Shown: in pieces, positions 1 through 64,000 of the stretch
Position numbering within the stretch: the stretch's first letter is position 1
Layout of the letters: every line of letters begins with the position of its first letter
IMG/VR virus record: IMGVR_UViG_3300043426_000266
Coordinates: 1 to 64,000 of that record
Length of the DNA stretch: 64,000 nt
Strand: one strand, 5' to 3'
DNA from: a virus
Made by a program: the position numbers and the translations under genes
Notes under the pieces: generated by a model
What the model saw: only the letters and a program-made list of their open reading frames with translations
Databases searched by the model: none
What the model was told of the DNA's origin: nothing

Positions 1-10
1 TGAGCTAATT

Positions 11-36
11 GTCTTACAAGACACCCCCCCCCCCCC
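11..36. repeat. Short inverted repeat followed by a C13 homopolymer
   Basis: A five-base inverted repeat (GTCTT/AAGAC, 11-22) is followed by thirteen consecutive C residues at 24-36, about 30 bases before the first gene. Such a run is rare in this AT-rich genome. It could be length-variable in the phage or a sequencing error; the sequence alone cannot decide. Confidence 0.7.
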
Positions 37-67
37 TAACTAAGATCTTAAAATTGAGGGTTTTTAA

Positions 68-1828
68 ATGCCTAGTATATTTGCAAATGCAATGGAAGAT
101 TCAGATGTTATGAATGAATTCCAAAGTGTGATTGAACCAGAAACACTAGCCGAAGCTTCTTCAGCTGCAGCTGAAGAATTTCAAGAGATTGAATCCACTG
201 GTAAAACAGTTGACGATTTGGTTGAAGGTCAATCTAAAATGATGGATGTGCAAGCTGAGGTTGAATATGCTTTAGAACATGGTGGTTTAACTTCACAAGC
301 GCAGCGCATGTTAAAAAAATCTTTAACTCACATCGTTGGTAAAAACATTACAAATAAACGTTTACCTGCTTTAGAAAACTTTGAAGGAAACAACCGAGTT
401 TACTCAACCGTAATTGCTTTAGAAGGTATCATGCAAACGGTTAAAGACTTTTGGACTGCAATTAAGAATCAAGCAGTACAATTTTGGAATAAAACAAAGA
501 GTTGGTATATCAAAACTTTTGACGTTGCGAATAAAATCATTGCGCGCGCAAAGAAAGTTAATGAACGCTCTAGCTCAATTTCAGCTTCCGCTAAGGAGAA
601 CTCTTTTGAATTTTCTGGCGCAAAGTTACTTGCAGTGAATTACCAAACCAAAGATCCACAAGTTTGTATTAATGGGTACGAGGCTTTAAACGTGGTCGTC
701 GTCGGGGCGGTTGAAAATCTATCGAAAGAAAACTCTTCAACTAAAGCTGATAAAATGTTAGAAGATTTCAGAAGCCTCTTAACATCAAGCCGAACCAATG
801 CAACAAAACAATACAAGTCAGGTCAAGACGTCGGTGCCTTATTTGCCAAATCATTAAACGAATGGTATACATCATCACTTCAAGAAAATCCATTTAAACC
901 TGATATTACCGAAATGGAAAATGACCCTGCATTAAAAACCAAATTAAATGGCGGAGATGAGCGTGTTGAAGTTCGTCGTGGTGCGAATTTGCCAGGTAAC
1001 CGCACAATCTTCAAAACTTCAATTGATTTTGGTAAGAATCCTAATACTGACCCAATTGAATTATTAAAAGCAAACCGCCCTGTAATCTCTGACACATTGG
1101 CTAAGCCAAAAGAGTTAGAAGAAACTGCGGACGTTAAAACTTTAAACGTTGGACAGATTGGAAAGATTGCGGAAGTTGCTGAGAGTCTGGGTGAAACGAT
1201 CCTTAAATATAAAACTGAATTTGAGTCACGTGATCGTTTCTTTAATAACATGATGAAAGGGCTTGATCAAATTGTTAAAGAATTGGACGGTAAAGATATT
1301 GCAACTGAATCATTCGAAGGTTTTGCGATGGAGGCTAGCGGTAAAGTAGGAAACGGGATGCCAAAACCAAATGCCAGACCAAAAACTAATAACCGCAACC
1401 AACCACGCCCTAAACCACAACCACAACCACAACCACAACCGCAGACACAACCCAACCCTACTCCAACGGCAGGGTCAGCCAACACCACACAAGCACAAGC
1501 ACAAGCACAACCACAGCCAGGCCAAAACCCGGCAGGTGCTAGTGGCGGTGGTAGTCAACCTCCTGCGGTAATTAATAACCCTGGTACTAACGCCCCTGAT
1601 GATGAACCAGAACAACACAACGCAGCAGCTACGCAAACTGCTGAAGAAGCTGAAAGTATTAAAGCGCAAAATGAAGTAGACAAATACTTCCGTCGTTTAG
1701 CTTCTACTTTAGCTGGTTTGTTTCGTCGAGACATGTCTTACCAAGGCCAACTTATCACGATGGGTATTAAATCATCCAACGTCTATTTAACTTACGCTGA
1801 GCAGAGTTTAGCTCAATATGGTGTTTAA
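68..1828 (+). CDS. Internal-head-like virion structural protein, paralogue A
   Basis: A 586-residue protein and the first of three tandem paralogues with those at 2458 and 3957. Shared landmarks occur in the same order: a K-x-W-Y-x-K helix near residue 146, an R-R-x-x-x-L-P-G segment near 302 and an E-S-R-D-R motif near 385. Unlike its relatives it carries a Pro/Gln-rich low-complexity linker at about 435-500 before a C-terminal helical segment. Repeated families of this size are common among abundant virion or internal head proteins of large phages, which is the basis of the call; no enzymatic motif was seen. The ATG follows a GAGGG ribosome-binding site. A virion role is inferred. Confidence 0.6.
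   Translation: MPSIFANAMEDSDVMNEFQSVIEPETLAEASSAAAEEFQEIESTGKTVDDLVEGQSKMMDVQAEVEYALEHGGLTSQAQRMLKKSLTHIVGKNITNKRLPALENFEGNNRVYSTVIALEGIMQTVKDFWTAIKNQAVQFWNKTKSWYIKTFDVANKIIARAKKVNERSSSISASAKENSFEFSGAKLLAVNYQTKDPQVCINGYEALNVVVVGAVENLSKENSSTKADKMLEDFRSLLTSSRTNATKQYKSGQDVGALFAKSLNEWYTSSLQENPFKPDITEMENDPALKTKLNGGDERVEVRRGANLPGNRTIFKTSIDFGKNPNTDPIELLKANRPVISDTLAKPKELEETADVKTLNVGQIGKIAEVAESLGETILKYKTEFESRDRFFNNMMKGLDQIVKELDGKDIATESFEGFAMEASGKVGNGMPKPNARPKTNNRNQPRPKPQPQPQPQPQTQPNPTPTAGSANTTQAQAQAQPQPGQNPAGASGGGSQPPAVINNPGTNAPDDEPEQHNAAATQTAEEAESIKAQNEVDKYFRRLASTLAGLFRRDMSYQGQLITMGIKSSNVYLTYAEQSLAQYGV
1415..1510 (+). repeat. Two coding microsatellites, (CCACAA)n and (ACAAGC)n
   Basis: Perfect tandem CCACAA units lie at 1415-1440 and ACAAGC units at 1489-1510. 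Both are multiples of three, so gain or loss of units changes the Pro-Gln or Gln-Ala linker length of the virion protein without a frameshift. Confidence 0.85.
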
Positions 1829-1996
1829 ATGATTAAAAATATAGCAAAGTTCTTTAGAGGGCTATTTTGTGAACATGAATGGCAACTTATTGAAACATTA
1901 GATACGCCGGAACATTTAAAAACCTTAACTGTGATGGATTGGTATACCTGTGTGAGTAAGTGTAGTCGTTGTGGTAAACGTAAAGAACATAATTAA
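1829..1996 (+). CDS. Small Cys/His-containing protein, possible zinc ribbon
   Basis: A 55-residue ORF begins on the base after the upstream stop codon, so it is probably translationally coupled to the virion protein. The N-terminal half has C-E-H and the C-terminal half has C-x3-C-x2-C-G-K-R-K-E-H, giving several candidate metal ligands. It ends just before a strong terminator, which supports it as the last gene of the unit. Function is unknown; zinc binding is inferred from the spacing of Cys and His. Confidence 0.65.
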   Translation: MIKNIAKFFRGLFCEHEWQLIETLDTPEHLKTLTVMDWYTCVSKCSRCGKRKEHN

Positions 1997-2000
1997 ATAA

Positions 2001-2033
2001 TAGCGTCCCCTAGGGGACGCTATATTGCTTTTT
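2001..2033 (+). terminator. Palindromic terminator
   Basis: The self-complementary stem AGCGTCCCC/GGGGACGCT at 2002-2021 is followed by a T-rich tract. The same stem recurs at 21344. Confidence 0.85.
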
Positions 2034-2054
2034 ATTAGTTTTCTTATTCAAACT

Positions 2055-2092
2055 GATTCCAAATAAAAATAGATATATATTATTTACGTGAA
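2055..2092 (+). promoter_or_regulatory. Conserved AT-rich phage promoter, copy 1
   Basis: The core at 2071-2092 contains TATATATTATTTACGTGAA, shared almost exactly with copies at 7303, 27604, 50765, 56176 and 62730. An upstream GATTCCAAAT box at 2055-2064 is also present at 16134 and, with one change, at 55192. It precedes the small gene at 2123. It is probably early-class, judging by the type of genes that follow these motifs. Confidence 0.75.
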
Positions 2093-2122
2093 CTAAACCT
2101 TCTTTATCAATAGGATTTAATT

Positions 2123-2377
2123 ATGAATACTTTAGAATCTTTGATACTTACTAACAAAGGTTGGAGCTATTTTTCTCACACATGTGGTCAGCTAGTTGTG
2201 CATATGATCGACAGTGTGAGCACTCATAAACTCACCAATGAATTAATAAACGCAGGTTTTGATAGTTACAATAATGCAAACCGCGTATTTGTGAAACTGG
2301 GACAACCTGATGAAGCAAAAGAGATGTATTTGAAAATTTATAAGCTGAATCACAACGACTGTTATAATCGTTGTTAA
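2123..2377 (+). CDS. Hypothetical 84-residue protein
   Basis: A stand-alone small gene between a conserved promoter (2055-2092) and a terminator (2381), so probably transcribed alone and early. The second half, with N-A-N-R-V-F and D-E-A-K-E-M-Y-L-K-I-Y, resembles one TPR-like helical hairpin. It contains several Cys and His residues but no clear metal motif. Family not recognised. Confidence 0.8.
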   Translation: MNTLESLILTNKGWSYFSHTCGQLVVHMIDSVSTHKLTNELINAGFDSYNNANRVFVKLGQPDEAKEMYLKIYKLNHNDCYNRC

Positions 2378-2380
2378 TTA

Positions 2381-2409
2381 AAAGGGACCTGGTCCCTTAT
2401 TTTTTTTTG
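2381..2409 (+). terminator. Palindromic terminator
   Basis: The stem AAGGGACC/GGTCCCTT is followed by a run of nine T. Confidence 0.9.
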
Positions 2410-2426
2410 TTTTATTTATAAACTCA

Positions 2427-2433
2427 TTTTATG
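2427..2433 (+). promoter_or_regulatory. TTTTATG element, candidate late promoter
   Basis: TTTTATGACC lies 25 bases before the start of the structural gene at 2458. The same element precedes several other structural genes (10904, 21416, 44641, 46117). It resembles the short TATG element reported for late promoters of phiKZ-type phages; assignment is inferred. Confidence 0.35.
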
Positions 2434-2457
2434 ACCTATATCCTGGAGTATAATAAA

Positions 2458-3945
2458 ATGGCCTTTGATTCAGCCTTTTCACAACACTGCGGTGTTTCTC
2501 AAATTGTAAACCCTCTAAATCTAGGGTATCACCACAATGATCAAGAAGTTTTAAATAATGTTGAAACATTTCGAACAATTGATCAAGACGGTCAGCGTTT
2601 TGATTTAATTTTAGAATCAAGCGACCACGCCACTGAAATGTCTAATTTCATGCAGGCTTCTGTTAAACAAGGTGACCCTTTATCTGATTCCATGTATAGA
2701 ATGCTTGGCATAGAGATGAAGGCGCTAACAAACAACACAGGAACTCCATTTGATGCATTACCTGTGTTGGAATCACTCGATGGTCAGATGAGTCGTCGAG
2801 ATCTAATGATCGCGATGGAAAACGTTGTTACCGAAGCAATCAAAGGAATGTGGGAAAAACTTCGTGACACATTCCTGGCGATTCATAAAAAAATTAAAGA
2901 CTGGTACATTAAAGCTTGGGATGGTTCAGTTCGTTTAAGTAAACAGGCGGAAGCGCTTAAAGCGAGAGCAGAACAATTAAATACTCCAGCTAAAGAACCT
3001 TCATTTGAAATGGGTGGAGTTAAATTATTAAGCATTGGTGGGCGAGTGCCTGAACCTACTAGCCTGATTCAAGGGCTGGGTAATATCTCAACTGTTACCA
3101 ATACCATCCTTGCCGGAACAGCTGAAGACTATAATAAAGTGTTTGAATACTTTAGACCAGCTCTAGATGAATTAATCGAACAGGCTAAAAAAATGAAAGG
3201 GTCCGACTCAACCCCTGGTGCGGATGGTAAAGCAAAAGTTGGTATGGGTGATGCCTTCGCAGGAATTGACCAGGCAAACACGACATCAGGTACCACAGTA
3301 TCTAATGCGGCAGGTGGTGAGTTTACCTCTAATGGTGACGTAAACAAACTCATTAAAAGTTTAAATGAATATTTTAATGGCTTCACCAAAATAACTGGCA
3401 TTGAAAAAATTATTCAGGACCAGCGTTGGGATAAAGAAGGTATTCAGGTTAAACGTTCTAACTTTGATTTGCCTGGTGGTTTTATGTTGGTTGCAACTTC
3501 ACCAGTTGATGTTCAAGGTTCACCTAAGGGCTTAACCATTGCTGAATATGCTGCTTTGAAATCTGCCTATACCTTCGCCGTTGCGTCGATAGACAATCCG
3601 GCAAAAGAAGTTGATGATAAGGGAACATTTAAAACCTTGAATCCAACTGAAATAATTAACATCTGTGATAATGTAATTAATCAGTGCAAAGTATTTCTAG
3701 CCTATAAATTACTCTATGAGGCAAGAGATCGAGTTACTGAAACGTTAGTTAAACAAATGGAACAACATGCGAGCTCAACCAACAATCTTGTTGGGGTCGG
3801 TTCAACTCATGTTAAAAACAGTATTCAAACCACAATGGCTTTAATTAAAAAGTTAAATGGTGGAGAAGCAGCTTGGTGTAAATACACAATGCAAGTTCTC
3901 AACAAGTCTATCAGCTATTGCAAAGCTTCTTTAGCTCAGTACTAA
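2458..3945 (+). CDS. Internal-head-like virion structural protein, paralogue B
   Basis: A 495-residue protein. The ATG at 2458 is preferred over the in-frame ATG at 2431 because it follows CTGGAG at ribosome-binding distance. It shares the architecture of its neighbours at 68 and 3957: K-D-W-Y-I-K near residue 147, K-R-S-N-x-D-L-P-G near 331 and E-A-R-D-R near 421, with long helical segments between. A Gly/Thr/Asp-rich stretch lies at about 245-285. It has its own upstream terminator and a TTTTATG element and is followed 11 bases later by paralogue C, with which it is probably co-transcribed. A virion role is inferred. Confidence 0.62.
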   Translation: MAFDSAFSQHCGVSQIVNPLNLGYHHNDQEVLNNVETFRTIDQDGQRFDLILESSDHATEMSNFMQASVKQGDPLSDSMYRMLGIEMKALTNNTGTPFDALPVLESLDGQMSRRDLMIAMENVVTEAIKGMWEKLRDTFLAIHKKIKDWYIKAWDGSVRLSKQAEALKARAEQLNTPAKEPSFEMGGVKLLSIGGRVPEPTSLIQGLGNISTVTNTILAGTAEDYNKVFEYFRPALDELIEQAKKMKGSDSTPGADGKAKVGMGDAFAGIDQANTTSGTTVSNAAGGEFTSNGDVNKLIKSLNEYFNGFTKITGIEKIIQDQRWDKEGIQVKRSNFDLPGGFMLVATSPVDVQGSPKGLTIAEYAALKSAYTFAVASIDNPAKEVDDKGTFKTLNPTEIINICDNVINQCKVFLAYKLLYEARDRVTETLVKQMEQHASSTNNLVGVGSTHVKNSIQTTMALIKKLNGGEAAWCKYTMQVLNKSISYCKASLAQY

Positions 3946-3956
3946 GGATTATTAAG

Positions 3957-5267
3957 ATGTCTATTTTAGAAAACGTTTTAGAACAAACCCCAGAACCATT
4001 TGTTTCAACCCCTAGTATGGGTCAACTTCTTCAAGAAGCAGACACCATGTATTCTCGTGTTACTGCAGGCGCTGATCTTGTTTCTAAGATCGAAAACGTA
4101 ACGGAACACTTAGAAAACATTAATGCTGAAATCGCTCAAGAAGGTGGTTTGTCTGACCTTTCTCGAGCAATGATTTCAAGAACACATAAACTTCTCACCG
4201 GTGTTGATGTGATGGGTAGTCGTGTAACTGCCTTAGAGGCTGCTGATGCCGATTCTGAGTTTAAGGATGACGTAGTACAGCAAATTCAAAATAACACGTT
4301 AAACGAGTTCCTAGCCGCGTTAAAAGAGAAGTTTTACGATAGCTGGGGTGACACTAAATCCTGGTATGGTAAAATTGTTTCAATTCGTGAAACAATCATT
4401 AAGAAAAATGCGGATACGTTAGAACGAGCGACTAAAGTAACAGGGGATCCTAAAACTTTAGAGTTTCAATTTAAAGATAATATTGACATTGACAATAACG
4501 GTAAAGTTTCTTTCCAGGAACTCCTTACTGGTATTGAAGCAATGCTAGGTTATACTGAAAAACGATTAAATGTTAAAGTTGATAAAAACTTTGAAGATTT
4601 CATTGTAGGCTGTCAGCGTGTGGTTGATGGCTATCGCGCCAAGGGTGAAGCCGATTACTCTGAGTTATTAAAGTATAAAGAACTTTATAACCCGCCTCCA
4701 GAAGTTTTAACCTCTGAATTAGAAAACAAATCCGTTAAAGGACAAGTGAGTGATTCTGATTCTGCGAAGTTAATCCAAACTCGTCGTTTCCCAGGTGCAA
4801 GTTATGTCATTATTTCATCCCCTGGAACTGAAGTAAAAGCAACTCCGGTTTCATTCATTGAAGATACCTGGGTGAAACTATATACAGAGAAGTCTACGGA
4901 TGAAAAAGATAGTGTTCGAGTAAGAACATTCTATCCAAATCAAATTGTTCACTTATCAACTGAGTTAGCCGCTGGGTTAGATAGCTTAGGTTACTTTGAT
5001 AAGTCTTGGGAACGTCGTGATAAGTTCATGACAAAAGTCTTTGGTAGTTTAGATAAAACGATTTCTTTAATTGGAGAGAAATTGACTGACTCATCTAAAG
5101 ACAGTAAGACGGATGAAGAACTAAGAGCAATCACCCGCGTGATGATTAAAGCAATTCAATTGGATAACACATTTAATTCAATGCTTATTAATCACGTAAT
5201 TAAGATCACTGCTCAATGTGTTGACCTTAATAATGCTTGTTTACTTCAATACAACTCTGACGTGTAA
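3957..5267 (+). CDS. Internal-head-like virion structural protein, paralogue C, with EF-hand loop
   Basis: A 436-residue protein. The start at 3957 follows AAGGAT; an upstream in-frame start at 3918 would overlap paralogue B. Family landmarks are T-K-S-W-Y-G-K near residue 133, R-R-F-P-G near 275 and E-R-R-D-K-F near 352. Residues 177-188 read DIDNNGKVSFQE, followed by Leu, which fits every position of the classical EF-hand calcium-binding loop. A predicted helix follows the loop. Neither paralogue A nor B has this loop. The protein could be a calcium-stabilised virion component; calcium binding is inferred from the motif only. Confidence 0.65.
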   Translation: MSILENVLEQTPEPFVSTPSMGQLLQEADTMYSRVTAGADLVSKIENVTEHLENINAEIAQEGGLSDLSRAMISRTHKLLTGVDVMGSRVTALEAADADSEFKDDVVQQIQNNTLNEFLAALKEKFYDSWGDTKSWYGKIVSIRETIIKKNADTLERATKVTGDPKTLEFQFKDNIDIDNNGKVSFQELLTGIEAMLGYTEKRLNVKVDKNFEDFIVGCQRVVDGYRAKGEADYSELLKYKELYNPPPEVLTSELENKSVKGQVSDSDSAKLIQTRRFPGASYVIISSPGTEVKATPVSFIEDTWVKLYTEKSTDEKDSVRVRTFYPNQIVHLSTELAAGLDSLGYFDKSWERRDKFMTKVFGSLDKTISLIGEKLTDSSKDSKTDEELRAITRVMIKAIQLDNTFNSMLINHVIKITAQCVDLNNACLLQYNSDV

Positions 5268-5269
5268 AA

Positions 5270-5293
5270 TAAAGAGCCCCTAGGGGCTCTTTA
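5270..5293 (+). terminator. Palindromic terminator
   Basis: AAAGAGCCCC/GGGGCTCTTT stem with a T-rich tail. The GAGCCCCTAGGGGCTC core recurs at 18327 and 27561. Confidence 0.85.
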
Positions 5294-5405
5294 TCCTTAT
5301 GCGGACAATATAACTTATACCAGGTTCTCACCCCGAGGGCAGGTACCCCATACAGGGTAACTTTTTATCGCCTTATTACTTCTTGAAAAAGGTGGTTGTA
5401 TAAAT

Positions 5406-6287
5406 TTATTCCCCCGTATTGTACATAGTACCACAACTATGGATTGTGCGAGCACCTCCAAATTGTTGCTGAACATAATCAAACCATGTTGATTTATCAC
5501 TTGGTTCATCTTCCAAGCTAAAGGCATTCATTGGAACTAATTTAAGATTGATGCTGTGACGTTCAAACGCGTAATTTTCCTCAGGTTGCGTACCTGCACC
5601 ATAACCAGTAATTCGAATTTCTGTTCCCGGATTTAATATATCTTGAAAATCTAATCTTGGGGAATAAGTAAAATAGTCCCGCATATACAGTTGACGCATT
5701 AAATCGAAACCACTATATAAGAAAAGTTCCGTAACAATTTTTTCCGCAGAAGCATTAGCTTCAAAGAATATACGATCCTTTTGAACTTCCTCCCCGTCGA
5801 TTTCAAGAATGAAACTAAGTACTGAGCGATCTGTATTGAGGTTATTCAAGTTATTGGCTGACGGTATCCACCGTAACTCAGTTGGCATACACTCTTCAGC
5901 ATCACGATTATAATAACCTAAAGATTGATCTAGGGCTAGAACTTGACCAGATGAATAAATGATATCATCCTCAGTAAAATCAAATCCTAGGCTATTTAAC
6001 TCTTCGATAAGATCAAGAGTGTTATTACTTCCAAACTCTACATTCTCTAGGATCTCAGCAATATCTAAACGATTGTAGAATTGAATACGTTTTTCATAAC
6101 GTTCTTGTTCAGGTACGTTACTCCCTTTATCAATCTGTAGAGTAATTTTAGTATTATGTACTTTACCGTTATAAGGTTCAACAGATAATACTTCAGTTGC
6201 TTTACTACAACTCTTTGCAATGTCTTGTAAAGATTTATTGTGGGAATTAGTATTCTTTAGGTTACGTCTTAATTGAGGTAATAACAT
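5406..6287 (-). CDS. MLxPxLR-family protein, intact copy 1
   Basis: A 293-residue protein read on the minus strand. Its N-terminus (M-L-L-P-Q-L-R) and an N-T-K motif in a V-H-N-T-K-I-T-L context match the gene at 61358-62146. Both also share an F/I-Y-N-R segment and an S-L-G-Y-Y motif near residue 124. The C-terminal half appears beta-rich with few conserved residues. Broken relatives lie at 6400-6669 and 18393-18505. No known enzymatic motif was found. It diverges from the broken copy across a 112-base gap. The function of the family is unknown. Confidence 0.75.
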   Translation of the reverse strand: MLLPQLRRNLKNTNSHNKSLQDIAKSCSKATEVLSVEPYNGKVHNTKITLQIDKGSNVPEQERYEKRIQFYNRLDIAEILENVEFGSNNTLDLIEELNSLGFDFTEDDIIYSSGQVLALDQSLGYYNRDAEECMPTELRWIPSANNLNNLNTDRSVLSFILEIDGEEVQKDRIFFEANASAEKIVTELFLYSGFDLMRQLYMRDYFTYSPRLDFQDILNPGTEIRITGYGAGTQPEENYAFERHSINLKLVPMNAFSLEDEPSDKSTWFDYVQQQFGGARTIHSCGTMYNTGE

Positions 6288-6399
6288 GAGTTTAGTCTCT
6301 TATCGTCTTCATAACAATGGGACTGAGGATTAGGGGTATTTATGAGTCCTATTGGAAATGAGGAGGTGTGTTTTCTCATCCTTGAAAAGGTAATTAGAT

Positions 6400-6669
6400 A
6401 TGCTACCGAGTATAAGAACCAGGTTGAATAATCCAGGAAATACCAGCGAAGCATTCAGACGATTGCTGAATTTGACTTATCCTGGAGTACAAATTGAATC
6501 CATCAGTGTGGTGGAAAATGGTATTCATAATACCAAACTTATCTTAGCATTGTGGCAATGTCAGTCCGATTATAAAACACTACCCGTTTAACACTATCAG
6601 GCAATGCTAAGATCCGACATGATCAATGGTCGAGAGATTAATGAAATAATCAATAACATTAAACATTGA
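6400..6669 (+). pseudogene. Broken MLxPxLR-family copy
   Basis: The first ORF (6400-6591, 63 residues) starts with M-L-P-S-I-R behind an AAAAGG site and contains I-H-N-T-K-L-I-L, the family signature. It stops at TAA (6589-6591). The same frame then continues for 25 codons to 6669 with H-Y-Q-A-M-L-R and I-N-E-I-I-N-N-I, which resembles the region after the signature in the intact copies. The rest of the family length (over 150 residues) is missing. This looks like a gene broken by an in-frame stop and a 3' deletion. A shortened functional product of 63 residues cannot be excluded. Confidence 0.65.
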
Positions 6670-6694
6670 GTTAATCAATGATTAATAATTAAAT

Positions 6695-6731
6695 AGTTAG
6701 AGTCCCTAAGGACTCTAACTTTCTTTATTTT
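6695..6731 (+). terminator. Palindromic terminator
   Basis: GTTAGAGTCC/GGACTCTAAC stem followed by TTTCTTTATTTTT. Confidence 0.85.
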
Positions 6732-6945
6732 TAAAAGTATAAAAATACGAAATCTCTACATTTATGCGTAAGCATATACCCCTGATAAGTTTATGCAGCT
6801 TAAATAACTTACGGAGTATAATACGATAGTATAACCAATTACTATTCATTGGGGATACGAAGTAAATCCCCAATATTACTCACCAAAAATACCTAATAAA
6901 CTACAATGGGTATTTCGTATCAATTTACCATTTAGAGAAATCAAC
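6732..6945. other. Non-coding leader with two stem-loops
   Basis: This 214-base gap holds no convincing ORF. Two inverted repeats precede the gene at 6946: ATTGGGGAT/ATCCCCAAT at 6848-6874 (nine pairs) and AAATACC/GGTATTT at 6887-6915 (seven pairs). Neither is followed by a T tract, so they look like 5' leader structure and not terminators. No copy of the conserved promoter was found here. Confidence 0.5.
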
Positions 6946-7299
6946 ATGCTAAACTTAATTTCACTCATTCTGATCACCATACTTTCGACCTATATTAGCT
7001 GGGTATCTGCATGTTCAGGGGTAACCAATAAAAAGACATTAACAACGGCATTTACGATTTACCCAATCGTCTTTGCAGCGGGGAATTTATATCTAGCCGT
7101 ACTTGTTAGCGGTAACTCAACCCTAGTTGGCACATTCCCACTTCTATTCGGATTGTTCATTGGGTGGCTAGTTCTTATTGATTTCGTATTAACCAAACGT
7201 ACTTATTCAGACAATATCAGTTGGAGTCCAGCTCGTAAGTTAGCATGGGTGAATTTATTGGTTATTGTTTCTATTCCTTTTCGCCTTTATTTAAAATAA
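6946..7299 (+). CDS. Small polytopic membrane protein
   Basis: A 117-residue protein with about four hydrophobic segments (roughly 1-22, 36-58, 62-82 and 97-113), separated by short polar turns with Lys/Arg. It is probably an inner-membrane protein. It stands alone between the structured leader and a conserved promoter. Size and topology would fit a holin-like or superinfection-related protein, but nothing specific supports either. Confidence 0.7.
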   Translation: MLNLISLILITILSTYISWVSACSGVTNKKTLTTAFTIYPIVFAAGNLYLAVLVSGNSTLVGTFPLLFGLFIGWLVLIDFVLTKRTYSDNISWSPARKLAWVNLLVIVSIPFRLYLK

Positions 7300-7302
7300 A
7301 AT

Positions 7303-7324
7303 AGATATATATTATTTACGTGAA
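7303..7324 (+). promoter_or_regulatory. Conserved AT-rich phage promoter, copy 2
   Basis: AGATATATATTATTTACGTG plus AA, identical in its core to copies at 2071 and 56176. It stands 55 bases before the gene at 7380. Confidence 0.8.
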
Positions 7325-7326
7325 TG

Positions 7327-7350
7327 AAAGCAATAGAATTCTATTGCTTT
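7327..7350. promoter_or_regulatory. Perfect 24-base palindrome just after a promoter
   Basis: AAAGCAATAGAA and its exact reverse complement are joined without a spacer, starting three bases after the promoter core. It could be an operator, a transcript 5' hairpin or an attenuator. It is followed by CTTAACCTTT, not a clean T run. Confidence 0.5.
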
Positions 7351-7379
7351 CTTAACCTTTATATTCAAGGTAAAACAGC

Positions 7380-8006
7380 ATGATTAAATTAGTTGCTAAT
7401 TTAGACAAAGCGGAATATCTTTCAATCCCCAACCGAAGAAGCGTAATCAATGAATTCTGGCGCTACGAGTTTCTACAAGTAGACCGACGTGGCGATCGTA
7501 AGGTCATTAGTATCTCAATGGATATCTACGACCTGGTAAGTAGCCGTAGAGGTTTAGAGCTCGCCTCTGGCTTAAAAACAAAAATTAAGCGGCGTAATCA
7601 ACACCAACTCGAAGTTTTAATTGCCGAACAGAGTTACACCCTTTCTTATTTTCATAATAAGGCCGATCAGGCTTTAGAAGGTAATCCTCAAGCAATCAAA
7701 TTTATCTTTGATGAGTTCTTTAAAAAGTTGACAAAGGAAGGTTGGGTTGGAGAAATGGTTGATTTAATCGACGCTATTTTCTACAGCAATATCAAAGGCG
7801 AAACTTACACGTTTATTGAACAACGATTCACAGAACTAGAACATACCGAAAACCCGCTACTTGAATACCCTCCAACATTCACGGTGTTTGAAATTCTACA
7901 AAAACACGTTAACTTTGACTTAGTCACAACGTTCAAAAATGTTTTATTAAGTCATCAAAAACTTAACAATACATTTACAATGATAGGCAATTCACAACCA
8001 GCATAG
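7380..8006 (+). CDS. Hypothetical 208-residue protein
   Basis: Starts with ATG behind a conserved promoter and a perfect palindrome, so it is probably an early gene. The sequence is mixed alpha/beta with a basic stretch (K-T-K-I-K-R-R-N) near residue 68. No membrane segment or catalytic motif was identified. It is followed by a 120-base gap and the DHH phosphoesterase. Family not recognised. Confidence 0.8.
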   Translation: MIKLVANLDKAEYLSIPNRRSVINEFWRYEFLQVDRRGDRKVISISMDIYDLVSSRRGLELASGLKTKIKRRNQHQLEVLIAEQSYTLSYFHNKADQALEGNPQAIKFIFDEFFKKLTKEGWVGEMVDLIDAIFYSNIKGETYTFIEQRFTELEHTENPLLEYPPTFTVFEILQKHVNFDLVTTFKNVLLSHQKLNNTFTMIGNSQPA

Positions 8007-8126
8007 ATTTTAAGATGAGTTCTTTAAAATTAAGTTTCAAGTTTCCACAACCATTGAGTAAACAATCAACGCAATGAATGGCACCAGCCGTAACTACAAA
8101 CCCTTATTATCAAGAGTATAAATAAC

Positions 8127-9353
8127 ATGAAAGATTTAGTATTTTATCACGCGCACTGTATGGACGGTACTGGTGCAGCTGCAGCTTATCTACACGCCCA
8201 CAATGAGTGCATCTGCTGCTACGAAGAACTCACATTTAAAGACATTCGATATACTGATATCGAAAGTTTAGAAAAGTTTAAAGAATACCTGAATAAAAAG
8301 ACAAACGTCATTGTTGTTGACGCATCGAATATAGAATTAGTAGACCATCCGTATATAACGTCTACTCCATTGACTGAACCACAAATGGTAACTTTCTTAG
8401 ATTTCTGCCCGACCGCTGAAATTCTTAGTTGGTTGCTTGCTGAAGGTCATACCGTTCTGATTTTAGACCATCATCAAACTGGTCGTGAAATGATGGAGAA
8501 GTTTTTAATTGATAATATGCTCCAAAACCTTTCTCGTTTACATTTCGCTTTTGGTGACCAATCGATTAGTGGTTCAGGTTTAGCCTATGTGTTAGGTGTA
8601 TGCACGCATGATGCCTTTGCTTATCCAAGTCGAGGTATTCGTCTTAATACCTACCATCTTCCACTGGCTAACAGTGAAGGTTTTAAAATCTGGAATAACC
8701 TGGCACATACCAAGAGTAGCGTATCAGAAATGGATCCAATATTTGAACTTCTTCGCGTTCGTGACGTCTGGGATATGTCAGATCCTCAGAAGAAAAAAGA
8801 TGCTGACAGTCTAAACGCTTACTTATTCCATAATGAGTTAACAGAATTGACAGCGTTCTACGATTGGTGGACAAACCCATTCCATGCGGATGATATTGTT
8901 GCTGAAGGTAACTTGATCTGTGAAGTTTTTGAGAAACAAATCAAAGATGTTATTGAGCAGGCCTATCAAGTCGAAATTGAAATAGGAGATCAACGTAAAC
9001 TCCAAATATGTATCGCTAGTTGCCCTAACGGGCAAGCGTCGTTAATGGGTGAGCTATGGGCTCAAAAGTGGAAAGACACAGAACATCCAACCATCTGCAT
9101 TTCTATGTTTACTAATTACAAAACCAATCGTGTAGGTTTTGGAATGCGTTCTAACAAACACATTGATTGTAAACCTCTAGCAGAAGCTTTAGGTGGTGGT
9201 GGACATTTCAAAGCTTGCGGTGGGGATTTGTCTAACCTTGGAGTTCCATCGGGTGAGGAAAGCGTGGATTTTGATTTTCTAGTAAGACCAGGTAAGTTTA
9301 CGGAGGATTTTCGAAATAAACTTTTACAGGTAGTCAGAACGATCTACAAGTAA
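8127..9353 (+). CDS. DHH-family phosphoesterase
   Basis: A 408-residue protein with the DHH family motifs in order: D-G-T-G-A near residue 13, V-V-D-A-S near 65, L-D-H-H-Q-T with the eponymous Asp114-His115-His116, and a C-terminal DHHA1-type G-G-G-G-H-F-K-A-C-G-G near 356. Members of this superfamily are manganese-dependent phosphohydrolases acting on short oligonucleotides (NrnA), single-stranded DNA (RecJ) or cyclic dinucleotides. The exact substrate cannot be read. Roles in recycling nanoRNA or degrading a cyclic-dinucleotide signal would both suit a phage. Monocistronic: a terminator follows at 9381. Confidence 0.88.
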   Translation: MKDLVFYHAHCMDGTGAAAAYLHAHNECICCYEELTFKDIRYTDIESLEKFKEYLNKKTNVIVVDASNIELVDHPYITSTPLTEPQMVTFLDFCPTAEILSWLLAEGHTVLILDHHQTGREMMEKFLIDNMLQNLSRLHFAFGDQSISGSGLAYVLGVCTHDAFAYPSRGIRLNTYHLPLANSEGFKIWNNLAHTKSSVSEMDPIFELLRVRDVWDMSDPQKKKDADSLNAYLFHNELTELTAFYDWWTNPFHADDIVAEGNLICEVFEKQIKDVIEQAYQVEIEIGDQRKLQICIASCPNGQASLMGELWAQKWKDTEHPTICISMFTNYKTNRVGFGMRSNKHIDCKPLAEALGGGGHFKACGGDLSNLGVPSGEESVDFDFLVRPGKFTEDFRNKLLQVVRTIYK

Positions 9354-9380
9354 ACATTGCGCTATTTCTAACCAACCTAG

Positions 9381-9409
9381 AAGGGGGTATCACTACCCCT
9401 TTCTTTTAT
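9381..9409 (+). terminator. Rho-independent terminator
   Basis: An AGGGGGTA/TACCCCT stem with one bulged G and a TCAC loop, followed by TTTCTTTT. Confidence 0.75.
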
Positions 9410-9445
9410 TCAACTTTAATTTTTCAACCTAGGCTAAATTACAAA

Positions 9446-9658
9446 ATGTCAAACTCAACTCACCATGAACGAATTCCATACAAACTAGACCTTACACTTA
9501 TAGATTTATCGGAGGTCGTATTTATGCAGGTTAAAACTGATGCACAGCAAGGTGCCTGGATTGATTTAGTCCTTAGAAATGGTGTTACAGTCAAGACTGA
9601 CCGCATGTCGATGTCACGTGCGTCAAATGTATTTAGTGGGATGGCAAAATCGATGTAG
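9446..9658 (+). CDS. Hypothetical small protein, start uncertain
   Basis: A 70-residue reading from ATG 9446, which has no clear ribosome-binding site. An in-frame ATG at 9524 follows CGGAGG at ideal spacing and would give a 44-residue protein. Either both starts are used or the shorter form is the real one. Composition is polar with no motif recognised. A terminator follows at 9688. Confidence 0.6.
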   Translation: MSNSTHHERIPYKLDLTLIDLSEVVFMQVKTDAQQGAWIDLVLRNGVTVKTDRMSMSRASNVFSGMAKSM

Positions 9659-9687
9659 CCAAACATACCATCAATGCAAAATTCTAA

Positions 9688-9722
9688 AATAAAGAGGGGT
9701 TAGCCCCTCTTTATTTTTTTTT
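9688..9722 (+). terminator. Palindromic terminator
   Basis: An AATAAAGAGGGG/CCCCTCTTTATT stem with a short loop and a long T tract. Confidence 0.9.
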
Positions 9723-9763
9723 ATAATTTAAACAATCGTATGAGTTCAACAGGAGTTACGAGA

Positions 9764-10342
9764 ATGCGTAATCAGAAACCATTTACAAAACAAAGAATCT
9801 TCGATAAAGCCCCAGGGGAAAGTGCAAATCCAGTTAAGCGTGTAAAAAGCTTGATTGAGAAAACACTTCGATCACATTTAGGTAATGGTTGGACATATCT
9901 TAATCAAAGCTATGATGCGGATGGATTATTAAATTCCATTTCAGAAACTCAAATAACCCTTGAACAAACGATTAAAACTAAATCTTATTTTTATTTTAAA
10001 ACCACGACTGGTGTACTGGTTGAATCGATAACTGAATTATTTAAAACATCAGTGATTGGCGAGTCATTTAAAATACATATTTGTGCTAAAGAAGGTATCC
10101 AAACTCGTGCTGGACAACAAAGCTTAGAAAAAACTTATTTTATTGTAAATTTTACAAAAACCGAAACTAACAATTATAAAGTAACTTCGGTATGGGACGC
10201 GCAGCGCTCCCCGGTGAAGTTTGAACCATCGGTTGTATCTAAATTCGTTAAAGAGGTTTTCATCCCTACAAACGAACATAGATTAGATTCAGAAGACCTT
10301 AGACTAATAGCAGACGCTGTGAGATTCTGGCACACATTATAA
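9764..10342 (+). CDS. Hypothetical 192-residue protein
   Basis: ATG 9764 follows AGGAG at good spacing and is preferred to the in-frame ATG at 9740. The N-terminus is basic (K-P-F-T-K-Q-R-x-F and K-R-V-K-S), the centre beta-rich and the C-terminus helical. No recognised domain. Probably co-transcribed with the gene at 10396, though a stem-loop lies between them. Confidence 0.75.
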   Translation: MRNQKPFTKQRIFDKAPGESANPVKRVKSLIEKTLRSHLGNGWTYLNQSYDADGLLNSISETQITLEQTIKTKSYFYFKTTTGVLVESITELFKTSVIGESFKIHICAKEGIQTRAGQQSLEKTYFIVNFTKTETNNYKVTSVWDAQRSPVKFEPSVVSKFVKEVFIPTNEHRLDSEDLRLIADAVRFWHTL

Positions 10343-10351
10343 TAAAAGGAC

Positions 10352-10377
10352 AAGGGTGTAGGAGACCACTACACCTT
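10352..10377 (+). other. Intergenic stem-loop upstream of a GTG start
   Basis: GGTGTAG pairs with CTACACC across a short loop, 19 bases before the GTG at 10396. There is no T tract. It may modulate translation or protect a processed transcript end. Confidence 0.45.
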
Positions 10378-10395
10378 AAAAGGGAGTGGCAAAAC

Positions 10396-10680
10396 GTGTA
10401 CACTAAAAATTTAATAACAAATCTTATTATCGATACGTTTGATGCAATGGATAAACCATTACCTTACACAATCGGCTTAGAGCTGGGGCTGAAACAAGGG
10501 GAATATTTCATTGGGTATTTACAAGAATGTGGGTTTATTGTTAAGCCTAGTATTATTGATATCTTGATGGAATTATGTTTTTCTTGGATCACAAGCGATC
10601 ATCTTGACTTTAATTTTATCAGAGAAAAATGTTATAGCGAATTTGTTGCTGGCGCGGTGAAATCTAAAAAATCGAAATAA
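10396..10680 (+). CDS. Hypothetical 94-residue protein
   Basis: GTG start behind GGGAG. A mostly helical small protein ending in a Lys/Ser-rich tail (K-S-K-K-S-K). The last codons and the following terminator share a 21-base inverted copy with 21385-21405, next to a tail-fibre gene. Function unknown. Confidence 0.7.
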   Translation: MYTKNLITNLIIDTFDAMDKPLPYTIGLELGLKQGEYFIGYLQECGFIVKPSIIDILMELCFSWITSDHLDFNFIREKCYSEFVAGAVKSKKSK

Positions 10681-10683
10681 AAG

Positions 10684-10712
10684 TAGAAGGGGCAATTGCC
10701 CCTTCTCTTTAA
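10684..10712 (+). terminator. Palindromic terminator
   Basis: AGAAGGGGCAATTGCCCCTT stem continuing to CT, followed by CTTT. Confidence 0.85.
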
Positions 10713-10784
10713 TATGCATTTGCTTAGTCGTCGGAGACAGCTAATCTAGCGGTACATTTAAACCATATTAATACTGTGAAAAAG

Positions 10785-10856
10785 AGAATGGGGTGGCCTG
10801 CTGTGCCCCCACCCCATTCTATAAATAAGGAATCACTCTTATGGCAATGATTCCTT
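10785..10856. other. Two adjacent strong stem-loops in a 250-base non-coding gap
   Basis: Between 10681 and 10934 no credible ORF exists. AGAATGGGGTGG/CCACCCCATTCT (10785-10820) forms a 12-pair stem. AAGGAATCA/TGATTCCTT (10827-10856) forms a nine-pair stem only six bases later. Neither has a proper T tract. They may be a structured leader or a small RNA for the structural operon at 10935. Confidence 0.55.
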
Positions 10857-10903
10857 CGAGGCTACATGTCAATAACCCATATTAATATATTGCATTTGAG
10901 AAG

Positions 10904-10911
10904 TTTTTATG
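10904..10911 (+). promoter_or_regulatory. TTTTTATG element, candidate late promoter
   Basis: TTTTTATGAC lies 24 bases before the first gene of the structural operon, with AGGAT between it and the ATG. The same sequence occurs at 18362, 21416 and 46117. Confidence 0.35.
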
Positions 10912-10934
10912 ACTAGAGAATTAAGGATAAGAAA

Positions 10935-12593
10935 ATGCCACAGTTTATTCTAAGCATTCCAGATGCAGAGGAAACTATTTCCTCATCAATCATTTATGGT
11001 GTGGTAACTCGTATTCTAAGAACTTTAAAGTTCTATAGAAGTGAAGACATCAACATGGTATTTTTGAGTAACTCAAACTCAACCTATGTAAAGGGATCGG
11101 ATATAGATACGCTTAGACAAGACCGTTCTCAGAATCGTCTACCAAATGACGCAAAGATCATGATTGAGGTTGATGAACGTTATAACGAAAACATGTCTCG
11201 TTCTACTGCGATTCGTGAAGGTAGCGAACAAGCAATCTTCAGATGTGACAAAACAAAAACGGTTATGCATCCTGGCTACCAGCAAATGATTTCCACAGTG
11301 AATCTAAGTCTTAAGTTTACAAATCGACATGCGGCAGAATCATTTCGACGTAAAGCGCGCGCTGCAGCAGTACAATCAGTAGACGGGATAAAGATTCAAA
11401 GCAAATATAACTACATCATTCCTTATGCATTTTTAAATGTATTAGAACATATCTATACTTTGATGGAAGCAAAACATGGTTACGGTATAACACTTGGTGA
11501 TTGGATTAGAGCGTCTTTTACCAACACGCTAACAACATTAGCCAATCAATCAGGCGGACAAACTGTACTTGCAATCGCGGAGCAACAGCAGGGTGTGCTG
11601 GTTTTATTTCAGGACTTTGATGATACGCCTAAGAAAGAGAAAGAGGGGGATCAAGATCATTGGTCAGTGGATTTAGGCTTTGAACTTTACTACGATCGTC
11701 CAGATACAATGCGTCTTTCTTTTCAACACATCATCAACAATCAAGTTATCCATCAGGATTATTTAAATCGTTTCAAGGTGCGACAACAAGAATACCTAGA
11801 AGCTAAAACAAACATTGCGTTATACGGTGCTGTTCAAGTAGGCGATCTACCCCCAAGTAAAAATTACTTATCAGGCGCGTCATCGCCAGTATTTGACGAC
11901 TGGTTACCTTCAATCTTTACTCAGTGGTTTCCCGACATTCTTCGAGTGATGCTTTTGGTGGATGAAGTTGATGTTCGTAACGTCATCAATTTAGAAGATA
12001 TCGCTGATTGGGAATTCGGAACAGCAACGCTGAATTGGTTAAAAGCAACTTATTCAACCATCGGTAAGAAATGGTTTAATATTTTTTATATCCAATTATG
12101 GGAATGGGATGTAAAACGAAGTAGTGATTTAATTACGATGGATGCTGATTTAAATATTCGTTTCTCAGAAGACTTGGATCCCCGTAAGAATTATCACTTA
12201 ACTATTGGTATCTGCGTTAACCCAACGTTACTTGATCAAAGTGTATGGGATTTACTTCAAGAGCACCCCGACTTTCTACAAGAGTATTTGGATATTATTA
12301 GTCCAGACTTAAAAGGTTGGACGTATAATCAGATCATCAACTATTGGCAGAACTGGGGTTCAACTGAATTAACCCCTTGGGATCCAGGGAACCCATTCGG
12401 CTACAACCCAGGGGATCCAGGGAACCCAGGCGGCTACAACCCAGGGTGGGGTACCTCTATCCCTCCAAGAGTCATTTCTGATTTACAAGAGTACTTAGAT
12501 GAATGGTATCGAATTCATGGGTTAAAGAAAATGACAATGAAAACAGTAATGTTCTCTGATGTACACGCGAAGAAAATAAATAGGAGAGTTTAA
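10935..12593 (+). CDS. Putative tail or baseplate structural protein
   Basis: A 552-residue protein and the first of four tightly packed genes to 16038. Near the C-terminus (about 482-504) a Pro/Gly-rich repeat D-P-G-N-P-x-G-Y-N-P-G occurs twice and is encoded by an almost exact 30-base direct repeat. Trp-rich segments and the lack of catalytic motifs fit a virion component. The next gene starts on the adjoining base. Placement in the tail or baseplate is inferred from the operon, which ends with a hub-like gene. Confidence 0.55.
   Translation: MPQFILSIPDAEETISSSIIYGVVTRILRTLKFYRSEDINMVFLSNSNSTYVKGSDIDTLRQDRSQNRLPNDAKIMIEVDERYNENMSRSTAIREGSEQAIFRCDKTKTVMHPGYQQMISTVNLSLKFTNRHAAESFRRKARAAAVQSVDGIKIQSKYNYIIPYAFLNVLEHIYTLMEAKHGYGITLGDWIRASFTNTLTTLANQSGGQTVLAIAEQQQGVLVLFQDFDDTPKKEKEGDQDHWSVDLGFELYYDRPDTMRLSFQHIINNQVIHQDYLNRFKVRQQEYLEAKTNIALYGAVQVGDLPPSKNYLSGASSPVFDDWLPSIFTQWFPDILRVMLLVDEVDVRNVINLEDIADWEFGTATLNWLKATYSTIGKKWFNIFYIQLWEWDVKRSSDLITMDADLNIRFSEDLDPRKNYHLTIGICVNPTLLDQSVWDLLQEHPDFLQEYLDIISPDLKGWTYNQIINYWQNWGSTELTPWDPGNPFGYNPGDPGNPGGYNPGWGTSIPPRVISDLQEYLDEWYRIHGLKKMTMKTVMFSDVHAKKINRRV
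12379..12447 (+). repeat. In-frame direct repeat encoding a Pro/Gly linker
   Basis: GATCCAGGGAACCCA followed by a GGCTACAACCCAGGG block is duplicated almost exactly with a period of about 36 bases inside the structural gene. Confidence 0.75.
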
Positions 12594-14096
12594 ATGCCAG
12601 GTTTTGAGTATCCACAGTTGGTGGTTGAACCACCTGCTGTAACCGTTGCGGTTTCTGATAAAGAATATAAACACAGTATTGTAGACACTAAAGAGACTCC
12701 ATTAAATTCCCTAGTAACGCATATCGAAGGTTCTAGTCGTATCGTTGATTACTATTCTCAAGTTTTATCATCAGGGGAAGAGCCACAGACCTACAGTACG
12801 GATTTGTTACCTCATCTTCAGCAATACAAACTTATTAAAGACTTAGAAATTAAACAACAAAACTTTGATTATGATTTTGATTCTGAAATGAATCAAGTCA
12901 ATGGTCAAGGAACTGCAATCATTTACCCACCATTAATGCCAAATATGGGTGATGTGTTTATCGCTGATATTGGTAATGGTAAAGCGGGAATGTTTAACGT
13001 TGTAGATACACCAAAAAAATTATCCATCTTTAAACAAGCGTGTTATGAAATTAATTTTACACTATTGTTTTTGATAGAGACTCAAGGTCAAGTTGATTTA
13101 ATTAGTACTAAAGTTGTTGAGACTTATAACTTCGTTAAAGACTTCATCCTCTATGGGCAGAATCCAATTCTTGTAAATTCTGAATTTAATTTACTTAATG
13201 ATTCTGATCGTATTTTGGCAGAAAGCATAGAGGATTTTATTTCAGAATTTTACTCTCGAGAATTAACAACATTAGTTCCACCTGGTTATACTAAACCAAC
13301 ATATGACCCATTTGCAGTAAAAGCTTTTGTTGAAGTAGTAGAAACTTCGACAAATCTAAGAGCGGGTCAGATTAAATTAAAGAATACGGATGAGCTTAAA
13401 CTCTTTTGGCATGACTCTATCTGGAATGCTTTAATTAACCCATCTCTTAATCAAAATCGATTAATGTGGACAAGAGCCTCCCCGATTAATGTAACTGCGT
13501 ATAACATGCATCCTAGAATCAACTCAATTCGCTTTTCAGGTTTTGATATGGTTTTACGCCCTTTGGATAAGTTAAATAATGTAGACACGTATTACAAGCT
13601 TAATGAGGGTGGTCAGAGTGGTTATTATGGCTGGTATGCTGGAGCGGTAAATCCAATTACTGCAAGCGGAACTTCTGGTTCGGGTGGTCGCAGTTTGGGT
13701 CGTGCTTGTTGGTGTCGTGTACAGAACTATTATCACGCACATCATTTACATCTGCATCCATGGGATCCGATGAATCATTTAGCACATATCGAGCAATATC
13801 AGCACACATGTCACGACCCAGATTGCCCATGCGTATGCCATACACCATTACCGACTGATCCAGATACTGTTACGAATGAAAATAGTTACATCTTTACGCC
13901 AGAATTTTGGTCGGGAGTAATTTCAAGCACAAATGGTTTTGAACAAGTCGTTAAAAAACATTTAGCAATGGAGAAGGTTGATGCGGGTATTATCAATCAA
14001 CTGCTACTTCAACGTAATACTTGGACGCCTAAAGAACGTTTCTATCGAATGCTCGTTTTAATTATTATTCTTATCGGTGCAATTAGGAGTATGTGA
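12594..14096 (+). CDS. Putative baseplate-associated structural protein with Cys/His-rich patch
   Basis: A 500-residue protein abutting the previous stop. Most of it resembles an ordinary virion protein without known motifs. Residues 372-418 are exceptional: about six Cys and eleven or more His in less than fifty residues, arranged as C-W-C, H-A-H-H-L-H-L-H, H-L-A-H and C-H-D-P-D-C-P-C-V-C-H. This suggests a bound metal ion, as found in some phage spike tips, but the family was not recognised. The protein ends in a hydrophobic tail (L-V-L-I-I-I-L-I-G-A-I). The stop codon overlaps the next start by one base. Confidence 0.6.
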   Translation: MPGFEYPQLVVEPPAVTVAVSDKEYKHSIVDTKETPLNSLVTHIEGSSRIVDYYSQVLSSGEEPQTYSTDLLPHLQQYKLIKDLEIKQQNFDYDFDSEMNQVNGQGTAIIYPPLMPNMGDVFIADIGNGKAGMFNVVDTPKKLSIFKQACYEINFTLLFLIETQGQVDLISTKVVETYNFVKDFILYGQNPILVNSEFNLLNDSDRILAESIEDFISEFYSRELTTLVPPGYTKPTYDPFAVKAFVEVVETSTNLRAGQIKLKNTDELKLFWHDSIWNALINPSLNQNRLMWTRASPINVTAYNMHPRINSIRFSGFDMVLRPLDKLNNVDTYYKLNEGGQSGYYGWYAGAVNPITASGTSGSGGRSLGRACWCRVQNYYHAHHLHLHPWDPMNHLAHIEQYQHTCHDPDCPCVCHTPLPTDPDTVTNENSYIFTPEFWSGVISSTNGFEQVVKKHLAMEKVDAGIINQLLLQRNTWTPKERFYRMLVLIIILIGAIRSM

Positions 14097-14680
14097 TGTC
14101 TCTTGAAATCCCTGACCGTCCTGATGATGGTTCTGCTTCTAAAAGGGTATTCCATAAACTGTATCGAATTAAAGCCCCGTACGCGCTTACAATGTCAAAA
14201 GCTGAAGTTGAAATGTATGGTCAACGCGTATCTGGAATAAAGGATCTAGATCGCTACGCCGCAAATCAAATGACAACCGGTCGTTGTACAACCGTGAAAA
14301 TGGCGGAAATTATTAGTAATGGCGGTACGATTATTTTTTGCAATAAGTTTGATGTAAAGGATTGTTACGCTGATCTATATCAACATATTGTAAACTGGGA
14401 ATATCTACTTGCTACCCGTTACAACATCAACTCTCCACCTAAGGAGGATCTTTTAGTTTTAAAAGAATTATTAGATTCTCTTGAAACCTTTAACGGGGTA
14501 TTGGATCGTGATGACCATGGTGTAAACCCGATGGGTAAACTAAGTGTGCTTAATAATCGTAACTTTAATCGTAAAGGTTTCTCTGAACGAGTACGAGTAG
14601 ATCCTAATCACCAGACAAGTGAAATTAAAGTGGTTAATATCGAATCCTGGGAAGACTTAGCAAGAACCAATAGGAGTTAA
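14096..14680 (+). CDS. Hypothetical structural-operon protein, 194 residues
   Basis: ATG 14096 overlaps the upstream TGA by one base and follows AGGAG, indicating translational coupling. A GTG three bases earlier is in frame but less likely. Contains helices and a basic C-terminal region. No domain recognised. Position between two structural genes suggests a baseplate component or assembly factor. Confidence 0.65.
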   Translation: MSLEIPDRPDDGSASKRVFHKLYRIKAPYALTMSKAEVEMYGQRVSGIKDLDRYAANQMTTGRCTTVKMAEIISNGGTIIFCNKFDVKDCYADLYQHIVNWEYLLATRYNINSPPKEDLLVLKELLDSLETFNGVLDRDDHGVNPMGKLSVLNNRNFNRKGFSERVRVDPNHQTSEIKVVNIESWEDLARTNRS

Positions 14681-14682
14681 CC

Positions 14683-16038
14683 GTGTTAGATAATATTCCT
14701 TTTCGATACGAAGTCCTAGAGGTAATGAACAAAGGTAAACTTTCTGCGCAGAATTTCATTGAAACCACCATCACTGGAGGAAAGTCTACAGTTAGACCGA
14801 TGGCTGTAATTCAGATGAGTCGGTATCGGGACTATATTGAAAACTTTGCACAACTGTTTACCATCACCATCATTACAACCCTAAAGGAATACGAGGAGCT
14901 TATCCTAGCAGATACCAGTGCATTAAAGATGACGATTCGTCTTTATGAAGTGGGTAAAAACTCTGCAATGGGTTCACAGTACTTTGTAAATCCAATTGAG
15001 TTTACCTATAAGGCAAAGATCATTGATATTGCTTCTGACCAGATAGCTCAAAACAATCCAATGATGAATAACCCTCAGATGGGAACTCTAACCATTAAAC
15101 AATTTTCTTTACAGTTACTTGAGCCTGGGTTTGAGTCTGTGAGTATTAAAACCGTAGGTGGCGGGTTTAGTGATATTAGCGGTGTTGAGCTAATGAAAAT
15201 CCTATTAACACGTTATTCAACAGATGATGAGATTGACGTTGCTACCTCTGTGAAAGGTGTTGATGTTGCGCCTGGTTATAATGAAGATAAAAATGTACAG
15301 ATTGTGCTTGACCACATGACACCGTTGGTTAAAGCAATCACGAAGGTAGACGAAAATTCAGGCGGGACTTATCCAACTGGATTTAGTTATTTTTTACAAA
15401 GTAACCTTTGGTATATTTTTCCACCGTACGATCTTACTTTGTTTGATAAAGCAACTCGAACAATTACGGTAGTGAACCTCCCTAAAGATCGCTTACCAAC
15501 GATTGAAAAAACATATTTCAATAGTGATACAAAATTGATTGTGTTATCTACCAGGGATGCAACTTACATTGACCAGCGAGAAGCCAATACATTTAATGAA
15601 GGATCGTCTATTCGTTTTATGGATGCGAATCGTTTGATGGATGGGTTTGGTGAAATTAAAGATAATAAGTTTATGGTGAATGCTTCTTTAAACATAAACG
15701 AGGTGTCTTTAGATGCGCGTAAGGACGGGGCAAATATTCTCCGTCCAACAACAACTCGTATCACGTCTAACAAGAATACTGAATTAAGTAAACTCGCCAA
15801 AAAGAAAGGTTTCTATATTCAGTTAACTTGGGAGAATTCTGACGATAGTTTATTGTTTCCTGGAATGCCGGCTAAAGTTCTTTACTTAAAGGACAATAAA
15901 CCTGCCTCTGCTACTGGAACACTAATTGAATCAGAAACGATTTGGACTCCAGCAGAGAAGAATTTCAAAGCAACAAAATTGATGCGAACAACCGCATTGA
16001 CTTTCTTTGTTGGTGATGAGAAATATGTAAGTTCGTAA
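14683..16038 (+). CDS. Putative baseplate hub-like structural protein
   Basis: A 451-residue protein with a GTG start behind TAGGAG. It is beta-rich with long polar loops and a C-terminal segment (F-Y-I-Q-L-T-W-E through P-G-M-P-A-K-V-L-Y) that looks like a small barrel followed by a tail. General composition and position at the end of the structural operon suggest a hub or tail-adaptor role, but no diagnostic motif was found. A strong terminator follows immediately. Confidence 0.5.
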   Translation: MLDNIPFRYEVLEVMNKGKLSAQNFIETTITGGKSTVRPMAVIQMSRYRDYIENFAQLFTITIITTLKEYEELILADTSALKMTIRLYEVGKNSAMGSQYFVNPIEFTYKAKIIDIASDQIAQNNPMMNNPQMGTLTIKQFSLQLLEPGFESVSIKTVGGGFSDISGVELMKILLTRYSTDDEIDVATSVKGVDVAPGYNEDKNVQIVLDHMTPLVKAITKVDENSGGTYPTGFSYFLQSNLWYIFPPYDLTLFDKATRTITVVNLPKDRLPTIEKTYFNSDTKLIVLSTRDATYIDQREANTFNEGSSIRFMDANRLMDGFGEIKDNKFMVNASLNINEVSLDARKDGANILRPTTTRITSNKNTELSKLAKKKGFYIQLTWENSDDSLLFPGMPAKVLYLKDNKPASATGTLIESETIWTPAEKNFKATKLMRTTALTFFVGDEKYVSS

Positions 16039-16041
16039 TAA

Positions 16042-16075
16042 AATAAAGAGGGCTGATGCCCTCTTTATTCTTTAT
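16042..16075 (+). terminator. Rho-independent terminator
   Basis: An AATAAAGAGGGC/GCCCTCTTTATT stem with a TGAT loop, ending the structural operon. Confidence 0.9.
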
Positions 16076-16133
16076 GTGTAAAATAATTTAAAATACATAA
16101 TTTTGAAAAGGGTTGATTTAAACCAGTTAAGTT

Positions 16134-16172
16134 GATTCCAAATATTTTCAAATACATATTACCTACATGAAC
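16134..16172 (+). promoter_or_regulatory. Conserved phage promoter, CATATTACC variant, copy 3
   Basis: A GATTCCAAAT box at 16134-16143 and the core AATACATATTACCTACATGA at 16151-16170 match the copy at 55192-55229 closely and the main class at 2055-2092 in spacing. It precedes the gene at 16223. Confidence 0.7.
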
Positions 16173-16222
16173 AAGGCACAATAGTCTTTTCACTAACTTT
16201 TATTATCAGAGAGTATTTTATC

Positions 16223-16642
16223 ATGGCTAAAACTATTGAATTAAACGGAACGATAATTACCCCTAATGGCGCGTGCTACAGCGCGCGTATGGAAATTGGA
16301 TCAGAAAATACAATGGGGGTGCATTTCAGTACGCACACCATCACCGGGTTGGGCGAACGCGTGCGAGCTACCGAAACCATGTTGGACGTACTGGCCGAGC
16401 AATGGGGTAAGTACAATCCAAACTCCACCGATGTCGGTTATCTACCGACAGCAACTGACGGAACTCCTGTCGGGGGGTTATTTTGGTACGAAGGGTTAGA
16501 AAACAATCCTGATAAATGGACGAGATGCCATTCACTTTATCAGCTGTCAGGGGATATGCGTCCTGAGTTAGCCAAACGGCTAACTAAGAAATATCCAGAC
16601 GGTTGGAAATTTGGATACCATTCCAGCAAAACGTTTGCTTAA
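16223..16642 (+). CDS. Hypothetical early protein of atypical composition
   Basis: A 139-residue protein behind a conserved promoter and GAGAG site. Its middle part is visibly richer in GC than the surrounding genes (for example around 16340-16480), suggesting separate origin. The sequence has Trp, Gly and charged residues and a C-terminal K-x-Y-P-D-G-W-K-F-G-Y. No family recognised. Its stop codon lies inside a 13-pair stem-loop. Confidence 0.75.
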   Translation: MAKTIELNGTIITPNGACYSARMEIGSENTMGVHFSTHTITGLGERVRATETMLDVLAEQWGKYNPNSTDVGYLPTATDGTPVGGLFWYEGLENNPDKWTRCHSLYQLSGDMRPELAKRLTKKYPDGWKFGYHSSKTFA

Positions 16643-16657
16643 TCAAGCAAACGTTTT
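16628..16657. other. Stem-loop overlapping the stop codon
   Basis: AAAACGTTTGCTT pairs perfectly with AAGCAAACGTTTT around an AATC loop. The left arm contains the last coding codons and the start of the TAA. No T tract follows, so it may be a processing or stability element or a weak terminator. Confidence 0.55.
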
Positions 16658-16757
16658 ATAAAAAATAATATACTCTTCTATCGGGTGTGTTATTTTTTTT
16701 TTATTTTTATACAGACTTTTCTATTATTAAGAGTTTAATTAATAGGAAATATAAGAT

Positions 16758-17765
16758 ATGGAAACATTAAACACAGGTAAACCGCAGGACCTCTTTAATC
16801 TAGTGGAAACTATTAGCCAACTAAAAGTTCCTAAGTTTAGAACAGAGATGGAAGAAGCTTTAGTCAAAGTTCTTCGTCAGATCACTTCTGAGGAATTTGC
16901 AAAAACAGTTATCTTATTAGGTGGTCGTCAGAGTGAGATTTCTTATCTAACGACATTGTATACCGAATCACAAAAACCAGCGCGTCCGATCGACGACGGT
17001 TTCTGGACATCTTTGAGAAAATCTGGAATCGCAAACAAACAAGCATCCGAACCATTAACTTTAAACACAGAGAGAATAAAAATGTCTCGCACACCAGGTA
17101 AATTCATTGTCATCGAAGGTGGTGACTTTTGTGGTAAAACAACTTTCGCGGCTCAGTTAGAGCGAGTTCTTTTATATCGGGGTCTAAGCCTCAATCAATT
17201 ACGTTTGCCTGGAGGCGATCCACAGGGCGAACAAATCCGTAAAGTATTAGTTGGTACTGAGTTGAATGCGCTCGCAAGAGCTTATCTATTCGCAGCTAAT
17301 CGCAGTCATCTTTCAGACCATGTGCTTAAGCCTTTGTTGAAACTTGGGCAAGGGTTTATTTGTACACGTTGGAAATGGTCATCTAACGTTTACCAGGGTT
17401 ACGATCGTCTTACTAATCAAATCGATCTATTAACTGATGTAGTTAATCCTGATTTGTATATTTTACTTGAATGCACAGATGAAGTAATGAAAATGGGTTT
17501 AGAAGCCAAAAAGAAACTAGGTGACCCGATTACAGGCGATGAAGTCGATTTAATGGATGAGGAAAACACCAAGAATTATTTAGAAATCAAAGAACGTTAT
17601 CAGCACGAGTACGATGTTCATGGTGGAGTTAAATTTAAGTTCATTTATAATGAAGGCCTATCCGTTCCAACTGATAAGGAATTTATCGAGAAGTTTAAAC
17701 CCGCGTTGGATTGGCTGGGGTATTTTGAACATCCTCAGGTGATAGACTTTCCAAATGAAACCTAG
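16758..17765 (+). CDS. tmk: Thymidylate kinase with N-terminal extension
   Basis: The region from residue 109 is a thymidylate kinase: F-I-V-I-E-G-G-D-F-C-G-K-T-T P-loop, an L-R-L-P-G-G-D-x-x-G-E-x-I-R segment corresponding to the T-R-E-P-G-G motif, an A-R-A-Y-L-F-A-A-N-R-x-x-H helix and a later T-R-W-K-W-S-S region in place of the usual D-R-Y. It phosphorylates dTMP to dTDP. Residues 1-108 are an additional helical domain not present in normal family members (about 210 residues). An internal ATG at 17082 stands exactly at the start of the kinase domain, preceded by AGAGA, so a short form is possible. Confidence 0.82.
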   Translation: METLNTGKPQDLFNLVETISQLKVPKFRTEMEEALVKVLRQITSEEFAKTVILLGGRQSEISYLTTLYTESQKPARPIDDGFWTSLRKSGIANKQASEPLTLNTERIKMSRTPGKFIVIEGGDFCGKTTFAAQLERVLLYRGLSLNQLRLPGGDPQGEQIRKVLVGTELNALARAYLFAANRSHLSDHVLKPLLKLGQGFICTRWKWSSNVYQGYDRLTNQIDLLTDVVNPDLYILLECTDEVMKMGLEAKKKLGDPITGDEVDLMDEENTKNYLEIKERYQHEYDVHGGVKFKFIYNEGLSVPTDKEFIEKFKPALDWLGYFEHPQVIDFPNET

Positions 17766-17868
17766 AACTAAGCCTTGTGGTTATTGTGAGAACTGTTCTA
17801 AGTATGGTGTATTACAAATTCATACACCATGTTTAACCCCTAAACCCAAAAAGAAGAAGAGCAAGTAA
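17755..17868 (+). CDS. Cys-rich basic microprotein
   Basis: A 37-residue ORF overlapping the end of the kinase gene by 11 bases and the next start by one base (TAATG). It contains C-G-Y-C-E-N-C and a further Cys, and ends in a run of Lys (K-P-K-K-K-K-S-K). The tight overlap on both sides supports translation as part of the operon. Four Cys suggest a small zinc-binding fold; a nucleic-acid-binding role is speculative. Confidence 0.6.
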   Translation: MKPRTKPCGYCENCSKYGVLQIHTPCLTPKPKKKKSK

Positions 17869-18320
17869 TGTTAGATTTTGAAAACGAAATACAGATCCAT
17901 GTGAATCGTGATGGTAAACACTATGTTGGAGTAATCAAGGCAGGATACCATAATTGGGCAGAGAGTCTAGGTAGTCTTGAGCCTGGTGCGCGTGATCTCT
18001 GGGTGAGAATCACTGAGACTATTTTTGATGACATTGAAAAGATGAAATCTCAATCCGTCAGTTTTCCTCAGTTTGAAGAAACTGATATTAAATTACATCC
18101 TCTTAAAGATATTCTTACTAAGGATCATAAACTTTGTGGTAAGATGTTAAAATTCCTTGTTAAACAGGACATGTTAACCGGCAATAGTTTTGTGAGTACT
18201 TATAAGGGGTTTGAGGATGATTTTCTCAAAGAGGTCGAACTTAACCTTCGCTTGGTTTGGTCAGCGAAATTAGACTTAGTAGATCGTCGAAATCGTCTAA
18301 CTCATTTCCAAATTAAATAA
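17868..18320 (+). CDS. Hypothetical 150-residue protein
   Basis: Starts within the TAATG overlap of the microprotein gene, so it is part of the thymidylate kinase operon. Mostly helical, rich in Leu, Lys and Asp, with no membrane segment or motif recognised. A strong terminator follows seven bases after the stop. Confidence 0.8.
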   Translation: MLDFENEIQIHVNRDGKHYVGVIKAGYHNWAESLGSLEPGARDLWVRITETIFDDIEKMKSQSVSFPQFEETDIKLHPLKDILTKDHKLCGKMLKFLVKQDMLTGNSFVSTYKGFEDDFLKEVELNLRLVWSAKLDLVDRRNRLTHFQIK

Positions 18321-18326
18321 ATAATC

Positions 18327-18355
18327 AAGAGCCCCTAGGGGCTCTTTTGTTTTAT
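18327..18355 (+). terminator. Palindromic terminator
   Basis: AAGAGCCCCTAGGGGCTCTT plus a T tract; same core as at 5270 and 27561. Confidence 0.9.
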
Positions 18356-18392
18356 ATCGAATTTTTATGACTACAACCCTAGGAGGAATCCA

Positions 18393-18505
18393 ATGCTACC
18401 TGAACTAAGACATCGCATAAAGTTCAGTATAAAGATGAGAATACACTCGTTGCTACAATCGATTCAGTAAATGATGGTGTAATTGAATATACACTTATAG
18501 ATTAA
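18393..18505 (+). pseudogene. Decayed MLxPxLR-family remnant
   Basis: A perfect AGGAGG site precedes ATG and M-L-P-E-L-R-H-R-I-K, which matches the N-terminus of the intact copies at 6287 and 62146. After this the frame is lost and ends at 18470. In the next frame the sequence reads D-E-N-T-L-V-A-T-I-D-S and N-D-G-V-I-E-Y-T-L-I-D to a stop at 18505, resembling the N-T-K-T-V-A-I-I-E segment of the copy at 61358. A deletion that also shifted the frame explains both halves. The intact start signals mean a 25-residue peptide could still be made. Confidence 0.65.
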
Positions 18506-18525
18506 AAAAGGGAGGGGGAATAAAT

Positions 18526-18651
18526 ATGTTTTTGATTACTGGAGGGTTAGGTAAGATTGGTACCATTCTTCGATCAAATCTTGAAGAGTTAATTGATGCT
18601 GATCCAACCTCGCTTGGTTATATGGGTGAGTTTACACCGGCTGAGGTTTAA
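18526..18651 (+). CDS. 41-residue ORF, probable further remnant of the MLxPxLR gene
   Basis: ATG behind GGAGGGGG. The C-terminal part reads T-S-L-G-Y-M-G-E-F, close to the S-L-G-Y-Y segment found near residue 124 of both intact family members, so it may be the next surviving piece of the decayed copy. The N-terminus (F-L-I-T-G-G-L-G-K-I-G) coincidentally resembles a Rossmann nucleotide-binding start but the protein is far too short for that fold. Confidence 0.4.
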   Translation: MFLITGGLGKIGTILRSNLEELIDADPTSLGYMGEFTPAEV

Positions 18652-18664
18652 GTAAAACGTGCAT

Positions 18665-18695
18665 AAACGGTTGGGGCTAACCCCAACCGTTTTCT
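18665..18695 (+). terminator. Palindromic terminator
   Basis: AAACGGTTGGGG/CCCCAACCGTTT stem followed by a short T tract, just before the tail-fibre cassette. Confidence 0.85.
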
Positions 18696-18718
18696 ATTAT
18701 TTCAATTGGAGACGAGAT

Positions 18719-18829
18719 ATGTCTAAAATAACCGATTTAACCTCAGATACACTTATAGAGGGTAATGAGTTAGTCTACGTTGTTGATGGTGATGCTGACA
18801 AGAAAGTAACACTTAATCAAGTTAAAGAA
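18719..18829 (+). repeat. Duplicated fibre-anchor DNA, copy 1
   Basis: About 110 bases match 21445-21555 with only a few substitutions, then similarity drops sharply. This marks the exchange boundary between a constant anchor and a variable distal part. Confidence 0.85.
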
Positions 18830-20866
18830 TTTGCTTCTGCTGGGTCAGTTTCAGCTAATATTGTTAGTTATGTTCCTGCTGATAATGCTGTGGTTGTTCC
18901 AAAAGTAACTCCGGAAGTAATTAATGCTGAAACAGCCTGGGATGGGCAATATTTAAGCGGCAATGGTCCTCTTACGACTGTTATGGCAAACGGTGGTTCG
19001 GTACCTTACGCTATAGCAGGTATTAAATTTCCTATTCCAGCCGGTGGTACTTTAGACGTTGACTTTACCGAAATGGGTCTAGCAGATGATGACGTTGTTA
19101 TTTTCTCTTTACTAAAACAAGACACCACTGTTGCTCAGTTTATGGACGCTGTTATGTCTGGTCAAATTGAGATGGCTAACCTAGGAGCATTTGGTACTAA
19201 TATTTTTTCGGCTACTCCAACCGGATTTAATTTAGGTACTTTTTATCAAATCCCAGATGTAGAACCAGGCGTTTCAGTGAGGCAGAAGCCACTCCCTATT
19301 CTCGGTAAAATAACTTTATACTTTTATAGTTATATTGAATATGCAGCTATTGCCTACGGGGTTACGGTTGAAGAATTACTCGCGATGGAGCCTGAATTTG
19401 GCATGTCGGTATATGCTAACCTTAAAGTAATGATGAGTTTACCAGAAGGTGGTGTGTTCCCGGATGATTTGGAGATGCTTTTACCATATACCAATGAAAT
19501 TACCACTATGCATATATTGGTTGGTAGCGTTGATGGCACTATGCCGTATGAGTTATCAGTAGGGGAAAGATTTTCTTTAGATGCATCTACCACCACGCAT
19601 ATTTTACCAGCTGATATTAAAGATGGAACTTTTTTAAAAATAGAAGAGCCTTGTGTCTTATTGGGTAAATCTCTTAAAGCTGGTGATTACTTTTTAGTTC
19701 ACAGTAATTTAAGTGAAGGTATGGTGGTTAGATTACCAACAACAATTCCAATTGGGGAAACCCCAGCACCAGCTGGTAGATTTCTAGGTTTGAGTTACAG
19801 TTACCCAGAAAACCCAATAGAGGGCGATTGGTTTATTCAACCAGCGACATCTCCAGATTCAGTTAACTTTAACACTATGCTTGTTTTTAATGATGGTATT
19901 TGGAAAGTAACTGGTTATGTTCCACAATCACAGGGCAATGTAGATAGATTTGCAGGAATTACTTATAATTCTTCGACTAATAGAATAGAAAGCACCAGCG
20001 GCACGCCAGTAGCAGGTTGGCTTGGGGCTAGCTACTCTGCCCCTATACTTTATTCGTCAACAGAAAGAAGTATTTATTACCATCGCGGCGAATTAGCTTT
20101 AAAAGCCTCGGAGGGTGGCTCCTGGACTGATCTATTACGTAGCGCTGTAAACATAAATTATCTTAGCACCCAATATGACAATTACCCAGTTACTATGGGT
20201 TCTGTGAAAGCTGGTTTGCTTGGTGCTAAGGATTGGAGCAATATAACTAGTAAGCCAGATTATGTTATACGGCAACCCACCAACGTGTTTACAATTTTTG
20301 ATAAATATGAATACTATGCTGACCAGAGTGGCATCGCCGCACCATTTATTTTACGCGGCGCAGCTATCGAGCAGCCGCAGTGGGGTGGTGGGTTAATATA
20401 TGGACAAATGGTGCCAGGGTCGGCATTAGCTTTCTATACGTCTGGTACTGGGCTTAATGGTAAAATAGCTTCAATTGAGGTGGCTATAGATTCACACCCA
20501 GATACTAATACTTTTGTGATAAATTTTAAAAACTCAACCAACGATGTTGGAAATTTGGTTATTAATAAACCCAATCCTACTACCATAGCTTTTGGTAACA
20601 ACACCATTACAAATTCAATCTCTTTAACAAGTATAGCTAAATATAAAATATGTATAGAATTCGGTAATACCGAAACTGGTAGTGAAGCTGGTATTAAAGT
20701 TTATCTTATTTGTAGAGATGGGCTCAAGGATATTAAACACATTTTGTTTGATGAGGTCACTAATATTTCCTTCCAGTACCCTACCCCTAGTAGTTTCCAC
20801 ATATCGGCTAGTGCTGGTAATGTTGATAACATTAGAATACATTCTGTTAAGTATCAAGGATCTTAA
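18719..20866 (+). CDS. Tail fibre or receptor-binding protein, cassette 1
   Basis: A 715-residue protein. ATG 18719 follows GGAGAC; an upstream in-frame GTG lies inside the terminator. Residues 1-37 form a short anchor (M-S-K-I-T-D-L-T-S-D-T-L-I-E-G-N-E-L) almost identical in DNA and protein to the fibre at 21445 and similar in design to the fibre at 37986, while the rest is different and beta-rich. A segment near residue 300-340 (V-L-L-G-K-S-L-K-A-G-D-Y) resembles the C-terminus of fibre 2, so the two are true paralogues and this one is longer. It is followed two bases later by a small partner gene. Receptor binding is inferred. Confidence 0.72.
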   Translation: MSKITDLTSDTLIEGNELVYVVDGDADKKVTLNQVKEFASAGSVSANIVSYVPADNAVVVPKVTPEVINAETAWDGQYLSGNGPLTTVMANGGSVPYAIAGIKFPIPAGGTLDVDFTEMGLADDDVVIFSLLKQDTTVAQFMDAVMSGQIEMANLGAFGTNIFSATPTGFNLGTFYQIPDVEPGVSVRQKPLPILGKITLYFYSYIEYAAIAYGVTVEELLAMEPEFGMSVYANLKVMMSLPEGGVFPDDLEMLLPYTNEITTMHILVGSVDGTMPYELSVGERFSLDASTTTHILPADIKDGTFLKIEEPCVLLGKSLKAGDYFLVHSNLSEGMVVRLPTTIPIGETPAPAGRFLGLSYSYPENPIEGDWFIQPATSPDSVNFNTMLVFNDGIWKVTGYVPQSQGNVDRFAGITYNSSTNRIESTSGTPVAGWLGASYSAPILYSSTERSIYYHRGELALKASEGGSWTDLLRSAVNINYLSTQYDNYPVTMGSVKAGLLGAKDWSNITSKPDYVIRQPTNVFTIFDKYEYYADQSGIAAPFILRGAAIEQPQWGGGLIYGQMVPGSALAFYTSGTGLNGKIASIEVAIDSHPDTNTFVINFKNSTNDVGNLVINKPNPTTIAFGNNTITNSISLTSIAKYKICIEFGNTETGSEAGIKVYLICRDGLKDIKHILFDEVTNISFQYPTPSSFHISASAGNVDNIRIHSVKYQGS

Positions 20867-20868
20867 TT

Positions 20869-21330
20869 ATGAGTAATATATTTAATTTTAACCCCACTCC
20901 ATCGGTACCTTTAGATTTTAAAGGTAAACCAGTTAATCAAATTACGGTTGAGCTTTTAAAAGCAGGTTTCATTCCTTTTAAAAAGGGTGCTGATTTTGTT
21001 TTAATAGGTGGTGATGCGGCAGCAGCTCAACTTATCATTGATGCATATGAGGTTCCTTTACCTAATCTAACCCCTAGACAGTTTGATTTACTTCTAGGGT
21101 ATACCGGGTTATACGATGCTATCCCAGCGGCTTTAGATCACATCAAAACCATTGATAATGATCTATACCTTCATTGTCGTAGTCAGCTTGATAAAGCCGC
21201 CTTCTTCGAGTGGGTAAAGGCAATTGCACTTTATACCCAATTGAAACCCATTCTTATAGTAATCAATCCAGCTTTAGATTATACCGATGAACAGTTAAAA
21301 ACTCATTGGCTAAATGTCTACACAATGTAA
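20869..21330 (+). CDS. Putative tail-fibre assembly/partner protein 1
   Basis: A 153-residue protein directly after fibre 1. It shares a L-T-P-R-Q-F-D-L-L-L-x-x-x-G-L-x-x-A-I signature and overall C-terminal half with the genes at 22546 and 41102, each of which also follows a fibre. This one-to-one pairing is typical of dedicated tail-fibre chaperones or caps. The N-terminal half differs between the three, probably because it contacts the specific fibre. Confidence 0.65.
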   Translation: MSNIFNFNPTPSVPLDFKGKPVNQITVELLKAGFIPFKKGADFVLIGGDAAAAQLIIDAYEVPLPNLTPRQFDLLLGYTGLYDAIPAALDHIKTIDNDLYLHCRSQLDKAAFFEWVKAIALYTQLKPILIVINPALDYTDEQLKTHWLNVYTM

Positions 21331-21343
21331 AACCAGCATAACT

Positions 21344-21376
21344 AAATAGCGTCCCCTAGGGGACGCTATTTTTCTA
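21344..21376 (+). terminator. Palindromic terminator
   Basis: AAATAGCGTCCCC/GGGGACGCTATTT followed by T residues; identical stem core to 2001. Confidence 0.9.
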
Positions 21377-21384
21377 GGGCTTTT

Positions 21385-21405
21385 GCCCCTTCTACTTTTA
21401 TTTCG
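21385..21405. repeat. Inverted copy of the 10673-10693 terminator region
   Basis: These 21 bases are the exact reverse complement of 10673-10693, which there form the end of a coding region and the left arm of its terminator. The copy sits between two fibre cassettes. Confidence 0.85.
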
Positions 21406-21415
21406 CATTTAAGTA

Positions 21416-21423
21416 TTTTTATG
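21416..21423 (+). promoter_or_regulatory. TTTTTATG element, candidate late promoter
   Basis: TTTTTATGAA lies 22 bases before the fibre 2 start, with TAGGAT between them. Confidence 0.35.
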
Positions 21424-21444
21424 AAAATTATGTAGGATAAAGAT

Positions 21445-21555
21445 ATGTCTAAAGTAACCGATTTAACCTCAGATACACTTATAGAGGGTAATGAGTTAAT
21501 CTACGTTGTTGATGGTGATGCTGACAAGAAAGTAACACTTAATCAAATTAAAGCC
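21445..21555 (+). repeat. Duplicated fibre-anchor DNA, copy 2
   Basis: Near-identical to 18719-18829; see the entry there. Confidence 0.85.
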
Positions 21556-22536
21556 TTTACTGGTGGTGGGTCAGGTGGTAGCTCAGGTGGTGGAATCAAC
21601 GTTATTGAATATGACCCATCTTTGCATGAAGTTATAACCGATACAGTAGTTGGTACTGACTTTGAGCCGACAAGACCAAATATGGTTGACGACATACCTA
21701 CGTCTAGTTGGAATCCGACAACAGGCGCAATGGGTGTTGCAAACGCACCACAGACTGTAGCGTTACCAAACAACCAAGCTAGTTATGTTGGGTTGCGCGT
21801 GACCCGACCGTTGGTCGGTATGCGTGGTTCATTCACGATAGACGCTAGTTTGTGCGAAGATGCGTGGGGCTTTGCGTTGTTACGGTACCAACCTCTTGGT
21901 GGTTTCCCAATAGATTTGGGGTTATACCTAGCAAATCAACACTACAATACGGTGGAAGACCCAAGTTTAGCGCAGCCGAATACGTTTGGTACATTTTTAA
22001 AAGAAGATGATACTTACGAAAGACGATCTTGGGTTTCAGATATATTTACAGACGCGTATGGAGCAAGTAGGGACAGTTATTCGACTAAACCACAGGGCGT
22101 ATATACGTTCATTGTCGGCGGGATAGTAGATTTCTACATGGTAGCGGCGGGATTCACTTATGAACAAGCTGTAGATTTTTTCACAGACAATTTCCCTAAT
22201 GATGTTGAGTCAATACTGGCACGTACCATAGTGTTCAACGTAGAGCTTGGATTTGGACTAGAGTTGAAAGCCAACACACCATATTTACACTTCTTTATGA
22301 ACGCCTACCATAAAGCATCACAGACAGGTCTACACCTACTTAACCCGACATCACAACTCACTATCACTTATGATTTAGAAGAAGTTGGTAATGCACCACC
22401 TACGGAAGCAGTCGATGGAGATTTCCTACACCTACTTGGTAATGCAAAACTACTCGGTAAGGACTTAGCAAGTGGGGATTTTGTTCAGCTATACGATAAT
22501 AAAACCAAGTTTATTGTTCATAGCAATCAGCCATAG
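21445..22536 (+). CDS. Tail fibre or receptor-binding protein, cassette 2
   Basis: A 363-residue protein with the same 37-residue anchor as fibre 1, then a Gly/Ser linker (G-G-G-S-G-G-S-S-G-G-G) at about 38-49 and a distinct distal domain. The DNA after the anchor is richer in GC and uses other codons than its neighbours, suggesting that the distal part was acquired separately. The C-terminus (K-L-L-G-K-D-L-A-S-G-D-F) matches an internal part of fibre 1. It is followed by its own partner gene at 22546. Confidence 0.7.
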   Translation: MSKVTDLTSDTLIEGNELIYVVDGDADKKVTLNQIKAFTGGGSGGSSGGGINVIEYDPSLHEVITDTVVGTDFEPTRPNMVDDIPTSSWNPTTGAMGVANAPQTVALPNNQASYVGLRVTRPLVGMRGSFTIDASLCEDAWGFALLRYQPLGGFPIDLGLYLANQHYNTVEDPSLAQPNTFGTFLKEDDTYERRSWVSDIFTDAYGASRDSYSTKPQGVYTFIVGGIVDFYMVAAGFTYEQAVDFFTDNFPNDVESILARTIVFNVELGFGLELKANTPYLHFFMNAYHKASQTGLHLLNPTSQLTITYDLEEVGNAPPTEAVDGDFLHLLGNAKLLGKDLASGDFVQLYDNKTKFIVHSNQP

Positions 22537-22545
22537 GAGTAACTC

Positions 22546-22968
22546 ATGCTTAATATTTATGGTTTAGATCAGCAACAAGTAGTAAATGAGTTGCTTAAAA
22601 ACAAGATTCTTGCAGCAGTTCATAATAATCAAATTATCATTATGAACGGCAAGGTAGAACAAGCACAGTCTGTCATTGGTCGTATGTACTACAGTATGCC
22701 AAATCTACTTCCTACACAGTTTTATTTCTTGCTTGCTAAGAGTGGACTTGATACTGCAATCGATGCGTTGCTTACTTCGTTGCAAAGTGAAGATTTAGAT
22801 AAGTATGCAACTTACAAAGCTTACTTAAATGGTGCTCGTTTTTACGAGTTTGATAAAGCAATTGCAATGCTTACTCAAGCAGGGCCGATTATTGCGCAAG
22901 CATATCCTGGTTTAGATTTATCTATTCCTACCTTAAAATCACTGTGGTTACAAGCTGCGAAGTTTTAA
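22546..22968 (+). CDS. Putative tail-fibre assembly/partner protein 2
   Basis: A 140-residue protein nine bases after fibre 2, with N-L-L-P-T-Q-F-x-F-L-L-A-K-S-G-L-D-T-A-I, the signature shared with 20869 and 41102, and a conserved K-A-I-A-x-x-T-Q helix. Likely chaperone or cap of fibre 2. It ends at a two-way terminator facing the helicase gene. Confidence 0.65.
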   Translation: MLNIYGLDQQQVVNELLKNKILAAVHNNQIIIMNGKVEQAQSVIGRMYYSMPNLLPTQFYFLLAKSGLDTAIDALLTSLQSEDLDKYATYKAYLNGARFYEFDKAIAMLTQAGPIIAQAYPGLDLSIPTLKSLWLQAAKF

Positions 22969-22972
22969 CATA

Positions 22973-23006
22973 AAGTTAATGCTCCCCAATTGGGGAGCAT
23001 TAACTT
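22973..23006. terminator. Bidirectional palindromic terminator
   Basis: A perfect 34-base palindrome (17 bases each side) between the converging partner gene and helicase gene. Confidence 0.9.
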
Positions 23007-23013
23007 GTTATTA

Positions 23014-24567
23014 TCAATTATCGAAAAATTCTTCACCACCAACATTAGAGATGTTACCCGTTAAACGATTTGTAAAACGAGGTTTACCTCCAACATCCCA
23101 ACGACAGAATCCAATCTTAGATGTTAAGTAAACACAGAACTTCATGATCTCATCAGGTTGATTACCCGGTTTACGATGTTTACCGCGTTGCCAAGTAATA
23201 TACTTCTTATCTCCAACTGTTACAAACGCTTGATAGATTTCCATATCCACTTCATTGTGCACGGTACGACAGTCTAGATAATAACCTAGTTCGCGTACAG
23301 CTTTAACTAGGAACTGTTCACCCTCACGTAGTTTGGTTTGGGCGTCGGAAGACATCTGCCAAGCAGTCATCAAAGCATACTTGTGTTTTAGAGCATGAGC
23401 TTGCAAACGTTTCATTAGATCACGTTTATCAGAGCCTGAGCCTGAACTTGCGATACATCCTTTTGTTGACATACGACCCGCATAGTCTAAAGATACGAAA
23501 TGAACTTCATATCCCATGTCTTCATACTTTTTAATAGTATCAAAGTATTCATCAACACCAAATGTAGATGCATCATGCTGCTCAATAAAACCATGGATTT
23601 TATCTTTACCAGATAACTTACCTTCCATGTATGCTGCATATTCATCTAAATCGTTATCAGTCATCCCGATAATTGAAAACTCTTTACCCGTCTCTTGCTC
23701 TTTATAGTATTTTAAAAGCTGTTGAGTATCTCCGAGGTAATTGTTCTCAATGGTGATGTGGATCGCACAAGCTTTACGTTGCTCTTCCGGCATCTTCTTA
23801 GAACGTTCTAGGATATAAGTTGGTTTGTTAAACTCAATCGCCTCAGCAAATGCGTTCATTAGACGACCAGACTTGTATGAATGACCCATAGCTGAGATCA
23901 GTACAGTCTCACCACGACGTTGACCTTGATGGTCTCCAAAGAGGTTATTCCAACCTTGTAATCCAAAAGTTAAAATACCATCTAAAGAATACTCTACCAT
24001 CCCTGCAGCAAGTGTACGGCGAATGTCAGCTTTAGATGTAAAGTCTACTGAGCCAATATAGGCTGCATTAATAGCACCCCCACGAATTGTTCGTTGGGTC
24101 ATTTCTGATAACTCAGAAAGAATCGTGGTTTCTTTTTCGGCACCTAATTCAGTCATACGGTAAGCAAATCGAGCATTATCCATATGACTTAACATTTGCA
24201 ATTTATTCTTGTACAAACTACATGTTGTTTTCAATCCCTTTAAACGTTTATAAAGAGATTTTTCATCAGTTGTTTCAATCACACTTTGAATTGATTTTAA
24301 AGTATCATCTTCACTTTTCAATTTTAATTTCAATTGAGCATCAAGAAGACTTCGGTCATAATCCTTAATGTTGAGTTGCCAATTGATAATACTCTTTAAT
24401 TCAGTAAGGACATCTGAACCAACATCTAGATTAAGAGATTTTTGAGACTTCGTAACGTCTAGGGTTTCTTTTGCAATTTGTGCTGCAGATTCAAATTCGC
24501 TCGCACTTACACTGTTACTTAAATAAAGTAAGGCGATACAGCTTGTTAGAAAATGTTTAATATCCAT
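23014..24567 (-). CDS. DnaB-like replicative helicase
   Basis: A 517-residue RecA-fold ATPase with the size and order of phage DnaB-type helicases: a helical N-terminal domain, T-V-L-I-S-A-M-G-H-S-Y-K-S P-loop with Lys near 232, V-H-F-V-S-L-D-Y Walker B with Asp near 361, an A-L-M-T-A-W-Q-M sensor and a late R-G-K-H-R-K segment. It would unwind duplex DNA at the phage fork. The usual Gly before the P-loop Lys is replaced by Tyr. ATG 24567 is chosen because the longer reading (24660) would run into the divergent gene at 24599. It is a lone minus-strand gene among plus-strand structural genes. Confidence 0.78.
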   Translation of the reverse strand: MDIKHFLTSCIALLYLSNSVSASEFESAAQIAKETLDVTKSQKSLNLDVGSDVLTELKSIINWQLNIKDYDRSLLDAQLKLKLKSEDDTLKSIQSVIETTDEKSLYKRLKGLKTTCSLYKNKLQMLSHMDNARFAYRMTELGAEKETTILSELSEMTQRTIRGGAINAAYIGSVDFTSKADIRRTLAAGMVEYSLDGILTFGLQGWNNLFGDHQGQRRGETVLISAMGHSYKSGRLMNAFAEAIEFNKPTYILERSKKMPEEQRKACAIHITIENNYLGDTQQLLKYYKEQETGKEFSIIGMTDNDLDEYAAYMEGKLSGKDKIHGFIEQHDASTFGVDEYFDTIKKYEDMGYEVHFVSLDYAGRMSTKGCIASSGSGSDKRDLMKRLQAHALKHKYALMTAWQMSSDAQTKLREGEQFLVKAVRELGYYLDCRTVHNEVDMEIYQAFVTVGDKKYITWQRGKHRKPGNQPDEIMKFCVYLTSKIGFCRWDVGGKPRFTNRLTGNISNVGGEEFFDN

Positions 24568-24598
24568 AACGGATCCATTAATGTAGTGAGGCGAAATT

Positions 24599-25195
24599 AT
24601 GACAGGAATATATCCAACGGGAGGTTTTACTAATGAAGTCGTTCCATCGGTAAATATCAAGGATACTTATTTTATTCCTAACTGGTTACAGGACGCATTA
24701 GACGCCAATAATGTAACTGCGGATATTCTGGGTGATTGCGAAAAGTTAAGTAGCATATTAACTGTTGAAGATGTTAAATTCTACAATTCGCAAATCAGTT
24801 TAATTAGACAAATCTCGTCGCGTATTGGGTTGGTTCAAGATCTAGAGCCACTATTTATATACCCACATCCAACCCCGGTGGTTGAATGTCCCGAACCAAC
24901 AAACCCATTATATGAAAATACAGTGTCTGTAATAGATGCGGTTTCTCCTTTTATTAGAGAGACTTCTGATGATGCAAATAAAAACGTATTATCGGCTTTG
25001 TATCTTATTTTAAACTTTTCATTGCAGCGAGATAAAGTGTTTGTATCTTTCGGCCTAGGTGATCAAAATACTGCTATTGACAAAAATCAACAAGCGTATG
25101 AAGATCTAGCCACATTTTTAATTCGTGAACAGGGGATTAAAGTAACAGCCAGCACTCAAGTGTTTAAAAAAATACTAGAATGTAGAAGAAGTTAA
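24599..25195 (+). CDS. Hypothetical protein upstream of the capsid gene
   Basis: A 198-residue protein divergent from the helicase, only 31 bases from its start. Helical with one Pro-rich linker near residue 90-105. No motif recognised. Position before the major capsid gene suggests a head-related role, but this is weak. Confidence 0.7.
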   Translation: MTGIYPTGGFTNEVVPSVNIKDTYFIPNWLQDALDANNVTADILGDCEKLSSILTVEDVKFYNSQISLIRQISSRIGLVQDLEPLFIYPHPTPVVECPEPTNPLYENTVSVIDAVSPFIRETSDDANKNVLSALYLILNFSLQRDKVFVSFGLGDQNTAIDKNQQAYEDLATFLIREQGIKVTASTQVFKKILECRRS

Positions 25196-25260
25196 CTAAT
25201 AAATATGAGAGATACACTCAACAATACCTAGGTACCATCCAAAATAGTGGAGTTTTTAAC

Positions 25261-27537
25261 ATGTTAAAAGTAGGTAATCGTCAAGCCAATATTATTGGAC
25301 AAGTTTTAGCCAGCCTCACCGCTGATGCTCGTTCAGAAGGTTCTTTAGCCGCGATGTCTAATGCATCTGGTTTAACCACCCGTGGTATGATTGCATTAGA
25401 ATCAGCTGATGAAGCAACAACTCAACAAATCCGTACTGCATTTAAAACAAGTCGTGTTTCAATTGAAGCATTGATGAAAAAACATTATCAACTTGCATTA
25501 GAAAGTGAAGACGGTCAAACCATCGAAGGCAGTGAAGAAGCGGGTGTTCAAGACGGTCGCGAAGCGATGTTTACACAAGCGCAATTACAAGCTGGTGCAA
25601 TCACTGCTGCTGCATTAGAAAACCCTTCTGAATATGCTGCATATGCAACTAAAGTGAACGTTAGTGGTGCTGCAGATTCTGACCCATTGTCTTCTGGTGC
25701 TTTTACTTCTGAAGTGATTGGTGAGCAGGCATTGGCCCAAGAAGCATTCGACGCCGCTAACCTTCGTGAATTCGAAGCATTCTCAATGGTGTATAACGTT
25801 TTTGCTGCGCGCCAATCGCCTTTGCAAGAAATGTTCTATCCAACAATTGCAATGACCCCGGATCAAAACGGTGTTCAAATCTTTACTCGCGTACAGGTTT
25901 ACTTCAACAATGCTCGCCACAAAAATGATGGTACTATCGAAGGTTTTGATCGTATCCCTCTTTACCAGGCTGCAAATGATCCAACAATCTTGTTGAATGA
26001 AATCACTCGTGTTTATCCAGTTTATGACGATAGCGATGTTGCCGTAGCTGCAAACTTTGCTGACCCACTTGATGTTGCTCCAACAGCTGTTACTTTAGAT
26101 GGTTTAACGTTTGAAACTGCACCTTTGCGCGTTGGTATTGAGCAAGGTTTACTTGGTCTATCTCAAGCTTCAATCGCTGGTTTCACTGGTGATATGGGTT
26201 CAGAAGATCAAATTGCGAACGGTGCACGTATCCAAGACATCTTCATTAAAGTAACAAACTCAGCGGCTGCAACTTCAATCATCAAATTCAACCTTCGCAA
26301 CTTAGGACGTACTGCGTTCTTAGAAGCTCAAGAAGGTTTGGATATGGATGTTCTTTTGAACTTCGTTAACAAGCAAATGCCTTTAACTGGTCAAACAAAA
26401 GACGTTACTGGTGCTCCTGCTGCTGCATTAGCGTTGCTTCGTCAACCAGCGTATGAGAACCACATTGCACACTTCGGTATCAACGTTACTGCGAACTTAA
26501 ACTTAGAAACCGGTTTAGTTACAGTTAACCATGCAATTGGTCAAACTCAGAAATACACACTTCGTGTAAATGCTGATGGTAATGCTGTTCGTGAACAAGA
26601 TGCTGCGGTTACAACTGCAATTCGTAACTCTATTACGAAAATCGAATTGTTGTACTGGACTCCAGACATGAACCGTACGAACTACAACTTACGTCAACGT
26701 GGTCCGTTATGTGGTACACTTGAGAAGCATGAGCGTTTTATTATTCGCTTAAACGCTCCAGTTGCTGCAATGGCGCCTTTGACTGAAACTCGTACGACTT
26801 CTGACTTTGTTGCACCAATCACTGCAGTGCGTACTCGTAACGACAACAATGCAATCACTCACTTGTTCGCTAACCACGAAGCATTAATGGCGCATACTGC
26901 ATCTTACGACAATTCACTTCCACGTCCAGAAATTAAATCTCTTGGTCGTCATGTGATGAATCCATGGGCAGATCATATCGAAATCAACATGATGGATTTG
27001 ATTACTTCAACACGTAGTAAAAACGTTGCTGAAGATTTCCGTTATGCATTCGGTAACGTGTTCCGTGAAGCGATCTACCGCGGTCTTCGTAAATCACTTT
27101 ACGAATCTTCTTTACGTTTACAAACTGGTGTTGATGGTGCTAAACCTACAATCATTGTTGGTACTAACCCAGTACTTGCAAAACACTTGAACGTTAAAGA
27201 TACTGCTGGTTGGTTGGGTGAAGGTTTCCCTTACGACGTTGTGATTGAATCTCATGAAGATCGTCGTCTTGGTGGTTATGAAGATAACGTTCATGAAGTC
27301 TTTGTTGGTTTGTCAATCCCTGGTGCACAGTGGAGCCCACACACTAACGGTCACTTCTTGTATGTGCCTGAATTGGTCACTACAATTAACACTGTTCGTA
27401 ATGGTTCTAACCAACGTGAAATCATTGTAATGTCTCGTTGTGAACACGTCAACCTTTGCCCATGGGCATTGCGTTTCACATTGAGCGGTGTTACAGAGTC
27501 GTTCACTACCAAACTTCCAATTGCATTCACTTTCTAA
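25261..27537 (+). CDS. Putative major capsid protein
   Basis: A 758-residue protein with a GGAG site, its own terminator and no other gene in the unit. Its codon use is notably uniform, with many GGT, GCT, CGT, AAC and GTT codons, as expected of a very highly expressed product. Length matches capsid proteins of jumbo phages (about 750 residues). The N-terminal 150 or so residues are Ala/Glu/Gln-rich and helical and could be a delta-like region removed during head maturation, followed by a mixed beta-rich body. No sequence motif alone proves the assignment; fold prediction should show an HK97 core. Confidence 0.65.
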   Translation: MLKVGNRQANIIGQVLASLTADARSEGSLAAMSNASGLTTRGMIALESADEATTQQIRTAFKTSRVSIEALMKKHYQLALESEDGQTIEGSEEAGVQDGREAMFTQAQLQAGAITAAALENPSEYAAYATKVNVSGAADSDPLSSGAFTSEVIGEQALAQEAFDAANLREFEAFSMVYNVFAARQSPLQEMFYPTIAMTPDQNGVQIFTRVQVYFNNARHKNDGTIEGFDRIPLYQAANDPTILLNEITRVYPVYDDSDVAVAANFADPLDVAPTAVTLDGLTFETAPLRVGIEQGLLGLSQASIAGFTGDMGSEDQIANGARIQDIFIKVTNSAAATSIIKFNLRNLGRTAFLEAQEGLDMDVLLNFVNKQMPLTGQTKDVTGAPAAALALLRQPAYENHIAHFGINVTANLNLETGLVTVNHAIGQTQKYTLRVNADGNAVREQDAAVTTAIRNSITKIELLYWTPDMNRTNYNLRQRGPLCGTLEKHERFIIRLNAPVAAMAPLTETRTTSDFVAPITAVRTRNDNNAITHLFANHEALMAHTASYDNSLPRPEIKSLGRHVMNPWADHIEINMMDLITSTRSKNVAEDFRYAFGNVFREAIYRGLRKSLYESSLRLQTGVDGAKPTIIVGTNPVLAKHLNVKDTAGWLGEGFPYDVVIESHEDRRLGGYEDNVHEVFVGLSIPGAQWSPHTNGHFLYVPELVTTINTVRNGSNQREIIVMSRCEHVNLCPWALRFTLSGVTESFTTKLPIAFTF

Positions 27538-27560
27538 TTTTAGAATTTGCTTACAGTTTA

Positions 27561-27587
27561 AGAGAGCCCCTAGGGGCTCTCTTTTTA
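27561..27587 (+). terminator. Palindromic terminator
   Basis: AGAGAGCCCC/GGGGCTCTCT stem running into TTTTTATG; same core as at 5270 and 18327. Confidence 0.9.
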
Positions 27588-27603
27588 TGCGGCTAAATAA
27601 AAC

Positions 27604-27625
27604 GAATATATATTATTTACGTGAA
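27604..27625 (+). promoter_or_regulatory. Conserved AT-rich phage promoter, copy 4
   Basis: GAATATATATTATTTACGTG plus AA, 36 bases before the small membrane protein gene. Confidence 0.75.
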
Positions 27626-27661
27626 ACAATTATTACTAGGAAATAAAGAAGGTGGTTTGTC

Positions 27662-27886
27662 ATGCAAAGTAGATTTGACTCACTAAAAGAAATAGGTCTC
27701 AGCACGCTTGTGGGTTTAATTGGTGCAATTATCATCACTCGACTAACATTTCATTTTGTCAGTGATTTGAATTATGCTTCATTAGTTGCGTGTGGACTCT
27801 GTACCGTATGGAGTATTGTGCGAGGCTATAACTTCAGACGTTATTTTGAAAGTAAGAGAGGAAAAGGAAATGAAAATAAAGTTTGA
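27662..27886 (+). CDS. Small membrane protein with two membrane segments
   Basis: A 74-residue protein behind AAGGTGG and a conserved promoter. Hydrophobic segments at about 11-33 and 37-53, then a basic tail with R-R-Y-F-E-S-K-R. Its end overlaps the next gene by 17 bases. A holin-like size and topology, but the early promoter argues against a lysis role. Confidence 0.7.
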   Translation: MQSRFDSLKEIGLSTLVGLIGAIIITRLTFHFVSDLNYASLVACGLCTVWSIVRGYNFRRYFESKRGKGNENKV

Positions 27887-28226
27887 AGAAATCTATAACC
27901 ATATTGAAACTATCATTTGCACAGCAGATACCCCTTATTACGATAGTGATTTTGAAGGCACTAAAATCTTCTTAGGTGAAGGTGGTTCAAACTTCATTGT
28001 AACTGATGCGGATAAAGAAAAAGTTTCTGTTTTAGTAGACAACATCAGCGAAAACTACAAACAACATTGCGTAGCTGCTTTAAAACGTATCTCCCTTTCC
28101 TTTATGGAGCCTGACTTCATCTTTAAAGTAGATGAACAGAATGGTCGTGTGTTGATTAACGATAAAGGGACGCTACAACAGTACGATGATATTTATCAAT
28201 TCAATTGGTTCTATGGGTCGAGCTGA
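27870..28226 (+). CDS. Hypothetical 118-residue protein
   Basis: The start at 27870 follows GAAAAGGA and overlaps the membrane gene by 17 bases; a longer in-frame reading from 27786 would overlap it heavily. Acidic alpha/beta protein without recognised motif. Co-transcribed with the membrane protein. Confidence 0.75.
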   Translation: MKIKFEEIYNHIETIICTADTPYYDSDFEGTKIFLGEGGSNFIVTDADKEKVSVLVDNISENYKQHCVAALKRISLSFMEPDFIFKVDEQNGRVLINDKGTLQQYDDIYQFNWFYGSS

Positions 28227-28242
28227 TCCATTGTACCCGCTA

Positions 28243-28276
28243 AAAGAAAGGGGTATATGCCCCTTTCTTTTTTATG
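28243..28276 (+). terminator. Rho-independent terminator
   Basis: AAAGAAAGGGG/CCCCTTTCTTT stem leading into TTTTTTATG. Confidence 0.88.
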
Positions 28277-28294
28277 CCATTTGGAAAGAATTAT

Positions 28295-28316
28295 GGGTAT
28301 ATATTATTCTCATGAA
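28295..28316 (+). promoter_or_regulatory. Conserved AT-rich promoter, divergent copy 5
   Basis: GGGTATATATTATTCTCATG plus AA keeps the TATATATTATT core but changes the TTACG part. It precedes a 15-codon leader ORF. Confidence 0.6.
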
Positions 28317-28340
28317 TCAATCCATTGAAGGAAATTAATC

Positions 28341-28388
28341 ATGCGTACTAAATCAAAAACCTTTAAATCAAATTGGTTATGTTGTTAG
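28341..28388 (+). CDS. Possible 15-residue leader peptide
   Basis: ATG behind GAAGGA, encoding M-R-T-K-S-K-T-F-K-S-N-W-L-C-C and stopping 10 bases before the TTG start of the next gene. Good start signals and the position suggest a translated leader coupling translation into the gene with the weak start. Confidence 0.4.
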   Translation: MRTKSKTFKSNWLCC

Positions 28389-28398
28389 GGGTTTTACT

Positions 28399-29502
28399 TT
28401 GAAAAAAGACCCCAGCATTATTTCAACCTTAAACGAATCCATTAATCCACTTAAACAAGATCGTTTAAATCTTGACCTTAAAATCACCTTGGATTTTGAT
28501 AATCGTTTAGGGTTAGATATCGTCGTGTTAGATAGACGAGGGTTCGAATTTAGAATCCCGTCTAGAACAGTCTCCGGTCGTCGAAATATGGAGTTTGTTA
28601 TTTACGAAAACATTACGTTCAAAGATGATGTTAAATTAACGTTCTCAGAGAATGAAGCAGATCCGGATATCGTTGAATACCGAAAAAAGATTTTAGAGTC
28701 TCTACACCTAGATAGTACAGCATCTAGAAATAGTAGAAAAGCAATTGTTACTTCCACAATCAGTTACGAGGAGTTAAAAAATAACAAAGGTGGTGTTTAT
28801 ATTAAAGAGCATGACCTCGTTATTTACATCCCTGATCAGCACGGGTTTTTTATTCACCCAGCGACTGTAACCAAGATTGTTTCTGGACAATTCATTGATA
28901 ATAGTAAATTTAATGAAGATTTCCGTTTCCACGTTAGAATCAACGACCCGCATAATAAAATTGGTCCTAGATTCATGAATATCGGTGGAGAGATTTACGA
29001 AGTTCCAATTACAAGAGATTTATCTTTAATGGAAGGTGCTTTGATTTCTAGTTCGTCTAAATGCTCTGATTATAAGTTTGCAAATGTTCCGATGAGTTTA
29101 GAAGACTTCGACAAACGTTTAATTGCTTTTAAATCAAAAGAGGAAGCTGCTGAGCTAGGGAATGGTGCTGAGATTGAGAAGAACAAACTCGTAAAAGAGA
29201 TGAAATTCTTAGAGCGGGATTTGGCAATTGAGGATAAAGAACGTCAGAATGATTTAAATAAGTCTAAGCACGATTTACAAGTTGCCCAGAATGATTTAAA
29301 ACAATCTGAAATTAAGCACAAAAGTGATTTAGAAAGACTCACTCACATTCTTGAGTTAAAGGAGCATGAGTTAGAATTACAATCACTTAAACGTAAAACC
29401 TATTATGAGGAAAGAAGTTTAGACCGTAAAGATAGTTCAGAAATTATCAAATGGCTCCCTTTAGTTATTGGGGCTGGTATAGCAATATTTTTCAGAAGTT
29501 AA
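28399..29502 (+). CDS. Coiled-coil protein with C-terminal membrane anchor
   Basis: A 367-residue protein with a TTG start behind AGGGG. An N-terminal mixed domain is followed by a long charged coiled coil (about 250-348) and a single hydrophobic segment at the very end (W-L-P-L-V-I-G-A-G-I-A-I-F-F), giving a tail-anchored topology. First gene of a run with 29515 and 31161. Promoter class suggests early expression. No family recognised. Confidence 0.72.
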   Translation: MKKDPSIISTLNESINPLKQDRLNLDLKITLDFDNRLGLDIVVLDRRGFEFRIPSRTVSGRRNMEFVIYENITFKDDVKLTFSENEADPDIVEYRKKILESLHLDSTASRNSRKAIVTSTISYEELKNNKGGVYIKEHDLVIYIPDQHGFFIHPATVTKIVSGQFIDNSKFNEDFRFHVRINDPHNKIGPRFMNIGGEIYEVPITRDLSLMEGALISSSSKCSDYKFANVPMSLEDFDKRLIAFKSKEEAAELGNGAEIEKNKLVKEMKFLERDLAIEDKERQNDLNKSKHDLQVAQNDLKQSEIKHKSDLERLTHILELKEHELELQSLKRKTYYEERSLDRKDSSEIIKWLPLVIGAGIAIFFRS

Positions 29503-29514
29503 AGGAGAAGGAAC

Positions 29515-31143
29515 GTGCCTAGTCAGTATAGAAATGCGGTATTTGCTCAAATGCCAGAATTTACCGCGGAGATTGCTGATGGTTATGCGGTAAGTCAACT
29601 TTCAGAAGAAGAAGTAATTGGTTACATTGATCGTGTGTGGCGCAACTGCGAAAAGAACTTCCCTAAAGAGTTAAAATATATCGGCCATCGTCGAATGCGT
29701 CCGCAGGAAGTTCATCGTTATTTCAGTGAAAAGAAAAACGATAAAAACAAAAAGTGGGATTTTGCAAGAACAGATGTTTATCTTGTAGAATACATTTTTG
29801 AATTTGCGGGACAGCGTTTACCACCGTACCCAATCTTCTTATCTTTCTGCGATTCTAACGCGGTTACACACATCAATGGAAAACAGTTCTATAATAAGCC
29901 GGTTGTTCGTGACTCTGTTTTACAAGTAACAAACAATCAGATCTTCCTCCAGTTCATGTCAACCCCTTGTACATTCTCTCGACTGTATTACATGATTCTA
30001 AAAGATGATGTATGGGAATCTGTATCCATTTATCATGGATGTTTTCACAATGTTCTTCGTACTGTACAACAGAAGAAGAACAAAGCAAACTCAGCAAGGA
30101 TTACGCTCAACGCGCATTATCTATTCATTAAATATGGTTTTACCCAAACCTTTGAAAAGTTTGCAAATATAGAAGTGAAATTAGGTACCCGGGACGAGTT
30201 AGAAGCAGAGGGTGTGATTGGTAAAGATTGGATTGTATATGCATCTCGTGGGACCACGCCATTTTGGATTGCTAAGAATGGTGCATATACACCGCATGAT
30301 ATCCGCATCGCAATTAAACGAGATGATTGGAGTGAGATTGTTGAGTCAATGATCACCTCAGCGATTTATGTTTTTGACTTATTCCCACAAGACGCGGTGA
30401 CTGAAAATATCAAAAATCCAACCTGGTGGAGTTTAATGCTTGGAAAGATTATCTTTGGTGAAGGTCATTTAGCATCGTCATTGATTGGAAAGATCACTGA
30501 GCACATTAAGGCAACAAACAACTATGTTGATGAAATGTCCGTTGAAGCTTTTGAGCAAAATGGTATTTTAGTTGAAAATATGTATGACTTCTTGTTTTAC
30601 CTAATTGGTAACTATGACCAAATTGTTTATGATCGTAGTGCTTCACCGTCATCATTACTTGGTAGACGATTAGCGATTAAGCAACATGTCTTATCTCCGA
30701 TTATGATCAATCTGATTACTGCAGCTTTCCAAATTGCAGATATTCGTCCAGATAAACTTTCCTATAAAAAGGTTCATGATATTCTGGTACGAATGTTAAA
30801 ACCAAAATTGATCTTTCAAAACAACCGAGGTAAACCTTTCTGTGTTTCTATTTCCTCTCCATGTGATGTTAAAATCTTTGGCACAACTTCTGAAGTTCTT
30901 CCACAAGACAACACCACGGGTAAGAAGAAACAACAAGACCGTTCAATTCTTCAAAACCCACGTTGGCGATTGGATTCTACATTTATGACAATTGGTGGTG
31001 CATTCGCGCAATCTAAAGGTGAGCCAGTTGGGGTTGATAAAATCAACCCATTTGCACAAATCACAAATCTAGGTGTTCTTGAGCATCAAGATGTTCTAAA
31101 AGATGTTGCTTCTCGCATCGACAAAACTTTACAAACCGAATAA
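29515..31143 (+). CDS. Hypothetical 542-residue protein
   Basis: GTG start behind GGAGAAGGA, 12 bases after the anchored coiled-coil gene. Mixed alpha/beta with a Lys-rich segment near 478 and no transmembrane segment. No catalytic motif seen. Its length and position among head genes are compatible with a structural or assembly protein. Confidence 0.75.
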   Translation: MPSQYRNAVFAQMPEFTAEIADGYAVSQLSEEEVIGYIDRVWRNCEKNFPKELKYIGHRRMRPQEVHRYFSEKKNDKNKKWDFARTDVYLVEYIFEFAGQRLPPYPIFLSFCDSNAVTHINGKQFYNKPVVRDSVLQVTNNQIFLQFMSTPCTFSRLYYMILKDDVWESVSIYHGCFHNVLRTVQQKKNKANSARITLNAHYLFIKYGFTQTFEKFANIEVKLGTRDELEAEGVIGKDWIVYASRGTTPFWIAKNGAYTPHDIRIAIKRDDWSEIVESMITSAIYVFDLFPQDAVTENIKNPTWWSLMLGKIIFGEGHLASSLIGKITEHIKATNNYVDEMSVEAFEQNGILVENMYDFLFYLIGNYDQIVYDRSASPSSLLGRRLAIKQHVLSPIMINLITAAFQIADIRPDKLSYKKVHDILVRMLKPKLIFQNNRGKPFCVSISSPCDVKIFGTTSEVLPQDNTTGKKKQQDRSILQNPRWRLDSTFMTIGGAFAQSKGEPVGVDKINPFAQITNLGVLEHQDVLKDVASRIDKTLQTE

Positions 31144-31160
31144 ACTGGAGTTATCAAACC

Positions 31161-32861
31161 ATGAGTATTTATGAAGATTTATTTGAAACAGTACTTGACC
31201 AATTAGAGGCAATGGAAAAGACTGTACGTTCAGGCGAGATTGCCAACATTTGCGCAAGCCTAATGGCGCCTGCAAATGAAGAGATGGTTGATAAGATCAC
31301 CGGTGATTTATACGATTGCCAAGAAGCAGCTTATCAAGATATAGACGATCGTCGTTTAGATCGTGTCTTAAAGAGCCATGGGCGCATTATCGCTGAAGTA
31401 CTTGTAATGCACGCGTCCAAGGATCAGGGTGTGGACCGTGATTTAACAGATCGTGAGTTTGAACATTTTAGAGCATCTGTTGAAAACTATTTCAAGATAC
31501 TTGACGAAGGCAAGCGTCGAACTTCTCGTCGCGACCGAGATGACGATCGTGATAAACGTAGTAGTCGCCGCGGGGCTCGCAATAACGATACTGATCGTGC
31601 TCGTCGCCGTTCGCGTGATGCGTTCAGAGGGCATTCTGATCGTAACCAGTCTGATAAACGCGATACCGTGCAACGCGATTCTATTCGCGAGGAAAAACAA
31701 GTGGCTCAGGTAACCACAAGTAAAACCCTAAATGAAAATGAAATCATCACAAGTGATAATTTTTCATCATTGCCGAAGCACCTACTTGACTTACCGTTAT
31801 ATTACGTTGGTTTAGAAAAGCTGGCGTTTACTGGTGAAACAGTTACAGTGTTCGAATCAGGAGAGAACTTTAAAGTGAACTATGAAAAACATCGAACTGA
31901 TTTATACTTGACTCCAAATCGCGCGCCTATTAATGGCCCAAAAACTATTGAGGCGTTAGAAAAAGATTTACTTGAAGCTGCTCAGAAAACTGTAAAAGCG
32001 TTTACTGAAAAAGAGTATCTAGAGCCAGTGAAAGAAGGTGAGGATCCAAAACTAGAGATTACCACGAATAAGTATTCTCAACCTTCTCTAGTTTTAGAAG
32101 GGGTTTATGATTTAGGTCTACCGTTATATGGGTATGAGCCTACCGTTCGTAACTGTGTCGCTACTGCTTTGGGTAAAACTGATTTGTCTGATGGTGTTGT
32201 TGCGGCAGCTATTCAAAGTGTTCTAACAACAGTTTCAAATGATTTTATTACGGGTAGTGATTCAGGGATGCTTAAAGAGTATGAGAATTTCAAACTTCTT
32301 TGTGTATCGATGCGTTCATTCCCAAGTTTACCTAGCGTGAAAGGTGTGTTAGAAGCAGCGTATAACATTTTAGCGGTTGATGCATTCAGTGATCTTAACC
32401 GTCTACTGACCCAAGCAGTTTGCGATGCTATTACAGTGAGTACCAAAGTATCGGTAACAACCCCAGCATTACTAGTCGATTATGATGGTGTCATGGAATA
32501 TATTAGCCAAGTTGAAAAAGAAGAGCCGAGTATCGGTGTTGTTATCTCTGCTAACTTAGGTTTAACTATCCCAATGCTTGAATTCGTGGACAATGTTATT
32601 ACTGTTGTTCGTGGCTACATCTTCCTACCGTATAGTAAAAATGAATTGGTCTTTGGATCACCTCATCGTTACGCTACGGTTGACGAAACAAATAAGAAGG
32701 ATTTGTTTAATACGATTGATAAGTTGAGTGAAGCGTCTGTTGCTGAAATCGGTTACTTCCCGTATACAACTATCCTAACTGCAGATAATGCAGGTATTAT
32801 GGTCATGCCAAATAAAAGCTCTAACAAAAAGAAGAGCTTTTATTTAGTTAAAACAGTTTAA
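31161..32861 (+). CDS. Hypothetical 566-residue protein with Arg/Asp-rich disordered linker
   Basis: An N-terminal helical domain (1-115), then a 60-residue stretch almost wholly of Arg, Asp, Ser and Lys (about 117-178), then a larger mixed domain. The linker resembles disordered nucleic-acid-interacting RD/RS regions. Ends at a two-way terminator facing the putative portal gene. Role unknown; association with nucleic acid or virion assembly is a guess. Confidence 0.75.
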   Translation: MSIYEDLFETVLDQLEAMEKTVRSGEIANICASLMAPANEEMVDKITGDLYDCQEAAYQDIDDRRLDRVLKSHGRIIAEVLVMHASKDQGVDRDLTDREFEHFRASVENYFKILDEGKRRTSRRDRDDDRDKRSSRRGARNNDTDRARRRSRDAFRGHSDRNQSDKRDTVQRDSIREEKQVAQVTTSKTLNENEIITSDNFSSLPKHLLDLPLYYVGLEKLAFTGETVTVFESGENFKVNYEKHRTDLYLTPNRAPINGPKTIEALEKDLLEAAQKTVKAFTEKEYLEPVKEGEDPKLEITTNKYSQPSLVLEGVYDLGLPLYGYEPTVRNCVATALGKTDLSDGVVAAAIQSVLTTVSNDFITGSDSGMLKEYENFKLLCVSMRSFPSLPSVKGVLEAAYNILAVDAFSDLNRLLTQAVCDAITVSTKVSVTTPALLVDYDGVMEYISQVEKEEPSIGVVISANLGLTIPMLEFVDNVITVVRGYIFLPYSKNELVFGSPHRYATVDETNKKDLFNTIDKLSEASVAEIGYFPYTTILTADNAGIMVMPNKSSNKKKSFYLVKTV

Positions 32862-32892
32862 ATAAAAGGGAGCCTAGGCTCCCTTTTATTTT
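32861..32892. terminator. Bidirectional palindromic terminator
   Basis: AATAAAAGGGAGCC/GGCTCCCTTTTATT between converging genes. Confidence 0.9.
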
Positions 32893-32896
32893 TATG

Positions 32897-35740
32897 CTAT
32901 TTCTTTCTATTAGGTCGATGGTCAGCTGATTCAAAACCAAACTCACCGTCATCACCTCCACCAAACAAGTCTTCACCACCATCACCCTGTGGCTCAGCAG
33001 CAGGAGTTTCTTTTCCACCCCCTTCACCACCATCATCTGTTGATTCTGGTGCAGGTTCTGGAGTAGGCGAGCTTGTATCGTTATCACCACCTTCACTACC
33101 GGCAGAATTCATATCCCGTTCATTCAAATGTTCAATTTTTGCATCAGTGCTATAACGAATTTTAGACATTACTGCTTCATGTTCTAAAGCATAGTCAACG
33201 GTTCTTTTTACCAACGTCTCGGCTTCAGTTAAAGGATCCACTCGATCTTCTTGGTCTAGGTCGCCATACATGAAATTGAAATGGTCTGGAATCAAATTGT
33301 TATTTTGAAGAATACCACGCATGTACGATGATTTCCAAGAAGCTTTCAAGAACTCAAGTTTACCACCTACCTTTTCCCCAACCTCATCAGATGCAAACAT
33401 AGGATCATTAAAATGATATTCAATGACCTTGTCAATAAACTGCTCATGAGAGTCTAGGTTTTCCATTTGCGCTTTTAGTTTAGTTGTATCTGGTTTCGGT
33501 AAAGAAGTTTCGATGGATTCAATAAACTCCTCAATGAGATCCGCTGTAGACGTTTTAGTTTTGGTTAATGGACCATCGTTTGCTTTACGGGCTTTTTCAA
33601 CAACTCGAACTAATTCCTGAATAATGATTGCTGAGTTTAAAGAGAATGATTGAATGAACTTAGTTAAGTTCTTACAAAACATTTTCTGTTCAACTGTCGC
33701 TTGTTGTGCGCGAAGCATGTGTCCAGTAATATAAGTTTGAGCAAACTCAACTTCTTGACTCATATCAACAATCTCAGGAGATACCCCTGACAACATAATT
33801 AAACGACGGTTAATGCCATCCATGTAATCGTTGTCAATTAAAGCAGCTTCTCGATTTAGGTATTCAATATCAACTGAAGTTCCAGGGAAGTTACCATTGC
33901 CATTTTCATACATGAAATGAAAACCACTATTTAGAATATGGTTTAATTGATCTTGGGTATTAGATGAGGAAAATAAAGCATTCGCGTGTTGAGATCTAAC
34001 GATATGTTGTTGGATCTTTTCACTGGTATCAAAAGCATCTAACTCATCATCATCAAAAGCAATTGTCACTTTCTTATGTTGAATAGCATTATTGATCGCT
34101 GCCAATGCATTGGCAACCTGTACAGTTGACGCAATAACTGCCAAGTTTTTGTGTTTACTAAGTTTACTTTCCCCTAGACCGTATTCGTTATACTCAAATG
34201 CAATATAGGTTAAAAGCTCAGTTGGGATAATAAGAAATTGTGTCTGCATTCCCGCAAGAGAACGCTTCCACATCATCTCAGCAAAAACCCCAGTTAACTT
34301 AACATCCAATTCTAAACCTGAATATAAACCATTCTTTAAGCGTTCCTTTAAGTCGGCTTCCAAGAAGGAGTTAAATAAACGTTGAGAAGCATTTTGAACC
34401 ACACCTTGTCTAAGATTACTTAACCCATCGACAGAAGCATCCCCGAGCTGTGATAGCATCTGAGTACCCAAGATACCAGATGAAGTCTGTAAACCTAGAT
34501 CAACTGAATCAGGATGATATTCATCTTCCTCTGGTGCAGTCAGCGGGTTCCCTGCTGAATCCAATGGAATCACATACAGAAGATGATTCTCTGGCAAACC
34601 TGGAGGTGTGATTGGAACTGCTGAATCATAAGGGAGTTCGATAACAAGGGGGTGTCCAAAGTTATCGTAAATATCTCTGGACTTCACATTTACGACTTCA
34701 GTTAAACTAAAATGACGGTTAGGATAAACCAACTCACCACCATTTTCTAATTGTAAACGTTTTGAACTCGCGGGATTTTGTTTAGTTTCAGTATTACCAT
34801 CTTCCATTGCCGCTAAACGGTGAAGAGGGCTATATCGTTTTGCCACGCTGCGGCGAGCAGCGGCTTGAGTAATCAACGGTAGTTTAAACACCTCAACGTT
34901 ATCGTGAATGAAAACGTTTTCCAATGCTTGAATAATTTCACTACCTTTAATGTTTTCATTTGCTTTTAATTTACTTATTTCCTCATTACTAATAACGACA
35001 CGATTTGAGTACAAACCAGACTGATCATTATCGACAGATTCCATTTTTAATGTTTGAAAAACAGAACGTTTACTTGTACCTTTTAATTTACTATGACGGC
35101 CTGGGCCAAGAAGTCCAGTTGGTTTATAAAAATTGTTTTCAAAATGTGTATCGGAATCGTATGATTCAAGCGCTGTTTTCTTTTTACTTTTATCTGATTC
35201 ATTGATGATATCATCAATTTCAGTTAAAGGTACAATTGCTAAAGGGACTGCGCCTGCTAAAAATTTTGCTCGATAAATCCAGTTTTTTAAACGTTCATCA
35301 ATTTTATATTCTTCTTTTGCCCATTTCTTAATTACGTCAAGCATTTGAGACTTGATTGAATCCACTTCAATTGACACTGGACAAATAATGTTTAAGTCAG
35401 GTTCTGAAATATCATTGGGCGATAACAATCCAGCAATGTAGATGTCAATCCCCATGCAAAGCTCAGGAGAACTTTTTAAGATATTGCGTGCATCTCTAAC
35501 CGAATTAGATGCTGCTTTAAATATTTTAGAAATATCAGCATCTTCGGGAATTGGGCTACCATCCCTGGTTGTTCTACCTGCCTGTTGTTGAACATTGGGC
35601 TGAACAAGGTTATTCGCAATCCAAAGAAGATTTCGATCTGGTGAATTGGACGCTAAAGAAGAAAGTTTTTTATTGTCTTTCTCTGATAAGTAACTCGCAG
35701 CAGTTAACCCTAAACGGTTTTTAAATAATTTATCACTCAT
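32897..35740 (-). CDS. Putative portal vertex protein
   Basis: A 947-residue protein read on the minus strand. ATG 35740 with GGAG is used; the longer reading overlaps the divergent gene. Length, single copy next to head and tail genes, and a central region (G-N-F-P-G-T-S-V-D-I-E-Y-L with later L-S-G-V-S-P-E-I-V-D) are reminiscent of portal proteins of large phages. The C-terminal 70 residues are a Gly/Glu/Asp/Pro-rich tail. The portal would form the ring through which DNA enters the head. The assignment rests on general resemblance and needs structural confirmation. Confidence 0.5.
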   Translation of the reverse strand: MSDKLFKNRLGLTAASYLSEKDNKKLSSLASNSPDRNLLWIANNLVQPNVQQQAGRTTRDGSPIPEDADISKIFKAASNSVRDARNILKSSPELCMGIDIYIAGLLSPNDISEPDLNIICPVSIEVDSIKSQMLDVIKKWAKEEYKIDERLKNWIYRAKFLAGAVPLAIVPLTEIDDIINESDKSKKKTALESYDSDTHFENNFYKPTGLLGPGRHSKLKGTSKRSVFQTLKMESVDNDQSGLYSNRVVISNEEISKLKANENIKGSEIIQALENVFIHDNVEVFKLPLITQAAARRSVAKRYSPLHRLAAMEDGNTETKQNPASSKRLQLENGGELVYPNRHFSLTEVVNVKSRDIYDNFGHPLVIELPYDSAVPITPPGLPENHLLYVIPLDSAGNPLTAPEEDEYHPDSVDLGLQTSSGILGTQMLSQLGDASVDGLSNLRQGVVQNASQRLFNSFLEADLKERLKNGLYSGLELDVKLTGVFAEMMWKRSLAGMQTQFLIIPTELLTYIAFEYNEYGLGESKLSKHKNLAVIASTVQVANALAAINNAIQHKKVTIAFDDDELDAFDTSEKIQQHIVRSQHANALFSSSNTQDQLNHILNSGFHFMYENGNGNFPGTSVDIEYLNREAALIDNDYMDGINRRLIMLSGVSPEIVDMSQEVEFAQTYITGHMLRAQQATVEQKMFCKNLTKFIQSFSLNSAIIIQELVRVVEKARKANDGPLTKTKTSTADLIEEFIESIETSLPKPDTTKLKAQMENLDSHEQFIDKVIEYHFNDPMFASDEVGEKVGGKLEFLKASWKSSYMRGILQNNNLIPDHFNFMYGDLDQEDRVDPLTEAETLVKRTVDYALEHEAVMSKIRYSTDAKIEHLNERDMNSAGSEGGDNDTSSPTPEPAPESTDDGGEGGGKETPAAEPQGDGGEDLFGGGDDGEFGFESADHRPNRKK

Positions 35741-35763
35741 TTGAATACTCCAGAGGGGGTAAT

Positions 35764-37989
35764 ATGTCTCAGAAACTTCTTGAAGTCTACAAGACTTCGA
35801 CAATCGCATTGGCGCACAGTGTTGTGGTAAATCACCCTCATGTTGGAATGTCGATCAACAAGATGCTAAAAGAAAAAAAGTATGGTGTCTATACCAATGA
35901 ACATAACCGTTCAACTTGGAAAATGTACTTAAATATGGCTGGGTTATATCATCAATATGATCATGATCAAATTCATAAAATTAACGTGGAGCTTGGTTTG
36001 GGTCTAACGGATCCAACAATTAATCGTTCTAAAATGATTATTCGAGTTGCAGGTGATAGCGGTCAACTTGAACGAGAGTTTACGGTTGAAAATATTTCGT
36101 CTGAAACAGCAGATGTAAGTATCTCTAAAGAGTATCAGCCTGGAAGTCGTGCATATAATGAATTGGTTGGTGTGTACTCTGAGTTTGAGAATTTAATTCA
36201 GGGAATTTTACATCCGATTCCATTGGACGTGTCGACGAACGCTGATGAGTATGAAGTACTCCATGCTGGTGGATATTATAAAACTCGTTTAGATACTTTG
36301 AGTTCTCAATATGCGTATATTAAAAGTCAACGTTTGGTTGATCAACAAGCAACGCTTATTGAAGATTGGGAAGAAAGTTTAGTTGGTGATATAAATCACT
36401 TCACTAAAAACTTCTTTAGGCAACATTATAATCCAGTCTACGGTGAGTTTAATGATTTATACGTAGCACAAAGTTTAGGGTTATATTATTTGAATCTTCC
36501 AACTTTGATTATGCAATTGCGTTTAAATAAAGTTAAAACAAGAGAGACACATTCAACACATGTTCAATTATACCTTGATTCATTTTCCGGGTTAGGGCAA
36601 TATATCAGCTATCTAACTCGTGATCAAGTCATGTTTTTATATCGTAATCTAGATTGGCTAATTGCCAACTTTGGTAAGCAAAAGACATTTGATATACTGT
36701 TAGATGTGTTAATTTATTCCCGACGCATCCCAGCAATCTTTTATAACAGCATTCATCGTTTAGAGAATATGCCTGGACAACTTGAACCAGATACGCGGTT
36801 TACAAAAGAGTATGGTTTGGTTCGACCAATTGGTGATGGTAAAACAACTTTAACACCAGAGGAAATGGTGGAGATGATTATTAATGTTGCAAAACATAAT
36901 AGTCAAAATGTTGACTACCAACTTTATCGAATAGAAGATTTGTCTTTAAAATCCAATAGCAATTGGGTTAAAACCAAACTTGTACATACCAAGTACACAG
37001 ATTGGGGGATGCAAGTAAACGGCAGTTACGAGGAGTTCTTATTTTGTAACTGGGTTTACTCTGCAATGAAAGGGGAGTTTACAGGGTTGGTAACGGTCTT
37101 TACGCCTTATACAAATAACAGTATTCAGCTAACCATTAAGAATGCTTTAATTATGTTCTTGTTTAGTTATGCTAAAGGTTATTTAGGTAAAAACCCAAAT
37201 CTAATCAAATCACTATATGTTCACAACATCCCTAAAACAATTGCTGAAATTGACGGTGGTGAGAATTTACGTGGCTATATTAGTGATTCACGTTTTACAG
37301 AACAAGAATATTTGTTTTTAAGAAGCAAGTCCCCAGATAGCCGCCGTTACAATTCAACTTCTCAATTTTTAGCAGAGATTGAACAGCAATGGCGCAACTA
37401 TGTTGAAAGAACCTATGCTGTATATAAAGGCGTAGGAATTCGCGCGAATGGGCAGATGGATATGGTCGCAGCTTTAATGTACCATAATGCTAAGATTGAT
37501 ATTGATCTTGGGATGTCTTATCAACAATGGTTGGCAAAATTTGGAATTCGCTCTGAAGGAGAAGAGGTTGAATACTACCAACTTCTTTGTAATAGTGTTT
37601 ATGAAGCAGTGTTATTTCCAGCGGGAACGAAAAAAGATCGAATGGAAAAAACCCATCGAGCTTTGATTAATATTCTTCGTTTCTTCTCGAGTTACTCTAT
37701 TCAGTTTATTACCGAAACAAACTCATCTGAAGTTGTGAATGTAGGTACACGTGATGTGCGTTTAGAACACATCTCAACAAGCTTTACTTCCAAAGATGAT
37801 ATTTTTATTGCAAGATACCCGACTTACTTTACAAAGGCGAAAGCTGTTCAGGAAAGTAGTTTCAACGGACATCAGTTTAGTTACTGGAGTAGCGATGAGC
37901 GGGATAATCATTTGACTCAAGAACAGCTAAGATACCTAATTCTAACTGAACAGAATGATGGAATCCTTATTAAAGGAGGAGACGTATGA
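35764..37989 (+). CDS. Large virion structural protein upstream of the tail fibre
   Basis: A 741-residue protein starting 23 bases from the divergent putative portal gene, behind GAGGGGG. Helical and beta-mixed, Tyr-rich, no enzymatic motif. Its last codons overlap the start of the tail-fibre gene (37986) by four bases, so the two are translated together. A baseplate or fibre-attachment role fits this coupling. Confidence 0.6.
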   Translation: MSQKLLEVYKTSTIALAHSVVVNHPHVGMSINKMLKEKKYGVYTNEHNRSTWKMYLNMAGLYHQYDHDQIHKINVELGLGLTDPTINRSKMIIRVAGDSGQLEREFTVENISSETADVSISKEYQPGSRAYNELVGVYSEFENLIQGILHPIPLDVSTNADEYEVLHAGGYYKTRLDTLSSQYAYIKSQRLVDQQATLIEDWEESLVGDINHFTKNFFRQHYNPVYGEFNDLYVAQSLGLYYLNLPTLIMQLRLNKVKTRETHSTHVQLYLDSFSGLGQYISYLTRDQVMFLYRNLDWLIANFGKQKTFDILLDVLIYSRRIPAIFYNSIHRLENMPGQLEPDTRFTKEYGLVRPIGDGKTTLTPEEMVEMIINVAKHNSQNVDYQLYRIEDLSLKSNSNWVKTKLVHTKYTDWGMQVNGSYEEFLFCNWVYSAMKGEFTGLVTVFTPYTNNSIQLTIKNALIMFLFSYAKGYLGKNPNLIKSLYVHNIPKTIAEIDGGENLRGYISDSRFTEQEYLFLRSKSPDSRRYNSTSQFLAEIEQQWRNYVERTYAVYKGVGIRANGQMDMVAALMYHNAKIDIDLGMSYQQWLAKFGIRSEGEEVEYYQLLCNSVYEAVLFPAGTKKDRMEKTHRALINILRFFSSYSIQFITETNSSEVVNVGTRDVRLEHISTSFTSKDDIFIARYPTYFTKAKAVQESSFNGHQFSYWSSDERDNHLTQEQLRYLILTEQNDGILIKGGDV

Positions 37990-40900
37990 GTAATAAACCG
38001 ATATCAAGCCTGGAGGTTCGTACCCAAGACTTGACAGGCGCAGACCTGATGTTGATCTCCCAGTTTACTGCGGCTGGTTGGAGATCTGCACAAGTAACTT
38101 TAGAAGACTTTTTTACTGAAATGTTTCAGCCTGGTTCTTCTGCTGGGCAGATCATTGTGAACATGCAAGCTGAGATTAATCAGTTAGATTCACGAATGGA
38201 TATGCATGAGCATCCAGAGCTCAATACCGCTGATCCAAATTATGATCCACACTTTGGGTTCTTCTTACGGTTAGTAACCAAAGTTGCATCGAATTCAGGA
38301 TTAGTTGGTGATGGTCGAGCGGCAACACCACTGGCTTTAGATTACACTTATCTAAATACAGTTTATGCTCGTTCGAGTACAATTGTTGATAACCTTACAT
38401 CAACTTCTGCAACAACTCCATTGTCAGCAAATATGGGTCGAGAATTAAATGTTGCTAAAACCAATATTTCTGAAACTCGTCAAAACTTCGGTGAAAACAT
38501 TGTTTCGTTGATTGCAACAACGGGTTATAATTTCAACAATGCTTTGCCTGGTGATTACGTCTATCTAAATAAGCAAACCGCAACCGCAGCCAACTCACCA
38601 CCATTTGAGTACTCCACCACGTTTACTGAATGTTCGATTAATACCAGCGGTCAGCGTTTTCAGATTGCCCGAGATTATCAAACCGGACAATTTGCTGTGC
38701 GTGCGTTACAAAGTTCCACTTGGAGTGCCTGGCGTAAACAGTTGATGGAAGGTGATGTGGGTGGTGGCAGTACCGTAGGTTCTGCTGATAAATTGACCAC
38801 GCCGCGTCGTATTAACAACGTGTTTTTTGACGGTACTCAAGATATTACCATTTATACTGATAAATTGAGCACGCCGCGTCGTATTAACAACGTGTTTTTT
38901 GACGGTACTCAAGATATTACCATTTCTGCTGCTAAATTGACCACGCCGCGTCGTATTAACAATGTTTTATTCGATGGTACGCAGGACATTACCATTTCTG
39001 CTGATAAATTGAGCACGCCGCGTCGTATTAACAATGTTTTATTCGATGGTACGCAGGACATTACCATTTATGCTGATCTTCCTTATAAGGGCGCAATCTC
39101 ACCTTCTGTGATTGATGCTACTGTTACCCCAGGGTATTATGGCATCAGCAATAACCCAGAAGGTTTCTTTGAGGTAAGAGTTGTTAATGATTTAGTATTA
39201 CAATACTATCATACAACGTATTACGCCACACCCCAAGGAGAGGCTTACCCGACTCGACACCTAAGCCGGATGAAGAAAGGGGTGGATGCTTGGACTGCTT
39301 GGCAAAGTGTTGGTCCAAAAATTGAATTTGCTTCAACTGGTGGCGTGGGCGTAGTTCAGTTAAATAACAGTTTAACTTCAACTGCTACCGACCAAGCTCT
39401 AACCGCGGCAATGGGTAAAGTATTAAAAGATACGAAAGTTGACATTACTGCATTAAGAGATGCGTTTGGTAATCGCCCAATAGACTTGATTGTTCCTGCG
39501 GGTTATAACTATAACAACATCATGCCGGGTGAATTTGTTTTTCATAACGACTCAACCCTCGGTACCAATGTCGTTAACCCACCCCCATTCAACACCTGTT
39601 CTGTCTATTGCGAACGTAGCTATACTGGGGCGGGTGAACGTACCGTTACTGCGCGGGACTATGCAACAGGTCGAATTGCAACTCGCGGTCGTAATAACAA
39701 TAGCTGGAGTGCTTGGCAAACACATTTGGTTGCGGTAGATGTCGCAAATGCAATTACGACGCATAAAGCTGAAACAGACCCACATCCCCAGTATGTGACT
39801 ATTGCTGAATTGGCTGCATCAACTACAGATGGTTTAACTGAACACGTATTGGATTTAAGTACCGCTGGTTTTGATGCCAATACTTATTATCCAGTTACAG
39901 TTGCAATTGCGAACAAAGGTCGTTGTAGTTTTGAAATTGATACCCCTTTGTCGTATGCAGCTGCCCCTTGGTCAACCCATGCTGGTGGTACAATTTCTGT
40001 AATGGCGAAGTGGAGCGAGTACTCGGCCGCGTGGGGTGCGAATAATATTGATAGAACAATCGATGTTGCAGGGTTTGCGCACTGTGTTAATAGTCCTGTA
40101 ATTTCAATTACTCAATTAACGAACTCATCAACTGTTGTGTTCTTCTTACGCGGTAACACTAAATATCGCGTACGGATGACGAAAACATTGGTTCCAGTGA
40201 TTCGTACTGCGTCGTATAGTATTAGTAGTCAAACTGTTGCGCCTAAGGTATTTGATAATAGTGCACCAATCAGTATTATGAATGATAAGATTGGACAATC
40301 TCATTTAACTGACCCCGATCCTCATCCTCAGTATCTATTGGCTAGCACCGGCTCTACTCAGTATTATCCTAAAACTGGTGGTACAGTCACGGGTGATATT
40401 GTTGCCGGTACACCAGCTGCGCCTAGAGCTGTTTATGCCTACGGCAACATTACTTCTGAAAAAACAGTAACGGGTCTTGATATAGTTGCTATAAATTCCT
40501 TGAAGTCTGTGGGCCGGGTAGAGGCGCGGTATTTAACCTTGCAAAATGCGGTCTACCCTAGTAAATTACAAATTACTCCAGGTCTCAACACAGTATCCTA
40601 TTCCGTGGTCGACCTATCCCCTCTTGAACAGGGTGAGCACGTGTTTTGGAACCCAATTAGGTCTACTTGGGGGTATGGGGATCTTTTTAGCGAACAAGCG
40701 GTTGATCTTCGTTGGGATGTGTCGAATACAACCACGGTCATCGGTGAGGTGGTGGCGAGTTATGTTGTCTTTAACTCTAAAGTGGATTGGTATGATGGTT
40801 CAGAGCAGCGTAATGTAAGATACTGTCAAGTTTCTGTTGATTATATTTTGTGGAATAATCCAGGCGAAACTAGTTCTAAATTCGTTTTCCCTCTTACTTT

Positions 40901-41102
40901 TGCGCTACCGCCAATTATTGTGGCCACTCGAAAAACCTGGGATAAAGATAGCGCAGGAACGATGAATGATGCTGATGGAGGTGTGCTTGTTCAATTTGCT
41001 AATACTGCGTATTGTTACATTTCTTGCCAGGTATTCAATCCTAATTCACAAGGCGGGTTACGCGGCTTTACATTACAAATCTCTGGATGGGTGTATGCAT
41101 AA
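37986..41102 (+). CDS. Large tail fibre, cassette 3
   Basis: A 1038-residue protein. The N-terminal anchor (I-S-S-L-E-V-R-T-Q-D-L-T-G-A-D-L-M-L-I-S-Q) resembles the fibre 1 and 2 anchors in design. Residues 269-364 are four tandem 24-residue units with the phage-fibre motif P-R-R-I-N-N-V-x-F-D-G-T-Q-D-I-T-I. Two related knob-like regions (about 174-254 and 499-581) contain G-Y-N-x-N-N and W-S-A-W; D-P-H-P-Q-Y motifs occur twice. The C-terminus probably forms the receptor-binding tip. A partner gene follows with a one-base overlap. Confidence 0.82.
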   Translation: MSNKPISSLEVRTQDLTGADLMLISQFTAAGWRSAQVTLEDFFTEMFQPGSSAGQIIVNMQAEINQLDSRMDMHEHPELNTADPNYDPHFGFFLRLVTKVASNSGLVGDGRAATPLALDYTYLNTVYARSSTIVDNLTSTSATTPLSANMGRELNVAKTNISETRQNFGENIVSLIATTGYNFNNALPGDYVYLNKQTATAANSPPFEYSTTFTECSINTSGQRFQIARDYQTGQFAVRALQSSTWSAWRKQLMEGDVGGGSTVGSADKLTTPRRINNVFFDGTQDITIYTDKLSTPRRINNVFFDGTQDITISAAKLTTPRRINNVLFDGTQDITISADKLSTPRRINNVLFDGTQDITIYADLPYKGAISPSVIDATVTPGYYGISNNPEGFFEVRVVNDLVLQYYHTTYYATPQGEAYPTRHLSRMKKGVDAWTAWQSVGPKIEFASTGGVGVVQLNNSLTSTATDQALTAAMGKVLKDTKVDITALRDAFGNRPIDLIVPAGYNYNNIMPGEFVFHNDSTLGTNVVNPPPFNTCSVYCERSYTGAGERTVTARDYATGRIATRGRNNNSWSAWQTHLVAVDVANAITTHKAETDPHPQYVTIAELAASTTDGLTEHVLDLSTAGFDANTYYPVTVAIANKGRCSFEIDTPLSYAAAPWSTHAGGTISVMAKWSEYSAAWGANNIDRTIDVAGFAHCVNSPVISITQLTNSSTVVFFLRGNTKYRVRMTKTLVPVIRTASYSISSQTVAPKVFDNSAPISIMNDKIGQSHLTDPDPHPQYLLASTGSTQYYPKTGGTVTGDIVAGTPAAPRAVYAYGNITSEKTVTGLDIVAINSLKSVGRVEARYLTLQNAVYPSKLQITPGLNTVSYSVVDLSPLEQGEHVFWNPIRSTWGYGDLFSEQAVDLRWDVSNTTTVIGEVVASYVVFNSKVDWYDGSEQRNVRYCQVSVDYILWNNPGETSSKFVFPLTFALPPIIVATRKTWDKDSAGTMNDADGGVLVQFANTAYCYISCQVFNPNSQGGLRGFTLQISGWVYA
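38790..39077 (+). repeat. Four tandem 72-base in-frame repeats
   Basis: Each unit encodes 24 residues. Units 1 and 2 share one DNA version of the I-N-N-V-F-F block and units 3 and 4 another (V-L-F), while the T-T-P versus S-T-P start alternates. Such mosaic patterns indicate duplication and gene conversion. Confidence 0.9.
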
Positions 41103-41590
41103 TGACGATTTATTTTAATCCCGAAAAACAAAGCTTCACCACCATGGAAGCAGCAAGTGAAAACCCTAACATGGTTGAAATAACAAATGAACAACATATA
41201 GAGCTTCTTGCTAAATTAAATCAAGGTTATTATGTTTTTCCTGATTTAACCCTATCAACTATTCGACCTTCTATTGAACATCATTGGATTGATGGTGCTT
41301 GGGTTGACCCGAGAACACCGGAGCAAAAAGAAGCGCAATATATGGCTTCTTTAAAACCGCTTACTCGTCGACAATTCAAGTTAACACTTCTCCATTATGG
41401 AATGTTGGAAACAATGGAAAGTCAAATTGCATCAATACCGGATGCTAATCTTCGTATTCAGCTCCAGATTGAGTACGCGGAATCAACAACATTCATGAGA
41501 ACTTCCCCATCAGTTGCCGCAATGGTTCAATCCTTAGGATTAACTACGAATCAGGTCAACCAGATGTGGGAGTACGGAATGAGTCAATAA
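41102..41590 (+). CDS. Putative tail-fibre assembly/partner protein 3
   Basis: A 162-residue protein whose ATG overlaps the fibre stop by one base. The second half has L-K-P-L-T-R-R-Q-F-K-L-T-L-L-x-x-G-M, the partner signature shared with 20869 and 22546. The N-terminal part, with D-G-A-W-V-D-P-R-T-P-E-Q, resembles tail-fibre assembly proteins. Likely chaperone of the large fibre. Confidence 0.68.
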   Translation: MTIYFNPEKQSFTTMEAASENPNMVEITNEQHIELLAKLNQGYYVFPDLTLSTIRPSIEHHWIDGAWVDPRTPEQKEAQYMASLKPLTRRQFKLTLLHYGMLETMESQIASIPDANLRIQLQIEYAESTTFMRTSPSVAAMVQSLGLTTNQVNQMWEYGMSQ

Positions 41591-41598
41591 ATTAAAAC

Positions 41599-41628
41599 GG
41601 AACCATTAATCTTATGAACAATGGTTCC
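41599..41628 (+). other. Intergenic stem-loop
   Basis: GGAACCATT pairs with AATGGTTCC around a 12-base loop, 25 bases before the start at 41653. No T tract, so possibly a processing or translation-control element. Confidence 0.5.
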
Positions 41629-41652
41629 AAACTCCATTTAGAGGTTAGCACA

Positions 41653-42447
41653 ATGAGACAGCAAATTACGGGTGAAAAGCTCGGACGATTAGATTATCTT
41701 TTTCAAAACCAATCAAATGCAAAACTTCTTTCTGACGCATTGATTACCAAATCAACCACAGGTGCAACTTTAACAAACGTTAAAGACGTTAGCCCAACAC
41801 ATTACGAATATCGTTTAAAACTTCCTGCTGATTCAACAGAAGGTTGGTTAAAAAAACGCGGGCTCCGCATCAGTAAAGAGTTTATTGAGGCGCATAATGC
41901 AGCAGCGCAAGAAGCTTGGGATGAGGCAGAAGCAAATGAAGAAAACCCACCACCGTTAGATTTCGATTCTAATGCAACCCGAATCCAGCAAGTAACTGAT
42001 TGGATTAAAGCGGGTTTTGAGAAATCCAATCTTCCAATTGACGTCGATAATGACAAAGTTGAGATAATCGCGTTAAGTGGTAAAGTTGACGAAGCTAATT
42101 TATTAGTTGAAATCCAAGAAGCAGGCTTAATCGCTGACCATGGTAAGAAACGTCAACAACGTATCAAACTTCCTCGTTTAGACATTGCGACTGTAACCGG
42201 TGGTAGCACACTAACTGTAACTGAATTGAACCATCATTTGATTCGTACTCAATTACTTGAAACTTTATCTGAAAATCTTCCAGAATTTAGTGAAGGTGAC
42301 GAAGTTTTAGTTCCTCGTTTATTTTTGGAAGACATCTTAATCCAGAATACCCACTATAAAGTGGGTGGGGTGTATACTGCAGTAATTTCAAATATAGCTT
42401 TGGATTATTATGGTGAATTTGAATTCATGGTTGTTGAGCTCGGCTAA
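41653..42447 (+). CDS. Hypothetical 264-residue protein
   Basis: ATG 41653 follows GAGGT and is preferred to the in-frame ATG at 41614, which sits inside the stem-loop. Contains an Ala/Glu-rich helix and a beta-rich C-terminus. No motif recognised. Position after the fibre cassette suggests a virion role. Confidence 0.7.
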   Translation: MRQQITGEKLGRLDYLFQNQSNAKLLSDALITKSTTGATLTNVKDVSPTHYEYRLKLPADSTEGWLKKRGLRISKEFIEAHNAAAQEAWDEAEANEENPPPLDFDSNATRIQQVTDWIKAGFEKSNLPIDVDNDKVEIIALSGKVDEANLLVEIQEAGLIADHGKKRQQRIKLPRLDIATVTGGSTLTVTELNHHLIRTQLLETLSENLPEFSEGDEVLVPRLFLEDILIQNTHYKVGGVYTAVISNIALDYYGEFEFMVVELG

Positions 42448-42454
42448 GACATTT

Positions 42455-42482
42455 AACCAGAGTCCCATATGGGACTCTGGTT
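42455..42482 (+). terminator. Palindromic terminator-like hairpin
   Basis: A 28-base palindrome, AACCAGAGTCCCAT and its complement, followed shortly by CGTTTTTTATG. Confidence 0.75.
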
Positions 42483-42518
42483 ATTAACGTCGTTTTTTAT
42501 GAATCCTTAAATATACAG

Positions 42519-42546
42519 TTGACAGAATAATTCATTCATCTATTAG
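42519..42546 (+). promoter_or_regulatory. Weak sigma70-like promoter candidate
   Basis: TTGACA, a 16-base spacer and TATTAG upstream of the gene at 42592. The -35 is exact but the -10 matches only four of six. A TTTTTTATG element also lies at 42493. Confidence 0.25.
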
Positions 42547-42591
42547 AAAATAAACAGTCTAGTGGATTAATAGGATAGATAGGACTTAAGC

Positions 42592-43497
42592 ATGAAAACA
42601 GTTACGCGGTATGCCGCATTAAATCGACTACTCACTTGTTTAGCCTGGGGGTTAAACTTTGAGATTAAACCCAATAGTGTAATCACCGGGGTCTTAGCAG
42701 ATCCAAACTATGTGCCTGGGGTTCCAGCACCAGTGACTAGAGGGATGTATATTCCTGGGTCATTTAACCCAGCCATTGATACTCGCGCAATGCGTATTGG
42801 GGTAATTATGGTTGGGCGTGGAGGTCATGGTTTTGAGGTAGATAGTCAAAATGAAATCTCGCCAATTACATATCCACATAAATCATCTGATACGGGTTTG
42901 TTTGAACCAATTCCAATGATCGCACGGGAAGTTACTAGCGATTTAACTGGAGCAATGAAAACACTTTATCGTATTCGAACTGTTGCACAAATCAATGGTA
43001 CTTTTTATGCGTTTTATTTCGGTAAAAAGATTGATACAACTGAAATCGAAATTCAACAAATTTTAGAAACAATCAACGATGGTGTTGTAGTCAATACAGA
43101 ACCATACGAGCCAACCGCAAACGACCTTCGCCCAGAGAAGACTGAATTCGATGCAATTTCAGATGGTACATCACTCAGAACTTATGCAGGGTTAGTCATC
43201 GGGTTTACTGATGAAGAAGTAGTTGAAATGCAAAATGCTTGCGCTCTTTTATTTGGAAGTCCAGATAAAGCAGTTGTGTCTGAAATCGCTTACGTGTTTG
43301 GGGTAGATAAAGCGGTAACCGGCGTATACCCAACAACTGGAACTCAAACCCCAGAGTTACCGCCTGCAAACACATTCGAGTTCTCTGCACCACACATTGG
43401 TATTGTAGAATCAACTTATAAACCAGTTGAATTTGTTGGAGCCTTCCAAGATACGAAGAATATCGGTATCTCGGAACCCCTCTTTGGAATCCGATAA
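42592..43497 (+). CDS. Putative virion structural protein
   Basis: A 301-residue beta-rich protein with frequent Pro/Gly turns and no catalytic motif. Its end overlaps the RuvC-like gene by 14 bases, so the two genes are translated together. General composition fits a tail or baseplate component; no family recognised. Confidence 0.55.
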   Translation: MKTVTRYAALNRLLTCLAWGLNFEIKPNSVITGVLADPNYVPGVPAPVTRGMYIPGSFNPAIDTRAMRIGVIMVGRGGHGFEVDSQNEISPITYPHKSSDTGLFEPIPMIAREVTSDLTGAMKTLYRIRTVAQINGTFYAFYFGKKIDTTEIEIQQILETINDGVVVNTEPYEPTANDLRPEKTEFDAISDGTSLRTYAGLVIGFTDEEVVEMQNACALLFGSPDKAVVSEIAYVFGVDKAVTGVYPTTGTQTPELPPANTFEFSAPHIGIVESTYKPVEFVGAFQDTKNIGISEPLFGIR

Positions 43498-44095
43498 ACT
43501 TAGAATCATTGCCGTTGACCCGGGAGTTAATCTCGGGGTTGCGGTAATAGACTTTGACTACGATCTTAAAAAGTTAATCGTTCAAGATTGCTACACGCTT
43601 AATCTATCCAGGTATATTCCTGTCGACGAAGAACAGCCGGAAGTTTCAGTTGTTTTAAATCGACTTGCTGAACTTAAGCGTTTCTTGAAAAATTATCTCA
43701 AAGTCTGGTCACCTCAAATCGCTTGTCATGAAACCGCCTACGTTCCCCATCGAGGGGGAGGTGCTTCTATTTATTCTTTTGCTTCCTTGGTTGAAAATAT
43801 TATTTCAATTAAGTTTAGTTTTAGAGAAAGCGCTAAAGAGATGCCTATTTTTGCAATTAACCCCACGAGTGTTAAAATGTGTGTGGTGGGTGAAAAATCA
43901 TCTGATAAGAATGCGGTACTCAATGCATTAATTAAAGATGATCAGATAGACTTATCTAATGTTGATATAGAGAAACTAGACCAACATAGTGCTGATGCGA
44001 TTGGAATTGGGATTACGTGTATTCGGAATCATTTGACTTTAGAGCAAAATACAATTAGCTTTAGGCGGAGGATGAAAAGTGGGAGAAGAAAGTGA
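43484..44095 (+). CDS. RuvC-like Holliday-junction resolvase family nuclease
   Basis: Has the RNase H-fold signature of RuvC: I-I-A-V-D-P-G-V-N-L-G with Asp12, C-H-E-T-A-Y with Glu83 and a C-terminal D-Q-H-S-A-D-A-I-G-I-G with His168 and Asp171. Such enzymes cut branched DNA during recombination or before packaging. The start is uncertain: TTG 43484 is used here because it places the catalytic Asp as in the family and limits overlap to 14 bases; other TTG codons upstream to 43427 are in frame. The C-terminus is basic. Confidence 0.8.
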   Translation: MESDKLRIIAVDPGVNLGVAVIDFDYDLKKLIVQDCYTLNLSRYIPVDEEQPEVSVVLNRLAELKRFLKNYLKVWSPQIACHETAYVPHRGGGASIYSFASLVENIISIKFSFRESAKEMPIFAINPTSVKMCVVGEKSSDKNAVLNALIKDDQIDLSNVDIEKLDQHSADAIGIGITCIRNHLTLEQNTISFRRRMKSGRRK

Positions 44096-44597
44096 TTTGG
44101 ATTTTAGTATCGAGAATCCAAAACAACATCTATGTTTAACTATTTTTGACGTTATTGGTTTTTTAAAAGATGTTAAACTTAATAATTTAAAAGATGAAGT
44201 AACATATGCAATCTTAGTAAACTACAATAGGCACTTAGAAGTTGAGTATCACATTGACGTTGAAATGGATGCTCAGGGCATCCGTCGAAAGTTCAACGAT
44301 TTACCCAACAATATGAAAGAGAAAATGACGAAGAAAGTAATCATCTACGATATGGATGCAAAATACTTTATTGAAGAATTATTTAATTTCATTGATGTTC
44401 AGCAAAGACACTACATTAAAGATGTTGGTAGAAATGGCGGTTGGTTAAATAGTGCCGGGATTACTTGTATTTTTATTGTTGTGACGATGTATATTATCTA
44501 TCATGCGAACCATTCTTATCGGGGCGCTAATGTTATCACAGTAGGTGATGACGTAATGAAAAGTCTTTTTGATTATTTATTCGCTTTAATCCAATAG
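44079..44597 (+). CDS. Hypothetical protein with one membrane segment
   Basis: A 172-residue protein with a GTG start behind GGAGG, overlapping the RuvC-like gene by 17 bases. A hydrophobic segment near residues 127-143 (I-T-C-I-F-I-V-V-T-M-Y-I-I-Y) suggests a single membrane pass near the C-terminus. Terminator follows. Function unknown. Confidence 0.7.
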   Translation: MGEESDLDFSIENPKQHLCLTIFDVIGFLKDVKLNNLKDEVTYAILVNYNRHLEVEYHIDVEMDAQGIRRKFNDLPNNMKEKMTKKVIIYDMDAKYFIEELFNFIDVQQRHYIKDVGRNGGWLNSAGITCIFIVVTMYIIYHANHSYRGANVITVGDDVMKSLFDYLFALIQ

Positions 44598-44625
44598 AGA
44601 GGGCTTGCCCTCTCTATTTCTTTTT
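44593..44625 (+). terminator. Rho-independent terminator
   Basis: AATAGAGAGGGC/GCCCTCTCTATT stem overlapping the stop codon region, followed by TTTCTTTTT. Confidence 0.88.
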
Positions 44626-44640
44626 ATACGATTTAGTTTA

Positions 44641-44647
44641 TTTTATG
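44641..44647 (+). promoter_or_regulatory. TTTTATG element, candidate late promoter
   Basis: TTTTATGAGC lies 21 bases before ATG 44668 and just upstream of its GGAG site. Confidence 0.3.
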
Positions 44648-44667
44648 AGCTTAACGGAGATATCTCA

Positions 44668-46107
44668 ATGTCTGAAGATTTACAAAATATAAATTTATTA
44701 CCTGTAGCCAATCAACAAGATAACGTCTTTTCTGGTTCAGAGGGTGGGGATGCCGATACACCTTTATTGGTCTACCAAAGTAAAAAAGAAGTCGGTACGT
44801 ATATCGATCGTTTAAAGGCACTGCATACATCTTTAAAGAAAACTGACGCCCTACCTACGCAAATTATCTTTCCAGAACAAAACGAGCAAGCGCTTGAGCT
44901 TACCGCTAAATATGTCCACACCATTCGTTCACTAGTCGACTTACTGATGAAACATGGTTTAACAAAACAATTCGATTCTTATTCTTATCGTGTTGCACAT
45001 TTTCAGCATTTAAATGAGTGGTTGAATATTGTTGTACGGCTGCAATTCGCAACTGCTTTAAATGCAGTACGCAATACACTCAATGAAGCATTAGACGGTG
45101 ATGACCCATTTCAATGGGGTGTATTGGAGATTGATGATAAGGGTATCTATTCGATCGATGGTCAAGAACTAACATTTGGTGAAAAAGTTGATATCTTTAC
45201 AACCAGTGAAAAGGTTGTCAGTGGTGTGATCTTCGATTCACACGAAAGTTTAAATTGTAAAGCTTATGGTGAAGATACTCTACCTGTTGTTCACTATGAA
45301 ACGAGTGAATTAAAAAATCTCGATTACGACTCTATTCAAAAACGTTATGATTCAGCGATTTCTGAAAAAGAACATTTGTTGGGTGTAGACGCATGGTCAT
45401 TCTTTAATGTATTGCTTTACAAAAAACATTTACCTGAATCAAATCCAATTGAATTATGCAATAACTTATTATCAATGCAAGATCGTGACCCATCACTTAC
45501 TTCTTTTCAATATGAAAAAGATATTGAGCTCATTCGCGATTTAAACTTACCTTTTGGGGTTGAGCAGTTATTGGTTCCCGCGGTACAGTCGTATTTCTGT
45601 AAAAAGAAAGATCGACATGATGAGTTCATGGATTCAATTCGGTTAATGAAAACCAATGAAAAAGATTTTCGTAAAAAGGTAAAGGCTGGTGCGGGTGATG
45701 CTGTTCTTCTTGGGTTTGCTGACCTTCTTCAATATCTTGCCGGACAACGTAGTAAACTAGTTAAATTACGTCTTGTACTTGCTTCTGGAGAGGTCGTTGA
45801 TGCCGCAACAACTGATCGTCAATTTACCATGGAGAAGTTACACATTTTCAACCGCTACAATATCTCTCAGGTGTTGTTTACTGGAATAAAATTTAAAGCG
45901 AAAAAGAAAGGCAAGATTAAAGAAGACCATTTTGAGTTGACTGATCGAATGATCAAAGATACTGATGTTGTTGCAGTAATCATGAGTGAAGCGAAGTTTT
46001 ATTACTTTGATGAAACCGCAACAGAAGACAATGATCAACACTTTGCAATGTACATGAAATTGCGACGTGATTATAAAGCAATCGCTAAAATGGAGAAGGA
46101 GGCTTAA
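44668..46107 (+). CDS. Hypothetical 479-residue protein
   Basis: ATG 44668 follows CGGAGA; the in-frame start at 44605 lies inside the terminator and is rejected. Helical N-terminal half with an acidic first segment, Lys-rich C-terminal half. No recognised domain. A terminator overlaps the stop codon. Position before the spike gene suggests a virion or assembly function. Confidence 0.72.
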   Translation: MSEDLQNINLLPVANQQDNVFSGSEGGDADTPLLVYQSKKEVGTYIDRLKALHTSLKKTDALPTQIIFPEQNEQALELTAKYVHTIRSLVDLLMKHGLTKQFDSYSYRVAHFQHLNEWLNIVVRLQFATALNAVRNTLNEALDGDDPFQWGVLEIDDKGIYSIDGQELTFGEKVDIFTTSEKVVSGVIFDSHESLNCKAYGEDTLPVVHYETSELKNLDYDSIQKRYDSAISEKEHLLGVDAWSFFNVLLYKKHLPESNPIELCNNLLSMQDRDPSLTSFQYEKDIELIRDLNLPFGVEQLLVPAVQSYFCKKKDRHDEFMDSIRLMKTNEKDFRKKVKAGAGDAVLLGFADLLQYLAGQRSKLVKLRLVLASGEVVDAATTDRQFTMEKLHIFNRYNISQVLFTGIKFKAKKKGKIKEDHFELTDRMIKDTDVVAVIMSEAKFYYFDETATEDNDQHFAMYMKLRRDYKAIAKMEKEA

Positions 46108-46120
46108 GCCTCCTTCTTTT
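46095..46120 (+). terminator. Palindromic terminator overlapping a stop codon
   Basis: GAAGGAGGCTTAAGCCTCCT plus TC, then TTTT; the TAA lies inside the hairpin. Confidence 0.88.
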
Positions 46121-46124
46121 TATG
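46117..46124 (+). promoter_or_regulatory. TTTTTATG-type element, candidate late promoter
   Basis: TTTTTATGAC arises directly from the T tract of the preceding terminator, 22 bases before the spike gene. Confidence 0.35.
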
Positions 46125-46145
46125 ACGTAAACTAAGGATAAAGAA

Positions 46146-47012
46146 ATGAGTACGCAAGCTTCAAAATTCACATTCTTCTCCTTAGGGGAAGCAGCGGGGA
46201 ATTTAACCTTTGGGCAAAGAGAATTAAAAGTTATTCCAAAAGAGTCATTCTCTCAGTTAGATGGGGAGGTGACCGATGCAATGGCGGAGTTAGAAGCAGA
46301 AGGTGTTGATAAGGATGGAAATACTTATACCTCTAAGGTAGGTACTTCAAATAGTATAACCGCGACCTATTTATCCTTTGACCCTCATAAACCATTCCCG
46401 TCGCTCATCCGTCGAGGGGAGAAGGTAATTATTTATCGGTTAGCTGATACCGATAAGTACTACTGGCAACCTTTAGGTTTAGACGATACGACAAGACGAC
46501 GGGATATACTTGTTATTGCTGTTCCTAACTCTCCTAAAGAAAATGAGAATTCAAGAACACCAGAGACTGCGTATTACATTGAAGTCAATACGATTGATAA
46601 ACATATTAGTGTTCAAACCAATAAAAATGACGGTGAGCCGTTTGCCTACAGTATTCAGGTGAACACTAAAGAAGGTTTCTTTTCGGTTATGGATGATGCT
46701 GGTAATTTCATTCAACTGGTTTCTTCTGAGGATAGAATTACAACTCAAAACGCAACTGGGTCAGAAATAACAATTGAGAAAGGCAAAGGGCTGTGGAAGA
46801 CAAGTGAGTCTGTAACAATTGAAACGAAAACATTTACCGTTAAGGCCTCAAAAGCTGATTTCCAAACCCAGACATGGCAGATGAGCGGAAGCGCCTATAA
46901 TGTAAAAGCCTCTTCCGAGTTTACTGGTTCTTTGAAAAATAATGGGATTAATGTTGGTTCAACACACTACCACATCGGCAACTTAGGTCGTCCAACATCA
47001 AGTCCAATGTAG
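46146..47012 (+). CDS. Baseplate central spike (gp5/gpV-like)
   Basis: A 288-residue protein with an N-terminal OB-like part (R-R-G-E-K-V-I-I-Y-R through Y-Y-W-Q-P-L-G-L-D) and a C-terminal run of short beta strands in alternating polar/hydrophobic pattern, typical of the triangular beta-helix of membrane-piercing spikes. It ends with N-N-G-I-N-V-G-S-T-H-Y-H and G-R-P-T-S-S-P-M, as such spikes do before their tip. No lysozyme domain is present. It would form the needle at the centre of the contractile baseplate. Confidence 0.75.
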   Translation: MSTQASKFTFFSLGEAAGNLTFGQRELKVIPKESFSQLDGEVTDAMAELEAEGVDKDGNTYTSKVGTSNSITATYLSFDPHKPFPSLIRRGEKVIIYRLADTDKYYWQPLGLDDTTRRRDILVIAVPNSPKENENSRTPETAYYIEVNTIDKHISVQTNKNDGEPFAYSIQVNTKEGFFSVMDDAGNFIQLVSSEDRITTQNATGSEITIEKGKGLWKTSESVTIETKTFTVKASKADFQTQTWQMSGSAYNVKASSEFTGSLKNNGINVGSTHYHIGNLGRPTSSPM

Positions 47013-47020
47013 AGGTTAGT

Positions 47021-47995
47021 ATGGAAGTTAATGATTTTATTGGAATAAGCAAATTTCTAGGTTTTACAGGACCTATGATTGGTAAGAATAAAGTAATGTC
47101 AGGTGGCATCTACTTTCCAGATATGAGTAAGGTAGATAAATTTGATATTAAAGATTGGGGTGTAGTGTTTGATGCATCCATGGTAAAGTTGATCAATATC
47201 AACATGGGTTACAAATCAACTTCTTTACCTTCTACAAAAAACAGTATTGCCGTGGGAAACCTCACCAACCCAACTGGTGACTCAACCTTACAACTGGGTT
47301 GGTTTGATCATTACAACGTTTCATTTAACGGGTGGTACAAACGTGCTGATGAACGTGATATGTTGAATAAACAAACAATCACGTTAGGATTAGACTTCAT
47401 TTTAACACTAGATCCAATTAAATATACAGCAGCATATCGAGAAGAAGTTTTAGAAAATACACTTCCTTTTCCACATCCTGCAATGGAACCTGATGCGCCA
47501 AAACAAGAAGACTTTATTTCCAAGGATGCAAAAGGAAGGGATGTTCTTGATCAAGCTTCATGGGATGAGGCGGTAAACTCCTTTACTGAGAAAATGGCTG
47601 CCTATACTGAATATGAAACCAGCGTTCTTGACATTCACCAACAGCGTTTAGCGCAATATCCAGGAATAACAAATTCATCCCCTGCTCAACAAGTTACACA
47701 CTTCGGGTTTGTTGGTGAAGATGTAGAATCTAAAGCAAGTTCAATTGATTCGTCATTTCGTCCTTTATTAAAACACGATGAGTTTAATGGGTATGATGTT
47801 AATTATTTAGATTACAATCAACTCATCGCACCTTTGGTAAAAGCAGTTCAGGAGTTGCATGAAAAACACGTTATACTTGAACAAAAACATGATCAACTTA
47901 GAATAGAATTTGATGAATTAAAAGCAGACCACACCGCTAGAATAGAAACATTAGAAATAGATATGGCACTTGTAAAAACGACACTTGGATTATAA
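47021..47995 (+). CDS. Tail-associated protein with S74-like intramolecular chaperone domain
   Basis: A 324-residue protein. From about residue 105 it matches the C-terminal chaperone of S74-type fibre proteins: W-Y-K-R-A-D-E-R-D, L-D-F-I-L-T-L-D-P-I-K-Y, then H-F-G-F-V-G-E-D-V, L-D-Y-N-Q-L-I-A-P-L-V-K-A-V-Q-E-L and a long terminal coiled coil. In active members a Ser precedes the Asp of the first motif and is the self-cleavage site; here it is Ala109. The domain may still trimerise and fold the N-terminal part but stay attached. Confidence 0.7.
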   Translation: MEVNDFIGISKFLGFTGPMIGKNKVMSGGIYFPDMSKVDKFDIKDWGVVFDASMVKLININMGYKSTSLPSTKNSIAVGNLTNPTGDSTLQLGWFDHYNVSFNGWYKRADERDMLNKQTITLGLDFILTLDPIKYTAAYREEVLENTLPFPHPAMEPDAPKQEDFISKDAKGRDVLDQASWDEAVNSFTEKMAAYTEYETSVLDIHQQRLAQYPGITNSSPAQQVTHFGFVGEDVESKASSIDSSFRPLLKHDEFNGYDVNYLDYNQLIAPLVKAVQELHEKHVILEQKHDQLRIEFDELKADHTARIETLEIDMALVKTTLGL

Positions 47996-48001
47996 TCCGC
48001 A

Positions 48002-48031
48002 TAAATAAAGGAGCCTAGGCTCCTTTATTTG
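48002..48031. terminator. Bidirectional palindromic terminator
   Basis: AAATAAAGGAGCC/GGCTCCTTTATTT between the converging S74-like gene and small minus-strand gene. Confidence 0.9.
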
Positions 48032-48036
48032 ATATG

Positions 48037-48192
48037 CTAACCGTAGCACTGAATTACCTTATCCGCCAGTCTATTAAACAGTGGCAAAGAAATCCCATGT
48101 CGTTTACGAAATTCAATATTCTCTTTCGAATTTGGAACCAATTGCTGTTTAATATCCTTAGGATTCTTTTGACTTTTAACTGTTTGAGTCAT
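48037..48192 (-). CDS. Small basic minus-strand protein
   Basis: A 51-residue ORF with ATG at 48192 behind a near-perfect GGAGGTG site at ideal spacing, which makes it more likely than the overlapping plus-strand reading. The protein is basic (K-S-Q-K-N-P-K, R-K-R-H-G) with a helical C-terminus. It diverges from the SbcC-like gene and could be a regulator of that region, but no family is recognised. Confidence 0.65.
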   Translation of the reverse strand: MTQTVKSQKNPKDIKQQLVPNSKENIEFRKRHGISLPLFNRLADKVIQCYG

Positions 48193-48239
48193 GTTCACCT
48201 CCGTTCAAATGATATAATGAGTTTGTTTATTTCTACATT

Positions 48240-48264
48240 CTTGAACGAAGTAAATTCGAACAAG
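48240..48264. promoter_or_regulatory. Imperfect inverted repeat between divergent genes, candidate operator
   Basis: CTTGAACGAA and TTCGAACAAG flank a five-base spacer (eight of ten positions pair), in the 84-base gap between the minus-strand small gene and the SbcC-like gene. A TATAAT-like TATATC lies nearby on the minus strand. Confidence 0.35.
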
Positions 48265-48276
48265 ACTGACTAAGTT

Positions 48277-50766
48277 ATGAATAAAGACATAAGAGCCATA
48301 GTAATGTTTATCAAGCGATTATTAGTGATTGGGTTTGAGAGAATATCTCATAACAATATAAAAAAATTAGAGGTCTTCTTTACAAATGCATTCCAACTCT
48401 TTCTTGGTACAAATGGAAGCGGCAAGTCATCATTACTTCAGCAACTCACCCCATACCCATCACATAAGGATGATTTCTCATCTGAGGGTTATCGGGAAAT
48501 TGAAATAGAATTTGGTGGGTCGACTTATATTTGTATAGATGATCATCGAATTGGTAAATTTTCAATGATTAAAGATGGTGAACTTATAAATGATAAATCA
48601 ACCGCGTCAGTGCAAAAAGGTTTAATCCTCCAAATTTTTGGATTAGATAAAACCTTGGTTGATATTCTTACTGATAAATTAGTCTTTACCGAAATGCAAC
48701 CAAGTCAACGTCGTGAAATTATCATGACGGCTTCTAAGATTGATATTGAGAAAGGTTTGGAATTTCTAGAATTTATTGGGGATAAAAATAACTATCTTAA
48801 ACAGTATTCAAAAAATCTAGCCAAGCGTTTAATTGATGAGGAGAAATCCCTCCCAACTGATTCTCATATCCAGGAGTTGAATCAACAACGTCAAAACATC
48901 TTAGATGATTTAAGTATCTTAGATACAATGGGCGTTCAACCTACCGTAACGCAAGATCAACAATTTCTACTTGATCGAATGGAAGAATTGAAAAGCAAAG
49001 CAAAATACAATGCAATGCGTTTCATGGAAACACCGGCGATCTTGTCAAGAGTTAAAGATGAAACTGATTCATTTGAAATTCGTTCTCGTTTAAAATATCA
49101 AGTTGAAACAATTGAAGGTTATCAAGAACAACTCATTCATGAAATTGAGATGATTGAAAATCACCTTGGATTAGATCGAAAAGAAGTTACGAATATTGAT
49201 GACTCAATTAAAGAAAAACAAACGCTTGAAAATGAGATTAAGAAAATTGAATTAGAGGGGGGAGAATTTCTTTATTTGGGTGATGGTTTTAAACAAGCAG
49301 TGAGTTCTTCGCAAACGCTTTACGAAGAATTAAGAACAATCTTTACTGAACTCGCAGATAATTCAAATGGTTATTTTAGTAAAGAGAAAAAACTTGCAAA
49401 CGTTGAGAAGATAATTTCAATCGGTAACCAAATCCATCTTTATAAAACATCCATTTATGAATTAGAACATGAGTTAAAGAAGCATGTTCAGGGTGAACAT
49501 ATTCATTGTCCAAAATGTAAGTATGATTTCATCCCTGGCGTCAGTGGTACGTTGTTTGATGCTGAAGAAAAACTCAAAACCAATCAAATACAACTTTCTA
49601 AATTAGAACGTTTATTGGAAGAAGAGAAAGTTTATCAAACTGAGATTAATCAGTTTCAAAACACCCTCTTGGAAATAGAGCGATTAAACCGCCACTATAC
49701 TCAGCATAGTCATCTTTTTGTAAAACTTAAAGCTTATGGATATAACTCAAACCCACCAAGTCACTGTTTGACCATTCTTTCAGATTGGTTTAAAGGGTGT
49801 GGTTTGACACTACGATATAATGAATTACATTTACGGTTAGCGGCTGTAACTGAATGTATTCGTGTTTATAAACTTGAGGATGCTCAGAAAAGAAAAGAGA
49901 AAGAAGATTTACTTGAGAAACACAATGATCAGTATAATAGTTACATTGATCAAAAACAAGTATTGAACGATAAGATTAAACAAATTGATCAGTATTTAAA
50001 GTATGTTAGTAATCTAAAGGAGTGGATTAAAGAAACTGAATCCTTATCTGTTGAAATGGATGAGGTGAAAATGCAATTACTCAATAACATGCAACATAAG
50101 TTTGTTGTGGAATCTAAAGCACAACTAAACAACGAACTTGCTTTAACTGATTCAGAATTAAATAAAGTTACTTACTCAATCCTTAATAGAAAAAACCTTG
50201 TTAAAGAAAAAGAAGAAGTTGATCTTAGTAAGGAGAATCTTGCAATTTGCATGGCTGAACTTTCACCAAAGACTGGGTTTTTAGGTGATGTTATGAATGA
50301 TTTTATTGGTGAGTTTATAGCAATGATGAACAACATCATTGCTTCAGTTTGGACTTATCCAATGGAGTTGTTGCCTTGTCGAAATAAAAAAGGGGATTTA
50401 GATTTTTATTTTCCTGTACAGATTCATAACTCAGACAAACCAAATGCAGATATTGCTGAAACATCTGGCGCACAGAGTAAGATTATTAACTTTGCTTTTA
50501 AATACCTCATGATGAAAACACACGGATTAGAAAACTATCCCATGTTTTTAGATGAGTTTACCAATGGAATGGATGAAGTACATATTGTAAGAATGATAAA
50601 ATTAGTTTACGACATGGTGGAAACGGAAATGTGCAGTCAACTATTTATGATCCTACATCAATCAAATCAATATGGTTCATTCTCACAAGCAGAGTGTCTC
50701 GTTGTTAACACAGACAATCTACAAACATTACCCGAACACTACAATGCTCATGCTAAATTTAATTAG
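48277..50766 (+). CDS. SbcC/Rad50/gp46-type recombination ATPase
   Basis: An 829-residue SMC-like protein: Walker A G-T-N-G-S-G-K-S-S (44-52), long heptad-rich coiled coils, a zinc hook C-P-K-C (411-414) at their midpoint, a signature region S-G-A-Q-S-K near 730 and Walker B M-F-L-D-E-F with Asp759-Glu760. With an SbcD-type nuclease (not in this window) such proteins process DNA ends in recombination and replication. An alternative start lies at 48304; neither start has a strong ribosome-binding site. It is shorter than bacterial SbcC but close to phage gp46 in domain order. Confidence 0.88.
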   Translation: MNKDIRAIVMFIKRLLVIGFERISHNNIKKLEVFFTNAFQLFLGTNGSGKSSLLQQLTPYPSHKDDFSSEGYREIEIEFGGSTYICIDDHRIGKFSMIKDGELINDKSTASVQKGLILQIFGLDKTLVDILTDKLVFTEMQPSQRREIIMTASKIDIEKGLEFLEFIGDKNNYLKQYSKNLAKRLIDEEKSLPTDSHIQELNQQRQNILDDLSILDTMGVQPTVTQDQQFLLDRMEELKSKAKYNAMRFMETPAILSRVKDETDSFEIRSRLKYQVETIEGYQEQLIHEIEMIENHLGLDRKEVTNIDDSIKEKQTLENEIKKIELEGGEFLYLGDGFKQAVSSSQTLYEELRTIFTELADNSNGYFSKEKKLANVEKIISIGNQIHLYKTSIYELEHELKKHVQGEHIHCPKCKYDFIPGVSGTLFDAEEKLKTNQIQLSKLERLLEEEKVYQTEINQFQNTLLEIERLNRHYTQHSHLFVKLKAYGYNSNPPSHCLTILSDWFKGCGLTLRYNELHLRLAAVTECIRVYKLEDAQKRKEKEDLLEKHNDQYNSYIDQKQVLNDKIKQIDQYLKYVSNLKEWIKETESLSVEMDEVKMQLLNNMQHKFVVESKAQLNNELALTDSELNKVTYSILNRKNLVKEKEEVDLSKENLAICMAELSPKTGFLGDVMNDFIGEFIAMMNNIIASVWTYPMELLPCRNKKGDLDFYFPVQIHNSDKPNADIAETSGAQSKIINFAFKYLMMKTHGLENYPMFLDEFTNGMDEVHIVRMIKLVYDMVETEMCSQLFMILHQSNQYGSFSQAECLVVNTDNLQTLPEHYNAHAKFN

Positions 50767-50786
50767 ATATATATTATTTACATGAA
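50765..50786 (+). promoter_or_regulatory. Conserved AT-rich phage promoter, copy 6
   Basis: AGATATATATTATTTACATG plus AA begins inside the stop codon of the SbcC-like gene and lies 16 bases before ATG 50802. Confidence 0.78.
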
Positions 50787-50801
50787 CCAAGTGGAGCTAT
50801 T

Positions 50802-51563
50802 ATGGAAAACTTTTTTACTTTATCAATCTTTTGGATTGGTGTTTTTGTGATTGGACTCGTGCTCTTGTTTATTGGAGTAACCTGGTGCGTAGCATTAAAA
50901 CGTACCTCAATGATGTTTCGTTTAAAAGTCCTTGGTAAATACTTTATCTTCTTTCCGGAGGAGATTAGAGAGAATATTCGTCCAGGCATCCTCAGACGCT
51001 ATGTATCGCAGTATACGAAAGGTTTAACCCGAAACCTGATGAATGTTACCATCTCGACTTTTGAAGCCAATACGGGGCTTAAATCGCGTTTAAACCGCAA
51101 TGTATTAAATTACACATTTTACGCGAAAGGTTTAGAATACGACTTTCTGTTGAGTCTTTGTTTAATGCAAGTGAAATACCTCACTAACGGCGTTGGCGTA
51201 AACGAAGATACAATCGATGCTTGGTTACGAAGGCTGAACACCCTAATCTCAAATCGTTATATTACAAAAGCAATTTCTCAAGAAGCAAGAAACATGCTTC
51301 TGGCTGAATTGATTAAACGATTCATCGATCGAGCATTCCCTGATTTTCGATTTAAGAATGTCTTCTATACAGACTTTGTTCGAGATGTTCATATCATTGA
51401 AAAGATTGAACCTATCCTTGAACTTGCATTAGAGGATATCGAAGTAGAAAATCTTTTATTTAAGATGGAAATAAAATCAACTGTTTTATTTAATAAATCC
51501 ATTGCGCGTCACCGTATGTGGATTTATCAAAATGCCGTGTTGTGCCGTTGTTGGATAAAATAA
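50802..51563 (+). CDS. N-terminally membrane-anchored hypothetical protein
   Basis: A 253-residue protein behind GTGGAG and a conserved promoter. One strong hydrophobic segment at about 8-31, then a basic, mostly helical cytoplasmic-type domain with K-R-T, R-R-Y and R-L-N-R stretches. No motif recognised. Probably early and membrane-associated. Confidence 0.72.
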   Translation: MENFFTLSIFWIGVFVIGLVLLFIGVTWCVALKRTSMMFRLKVLGKYFIFFPEEIRENIRPGILRRYVSQYTKGLTRNLMNVTISTFEANTGLKSRLNRNVLNYTFYAKGLEYDFLLSLCLMQVKYLTNGVGVNEDTIDAWLRRLNTLISNRYITKAISQEARNMLLAELIKRFIDRAFPDFRFKNVFYTDFVRDVHIIEKIEPILELALEDIEVENLLFKMEIKSTVLFNKSIARHRMWIYQNAVLCRCWIK

Positions 51564-51567
51564 ACCA

Positions 51568-51596
51568 AATTGGGTTATCGTAAGGTAACCCAATTC
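51568..51596 (+). terminator. Hairpin after the membrane-anchored gene
   Basis: AATTGGGTTA pairs with TAACCCAATT around an eight-base loop (10 pairs). The T tract is missing, so termination is likely but not certain. Confidence 0.55.
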
Positions 51597-51622
51597 AACT
51601 ATGCAGATTAACGAGGTTTATC

Positions 51623-53689
51623 ATGGAAAAAGAAGGTGTTAAACTCACACCCCACGCAGCCAAAATACTGAATGCTAAACTCTATGAAGCATCCAATACT
51701 TATCATAATCATGGTAAGTCGAATCTATCTGATGAAGTTTATGATCAATTATTTCATCAATTAAAAGAATATGTGGAAACAACCGACTGGACAATTGTTA
51801 ACCCGATTGATTTCTTTGACCCGATTACAACTCGAGTAGGTGCACCAATATCTAGTAACTTACCGAAAATCAAACACGAGGAACAGTTGTTGTCCTTAAA
51901 GAATGTATTTTCAATTGCTGATATTAAGAATGAATTAAATCGCAGTAGAGTGATTATTCTTAACCCTAAGTTAGATGGGATTGCGATCTCATTAACTTAT
52001 CGCGATGGTAAATTGATACAAGCAGTTACACGTGGTGACGGTGAAGAGGGTGAAAACATTTTCCACACCGTTTCATTGATTCTAAGTATTCCTCGTCTTT
52101 TACCTTTTGAAGCGAATCTCAATGTTCGTGGTGAAATGGTAATAACCAAACACGCATTTAAAAAGATCAATGAATACCGCTTGGCTAACGGTGAGCCAGT
52201 ATACGCAAACTCACGCAATGCTGTATCAGGTATTCTTCGCATGTTGAACCCTGATATGGGGTTATTAAAGCACTTGAGTTTCTTTGCTTATAGCATCGCT
52301 GATTCGTTTATTGACCAAGACACACAGGAGTGGTTTATATCCAATGAATCTGAACCTGGGATAACCGTTGAAAATGTTTTGCGTCGACTACCTTTATTAG
52401 GTTTCTCAGTAAAACGTTTCAAAATTATTAAACCAGGTGATGAAGATAAAATCGAAACCTTTATTAACGATATGACTTTGTTGCGACCTGATTATGATAT
52501 CGACATTGATGGTATTGTTGCCCAATATAGTAGTTTTGAATTGCGTAAAGACATGGGCCATTCATCCAACTATCCTCATTACGCCGTTGCTTACAAATTC
52601 CCGGCTGAAACTGGAGTGGCAATCCTAGAGGGGGTAGAATGGCAAGTGGGTCGTACGGGTGTACTTACTCCAGTTGCGCATATTGATGGTGTTCGATTGG
52701 CAGGGGTTGAAATTACCTCGATCACTTTGCATAACTTTGCTGAGATTAAACGTCTTGGTTTAAAAATTAATGACTCGGTGGTGGTTTCAAGACAAGGGGA
52801 TGTTATTCCTAAAATCTTAAACAATATCATTGACCTTCGGGTTGATGGAGAATATTATCCGGAAATAAACCCCCCTCAAGAGTGTCCTGTATGTTCAGCA
52901 AAAACAACGATGTCTGATGATGGTACATTTATATACTGTCCAAATAGCATGAGTTGCGGCGGCCGTCTTAGAACGTCCATCGAACACTTTGCCTCTCGAG
53001 ATGCAATGGATATTCGTGGCTTGGGGTATGGGTATATTAAGTTCCTTGTGGAAGCCGGTCACTTAACCAAGATCTCTGACGTTTATAAATTGCATGAGTA
53101 TAAGGGGCGACTTTACCAATTAGATGGTTTTGGTAAATTGTCCATTGATAAACTACTCGACTCTATTGAAAAATCCAAGACAACTGATCTTCATCGATTT
53201 ATCTACGGGCTTGGAATTCCAATGGTGGGGTTGGGTACCTCTAAACTTATTTCAACGGCTTTTCGTTCACTTGAAGTAATTTCAAAAGTGAATGTTGAAT
53301 CTTACTTGGACATTGACGGGATTGGAGAAATCACTGCGAATGCAATTGTTGATTACTTTAGCGTTGAAGAAAACCAGGAAATTATTAGTGAGATGATTGC
53401 ATCAGGTGTTAACTTTCATCAGGTGAAATCGGCAGAGCTCTTACCGTTAAAAGGGCAGACATATGTTTTTACGGGGTCATTCAATTTACGCGGCCGTGAT
53501 CAATGGGAAAGACTTGCAGAAAGTTTAGGTGCTAAGATATCTGGATCAGTGTCTGCAAAAACAACTGCACTGGTACAAGGTATCGGTGGTGGCTCTAAAG
53601 CCGCTAAAGCTAATGCCTTAAATATTCCAATTTATCAAGAGGATTATTTTGCTAATTTACTCAATCCACACATTGGTAAAATTAACTAA
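51623..53689 (+). CDS. ligA: NAD-dependent DNA ligase
   Basis: A full-length 688-residue LigA: N-terminal Ia-like helices with L-S-D-E-V-Y-D-Q-L, L-L-S-L-K-N-V-F-S, adenylation motif P-K-L-D-G-I-A with Lys116, R-G-D-G-E-E-G-E-N, E-W-Q-V-G-R-T-G-V-L-T-P-V-A OB-fold region, a four-Cys zinc finger (Cys421, 424, 439, 445), helix-hairpin-helix repeats and a C-terminal BRCT domain (about 612-680). It seals nicks using NAD+. All parts appear intact. Start behind CGAGG at 51623. Confidence 0.95.
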   Translation: MEKEGVKLTPHAAKILNAKLYEASNTYHNHGKSNLSDEVYDQLFHQLKEYVETTDWTIVNPIDFFDPITTRVGAPISSNLPKIKHEEQLLSLKNVFSIADIKNELNRSRVIILNPKLDGIAISLTYRDGKLIQAVTRGDGEEGENIFHTVSLILSIPRLLPFEANLNVRGEMVITKHAFKKINEYRLANGEPVYANSRNAVSGILRMLNPDMGLLKHLSFFAYSIADSFIDQDTQEWFISNESEPGITVENVLRRLPLLGFSVKRFKIIKPGDEDKIETFINDMTLLRPDYDIDIDGIVAQYSSFELRKDMGHSSNYPHYAVAYKFPAETGVAILEGVEWQVGRTGVLTPVAHIDGVRLAGVEITSITLHNFAEIKRLGLKINDSVVVSRQGDVIPKILNNIIDLRVDGEYYPEINPPQECPVCSAKTTMSDDGTFIYCPNSMSCGGRLRTSIEHFASRDAMDIRGLGYGYIKFLVEAGHLTKISDVYKLHEYKGRLYQLDGFGKLSIDKLLDSIEKSKTTDLHRFIYGLGIPMVGLGTSKLISTAFRSLEVISKVNVESYLDIDGIGEITANAIVDYFSVEENQEIISEMIASGVNFHQVKSAELLPLKGQTYVFTGSFNLRGRDQWERLAESLGAKISGSVSAKTTALVQGIGGGSKAAKANALNIPIYQEDYFANLLNPHIGKIN

Positions 53690-53740
53690 TCCAACTTATT
53701 TATTGAACTACTCAAAATACTTTTATTCGTCGGAGCTGAC

Positions 53741-54394
53741 ATGTACGATAATCTAAAACCCAAAACACTTCAGATAAAAGAAGCTAAAGAACTTATTGCG
53801 CTACATGCAAAAGGGGTTATTCGAATCATTCCACAGAAGTGTTGTGTGTTGCTTATTAAAGGACCAATGGATAATCCTTACATCATGAGTCTAGCTCGTC
53901 AGTATAAGGATTCTTCATGGGTTTATCCGAAACAAAATGAGGTCACCTTCAAGTTTCTATTAGACCCAAAAACTCGTGACCTATTTAAAGGTGTATGTAT
54001 CTTTACAGCGGATGAACTTCTCAAAACATTTGCGGGTAAGATCTATACGAGTGGATTAATACTCATTCCTCGTCGAGAGAAAGATCGAATGTTAAGAGGT
54101 CTCTATTTTGTGCGCACTGGAGATATTAACGTTTATCTTGAGTCTGAATTTGACGATGACAGTGTAAAGGATTTAATCACTAACATCGTACAACATGTAA
54201 AAACGGGTATCGATGAAGGTTTTAAAATCTGGTCTAAATCTGTCGATGCATCGACTGATCTAGTCGATGGTAAACACACTTGCTTTTTAAAAGAGGATAG
54301 ATATATTATTCACAATAACATCAGCGGTGCTGAGGTACTAGATACCGAGCATTTGTTTGATTTCCTATTCGCCATCTACACACTTCACGAGTAA
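53741..54394 (+). CDS. Hypothetical 217-residue protein
   Basis: Starts behind CGGAGC, 51 bases after the ligase gene. Alpha/beta protein with a hydrophobic core strand (C-C-V-L-L-I-K-G), a basic loop (R-R-E-K-D-R) and an acidic C-terminus. No domain recognised. It ends at a strong terminator. Confidence 0.78.
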   Translation: MYDNLKPKTLQIKEAKELIALHAKGVIRIIPQKCCVLLIKGPMDNPYIMSLARQYKDSSWVYPKQNEVTFKFLLDPKTRDLFKGVCIFTADELLKTFAGKIYTSGLILIPRREKDRMLRGLYFVRTGDINVYLESEFDDDSVKDLITNIVQHVKTGIDEGFKIWSKSVDASTDLVDGKHTCFLKEDRYIIHNNISGAEVLDTEHLFDFLFAIYTLHE

Positions 54395-54397
54395 AAA

Positions 54398-54425
54398 GAA
54401 AGAGAGGGATTATCCCTCTCTTTTC
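54398..54425 (+). terminator. Rho-independent terminator
   Basis: AAGAGAGGGAT/ATCCCTCTCTT stem followed by TT. Confidence 0.88.
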
Positions 54426-54444
54426 CTAACAGGACTTATCAGTT

Positions 54445-54825
54445 ATGAAAACACAAATCGACATTTATGACCGCGCAAATAAAACACTCATTGTACCAAG
54501 TTCAACTTGGCTCTATTATCGACAAGAGCGACACAATGATCCAAAAATAGTTGCTACATACTGGCCCTACAATATTAACCTCGCAACAGAATTAAAGATC
54601 TTACGTGATGCGATAGTAGGTGACGAACTTGCTAAAACCTCTGCGACTTATAATGCTGCTCTTGTTCGTTTTGGGTGGGTTGATAAGGGGCTCAATAGTT
54701 TACGTTGGATACCGCTAGCGGAGTTAGTTGAGGGTTACAAAAACAAAACTATCTCTAAAACAAATCGCACTAAGCTTTCTCACATCTGTCGTTTACTATT
54801 TATCTCACTTAAGGATATTAAATAA
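54445..54825 (+). CDS. Hypothetical 126-residue protein
   Basis: A basic protein with a Trp/Tyr-containing N-terminal half (S-T-W-L-Y-Y, Y-W-P-Y) and a Lys-rich C-terminus. Its stop overlaps the following start by one base. No motif recognised. Confidence 0.75.
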   Translation: MKTQIDIYDRANKTLIVPSSTWLYYRQERHNDPKIVATYWPYNINLATELKILRDAIVGDELAKTSATYNAALVRFGWVDKGLNSLRWIPLAELVEGYKNKTISKTNRTKLSHICRLLFISLKDIK

Positions 54826-55193
54826 TGGATGAGTATTACACTAATTTAAAACATTTCGTTATGGTGGAAGATGGGTTTTGTATTCGAGGGTCGATTCAAC
54901 TTATCCAATCTGATACGATACATTGGACAGAAGAACAACTTGATCAGCGACTTAAAGAATACACAGATGCTTTAGAACTCATTCTTAGTGACCCTGTATG
55001 TGTTAAGAAGTTATCTAACATGTTAAAAGCAATGGATAATCATGTTGACGAAATCACCGTCGAAGGAAGATTACCAAATGTGGTATCAACTGAAAATTTT
55101 ATTGTAAGTAATAAAAAGATTGAGTTATCGTTAATTCAATTTAGTTATTCGCGTTTTATTCGACGCATTAAGATTGATGCAATATACAATTGA
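54825..55193 (+). CDS. Hypothetical 122-residue protein
   Basis: Starts within the TAATG overlap with the previous gene, so translationally coupled. Predicted N-terminal strands with a long central helix (about 40-75). No family recognised. A conserved promoter starts right at its stop codon. Confidence 0.75.
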   Translation: MDEYYTNLKHFVMVEDGFCIRGSIQLIQSDTIHWTEEQLDQRLKEYTDALELILSDPVCVKKLSNMLKAMDNHVDEITVEGRLPNVVSTENFIVSNKKIELSLIQFSYSRFIRRIKIDAIYN

Positions 55194-55229
55194 TCCCAAA
55201 TCATTTCAGATACATATTACCTACATGAG
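55192..55229 (+). promoter_or_regulatory. Conserved phage promoter, CATATTACC variant, copy 7
   Basis: The GATCCCAAAT box at 55192-55201 and AGATACATATTACCTACATG core at 55208-55227 match the copy at 16134-16172 in sequence and spacing. Confidence 0.7.
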
Positions 55230-55327
55230 CTAGATCATTTATTCATTTGACGATGTTTAACAGCTAGCTCATTCATTCTCATTTTCCACATTGAATTGTG
55301 GATAACTAATAGACAGTTGAATCTGTC
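55227..55327 (+). other. Structured 5' leader with repeated TTGAAT loops
   Basis: Between the promoter and ATG 55340 lie GAGCTAG/CTAGCTC (55227-55270, long loop), TCCACA/TGTGGA (55285-55302) and GACAG/CTGTC (55312-55327). The last two hairpins have the identical loop TTGAAT. The last ends 12 bases before the start codon and may control translation. Confidence 0.45.
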
Positions 55328-55339
55328 AAGGAAACTATT

Positions 55340-55993
55340 ATGCGTAACATTACTAAACCTTTAGCTACTAAAACCCATTCGATGAACTTACAAAACGTTT
55401 GCGGGTATTTGAAGGATGTCATCGGTGAGTACGGTTTCGATGCTAAGACGAAAGACCTGTTTGATGTTATTCCTTATACAAATAAGGAAGCAATATTTAG
55501 CAAGACTTTAGTCACCATCAATTACCCTGGTGGAAATAACCCGAAAAGATGTATAGACGCTTTCAGCATAACCAAAGCTGGTGGTGTGTACTCACTATGT
55601 ATCTCGAAGGTAAATGGTGTCGAATACATTAATGCAAAAGTATCTGACCTCCATGATCGTGTAGAGGACGCTCTGCGCGCATTGGAAACTGATGGGTACA
55701 AAGAACAAAAAGAGACATCAGACATTAAGAATAAAAATCTAGAGCGTCTTCGCAATGCAATTAGCAAAGCAAGAACCGCTAAAGGGAAGCGAGCAGACGT
55801 GGGTGATGTAATTCGTCATCTTTATCCAAATCTGCGGATGAAAACTGGGCATCTGTTATTACCTATCCCTTGTAACTTCACGTTGAAATTTATAACCATT
55901 ATCGGTTGCATTATCGTTGAGGTAACTGATCGAAATGGCTATGTTCAACAAATTAAAAAGGTAGATGATCTACTCGTCATTATCGGAGAATAA
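55340..55993 (+). CDS. Hypothetical 217-residue protein
   Basis: Behind AAGGAAA and a structured leader. N-terminal alpha/beta part, a charged Lys/Glu-rich middle helix (about 120-150) with R-T-A-K-G-K-R-A, and a hydrophobic beta-rich end. Not recognised; the basic middle could bind nucleic acid. Followed five bases later by a membrane microprotein gene. Confidence 0.75.
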   Translation: MRNITKPLATKTHSMNLQNVCGYLKDVIGEYGFDAKTKDLFDVIPYTNKEAIFSKTLVTINYPGGNNPKRCIDAFSITKAGGVYSLCISKVNGVEYINAKVSDLHDRVEDALRALETDGYKEQKETSDIKNKNLERLRNAISKARTAKGKRADVGDVIRHLYPNLRMKTGHLLLPIPCNFTLKFITIIGCIIVEVTDRNGYVQQIKKVDDLLVIIGE

Positions 55994-55998
55994 ATCCG

Positions 55999-56079
55999 AT
56001 GTTCTTAAAACTCTTTGCAGTAGCGATCTTGTTACTCATCTACATTCTGTGGAAAGAGCATAAAGATCGTAACAAATAA
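55999..56079 (+). CDS. Single-pass membrane microprotein
   Basis: A 26-residue ORF behind CGGAGA: M-F-L-K-L-F then a hydrophobic stretch to L-W and a charged tail (K-E-H-K-D-R-N-K). The hydrophobic length fits one membrane helix with a cytoplasmic charged end. It lies between a gene and its terminator, which supports it being expressed. Confidence 0.5.
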   Translation: MFLKLFAVAILLLIYILWKEHKDRNK

Positions 56080-56085
56080 AATAGC

Positions 56086-56125
56086 TATAATAATTTAAGG
56101 GACTTTGGTCCCTTATTTTTTTTTT
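56086..56125 (+). terminator. Rho-independent terminator
   Basis: AAGGGAC/GTCCCTT stem followed by a long T run. Confidence 0.88.
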
Positions 56126-56175
56126 TTTATTTTTTATTGAACAAAGTTATAAGTCTTTCATTAGCAAATAAAAAC

Positions 56176-56197
56176 AGATATATATTATTTACGTGAA
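56176..56197 (+). promoter_or_regulatory. Conserved AT-rich phage promoter, copy 8
   Basis: AGATATATATTATTTACGTG plus AA, 25 bases before ATG 56223. The GTG in the core is in frame with the gene and would be taken for a start by gene callers. Confidence 0.8.
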
Positions 56198-56222
56198 CCC
56201 GTCACTATACAAGGAAATAAAC

Positions 56223-57074
56223 ATGTCAAACCCAGAACTAACTCTTGAATCAATTACTCTTGCTACCGGTGAAACATCAGTACCTCAAGAAATCGAACGT
56301 GAACGAGCATTTGCTGAAATAAAAGAAGATGCAGATGTACAGTTAGAAGAAACTCAATTCAATCAACCCGACATTGATGGCGCAGTTCTAGAGGAGCAAG
56401 AATATGGTGTCACTGTTATTAAAATGTCCCCTGCGATTGATTCTCACAAAGAAACATTAACAGATGTTCTTGATGTGATGATGATCAATGCCGCGGCAGG
56501 TAATAGTGCTTCAATTTCAGACATTGAAAAAGATTTACTTCGTCAAACCAAAATTGATTTAAGCGAATGCACAGAACTTCTTGAAGCAATTGTATTTGGT
56601 GATACCGTTGAGTTACAAGACGCTTTGTCAGATAAGCGTGTAACATTAAACGGTTTCGCAACGTTCTTACCTATCTCATTATCTAAGAACTTCAATATCA
56701 CCCGCGACATGTTGTTTACTCGTTTTGACAAAACGATTCACGATGCTGTTCGTACTAAAGAGAAATACGCGGCAATGGGTGTCGAAACTTATATTGTCGA
56801 ATCGACTGTTGGGGATAAAGTATTTTACGCCAACAAAGTCAGCAAAGATGTGACTGGCACTAATGATGAGTTTTTCCCTGCTGACAAGTTTGTAAAATCG
56901 ATCAATTACAAGAAAGAGAACTTCTCTCCAATCGATGGTTTGTTTGATCCGACTGATACAAATGCAGTAACAGCACGTTGGAATGTTCTTCGTTCAATGT
57001 TGGAAAAGTTCATTGACGATACGGATGCTAAAGTTGCTGAGTTACTTGATCCGCCTAAAAACGAAACTATTTAA
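56223..57074 (+). CDS. MazG-like nucleotide pyrophosphohydrolase
   Basis: A 283-residue protein; ATG 56223 follows AAGGA. The centre has the all-alpha NTP pyrophosphatase metal motif ExxE (Glu115, Glu118) and ExxD (Glu130, Asp133) in E-C-T-E-L-L-E-A and E-L-Q-D-A-L-S-D, followed by V-T-L-N-G as in phage MazG/HisE-type enzymes. These hydrolyse nucleoside triphosphates to monophosphates and pyrophosphate, shaping nucleotide pools or removing signals. The N-terminal 90 residues are acidic and unassigned. Early promoter agrees with a metabolic role. Confidence 0.65.
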   Translation: MSNPELTLESITLATGETSVPQEIERERAFAEIKEDADVQLEETQFNQPDIDGAVLEEQEYGVTVIKMSPAIDSHKETLTDVLDVMMINAAAGNSASISDIEKDLLRQTKIDLSECTELLEAIVFGDTVELQDALSDKRVTLNGFATFLPISLSKNFNITRDMLFTRFDKTIHDAVRTKEKYAAMGVETYIVESTVGDKVFYANKVSKDVTGTNDEFFPADKFVKSINYKKENFSPIDGLFDPTDTNAVTARWNVLRSMLEKFIDDTDAKVAELLDPPKNETI

Positions 57075-57079
57075 TAATT

Positions 57080-57112
57080 GAAAGAGGGAGGGATATCCCT
57101 CCCTCTTCTTTA
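57080..57112 (+). terminator. Palindromic terminator
   Basis: GAAAGAGGGAGGGAT/ATCCCTCCCTCTTC stem followed by TT. Confidence 0.88.
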
Positions 57113-57124
57113 ACCGGAGTTATC

Positions 57125-57916
57125 ATGAATGTATTTGACTTTATCAAAGAAACTACAACTGATCATCGGCTCATCAAATCAATCGCTAAAGGAACAATTG
57201 CACTTAAGAGTCAACGGTTGAGCAACGGTTATAAACTCTACATGACACTGAATGAGGCCGAAGATGAATCTATGATTACCCCAGAAGAAGCGCGTACATT
57301 TCTGGGGGATGATTTTAACTTAAAAGCGTTTACTTTAAAAGACTCTATTTCTTCACAATTGGGATTATACGAAAAGTTTAAAGAAGACGCACCATTGTAT
57401 TTTCAACTTACGCATTTTATTAGTAATTTCTTTAATCTAACACCCATTGGTTTATTTAATAGAAACCTAGATCGTTTGGATGAATTTAAGTTTCGACACG
57501 AAGATTTAACCTTAGAGGCATTATTTAATACCAATTATCGAGTTATGGGGTCGCTTTATCCAACAAGTCCGGAATATCGTTTCTACGCAACAATGCCAAT
57601 TGTCTCAGAAATCTTCAGTGGTTGTCAAACACCATTTGAAGTATTGGCACTTGCTAATCGCGTTATGAAAGATACTCATATTCTTCATGTTAAATCAATC
57701 AAGAAAGGAAATGCCAAGTTTGAGTGGTATTTACCAGATAGTGAAGGCGAGCGACGCAAATTACTCAAACGTAAATCCACCGTTGACATTGGTGTTGGGG
57801 AGTACTTTTCTTTAAAAGATATTATCATTAAGTTTGGTAAATCTGCACCACAACATTCTTCTGTTCCAATTTATACAACTGACGTTCTTAATTCTTTATC
57901 GGAGTTAATGACATGA
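57125..57916 (+). CDS. Hypothetical protein, first of a five-gene group
   Basis: A 263-residue protein behind CGGAG. First of a run of genes of similar size to 60347. Helical with several Phe-rich segments; no motif recognised. Its stop overlaps the next start by four bases (ATGA). Confidence 0.78.
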   Translation: MNVFDFIKETTTDHRLIKSIAKGTIALKSQRLSNGYKLYMTLNEAEDESMITPEEARTFLGDDFNLKAFTLKDSISSQLGLYEKFKEDAPLYFQLTHFISNFFNLTPIGLFNRNLDRLDEFKFRHEDLTLEALFNTNYRVMGSLYPTSPEYRFYATMPIVSEIFSGCQTPFEVLALANRVMKDTHILHVKSIKKGNAKFEWYLPDSEGERRKLLKRKSTVDIGVGEYFSLKDIIIKFGKSAPQHSSVPIYTTDVLNSLSELMT

Positions 57917-58650
57917 TTCAAATAGGACTTTCCTTATTAGATCAAGCTCATGTGGATATCGCTGCCCAAAATATTCAAAGGTTACTAGGTGATTTAAAAC
58001 TCTCTGATATAAGCTTTGAAGAATTTATGGTGGCCTCATTAGATCCAACGAACATTTGCAATCAGGTTATGGATTTAAATGTCTCTCAGATGGTTAATGA
58101 AAACGTGATTGTTAACTGGGATATCCCACATGAGAAAAGTATTCGTTATCTGATTGACTCAATCTCTATGCTCATTTATAACCGTTTGAGTAATAGTAAC
58201 TCGGGTGTTAGACGACTCTGGACAGAAGTTTTTCTTCTAGAAGCATTTAAATACCACCCTGCACAATTAGCAATAATTGCCGCGCCACATCACACACCTT
58301 ATTCGCTTATTGTTGGAGAACAGTATTCCTACTGGGAACCAATGGAAGAAGATACTTTCTTCATTGTAGATGAATCTGTAAACATTAATGACCTCGTAGA
58401 ACAGGAGGAAAACAAACAACTACAAGCTTTTGTTGAAATCTTTAACACATGGGAACCATTAGAACGTGAGCTTGTGGTGAGGATGTTAAACAAAGCTTTG
58501 CGGTGTAAAACACTTTTAGGGTTGCTCACAACCATCAGAGACTCTATATGTCTTAAATGGATGCAGGGTACCCTAAAACATAAGGTTGAATTCAAATCCC
58601 ATAATCTGGTGTTTGCAATTGCCTTTACAACCATCAAAAACATAATTTAG
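57913..58650 (+). CDS. Hypothetical protein in the 57125-60347 group
   Basis: A 245-residue, mainly helical protein translationally coupled to the preceding gene through ATGA. An acidic central segment (E-P-M-E-E-D-T) and a C-terminal helix with R-M-L-N-K-A-L-R that resembles the L-L-N or V-L-N helices in the two following genes. Function unknown. Confidence 0.75.
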   Translation: MIQIGLSLLDQAHVDIAAQNIQRLLGDLKLSDISFEEFMVASLDPTNICNQVMDLNVSQMVNENVIVNWDIPHEKSIRYLIDSISMLIYNRLSNSNSGVRRLWTEVFLLEAFKYHPAQLAIIAAPHHTPYSLIVGEQYSYWEPMEEDTFFIVDESVNINDLVEQEENKQLQAFVEIFNTWEPLERELVVRMLNKALRCKTLLGLLTTIRDSICLKWMQGTLKHKVEFKSHNLVFAIAFTTIKNII

Positions 58651-58658
58651 GAGCTAAC

Positions 58659-59510
58659 ATGACTTCTCATATCGAAGTTGCTTTAGGTACGTTTCCCGAG
58701 CTCGTGGATGTATTCACAAACGAGTTATTGGGAAATGATATTAATCAGCAGCGTAAAGAAAAACTTATCAGTAAACTTGAAAAAATCAACATACCATGGG
58801 TAGTAATGACAAGCAATATTTACCTACCATCCGCAGGGACAAATTGCCAATATGACGACGAATGGGGTTCACCAAATATTGGAACTCCAAACCCTGTTAC
58901 AGACTACTTGAAAAAGCAATATCGTAAAGTTGGAATTAAAGATGGTACGTTGTTAGTTAGCGGGTTACTTGAAACGGTAAGTCAACTTGATGATGATACA
59001 AAAGTCTTCAAAACCGCTATCCATGTTTTTAGTCACTGGTGGGATTTACCTAGTCAGATTCTTCAACCTTGGCGGGTCTGCCGAATCCCAACGACTTATC
59101 TTCACTATAGAAATGTAGATGGGATTAATGTCGCTGGAATTGATAAATTAAATAGCCTTGCCGATTTAATTGAGCTTGCGAAACTCTATAAAACAGATAA
59201 AGCGGAAGGCATCGCCCAGCATGAAGCGGGTGTTTCTACTTACATTAAATCTCCAGCAATGCGCGCAATATGTAATGTGTTGAACCATATCACCCATGTT
59301 CGCCAATTCAATCGTTTTGCCAAATTCCTGGTGGGTGATGATTTTATTACTGAATTAAAAGATAGTTTACAAAAAAGCGAAATCAGCAAAGCTCAATTGG
59401 AAGAAGAGTTTGAATCCGTTTTGGATACCATTCATGCTGGATTATTTCATACTTCAGTTGATATTCGCCAATTCACTTACCTACGTCTCATTGATTTGTT
59501 GTTGGGATAG
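58659..59510 (+). CDS. Hypothetical protein in the 57125-60347 group
   Basis: A 283-residue protein behind TAGGAG. Helical, with a Trp-rich middle (F-S-H-W-W-D-L, Q-P-W-R-V). Near residue 205 it has C-N-V-L-N-H followed by a basic helix, similar in placement to its neighbours. No family recognised. Confidence 0.75.
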   Translation: MTSHIEVALGTFPELVDVFTNELLGNDINQQRKEKLISKLEKINIPWVVMTSNIYLPSAGTNCQYDDEWGSPNIGTPNPVTDYLKKQYRKVGIKDGTLLVSGLLETVSQLDDDTKVFKTAIHVFSHWWDLPSQILQPWRVCRIPTTYLHYRNVDGINVAGIDKLNSLADLIELAKLYKTDKAEGIAQHEAGVSTYIKSPAMRAICNVLNHITHVRQFNRFAKFLVGDDFITELKDSLQKSEISKAQLEEEFESVLDTIHAGLFHTSVDIRQFTYLRLIDLLLG

Positions 59511-59519
59511 GAGATATTC

Positions 59520-60347
59520 ATGACTTATAGTATTAATGACCTTACCGTGCCTGAGGTAATTGTTTCCCATACCTGGGTCGATAAGACTGAGTTTAGTTTA
59601 CCTAACTATGCTTTTTGGCAAGCAATCACCAATATTTGTACGTCGTTCAACTCGAGTTTTCAAAATGTAGAAAACACGTATCGAGCACATACTGGTGTTA
59701 GTAAGGATACACCATTGATCTTTTTAAAATGGTTCGATGAGATTAGGTTTAGACGATTCCGGGATCGGGTTGCGGATTTATCCAATTTTCAACAGAAAGA
59801 TGATAATGTAGCAAATGCATATATTCAACTTACTATAGATATCTTTATGGATGATCTAACCGCCATTCAAAAGCTTTCTTTGCTATATGCATTGTATAAC
59901 GGGTACTATGGTCGATTGAATGGGTTTCGCCCGGTTTACAAAAGAGGCGGGATGATTGGTTTCACTCGATGCAATTCTGTGGGTTTAACGATCGAAGAGA
60001 TTAATGAAAAACTTGGAACCGCCGAGTTTATCAAAGATCATTCTGAGTTGTCTGGTTTATTTTCAACCTACAAAACAATGAGCCCAATCATTCAAAAGAA
60101 ACACCCGGAAGTAATTGAAGCAACAGATATTGTTTTAAGACAACTTTTAAATTGCAATGATATCCAAACTGGTTTCCAAGCAATCTTGGATTATCTTAAA
60201 ATCGTGACACCCCATCGTGCTGAACGTAAAAGTGACTCTATTGTCATGGTTTATAAGTTAGACTGTGATTGTCACCTGAATGATCCAAACATTGCAATTG
60301 CAATGATCAAACACTGTTTAGTTGAGTTATACAGTATATCTATCTAA
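59520..60347 (+). CDS. Hypothetical protein in the 57125-60347 group
   Basis: A 275-residue protein behind TAGGAG. Contains F-R-R-F-R-D-R-V and L-L-N-C-N-D-I-Q-T-G-F helices and a C-terminal C-D-C-H. No membrane segment or catalytic motif. Ends at a terminator. Weak overall similarity of helix order with the preceding genes suggests possible distant paralogy, not proven. Confidence 0.75.
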   Translation: MTYSINDLTVPEVIVSHTWVDKTEFSLPNYAFWQAITNICTSFNSSFQNVENTYRAHTGVSKDTPLIFLKWFDEIRFRRFRDRVADLSNFQQKDDNVANAYIQLTIDIFMDDLTAIQKLSLLYALYNGYYGRLNGFRPVYKRGGMIGFTRCNSVGLTIEEINEKLGTAEFIKDHSELSGLFSTYKTMSPIIQKKHPEVIEATDIVLRQLLNCNDIQTGFQAILDYLKIVTPHRAERKSDSIVMVYKLDCDCHLNDPNIAIAMIKHCLVELYSISI

Positions 60348-60354
60348 TTAATCT

Positions 60355-60380
60355 AAGGAGCTTCGGCTCCTTATTTTTTG
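60355..60380 (+). terminator. Rho-independent terminator
   Basis: AAGGAGC/GCTCCTT stem with a TTCG tetraloop and a T tract. Confidence 0.92.
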
Positions 60381-60386
60381 TTCATG

Positions 60387-60394
60387 TTTTTATG
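60387..60394 (+). promoter_or_regulatory. TTTTTATG element, candidate late promoter
   Basis: TTTTTATGGT lies 21 bases before ATG 60416, upstream of its TTGGAG site. Confidence 0.3.
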
Positions 60395-60415
60395 GTTATG
60401 AAATTGGAGTTAGAC

Positions 60416-60940
60416 ATGACAAATAGTAATGAATTAAAGTGGCTTGCACGATATAGAACTCTAGTTGGATTCTTGGTCAATCGTTTTGATAAAGTAAACC
60501 CTATTTTTATCAGCTATATAAATAAAGCATTTAAAGAATCTAAACTGCGGCCTATTTTAATTACCGTTGACTCTTCTTTGTCTGGTGCTCTTCTGGGTGG
60601 TGTGTTTACCTCAGTTGGGATGAGTGGGAAGATTCCGCGTACGTTCTATCGTATAAAAGACTGGCTAGACGCGGGGATTGTTATTAACTCAGCCGCATAT
60701 GGGTGCATTGCTGTTATTAAAACAGAGCAACTAGAATGTGTAGGTATTGTTGTTGGACAAACTTCAAAAGGGTTGATTAAAGTACTTGGTATTCATAGTG
60801 AAGGTGTCGTAAGTATCGAAGACTATAATTTAACGGACATCCTCGGTTATCGCTGGGTTGGAGAAACTAAGACTCCATCTTTATATCGTTACGACTTGCC
60901 TGTGCTAAAACCGGGTTCAATCAAAACTAAATTACCTTAA
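60416..60940 (+). CDS. Degenerate NlpC/P60-like (TIGR02594-like) protein
   Basis: A 174-residue protein; ATG 60416 follows TTGGAG and is preferred to 60392. The order S-G-A-L-L-G-G-V-F-x-x-V-G-M-S-G, W-L-D-A-G, C-V-G-I-V-V-G, I-K-V-L-G, V-V-S-I-E-D-Y and I-L-G-Y-R-W-V follows phage cell-wall peptidases of the TIGR02594 type. However, the catalytic Cys of the first helix and the His before the V-G strand are not present. It is thus probably an inactive, perhaps structural, relative. The resemblance is by eye and should be tested by profile search. Confidence 0.45.
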   Translation: MTNSNELKWLARYRTLVGFLVNRFDKVNPIFISYINKAFKESKLRPILITVDSSLSGALLGGVFTSVGMSGKIPRTFYRIKDWLDAGIVINSAAYGCIAVIKTEQLECVGIVVGQTSKGLIKVLGIHSEGVVSIEDYNLTDILGYRWVGETKTPSLYRYDLPVLKPGSIKTKLP

Positions 60941-60942
60941 AT

Positions 60943-60970
60943 AAAAGAGAGGCGATCGCCTCTCTTTTAA
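60943..60970 (+). terminator. Palindromic terminator
   Basis: AAAAGAGAGGCGATCGCCTC continuing to TCTTTT. Confidence 0.9.
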
Positions 60971-60987
60971 GTTATGCGCATATTTAA

Positions 60988-61012
60988 AAAGGAGGGGTGT
61001 TAACCCCTCCTT
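60988..61012. terminator. Second terminator between converging genes
   Basis: AAGGAGGGGT/ACCCCTCCTT stem; serves the minus-strand operon ending at 61014 and backs up the preceding terminator. Confidence 0.88.
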
Positions 61013-61013
61013 A

Positions 61014-61352
61014 TCACTTTACATCATTATAAACTTCTTTTAACTTAGCAGCAATTCGCATTACCTTTTGAGTAAACGCCGCCTCATCTGGGATGATAAA
61101 ATAACGTTTAGTAATCTCCTCAAGTAAACGATGGAGTTTTACGTTACCTTTACATTTTTGCTGACTATATTCTTTTTCAATCTCATCCATGATAGATGCG
61201 ATCATATACAATAAACCTCGATCTCGAGTATCATCGATAGTAATTCGAATAACCTCATCTTGAATGATTTCTTTTACATCATCAGGCGTGTTTTCAATAT
61301 CATTACTAACTTTGACTATAACGTCGACGATATCCTTAATTTGGATATTCAT
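61014..61352 (-). CDS. Hypothetical 112-residue protein
   Basis: Last gene of a minus-strand operon starting at 62677. Acidic N-terminal half and Lys-rich C-terminal half, predicted all helical. No motif recognised. Five bases separate it from the MLxPxLR gene. Confidence 0.75.
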   Translation of the reverse strand: MNIQIKDIVDVIVKVSNDIENTPDDVKEIIQDEVIRITIDDTRDRGLLYMIASIMDEIEKEYSQQKCKGNVKLHRLLEEITKRYFIIPDEAAFTQKVMRIAAKLKEVYNDVK

Positions 61353-61357
61353 AAGCG

Positions 61358-62146
61358 TTACGCCGCAGAGTGTTCAGTTACAATACAGCGAACAATAGTG
61401 TGTGAATCGTCTGGAGCAAACGTTGTAAGAGTAGTGAATTCTGTATTTAGACCAATTATAGGACCTGTTGGTAGAATTTCAGACCATTCGTCAGAAGTAT
61501 CTCCAATCCGCGGTAAGGTAAACTGAACACTCATATCTTCACCACCGCCTCTGGCATAGTCGAGCATACCCACATTTACAATTGTGTATTGGTAGATACC
61601 ATCAGCTGAGATGTGTTGGTAACCTTGAACAAAATGCAGTTGAGGTTGAGTAGGTGCTGTTAAGTTAATAAAACTGTTATTCAGCGCATCGCGAACATCA
61701 TCACACGATTGGTTTTTGTCAGCACCTAATAATGTTACTTTAAAATAATGACGAAGTGCACAACTACCTGCATCTACCTCACCTTCGTAATAACCAAGAG
61801 AGGTCTCCTTAACTTTTACTTGGAGACCGTCTAAGTAAACGTCATCTGTAGTTACATCGTGACCGTCGATGTTCATTAGTTCAATTACACGCGCTATACC
61901 ACCTTCATCACCCATATAGTTTCCTAAGGTGGGACGAAGGTCAACGCGATTATAAATTAATACTCGTTCTTCTTGAATTCCATTCTCTTCAATAATCGCT
62001 ACAGTTTTTGTATTATAAACATCATATTCCAACTCTTCAACCGAAATAACTTCAATTGCTTTAGCGGTTGGGGATAAGATATCTTTTAACCCCCGATTTT
62101 TTACTGCGTCAGTTTTAATACTGTGTCGTAATTGCGGCATCAACAT
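61358..62146 (-). CDS. MLxPxLR-family protein, intact copy 2
   Basis: A 262-residue protein with ATG behind TAGGAG. It shares with the gene at 5406 the M-L-M-P-Q-L-R start, V-Y-N-T-K, I-Y-N-R and T-S-L-G-Y-Y segments; the C-terminal halves are only weakly similar. It lies in an operon with an acetyltransferase upstream and a small helical gene downstream, whereas copy 1 stands alone. The family also has broken copies at 6400 and 18393. Function unknown. Confidence 0.75.
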   Translation of the reverse strand: MLMPQLRHSIKTDAVKNRGLKDILSPTAKAIEVISVEELEYDVYNTKTVAIIEENGIQEERVLIYNRVDLRPTLGNYMGDEGGIARVIELMNIDGHDVTTDDVYLDGLQVKVKETSLGYYEGEVDAGSCALRHYFKVTLLGADKNQSCDDVRDALNNSFINLTAPTQPQLHFVQGYQHISADGIYQYTIVNVGMLDYARGGGEDMSVQFTLPRIGDTSDEWSEILPTGPIIGLNTEFTTLTTFAPDDSHTIVRCIVTEHSAA

Positions 62147-62155
62147 ATCGTACTC

Positions 62156-62677
62156 CTAGTTTGAAAAAGCAACTACTGTAAAAGAGTAGTTACCATCTTG
62201 GTCAAGAACGGGTCTTTTTACAGTCATTTTTAAATTACCCTTTTCGGCAACTCGAATAGATGAATAATTTTCTTCATCAGCCGTCCAAAGGATAAATTTA
62301 AATTTATCCTTATACCACTCTAATGTCTGTAAAGCGATGCCTTGACCTCGAGCGTCTTCGCTCACGTAGATACCACTTAACCGATAATAATCGTTTAGCG
62401 GAGATAGCATGTTAATATCATATTCTTCAGGTGTAACTTTTCTAGGAAAGCTTAGTGCAACTAATTTGTTGTCTTCATTATAAACTTTTAAGAATCCTAA
62501 TAAATCAAAACCATTTTTATTTTTACTCTTGCTTGACTCATATAAACGATTACGAGTTTGCTCAATCGTATAAGATTTACCAATTGTTCTACCTTCATTA
62601 GTAAACGTAGTAGATAACGAATCATGGTACATCTTTACTACGTCTTCATCATATTCAAAATCAATTTTAAATTCCAT
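62156..62677 (-). CDS. GNAT-family acetyltransferase
   Basis: A 173-residue protein with the acetyl-CoA-binding motif A: L-S-G-I-Y-V-S-E-D-A-R-G-Q-G-I-A (Arg110 to Ala115), followed by the expected helix and a late beta strand, as in N-acetyltransferases. It would transfer an acetyl group to an amine; the substrate cannot be predicted. First gene of the minus-strand operon, with GGAG before ATG 62677. It faces a divergent conserved promoter. Confidence 0.82.
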   Translation of the reverse strand: MEFKIDFEYDEDVVKMYHDSLSTTFTNEGRTIGKSYTIEQTRNRLYESSKSKNKNGFDLLGFLKVYNEDNKLVALSFPRKVTPEEYDINMLSPLNDYYRLSGIYVSEDARGQGIALQTLEWYKDKFKFILWTADEENYSSIRVAEKGNLKMTVKRPVLDQDGNYSFTVVAFSN

Positions 62678-62729
62678 TCACGATGCTCCAGCGAGTTCAT
62701 ATCTTAACGATTAATTTGTATTTAATTAC

Positions 62730-62751
62730 AGATATATATTATTTAAATGAG
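62730..62751 (+). promoter_or_regulatory. Conserved AT-rich phage promoter, copy 9
   Basis: AGATATATATTATTTAAATG plus AG. The ATG in the core is in frame with the gene at 62780 and could be miscalled as its start. Confidence 0.75.
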
Positions 62752-62779
62752 TACAACCCTTCTATTAAGGATTATCAGG

Positions 62780-63391
62780 ATGTCAACAAAACCGTCACTT
62801 ATCAAATTACGTTCAATTGAAACATTATTGGATACTATTCTAAGCGGGAATATTTATAAACAAGCAGTTATCCCTCTGCTTTATGGTGAAGTAACTGGGG
62901 TTAATGATTACACAATAACTGTTCAACATTTGAATAAAACATTTAAACTTCGTACTGATACTATTATTGGTACTGACATGGATAAATTCATTGAACTACT
63001 TCGGTCTCAAGTAGGTGCTTATGGCCGTGCCGGTGCAGATGTGTTTAAAGACCTAACCGACATCAATTCTTTAGAGCTTGCTTTGACGACTGAGAACACG
63101 TTTGCTCGTGGCGGCATTATCTGCACAAGTCGTAAGATTAGTAATGTAGGTGAAGACGGCACGCCAATGATCATGGAATACCGTTTAAATAGCAAGCTTG
63201 TTTTGGTGAATAAAGAAGTTGTGACGCGAGACCCTGACGAGATGTTTGTTTTCCTAGGTTCGTTAGCACGTCGATACTCAATCAACATGCAACGTCCAGA
63301 TGCAAACTGGCACAAAGATGAAGATGAACCAAAGAAAGAAGTTAAACTTAAATCAGGTAGTAACAGCACTCGCCTTACACTTTATGTGTGA
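62780..63391 (+). CDS. Hypothetical 203-residue protein
   Basis: ATG 62780 follows AAGGATTATCAGG; the in-frame ATG at 62747 belongs to the promoter. Alpha/beta protein with a charged, Lys-rich C-terminus (D-E-D-E-P-K-K-E-V-K-L-K). No motif recognised. Its stop overlaps a short Ala-rich reading frame. Confidence 0.75.
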   Translation: MSTKPSLIKLRSIETLLDTILSGNIYKQAVIPLLYGEVTGVNDYTITVQHLNKTFKLRTDTIIGTDMDKFIELLRSQVGAYGRAGADVFKDLTDINSLELALTTENTFARGGIICTSRKISNVGEDGTPMIMEYRLNSKLVLVNKEVVTRDPDEMFVFLGSLARRYSINMQRPDANWHKDEDEPKKEVKLKSGSNSTRLTLYV

Positions 63392-63462
63392 ATACGGTCG
63401 CCGCCTTGGCAGCGGCAATGGTCGCAGGTTCGGCAACTGAGGCCGCTACAGCTAAAGAATAA
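63388..63462 (+). CDS. Possible 24-residue Ala-rich peptide
   Basis: A GTG overlapping the upstream TGA (GTGTGA) opens M-N-T-V-A-A-L-A-A-A-M-V-A-G-S-A and a short polar end. The stretch is richer in GC than its surroundings. It could be a coupled hydrophobic peptide, a frameshift extension of the preceding gene, or non-coding. Confidence 0.3.
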   Translation: MNTVAALAAAMVAGSATEAATAKE

Positions 63463-63465
63463 TCC

Positions 63466-63495
63466 AGAGGGGGCAATTGCCCCCTCTTTCTCAAC
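63466..63495 (+). terminator. Palindromic terminator
   Basis: AGAGGGGGC/GCCCCCTCT stem followed by TTC. Confidence 0.88.
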
Positions 63496-63520
63496 TTTAT
63501 ATTATCAAAAGGTATTCGTT

Positions 63521-63940
63521 ATGCAATTCGATAGAATAGTTATGTTCCCAAGTATTCCTAAGAAAAAGAAAGTTAACCTCGAAACAACACGTTTTAAACG
63601 GGAAAGCAAAACCAACTATGGTGACCGTCACCCAAAACAAATTGCTAATATACTTGCATCACGTTTACATGGTGATATCCTTAATCAGTTATATAAAGGC
63701 GAAGACCCCATTACATGTGAACCTGTTGTGCTTGGTGGCTGTATATCACGGGATGGGTTATTAAATTCTTTGCCAAAGGATAGTTATCAACGTAATGCAA
63801 TGTCAGGATGCTCTTTATCGAAAGATAAATGGTTTCATCACTACGCTGCATATATTGATTTACCTCAAACAATTCATCGACCAGAACCTTTAGTCAAATC
63901 TTGCGGTATCAAACCAGTTGAGTTTAAATATGACATCTAA
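63521..63940 (+). CDS. Hypothetical 139-residue protein
   Basis: A basic protein with K-K-K-K in the N-terminal part and four Cys spread over the C-terminal half; no clear metal-binding spacing. Starts behind AAAAGG. Overlaps the next start by 11 bases. Not recognised. Confidence 0.75.
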   Translation: MQFDRIVMFPSIPKKKKVNLETTRFKRESKTNYGDRHPKQIANILASRLHGDILNQLYKGEDPITCEPVVLGGCISRDGLLNSLPKDSYQRNAMSGCSLSKDKWFHHYAAYIDLPQTIHRPEPLVKSCGIKPVEFKYDI

Positions 63941-64000
63941 GACTTTAGAAAATCTAGCAGAACTAATCCCACCTATTTACGAGGTGGGGTTTAGTAGCTT
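63930..64000 (+). CDS. Start of a gene running off the window
   Basis: ATG 63930 within the end of the preceding gene opens a frame that stays open to the window edge (M-T-S-K-T-L-E-N-L-A-E-L). Too short to identify. Confidence 0.45.
   Translation, partial: MTSKTLENLAELIPPIYEVGFSS

Follow-up and report, generated by a model that had tools for sequence, protein, structure and literature searches.

Two putative tail fibre-chaperone gene pairs of a distant phiKZ-like jumbo phage share an N-terminal anchor that appears to have been recently copied

The locus described here lies within a window of 64,000 nucleotides, corresponding to bases 1-64000 of a 205,063-bp IMG/VR virus record, and carries two consecutive gene pairs on the + strand, each composed of a putative tail fibre gene and a small gene for a putative fibre chaperone. 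The first pair consists of F1 (18719..20866, 715 aa), assigned from its ORF, an anchor in common with F2 and a mid module like that of F2 and F4, another fibre of this genome, and C1 (20869..21330, 153 aa), assigned from its similarity to C2 and from the C-terminal domain of a fibre-adjacent protein family. The second pair consists of the short putative fibre F2 (21445..22536, 363 aa), assigned from its ORF and its alignment with F1, and C2 (22546..22968, 140 aa), assigned from its ORF, its similarity to C1 and a structure model. All four ORFs are intact, and the coordinates given for them in the initial annotation were exact, as was the statement that each fibre is followed by its own partner, with C1 starting 2 bp past F1 and C2 9 bp past F2. 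Terminator-like hairpins are found on the + strand just 5' of F1 (18665..18692; 12-bp stem, fold z = -4.9), in the gap between C1 and F2, where the hairpin is followed by a T run (21344..21371; 12-bp stem, fold z = -5.0), and 3' of C2 (22973..23006; 15-bp stem). Since such hairpins are located before, between and after the two pairs, each fibre-partner pair looks like a transcription unit of its own.

F1 can be divided into an anchor (residues 1-~43), a mid module (~46-335) and a distal part (336-715) that has no counterpart in F2, while F2 is composed of anchor and mid module and stops where the distal part of F1 starts. Profile searches of Pfam and PHROG returned no family match naming either protein as a fibre, and a PA14 match in F1 (E=0.02) was discarded as it fell under the Pfam cut-off. 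The fibre label of F1 and F2 is thus a putative one, resting on their architecture, a weak link to F4 and the presence of a partner. The structure model of F2 was unusable, with a pLDDT of 32, and too poor for a fold search.

Elsewhere in the window, the MCP (25261-27537) matched 200 phage records, the best of which were phiKZ-type at 25-29% identity, and matches to phiKZ proteins were obtained for the portal (32897-35809), a gp128 homologue (35764-37989) and a gp139-like protein (42592-43497), with a gene order around gp128 like that of relatives. Judged by the MCP, portal and gp128 homologues and by this gene order, the phage is a distant phiKZ-like jumbo phage. We can only guess at its host, which may be Acinetobacter-like, because the only cellular matches found for C3, the partner protein of a third fibre, were all from Acinetobacter. 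A GroEL-like chaperonin also appears to be phage-encoded (genome positions 132639-134282), as judged by eye from its N-terminal sequence. Furthermore, three consecutive long ORFs at window positions 68-1828, 2431-3945 and 3918-5267 have middle segments that look alike by eye (W..TK.WY motif) and are possibly paralogous.

F1 and F2 begin with a direct repeat of 134 bp (copy 1, 18715..18848; copy 2, 21441..21574; both on the + strand) that is 93% identical (E = 6e-54 within the genome) and occurs in just these two copies across the 205-kb record. The copies differ by nine mismatches and contain exact runs of 44 and 47 bp. On the left, the identity starts 4 nt 5' of the ATG; on the right, the boundary is sharp and located near codon 43, with F1/F2 identities per 15-codon block of 98, 98, 76 and 44%, followed by 20-62%, so that identity has dropped from 98% to 44% by codon 46. 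The ~43-aa anchor matched nothing in the databases searched. The initial annotation had described the two genes as nearly identical at their 5' ends and then diverging; the repeat bears out the first part, but what follows it is a distant homology that reaches F1 residue ~330. Past the anchor this similarity is weak (shuffle P ~ 4e-4) and terminates in a C-terminal island (F1 316-330) in which 67% of the amino acids are identical (E = 0.01-0.02); F2 ends here, and F1 continues for ~385 residues more. The mid module is moreover weakly detectable in F4 (P = 1.5e-4). Since the homology between F1 and F2 persists up to the end of F2, and F4 matches the mid module, F2 is by alignment a short version of the F1 anchor and mid module rather than a fibre whose tip is unrelated. 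The proposed architecture of a constant anchor, a variable distal part and an own partner fits the locus, and an N-terminal segment common to both proteins followed by divergent distal parts is what is seen in anchor-type modular receptor-binding proteins.

In a codon test, identical residues with more than one possible codon were scored for use of the same codon, and the counts were compared with the expectation from codon usage. The two anchors used the same codon in 35 of 35 cases, compared to 15.1 expected (log10 P about -14), whereas the same codon was found in 20 of 67 cases in the rest of the aligned fibre (26.7 expected) and in 24 of 46 cases in C1/C2 (18.9 expected). Synonymous sites in the fibre bodies and the partners are therefore close to saturated, but no such divergence is seen in the anchor, whose first 35 codons contain three isolated differences, all of them valine/isoleucine exchanges. 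Since bodies and partners are synonymously saturated and the anchor is not, the simplest reading of these sequences would be that the anchor DNA is a recent copy inside an old paralogous pair. The suggestion that the anchor offers a recombination point is strengthened by this test, which shows recent exchange or copying of DNA confined to the anchor, meaning that recombination has made use of this segment on at least one occasion.

A further fibre-partner pair had been proposed at 37986-41590. Here, F3 (37986..41102, +) is a 1038-aa tail fibre with phage fibre repeats (PF22337, E=1e-11; phrog_1833, E=1.5e-27), and C3 (41087..41590, +), a putative fibre chaperone of 167 aa (phrog_14311, E=3e-21), has a start overlapping the end of F3. 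The layout and the C-terminal domain of the partner (P = 1.2e-6) agree with those of the first two pairs, but the anchor does not (P = 0.12 compared to F1/F2). Instead, the F3 anchor resembles only that of F4 (P = 5e-4), a 1330-aa fibre located at genome positions 137255-141244 that has no partner-like neighbour gene on its own strand. A common anchor for F1-F4 was thus not supported, F3 and F4 being the only alike ones, and iterated profile searches did not join the F1/F2 and F3/F4 anchor groups. F3 and C3 are positioned between the gp128 and gp139-like genes, where many relatives have gp126/127-like virion proteins, and therefore represent an insertion relative to those relatives. Within F3, window positions 38708-39067 contain 72-nt in-frame repeats encoding TPRRINNVxFDGTQDI, some of which are 87-90% identical in DNA, suggesting a recent repeat expansion.

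At least five phiKZ gp126/gp127-like virion proteins (phrog_1037-like) are encoded in the genome, including two in the window (5409-6287 and 61358-62146, both -) and others at ~78061-78576 (-), ~81755-83191 (+) and 141251-141745 (-), the last of which is directly before F4. One relative (L023) has two phrog_1037-like copies, each directly before a long fibre-like gene, and another (L034) has six to seven copies in tandem; the placement next to fibres suggests an adaptor-fibre pairing. Directly 5' of F1, window positions 18392-18650 may hold a broken remnant of the same gp126/gp127-like family, as a start-like and an end-like piece in different frames give weak matches, in the right order, to the start and the end of that family's profile (E=0.009 and 4e-4, searched among three sequences).

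Aligned end to end, the partners C1 and C2 show 35% identity (E=1e-22), with 11/49 identical residues (22%) in the N-terminal part and 36/90 (40%) in the C-terminal part (Fisher P = 0.04). Of the common C-terminal signature and the distinct N-termini that had been ascribed to the partners, the former was recovered as a profile match, but the latter were not, since the two proteins align along their whole length and the N-terminal part is merely less conserved. The C-terminal domain of C1/C2 could be linked to the family formed by C3 and phrog_14311-like proteins (profile-profile P = 1.2e-6, probability 91%); C1 alone matched phrog_14311 at E=0.02 and was the second-best ORF in the genome for the profile of this family (E=8e-4). 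C1, C2 and C3 hence all carry the C-terminal LTxRQF...MW domain of the family, C1 and C2 by profile. In 5/5 phages examined, the family member starts ~10 bp or less past an annotated tail fibre or tail collar gene. Of three Acinetobacter loci, two have the family member after a long ORF that shares segments with F3, and no long upstream ORF was seen at the third. In an AlphaFold2 model of C2 (mean pLDDT 78, pTM 0.56), a small N-terminal alpha/beta part is followed by five C-terminal helices.

Nothing usable came from fold searches that started from the C2 model or from sequence searches of the PDB, and no homology to Mu Tfa or to Pam3 gp25 emerged. Likewise, C1, C2 and C3 had no Caudo_TAP PF02413 or DUF4376 match in Pfam (E<=1), and phrog_188 'tail fiber assembly' matched C3 at just E=0.024. 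The position of the partner genes, on the other hand, is that of Tfa-type genes, with C1 and C2 set 2 and 9 bp apart from their fibre genes and C3 overlapping its own. Because they share this gene position and the C-terminal domain with the fibre-adjacent family, C1 and C2 are most likely Tfa-like fibre chaperones; since they show no homology to Mu Tfa or Pam3 gp25 and do not match the Pfam models, the claim is that they would work like Tfa, not that they are Tfa proteins. C1 and C2 are homologous even though the C-termini of F1 and F2 that they would cap are not, which a strict matching of tip and partner would not predict.

We consider it probable, with moderate confidence, that the locus holds two old paralogous fibre-chaperone units between which the anchor DNA was recently copied, with shared docking and with partners acting in the manner of Tfa. 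The ~43-residue N-terminus would dock F1 and F2 on the same virion site, the rest of each fibre would form the shaft and the receptor-binding part, and each partner, paired one to one with its fibre, would help that fibre to trimerise or fold. The copying may have occurred by gene conversion limited to the sole stretch still similar enough to recombine, or a tip-plus-chaperone cassette may have been attached to a duplicate of the anchor already present. By inference, the two units could affect host range. More tentatively, repeated gene conversion of the ~130-bp anchor might keep two diverged fibres on one docking site by concerted evolution and at the same time provide a landing site for cassettes, a scenario to which we would give rather limited credence.

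Among the alternatives, a true cassette swap, in which the fibre unit was duplicated and the tip and partner of one copy were then replaced at the anchor by a foreign homologous cassette, is a sub-version of this explanation, as opposed to conversion between two resident genes, and we regard it as conceivable but doubtful. It accounts for the same data as conversion, and the GC3 of the F2 body (0.365) is above that of the F1 body (0.27-0.29) and the anchors (0.22-0.24), although this is only a hint of import. Moreover, F3/C3 are linked to fibre-partner pairs in Acinetobacter genomes, making cassette import plausible in this phage lineage. Against a swap, C1 and C2 have an ordinary GC content (0.36-0.37) and similar GC3, and a donor or relative was not found in any collection searched: at the limits applied, searches of phage and plasmid sequences, of IMG/VR and GTDB genome contigs and of 49 phiKZ-like records gave no relatives of F1, F2, C1 or C2. 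These searches had the phage's own genome as sole positive control and, where pattern-based, reached close relatives only. One match at E=0.01 was discarded as it was inside a capsid-protein ORF.

The Mu G segment contains invertible fibre cassettes, each variant having a matched assembly partner. F1-C1 and F2-C2 differ from this arrangement in that both units point the same way on the + strand, each has its own start codon and terminator, and the anchors are direct repeats; no inversion arrangement was seen. The initial annotation had spoken of a built-in system for broadening or changing host range, which is overstated for two same-orientation paralogous units without an invertible arrangement and a third pair lacking their anchor.

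C1 and C2 could also be virion adhesin tips or unrelated small structural proteins and not chaperones. T2-like phages, in which the adhesin is an unrelated gp38 encoded downstream of the fibre (PMC13030884), offer a precedent, and the direct family matches of C1 and C2 are weak; however, the profile link of both proteins to the fibre-adjacent family, as well as the prediction that C2 is mostly helical, unlike the glycine-rich adhesin tips that have been described (PMC9608196), render this reading unlikely. It seems improbable as well that the identity of the anchors stems from purifying selection at the DNA or RNA level, such as on a translation-initiation, regulatory or DNA element, and not from recent copying. 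While the identity does begin within 4 nt of the start codon, at the 5' end of both genes, the upstream regions are unrelated and differ completely, ribosome-binding sites included, and RNA folding of the anchors showed nothing unusual (z = +0.9 and +0.6), thus not indicating an RNA-level constraint. In addition, zero synonymous differences in 35 codons, with valine/isoleucine exchanges as the changes, is the opposite of what protein-level constraint alone would leave. Finally, although the record is an IMG/VR contig and the repeat contains exact runs, an assembly artefact joining two related phage variants at a short repeat of a metagenomic contig is very unlikely, since the repeat is short, has unique flanks on both copies and nine mismatches, and both units are complete with partner and terminators.

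A conserved N-terminal anchor combined with exchangeable distal parts is standard in phage receptor-binding proteins (PMC6872550, PMC10253068), and conserved DNA beside the receptor-binding domain has been put forward as a hotspot of recombination, with homology also among the receptor-binding proteins of one phage group (PMC10408124). As in F1 and F2, the receptor-binding proteins of Klebsiella podoviruses, the Kuttervirus/CBA120 tailspikes and those of RaK2 have a conserved N-terminal attachment segment and divergent distal parts, occur several per genome and contain conserved DNA as a proposed recombination site (PMC6872550, PMC10408124, PMC10253068). In contrast to these, the F1/F2 anchor is just ~43 aa, the recency of its copying comes from a within-genome synonymous-site test, and neither F1 nor F2 matched a depolymerase or a T4 gp10-like branching domain. 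Within phiKZ, gp131/133/134/135 are likewise tandem diverged paralogous structural proteins (22-27% identical), to which F1 and F2 showed no match.

With regard to the partners, Pam3 gp25, the structure of which is solved, and Mu Tfa grip the fibre by a variable N-terminal domain and trimerise by a conserved helical domain (PMC9608196), and distant phages have been shown to share fibre and chaperone as one module (PMC10579305). Such Tfa modules (Mu Tfa, Pam3 gp24/gp25, and the Alteromonas V22/A5 fibre with its DUF4376 chaperone) likewise have a small gene right after the fibre and keep fibre and partner as a unit (PMC9608196, PMC10579305), and the layout predicted for C2, a variable N-terminal part and a more conserved helical C-terminal part, would resemble theirs. 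In contrast to these modules, C1, C2 and C3 had no match among the tail-fibre-assembly and DUF4376 models of Pfam, and C1 and C2 are paralogues in one genome. A literature search combining gene conversion and tail fibres found nothing relevant, which is weak evidence given its incomplete coverage.

In conclusion, the fixed-anchor, exchangeable-tip design is well documented in other phages, and F1 and F2 appear to be a clean new example of it; to the known cases they add an orphan sequence family as well as a signature of anchor copying in the synonymous sites of a single genome. The phrog_14311-like proteins, an unnamed fibre-adjacent family, are hereby tied to a probable chaperone role. Moreover, zero synonymous change in an anchor as compared to saturation elsewhere can separate recent copying from old shared ancestry in any multi-fibre phage.
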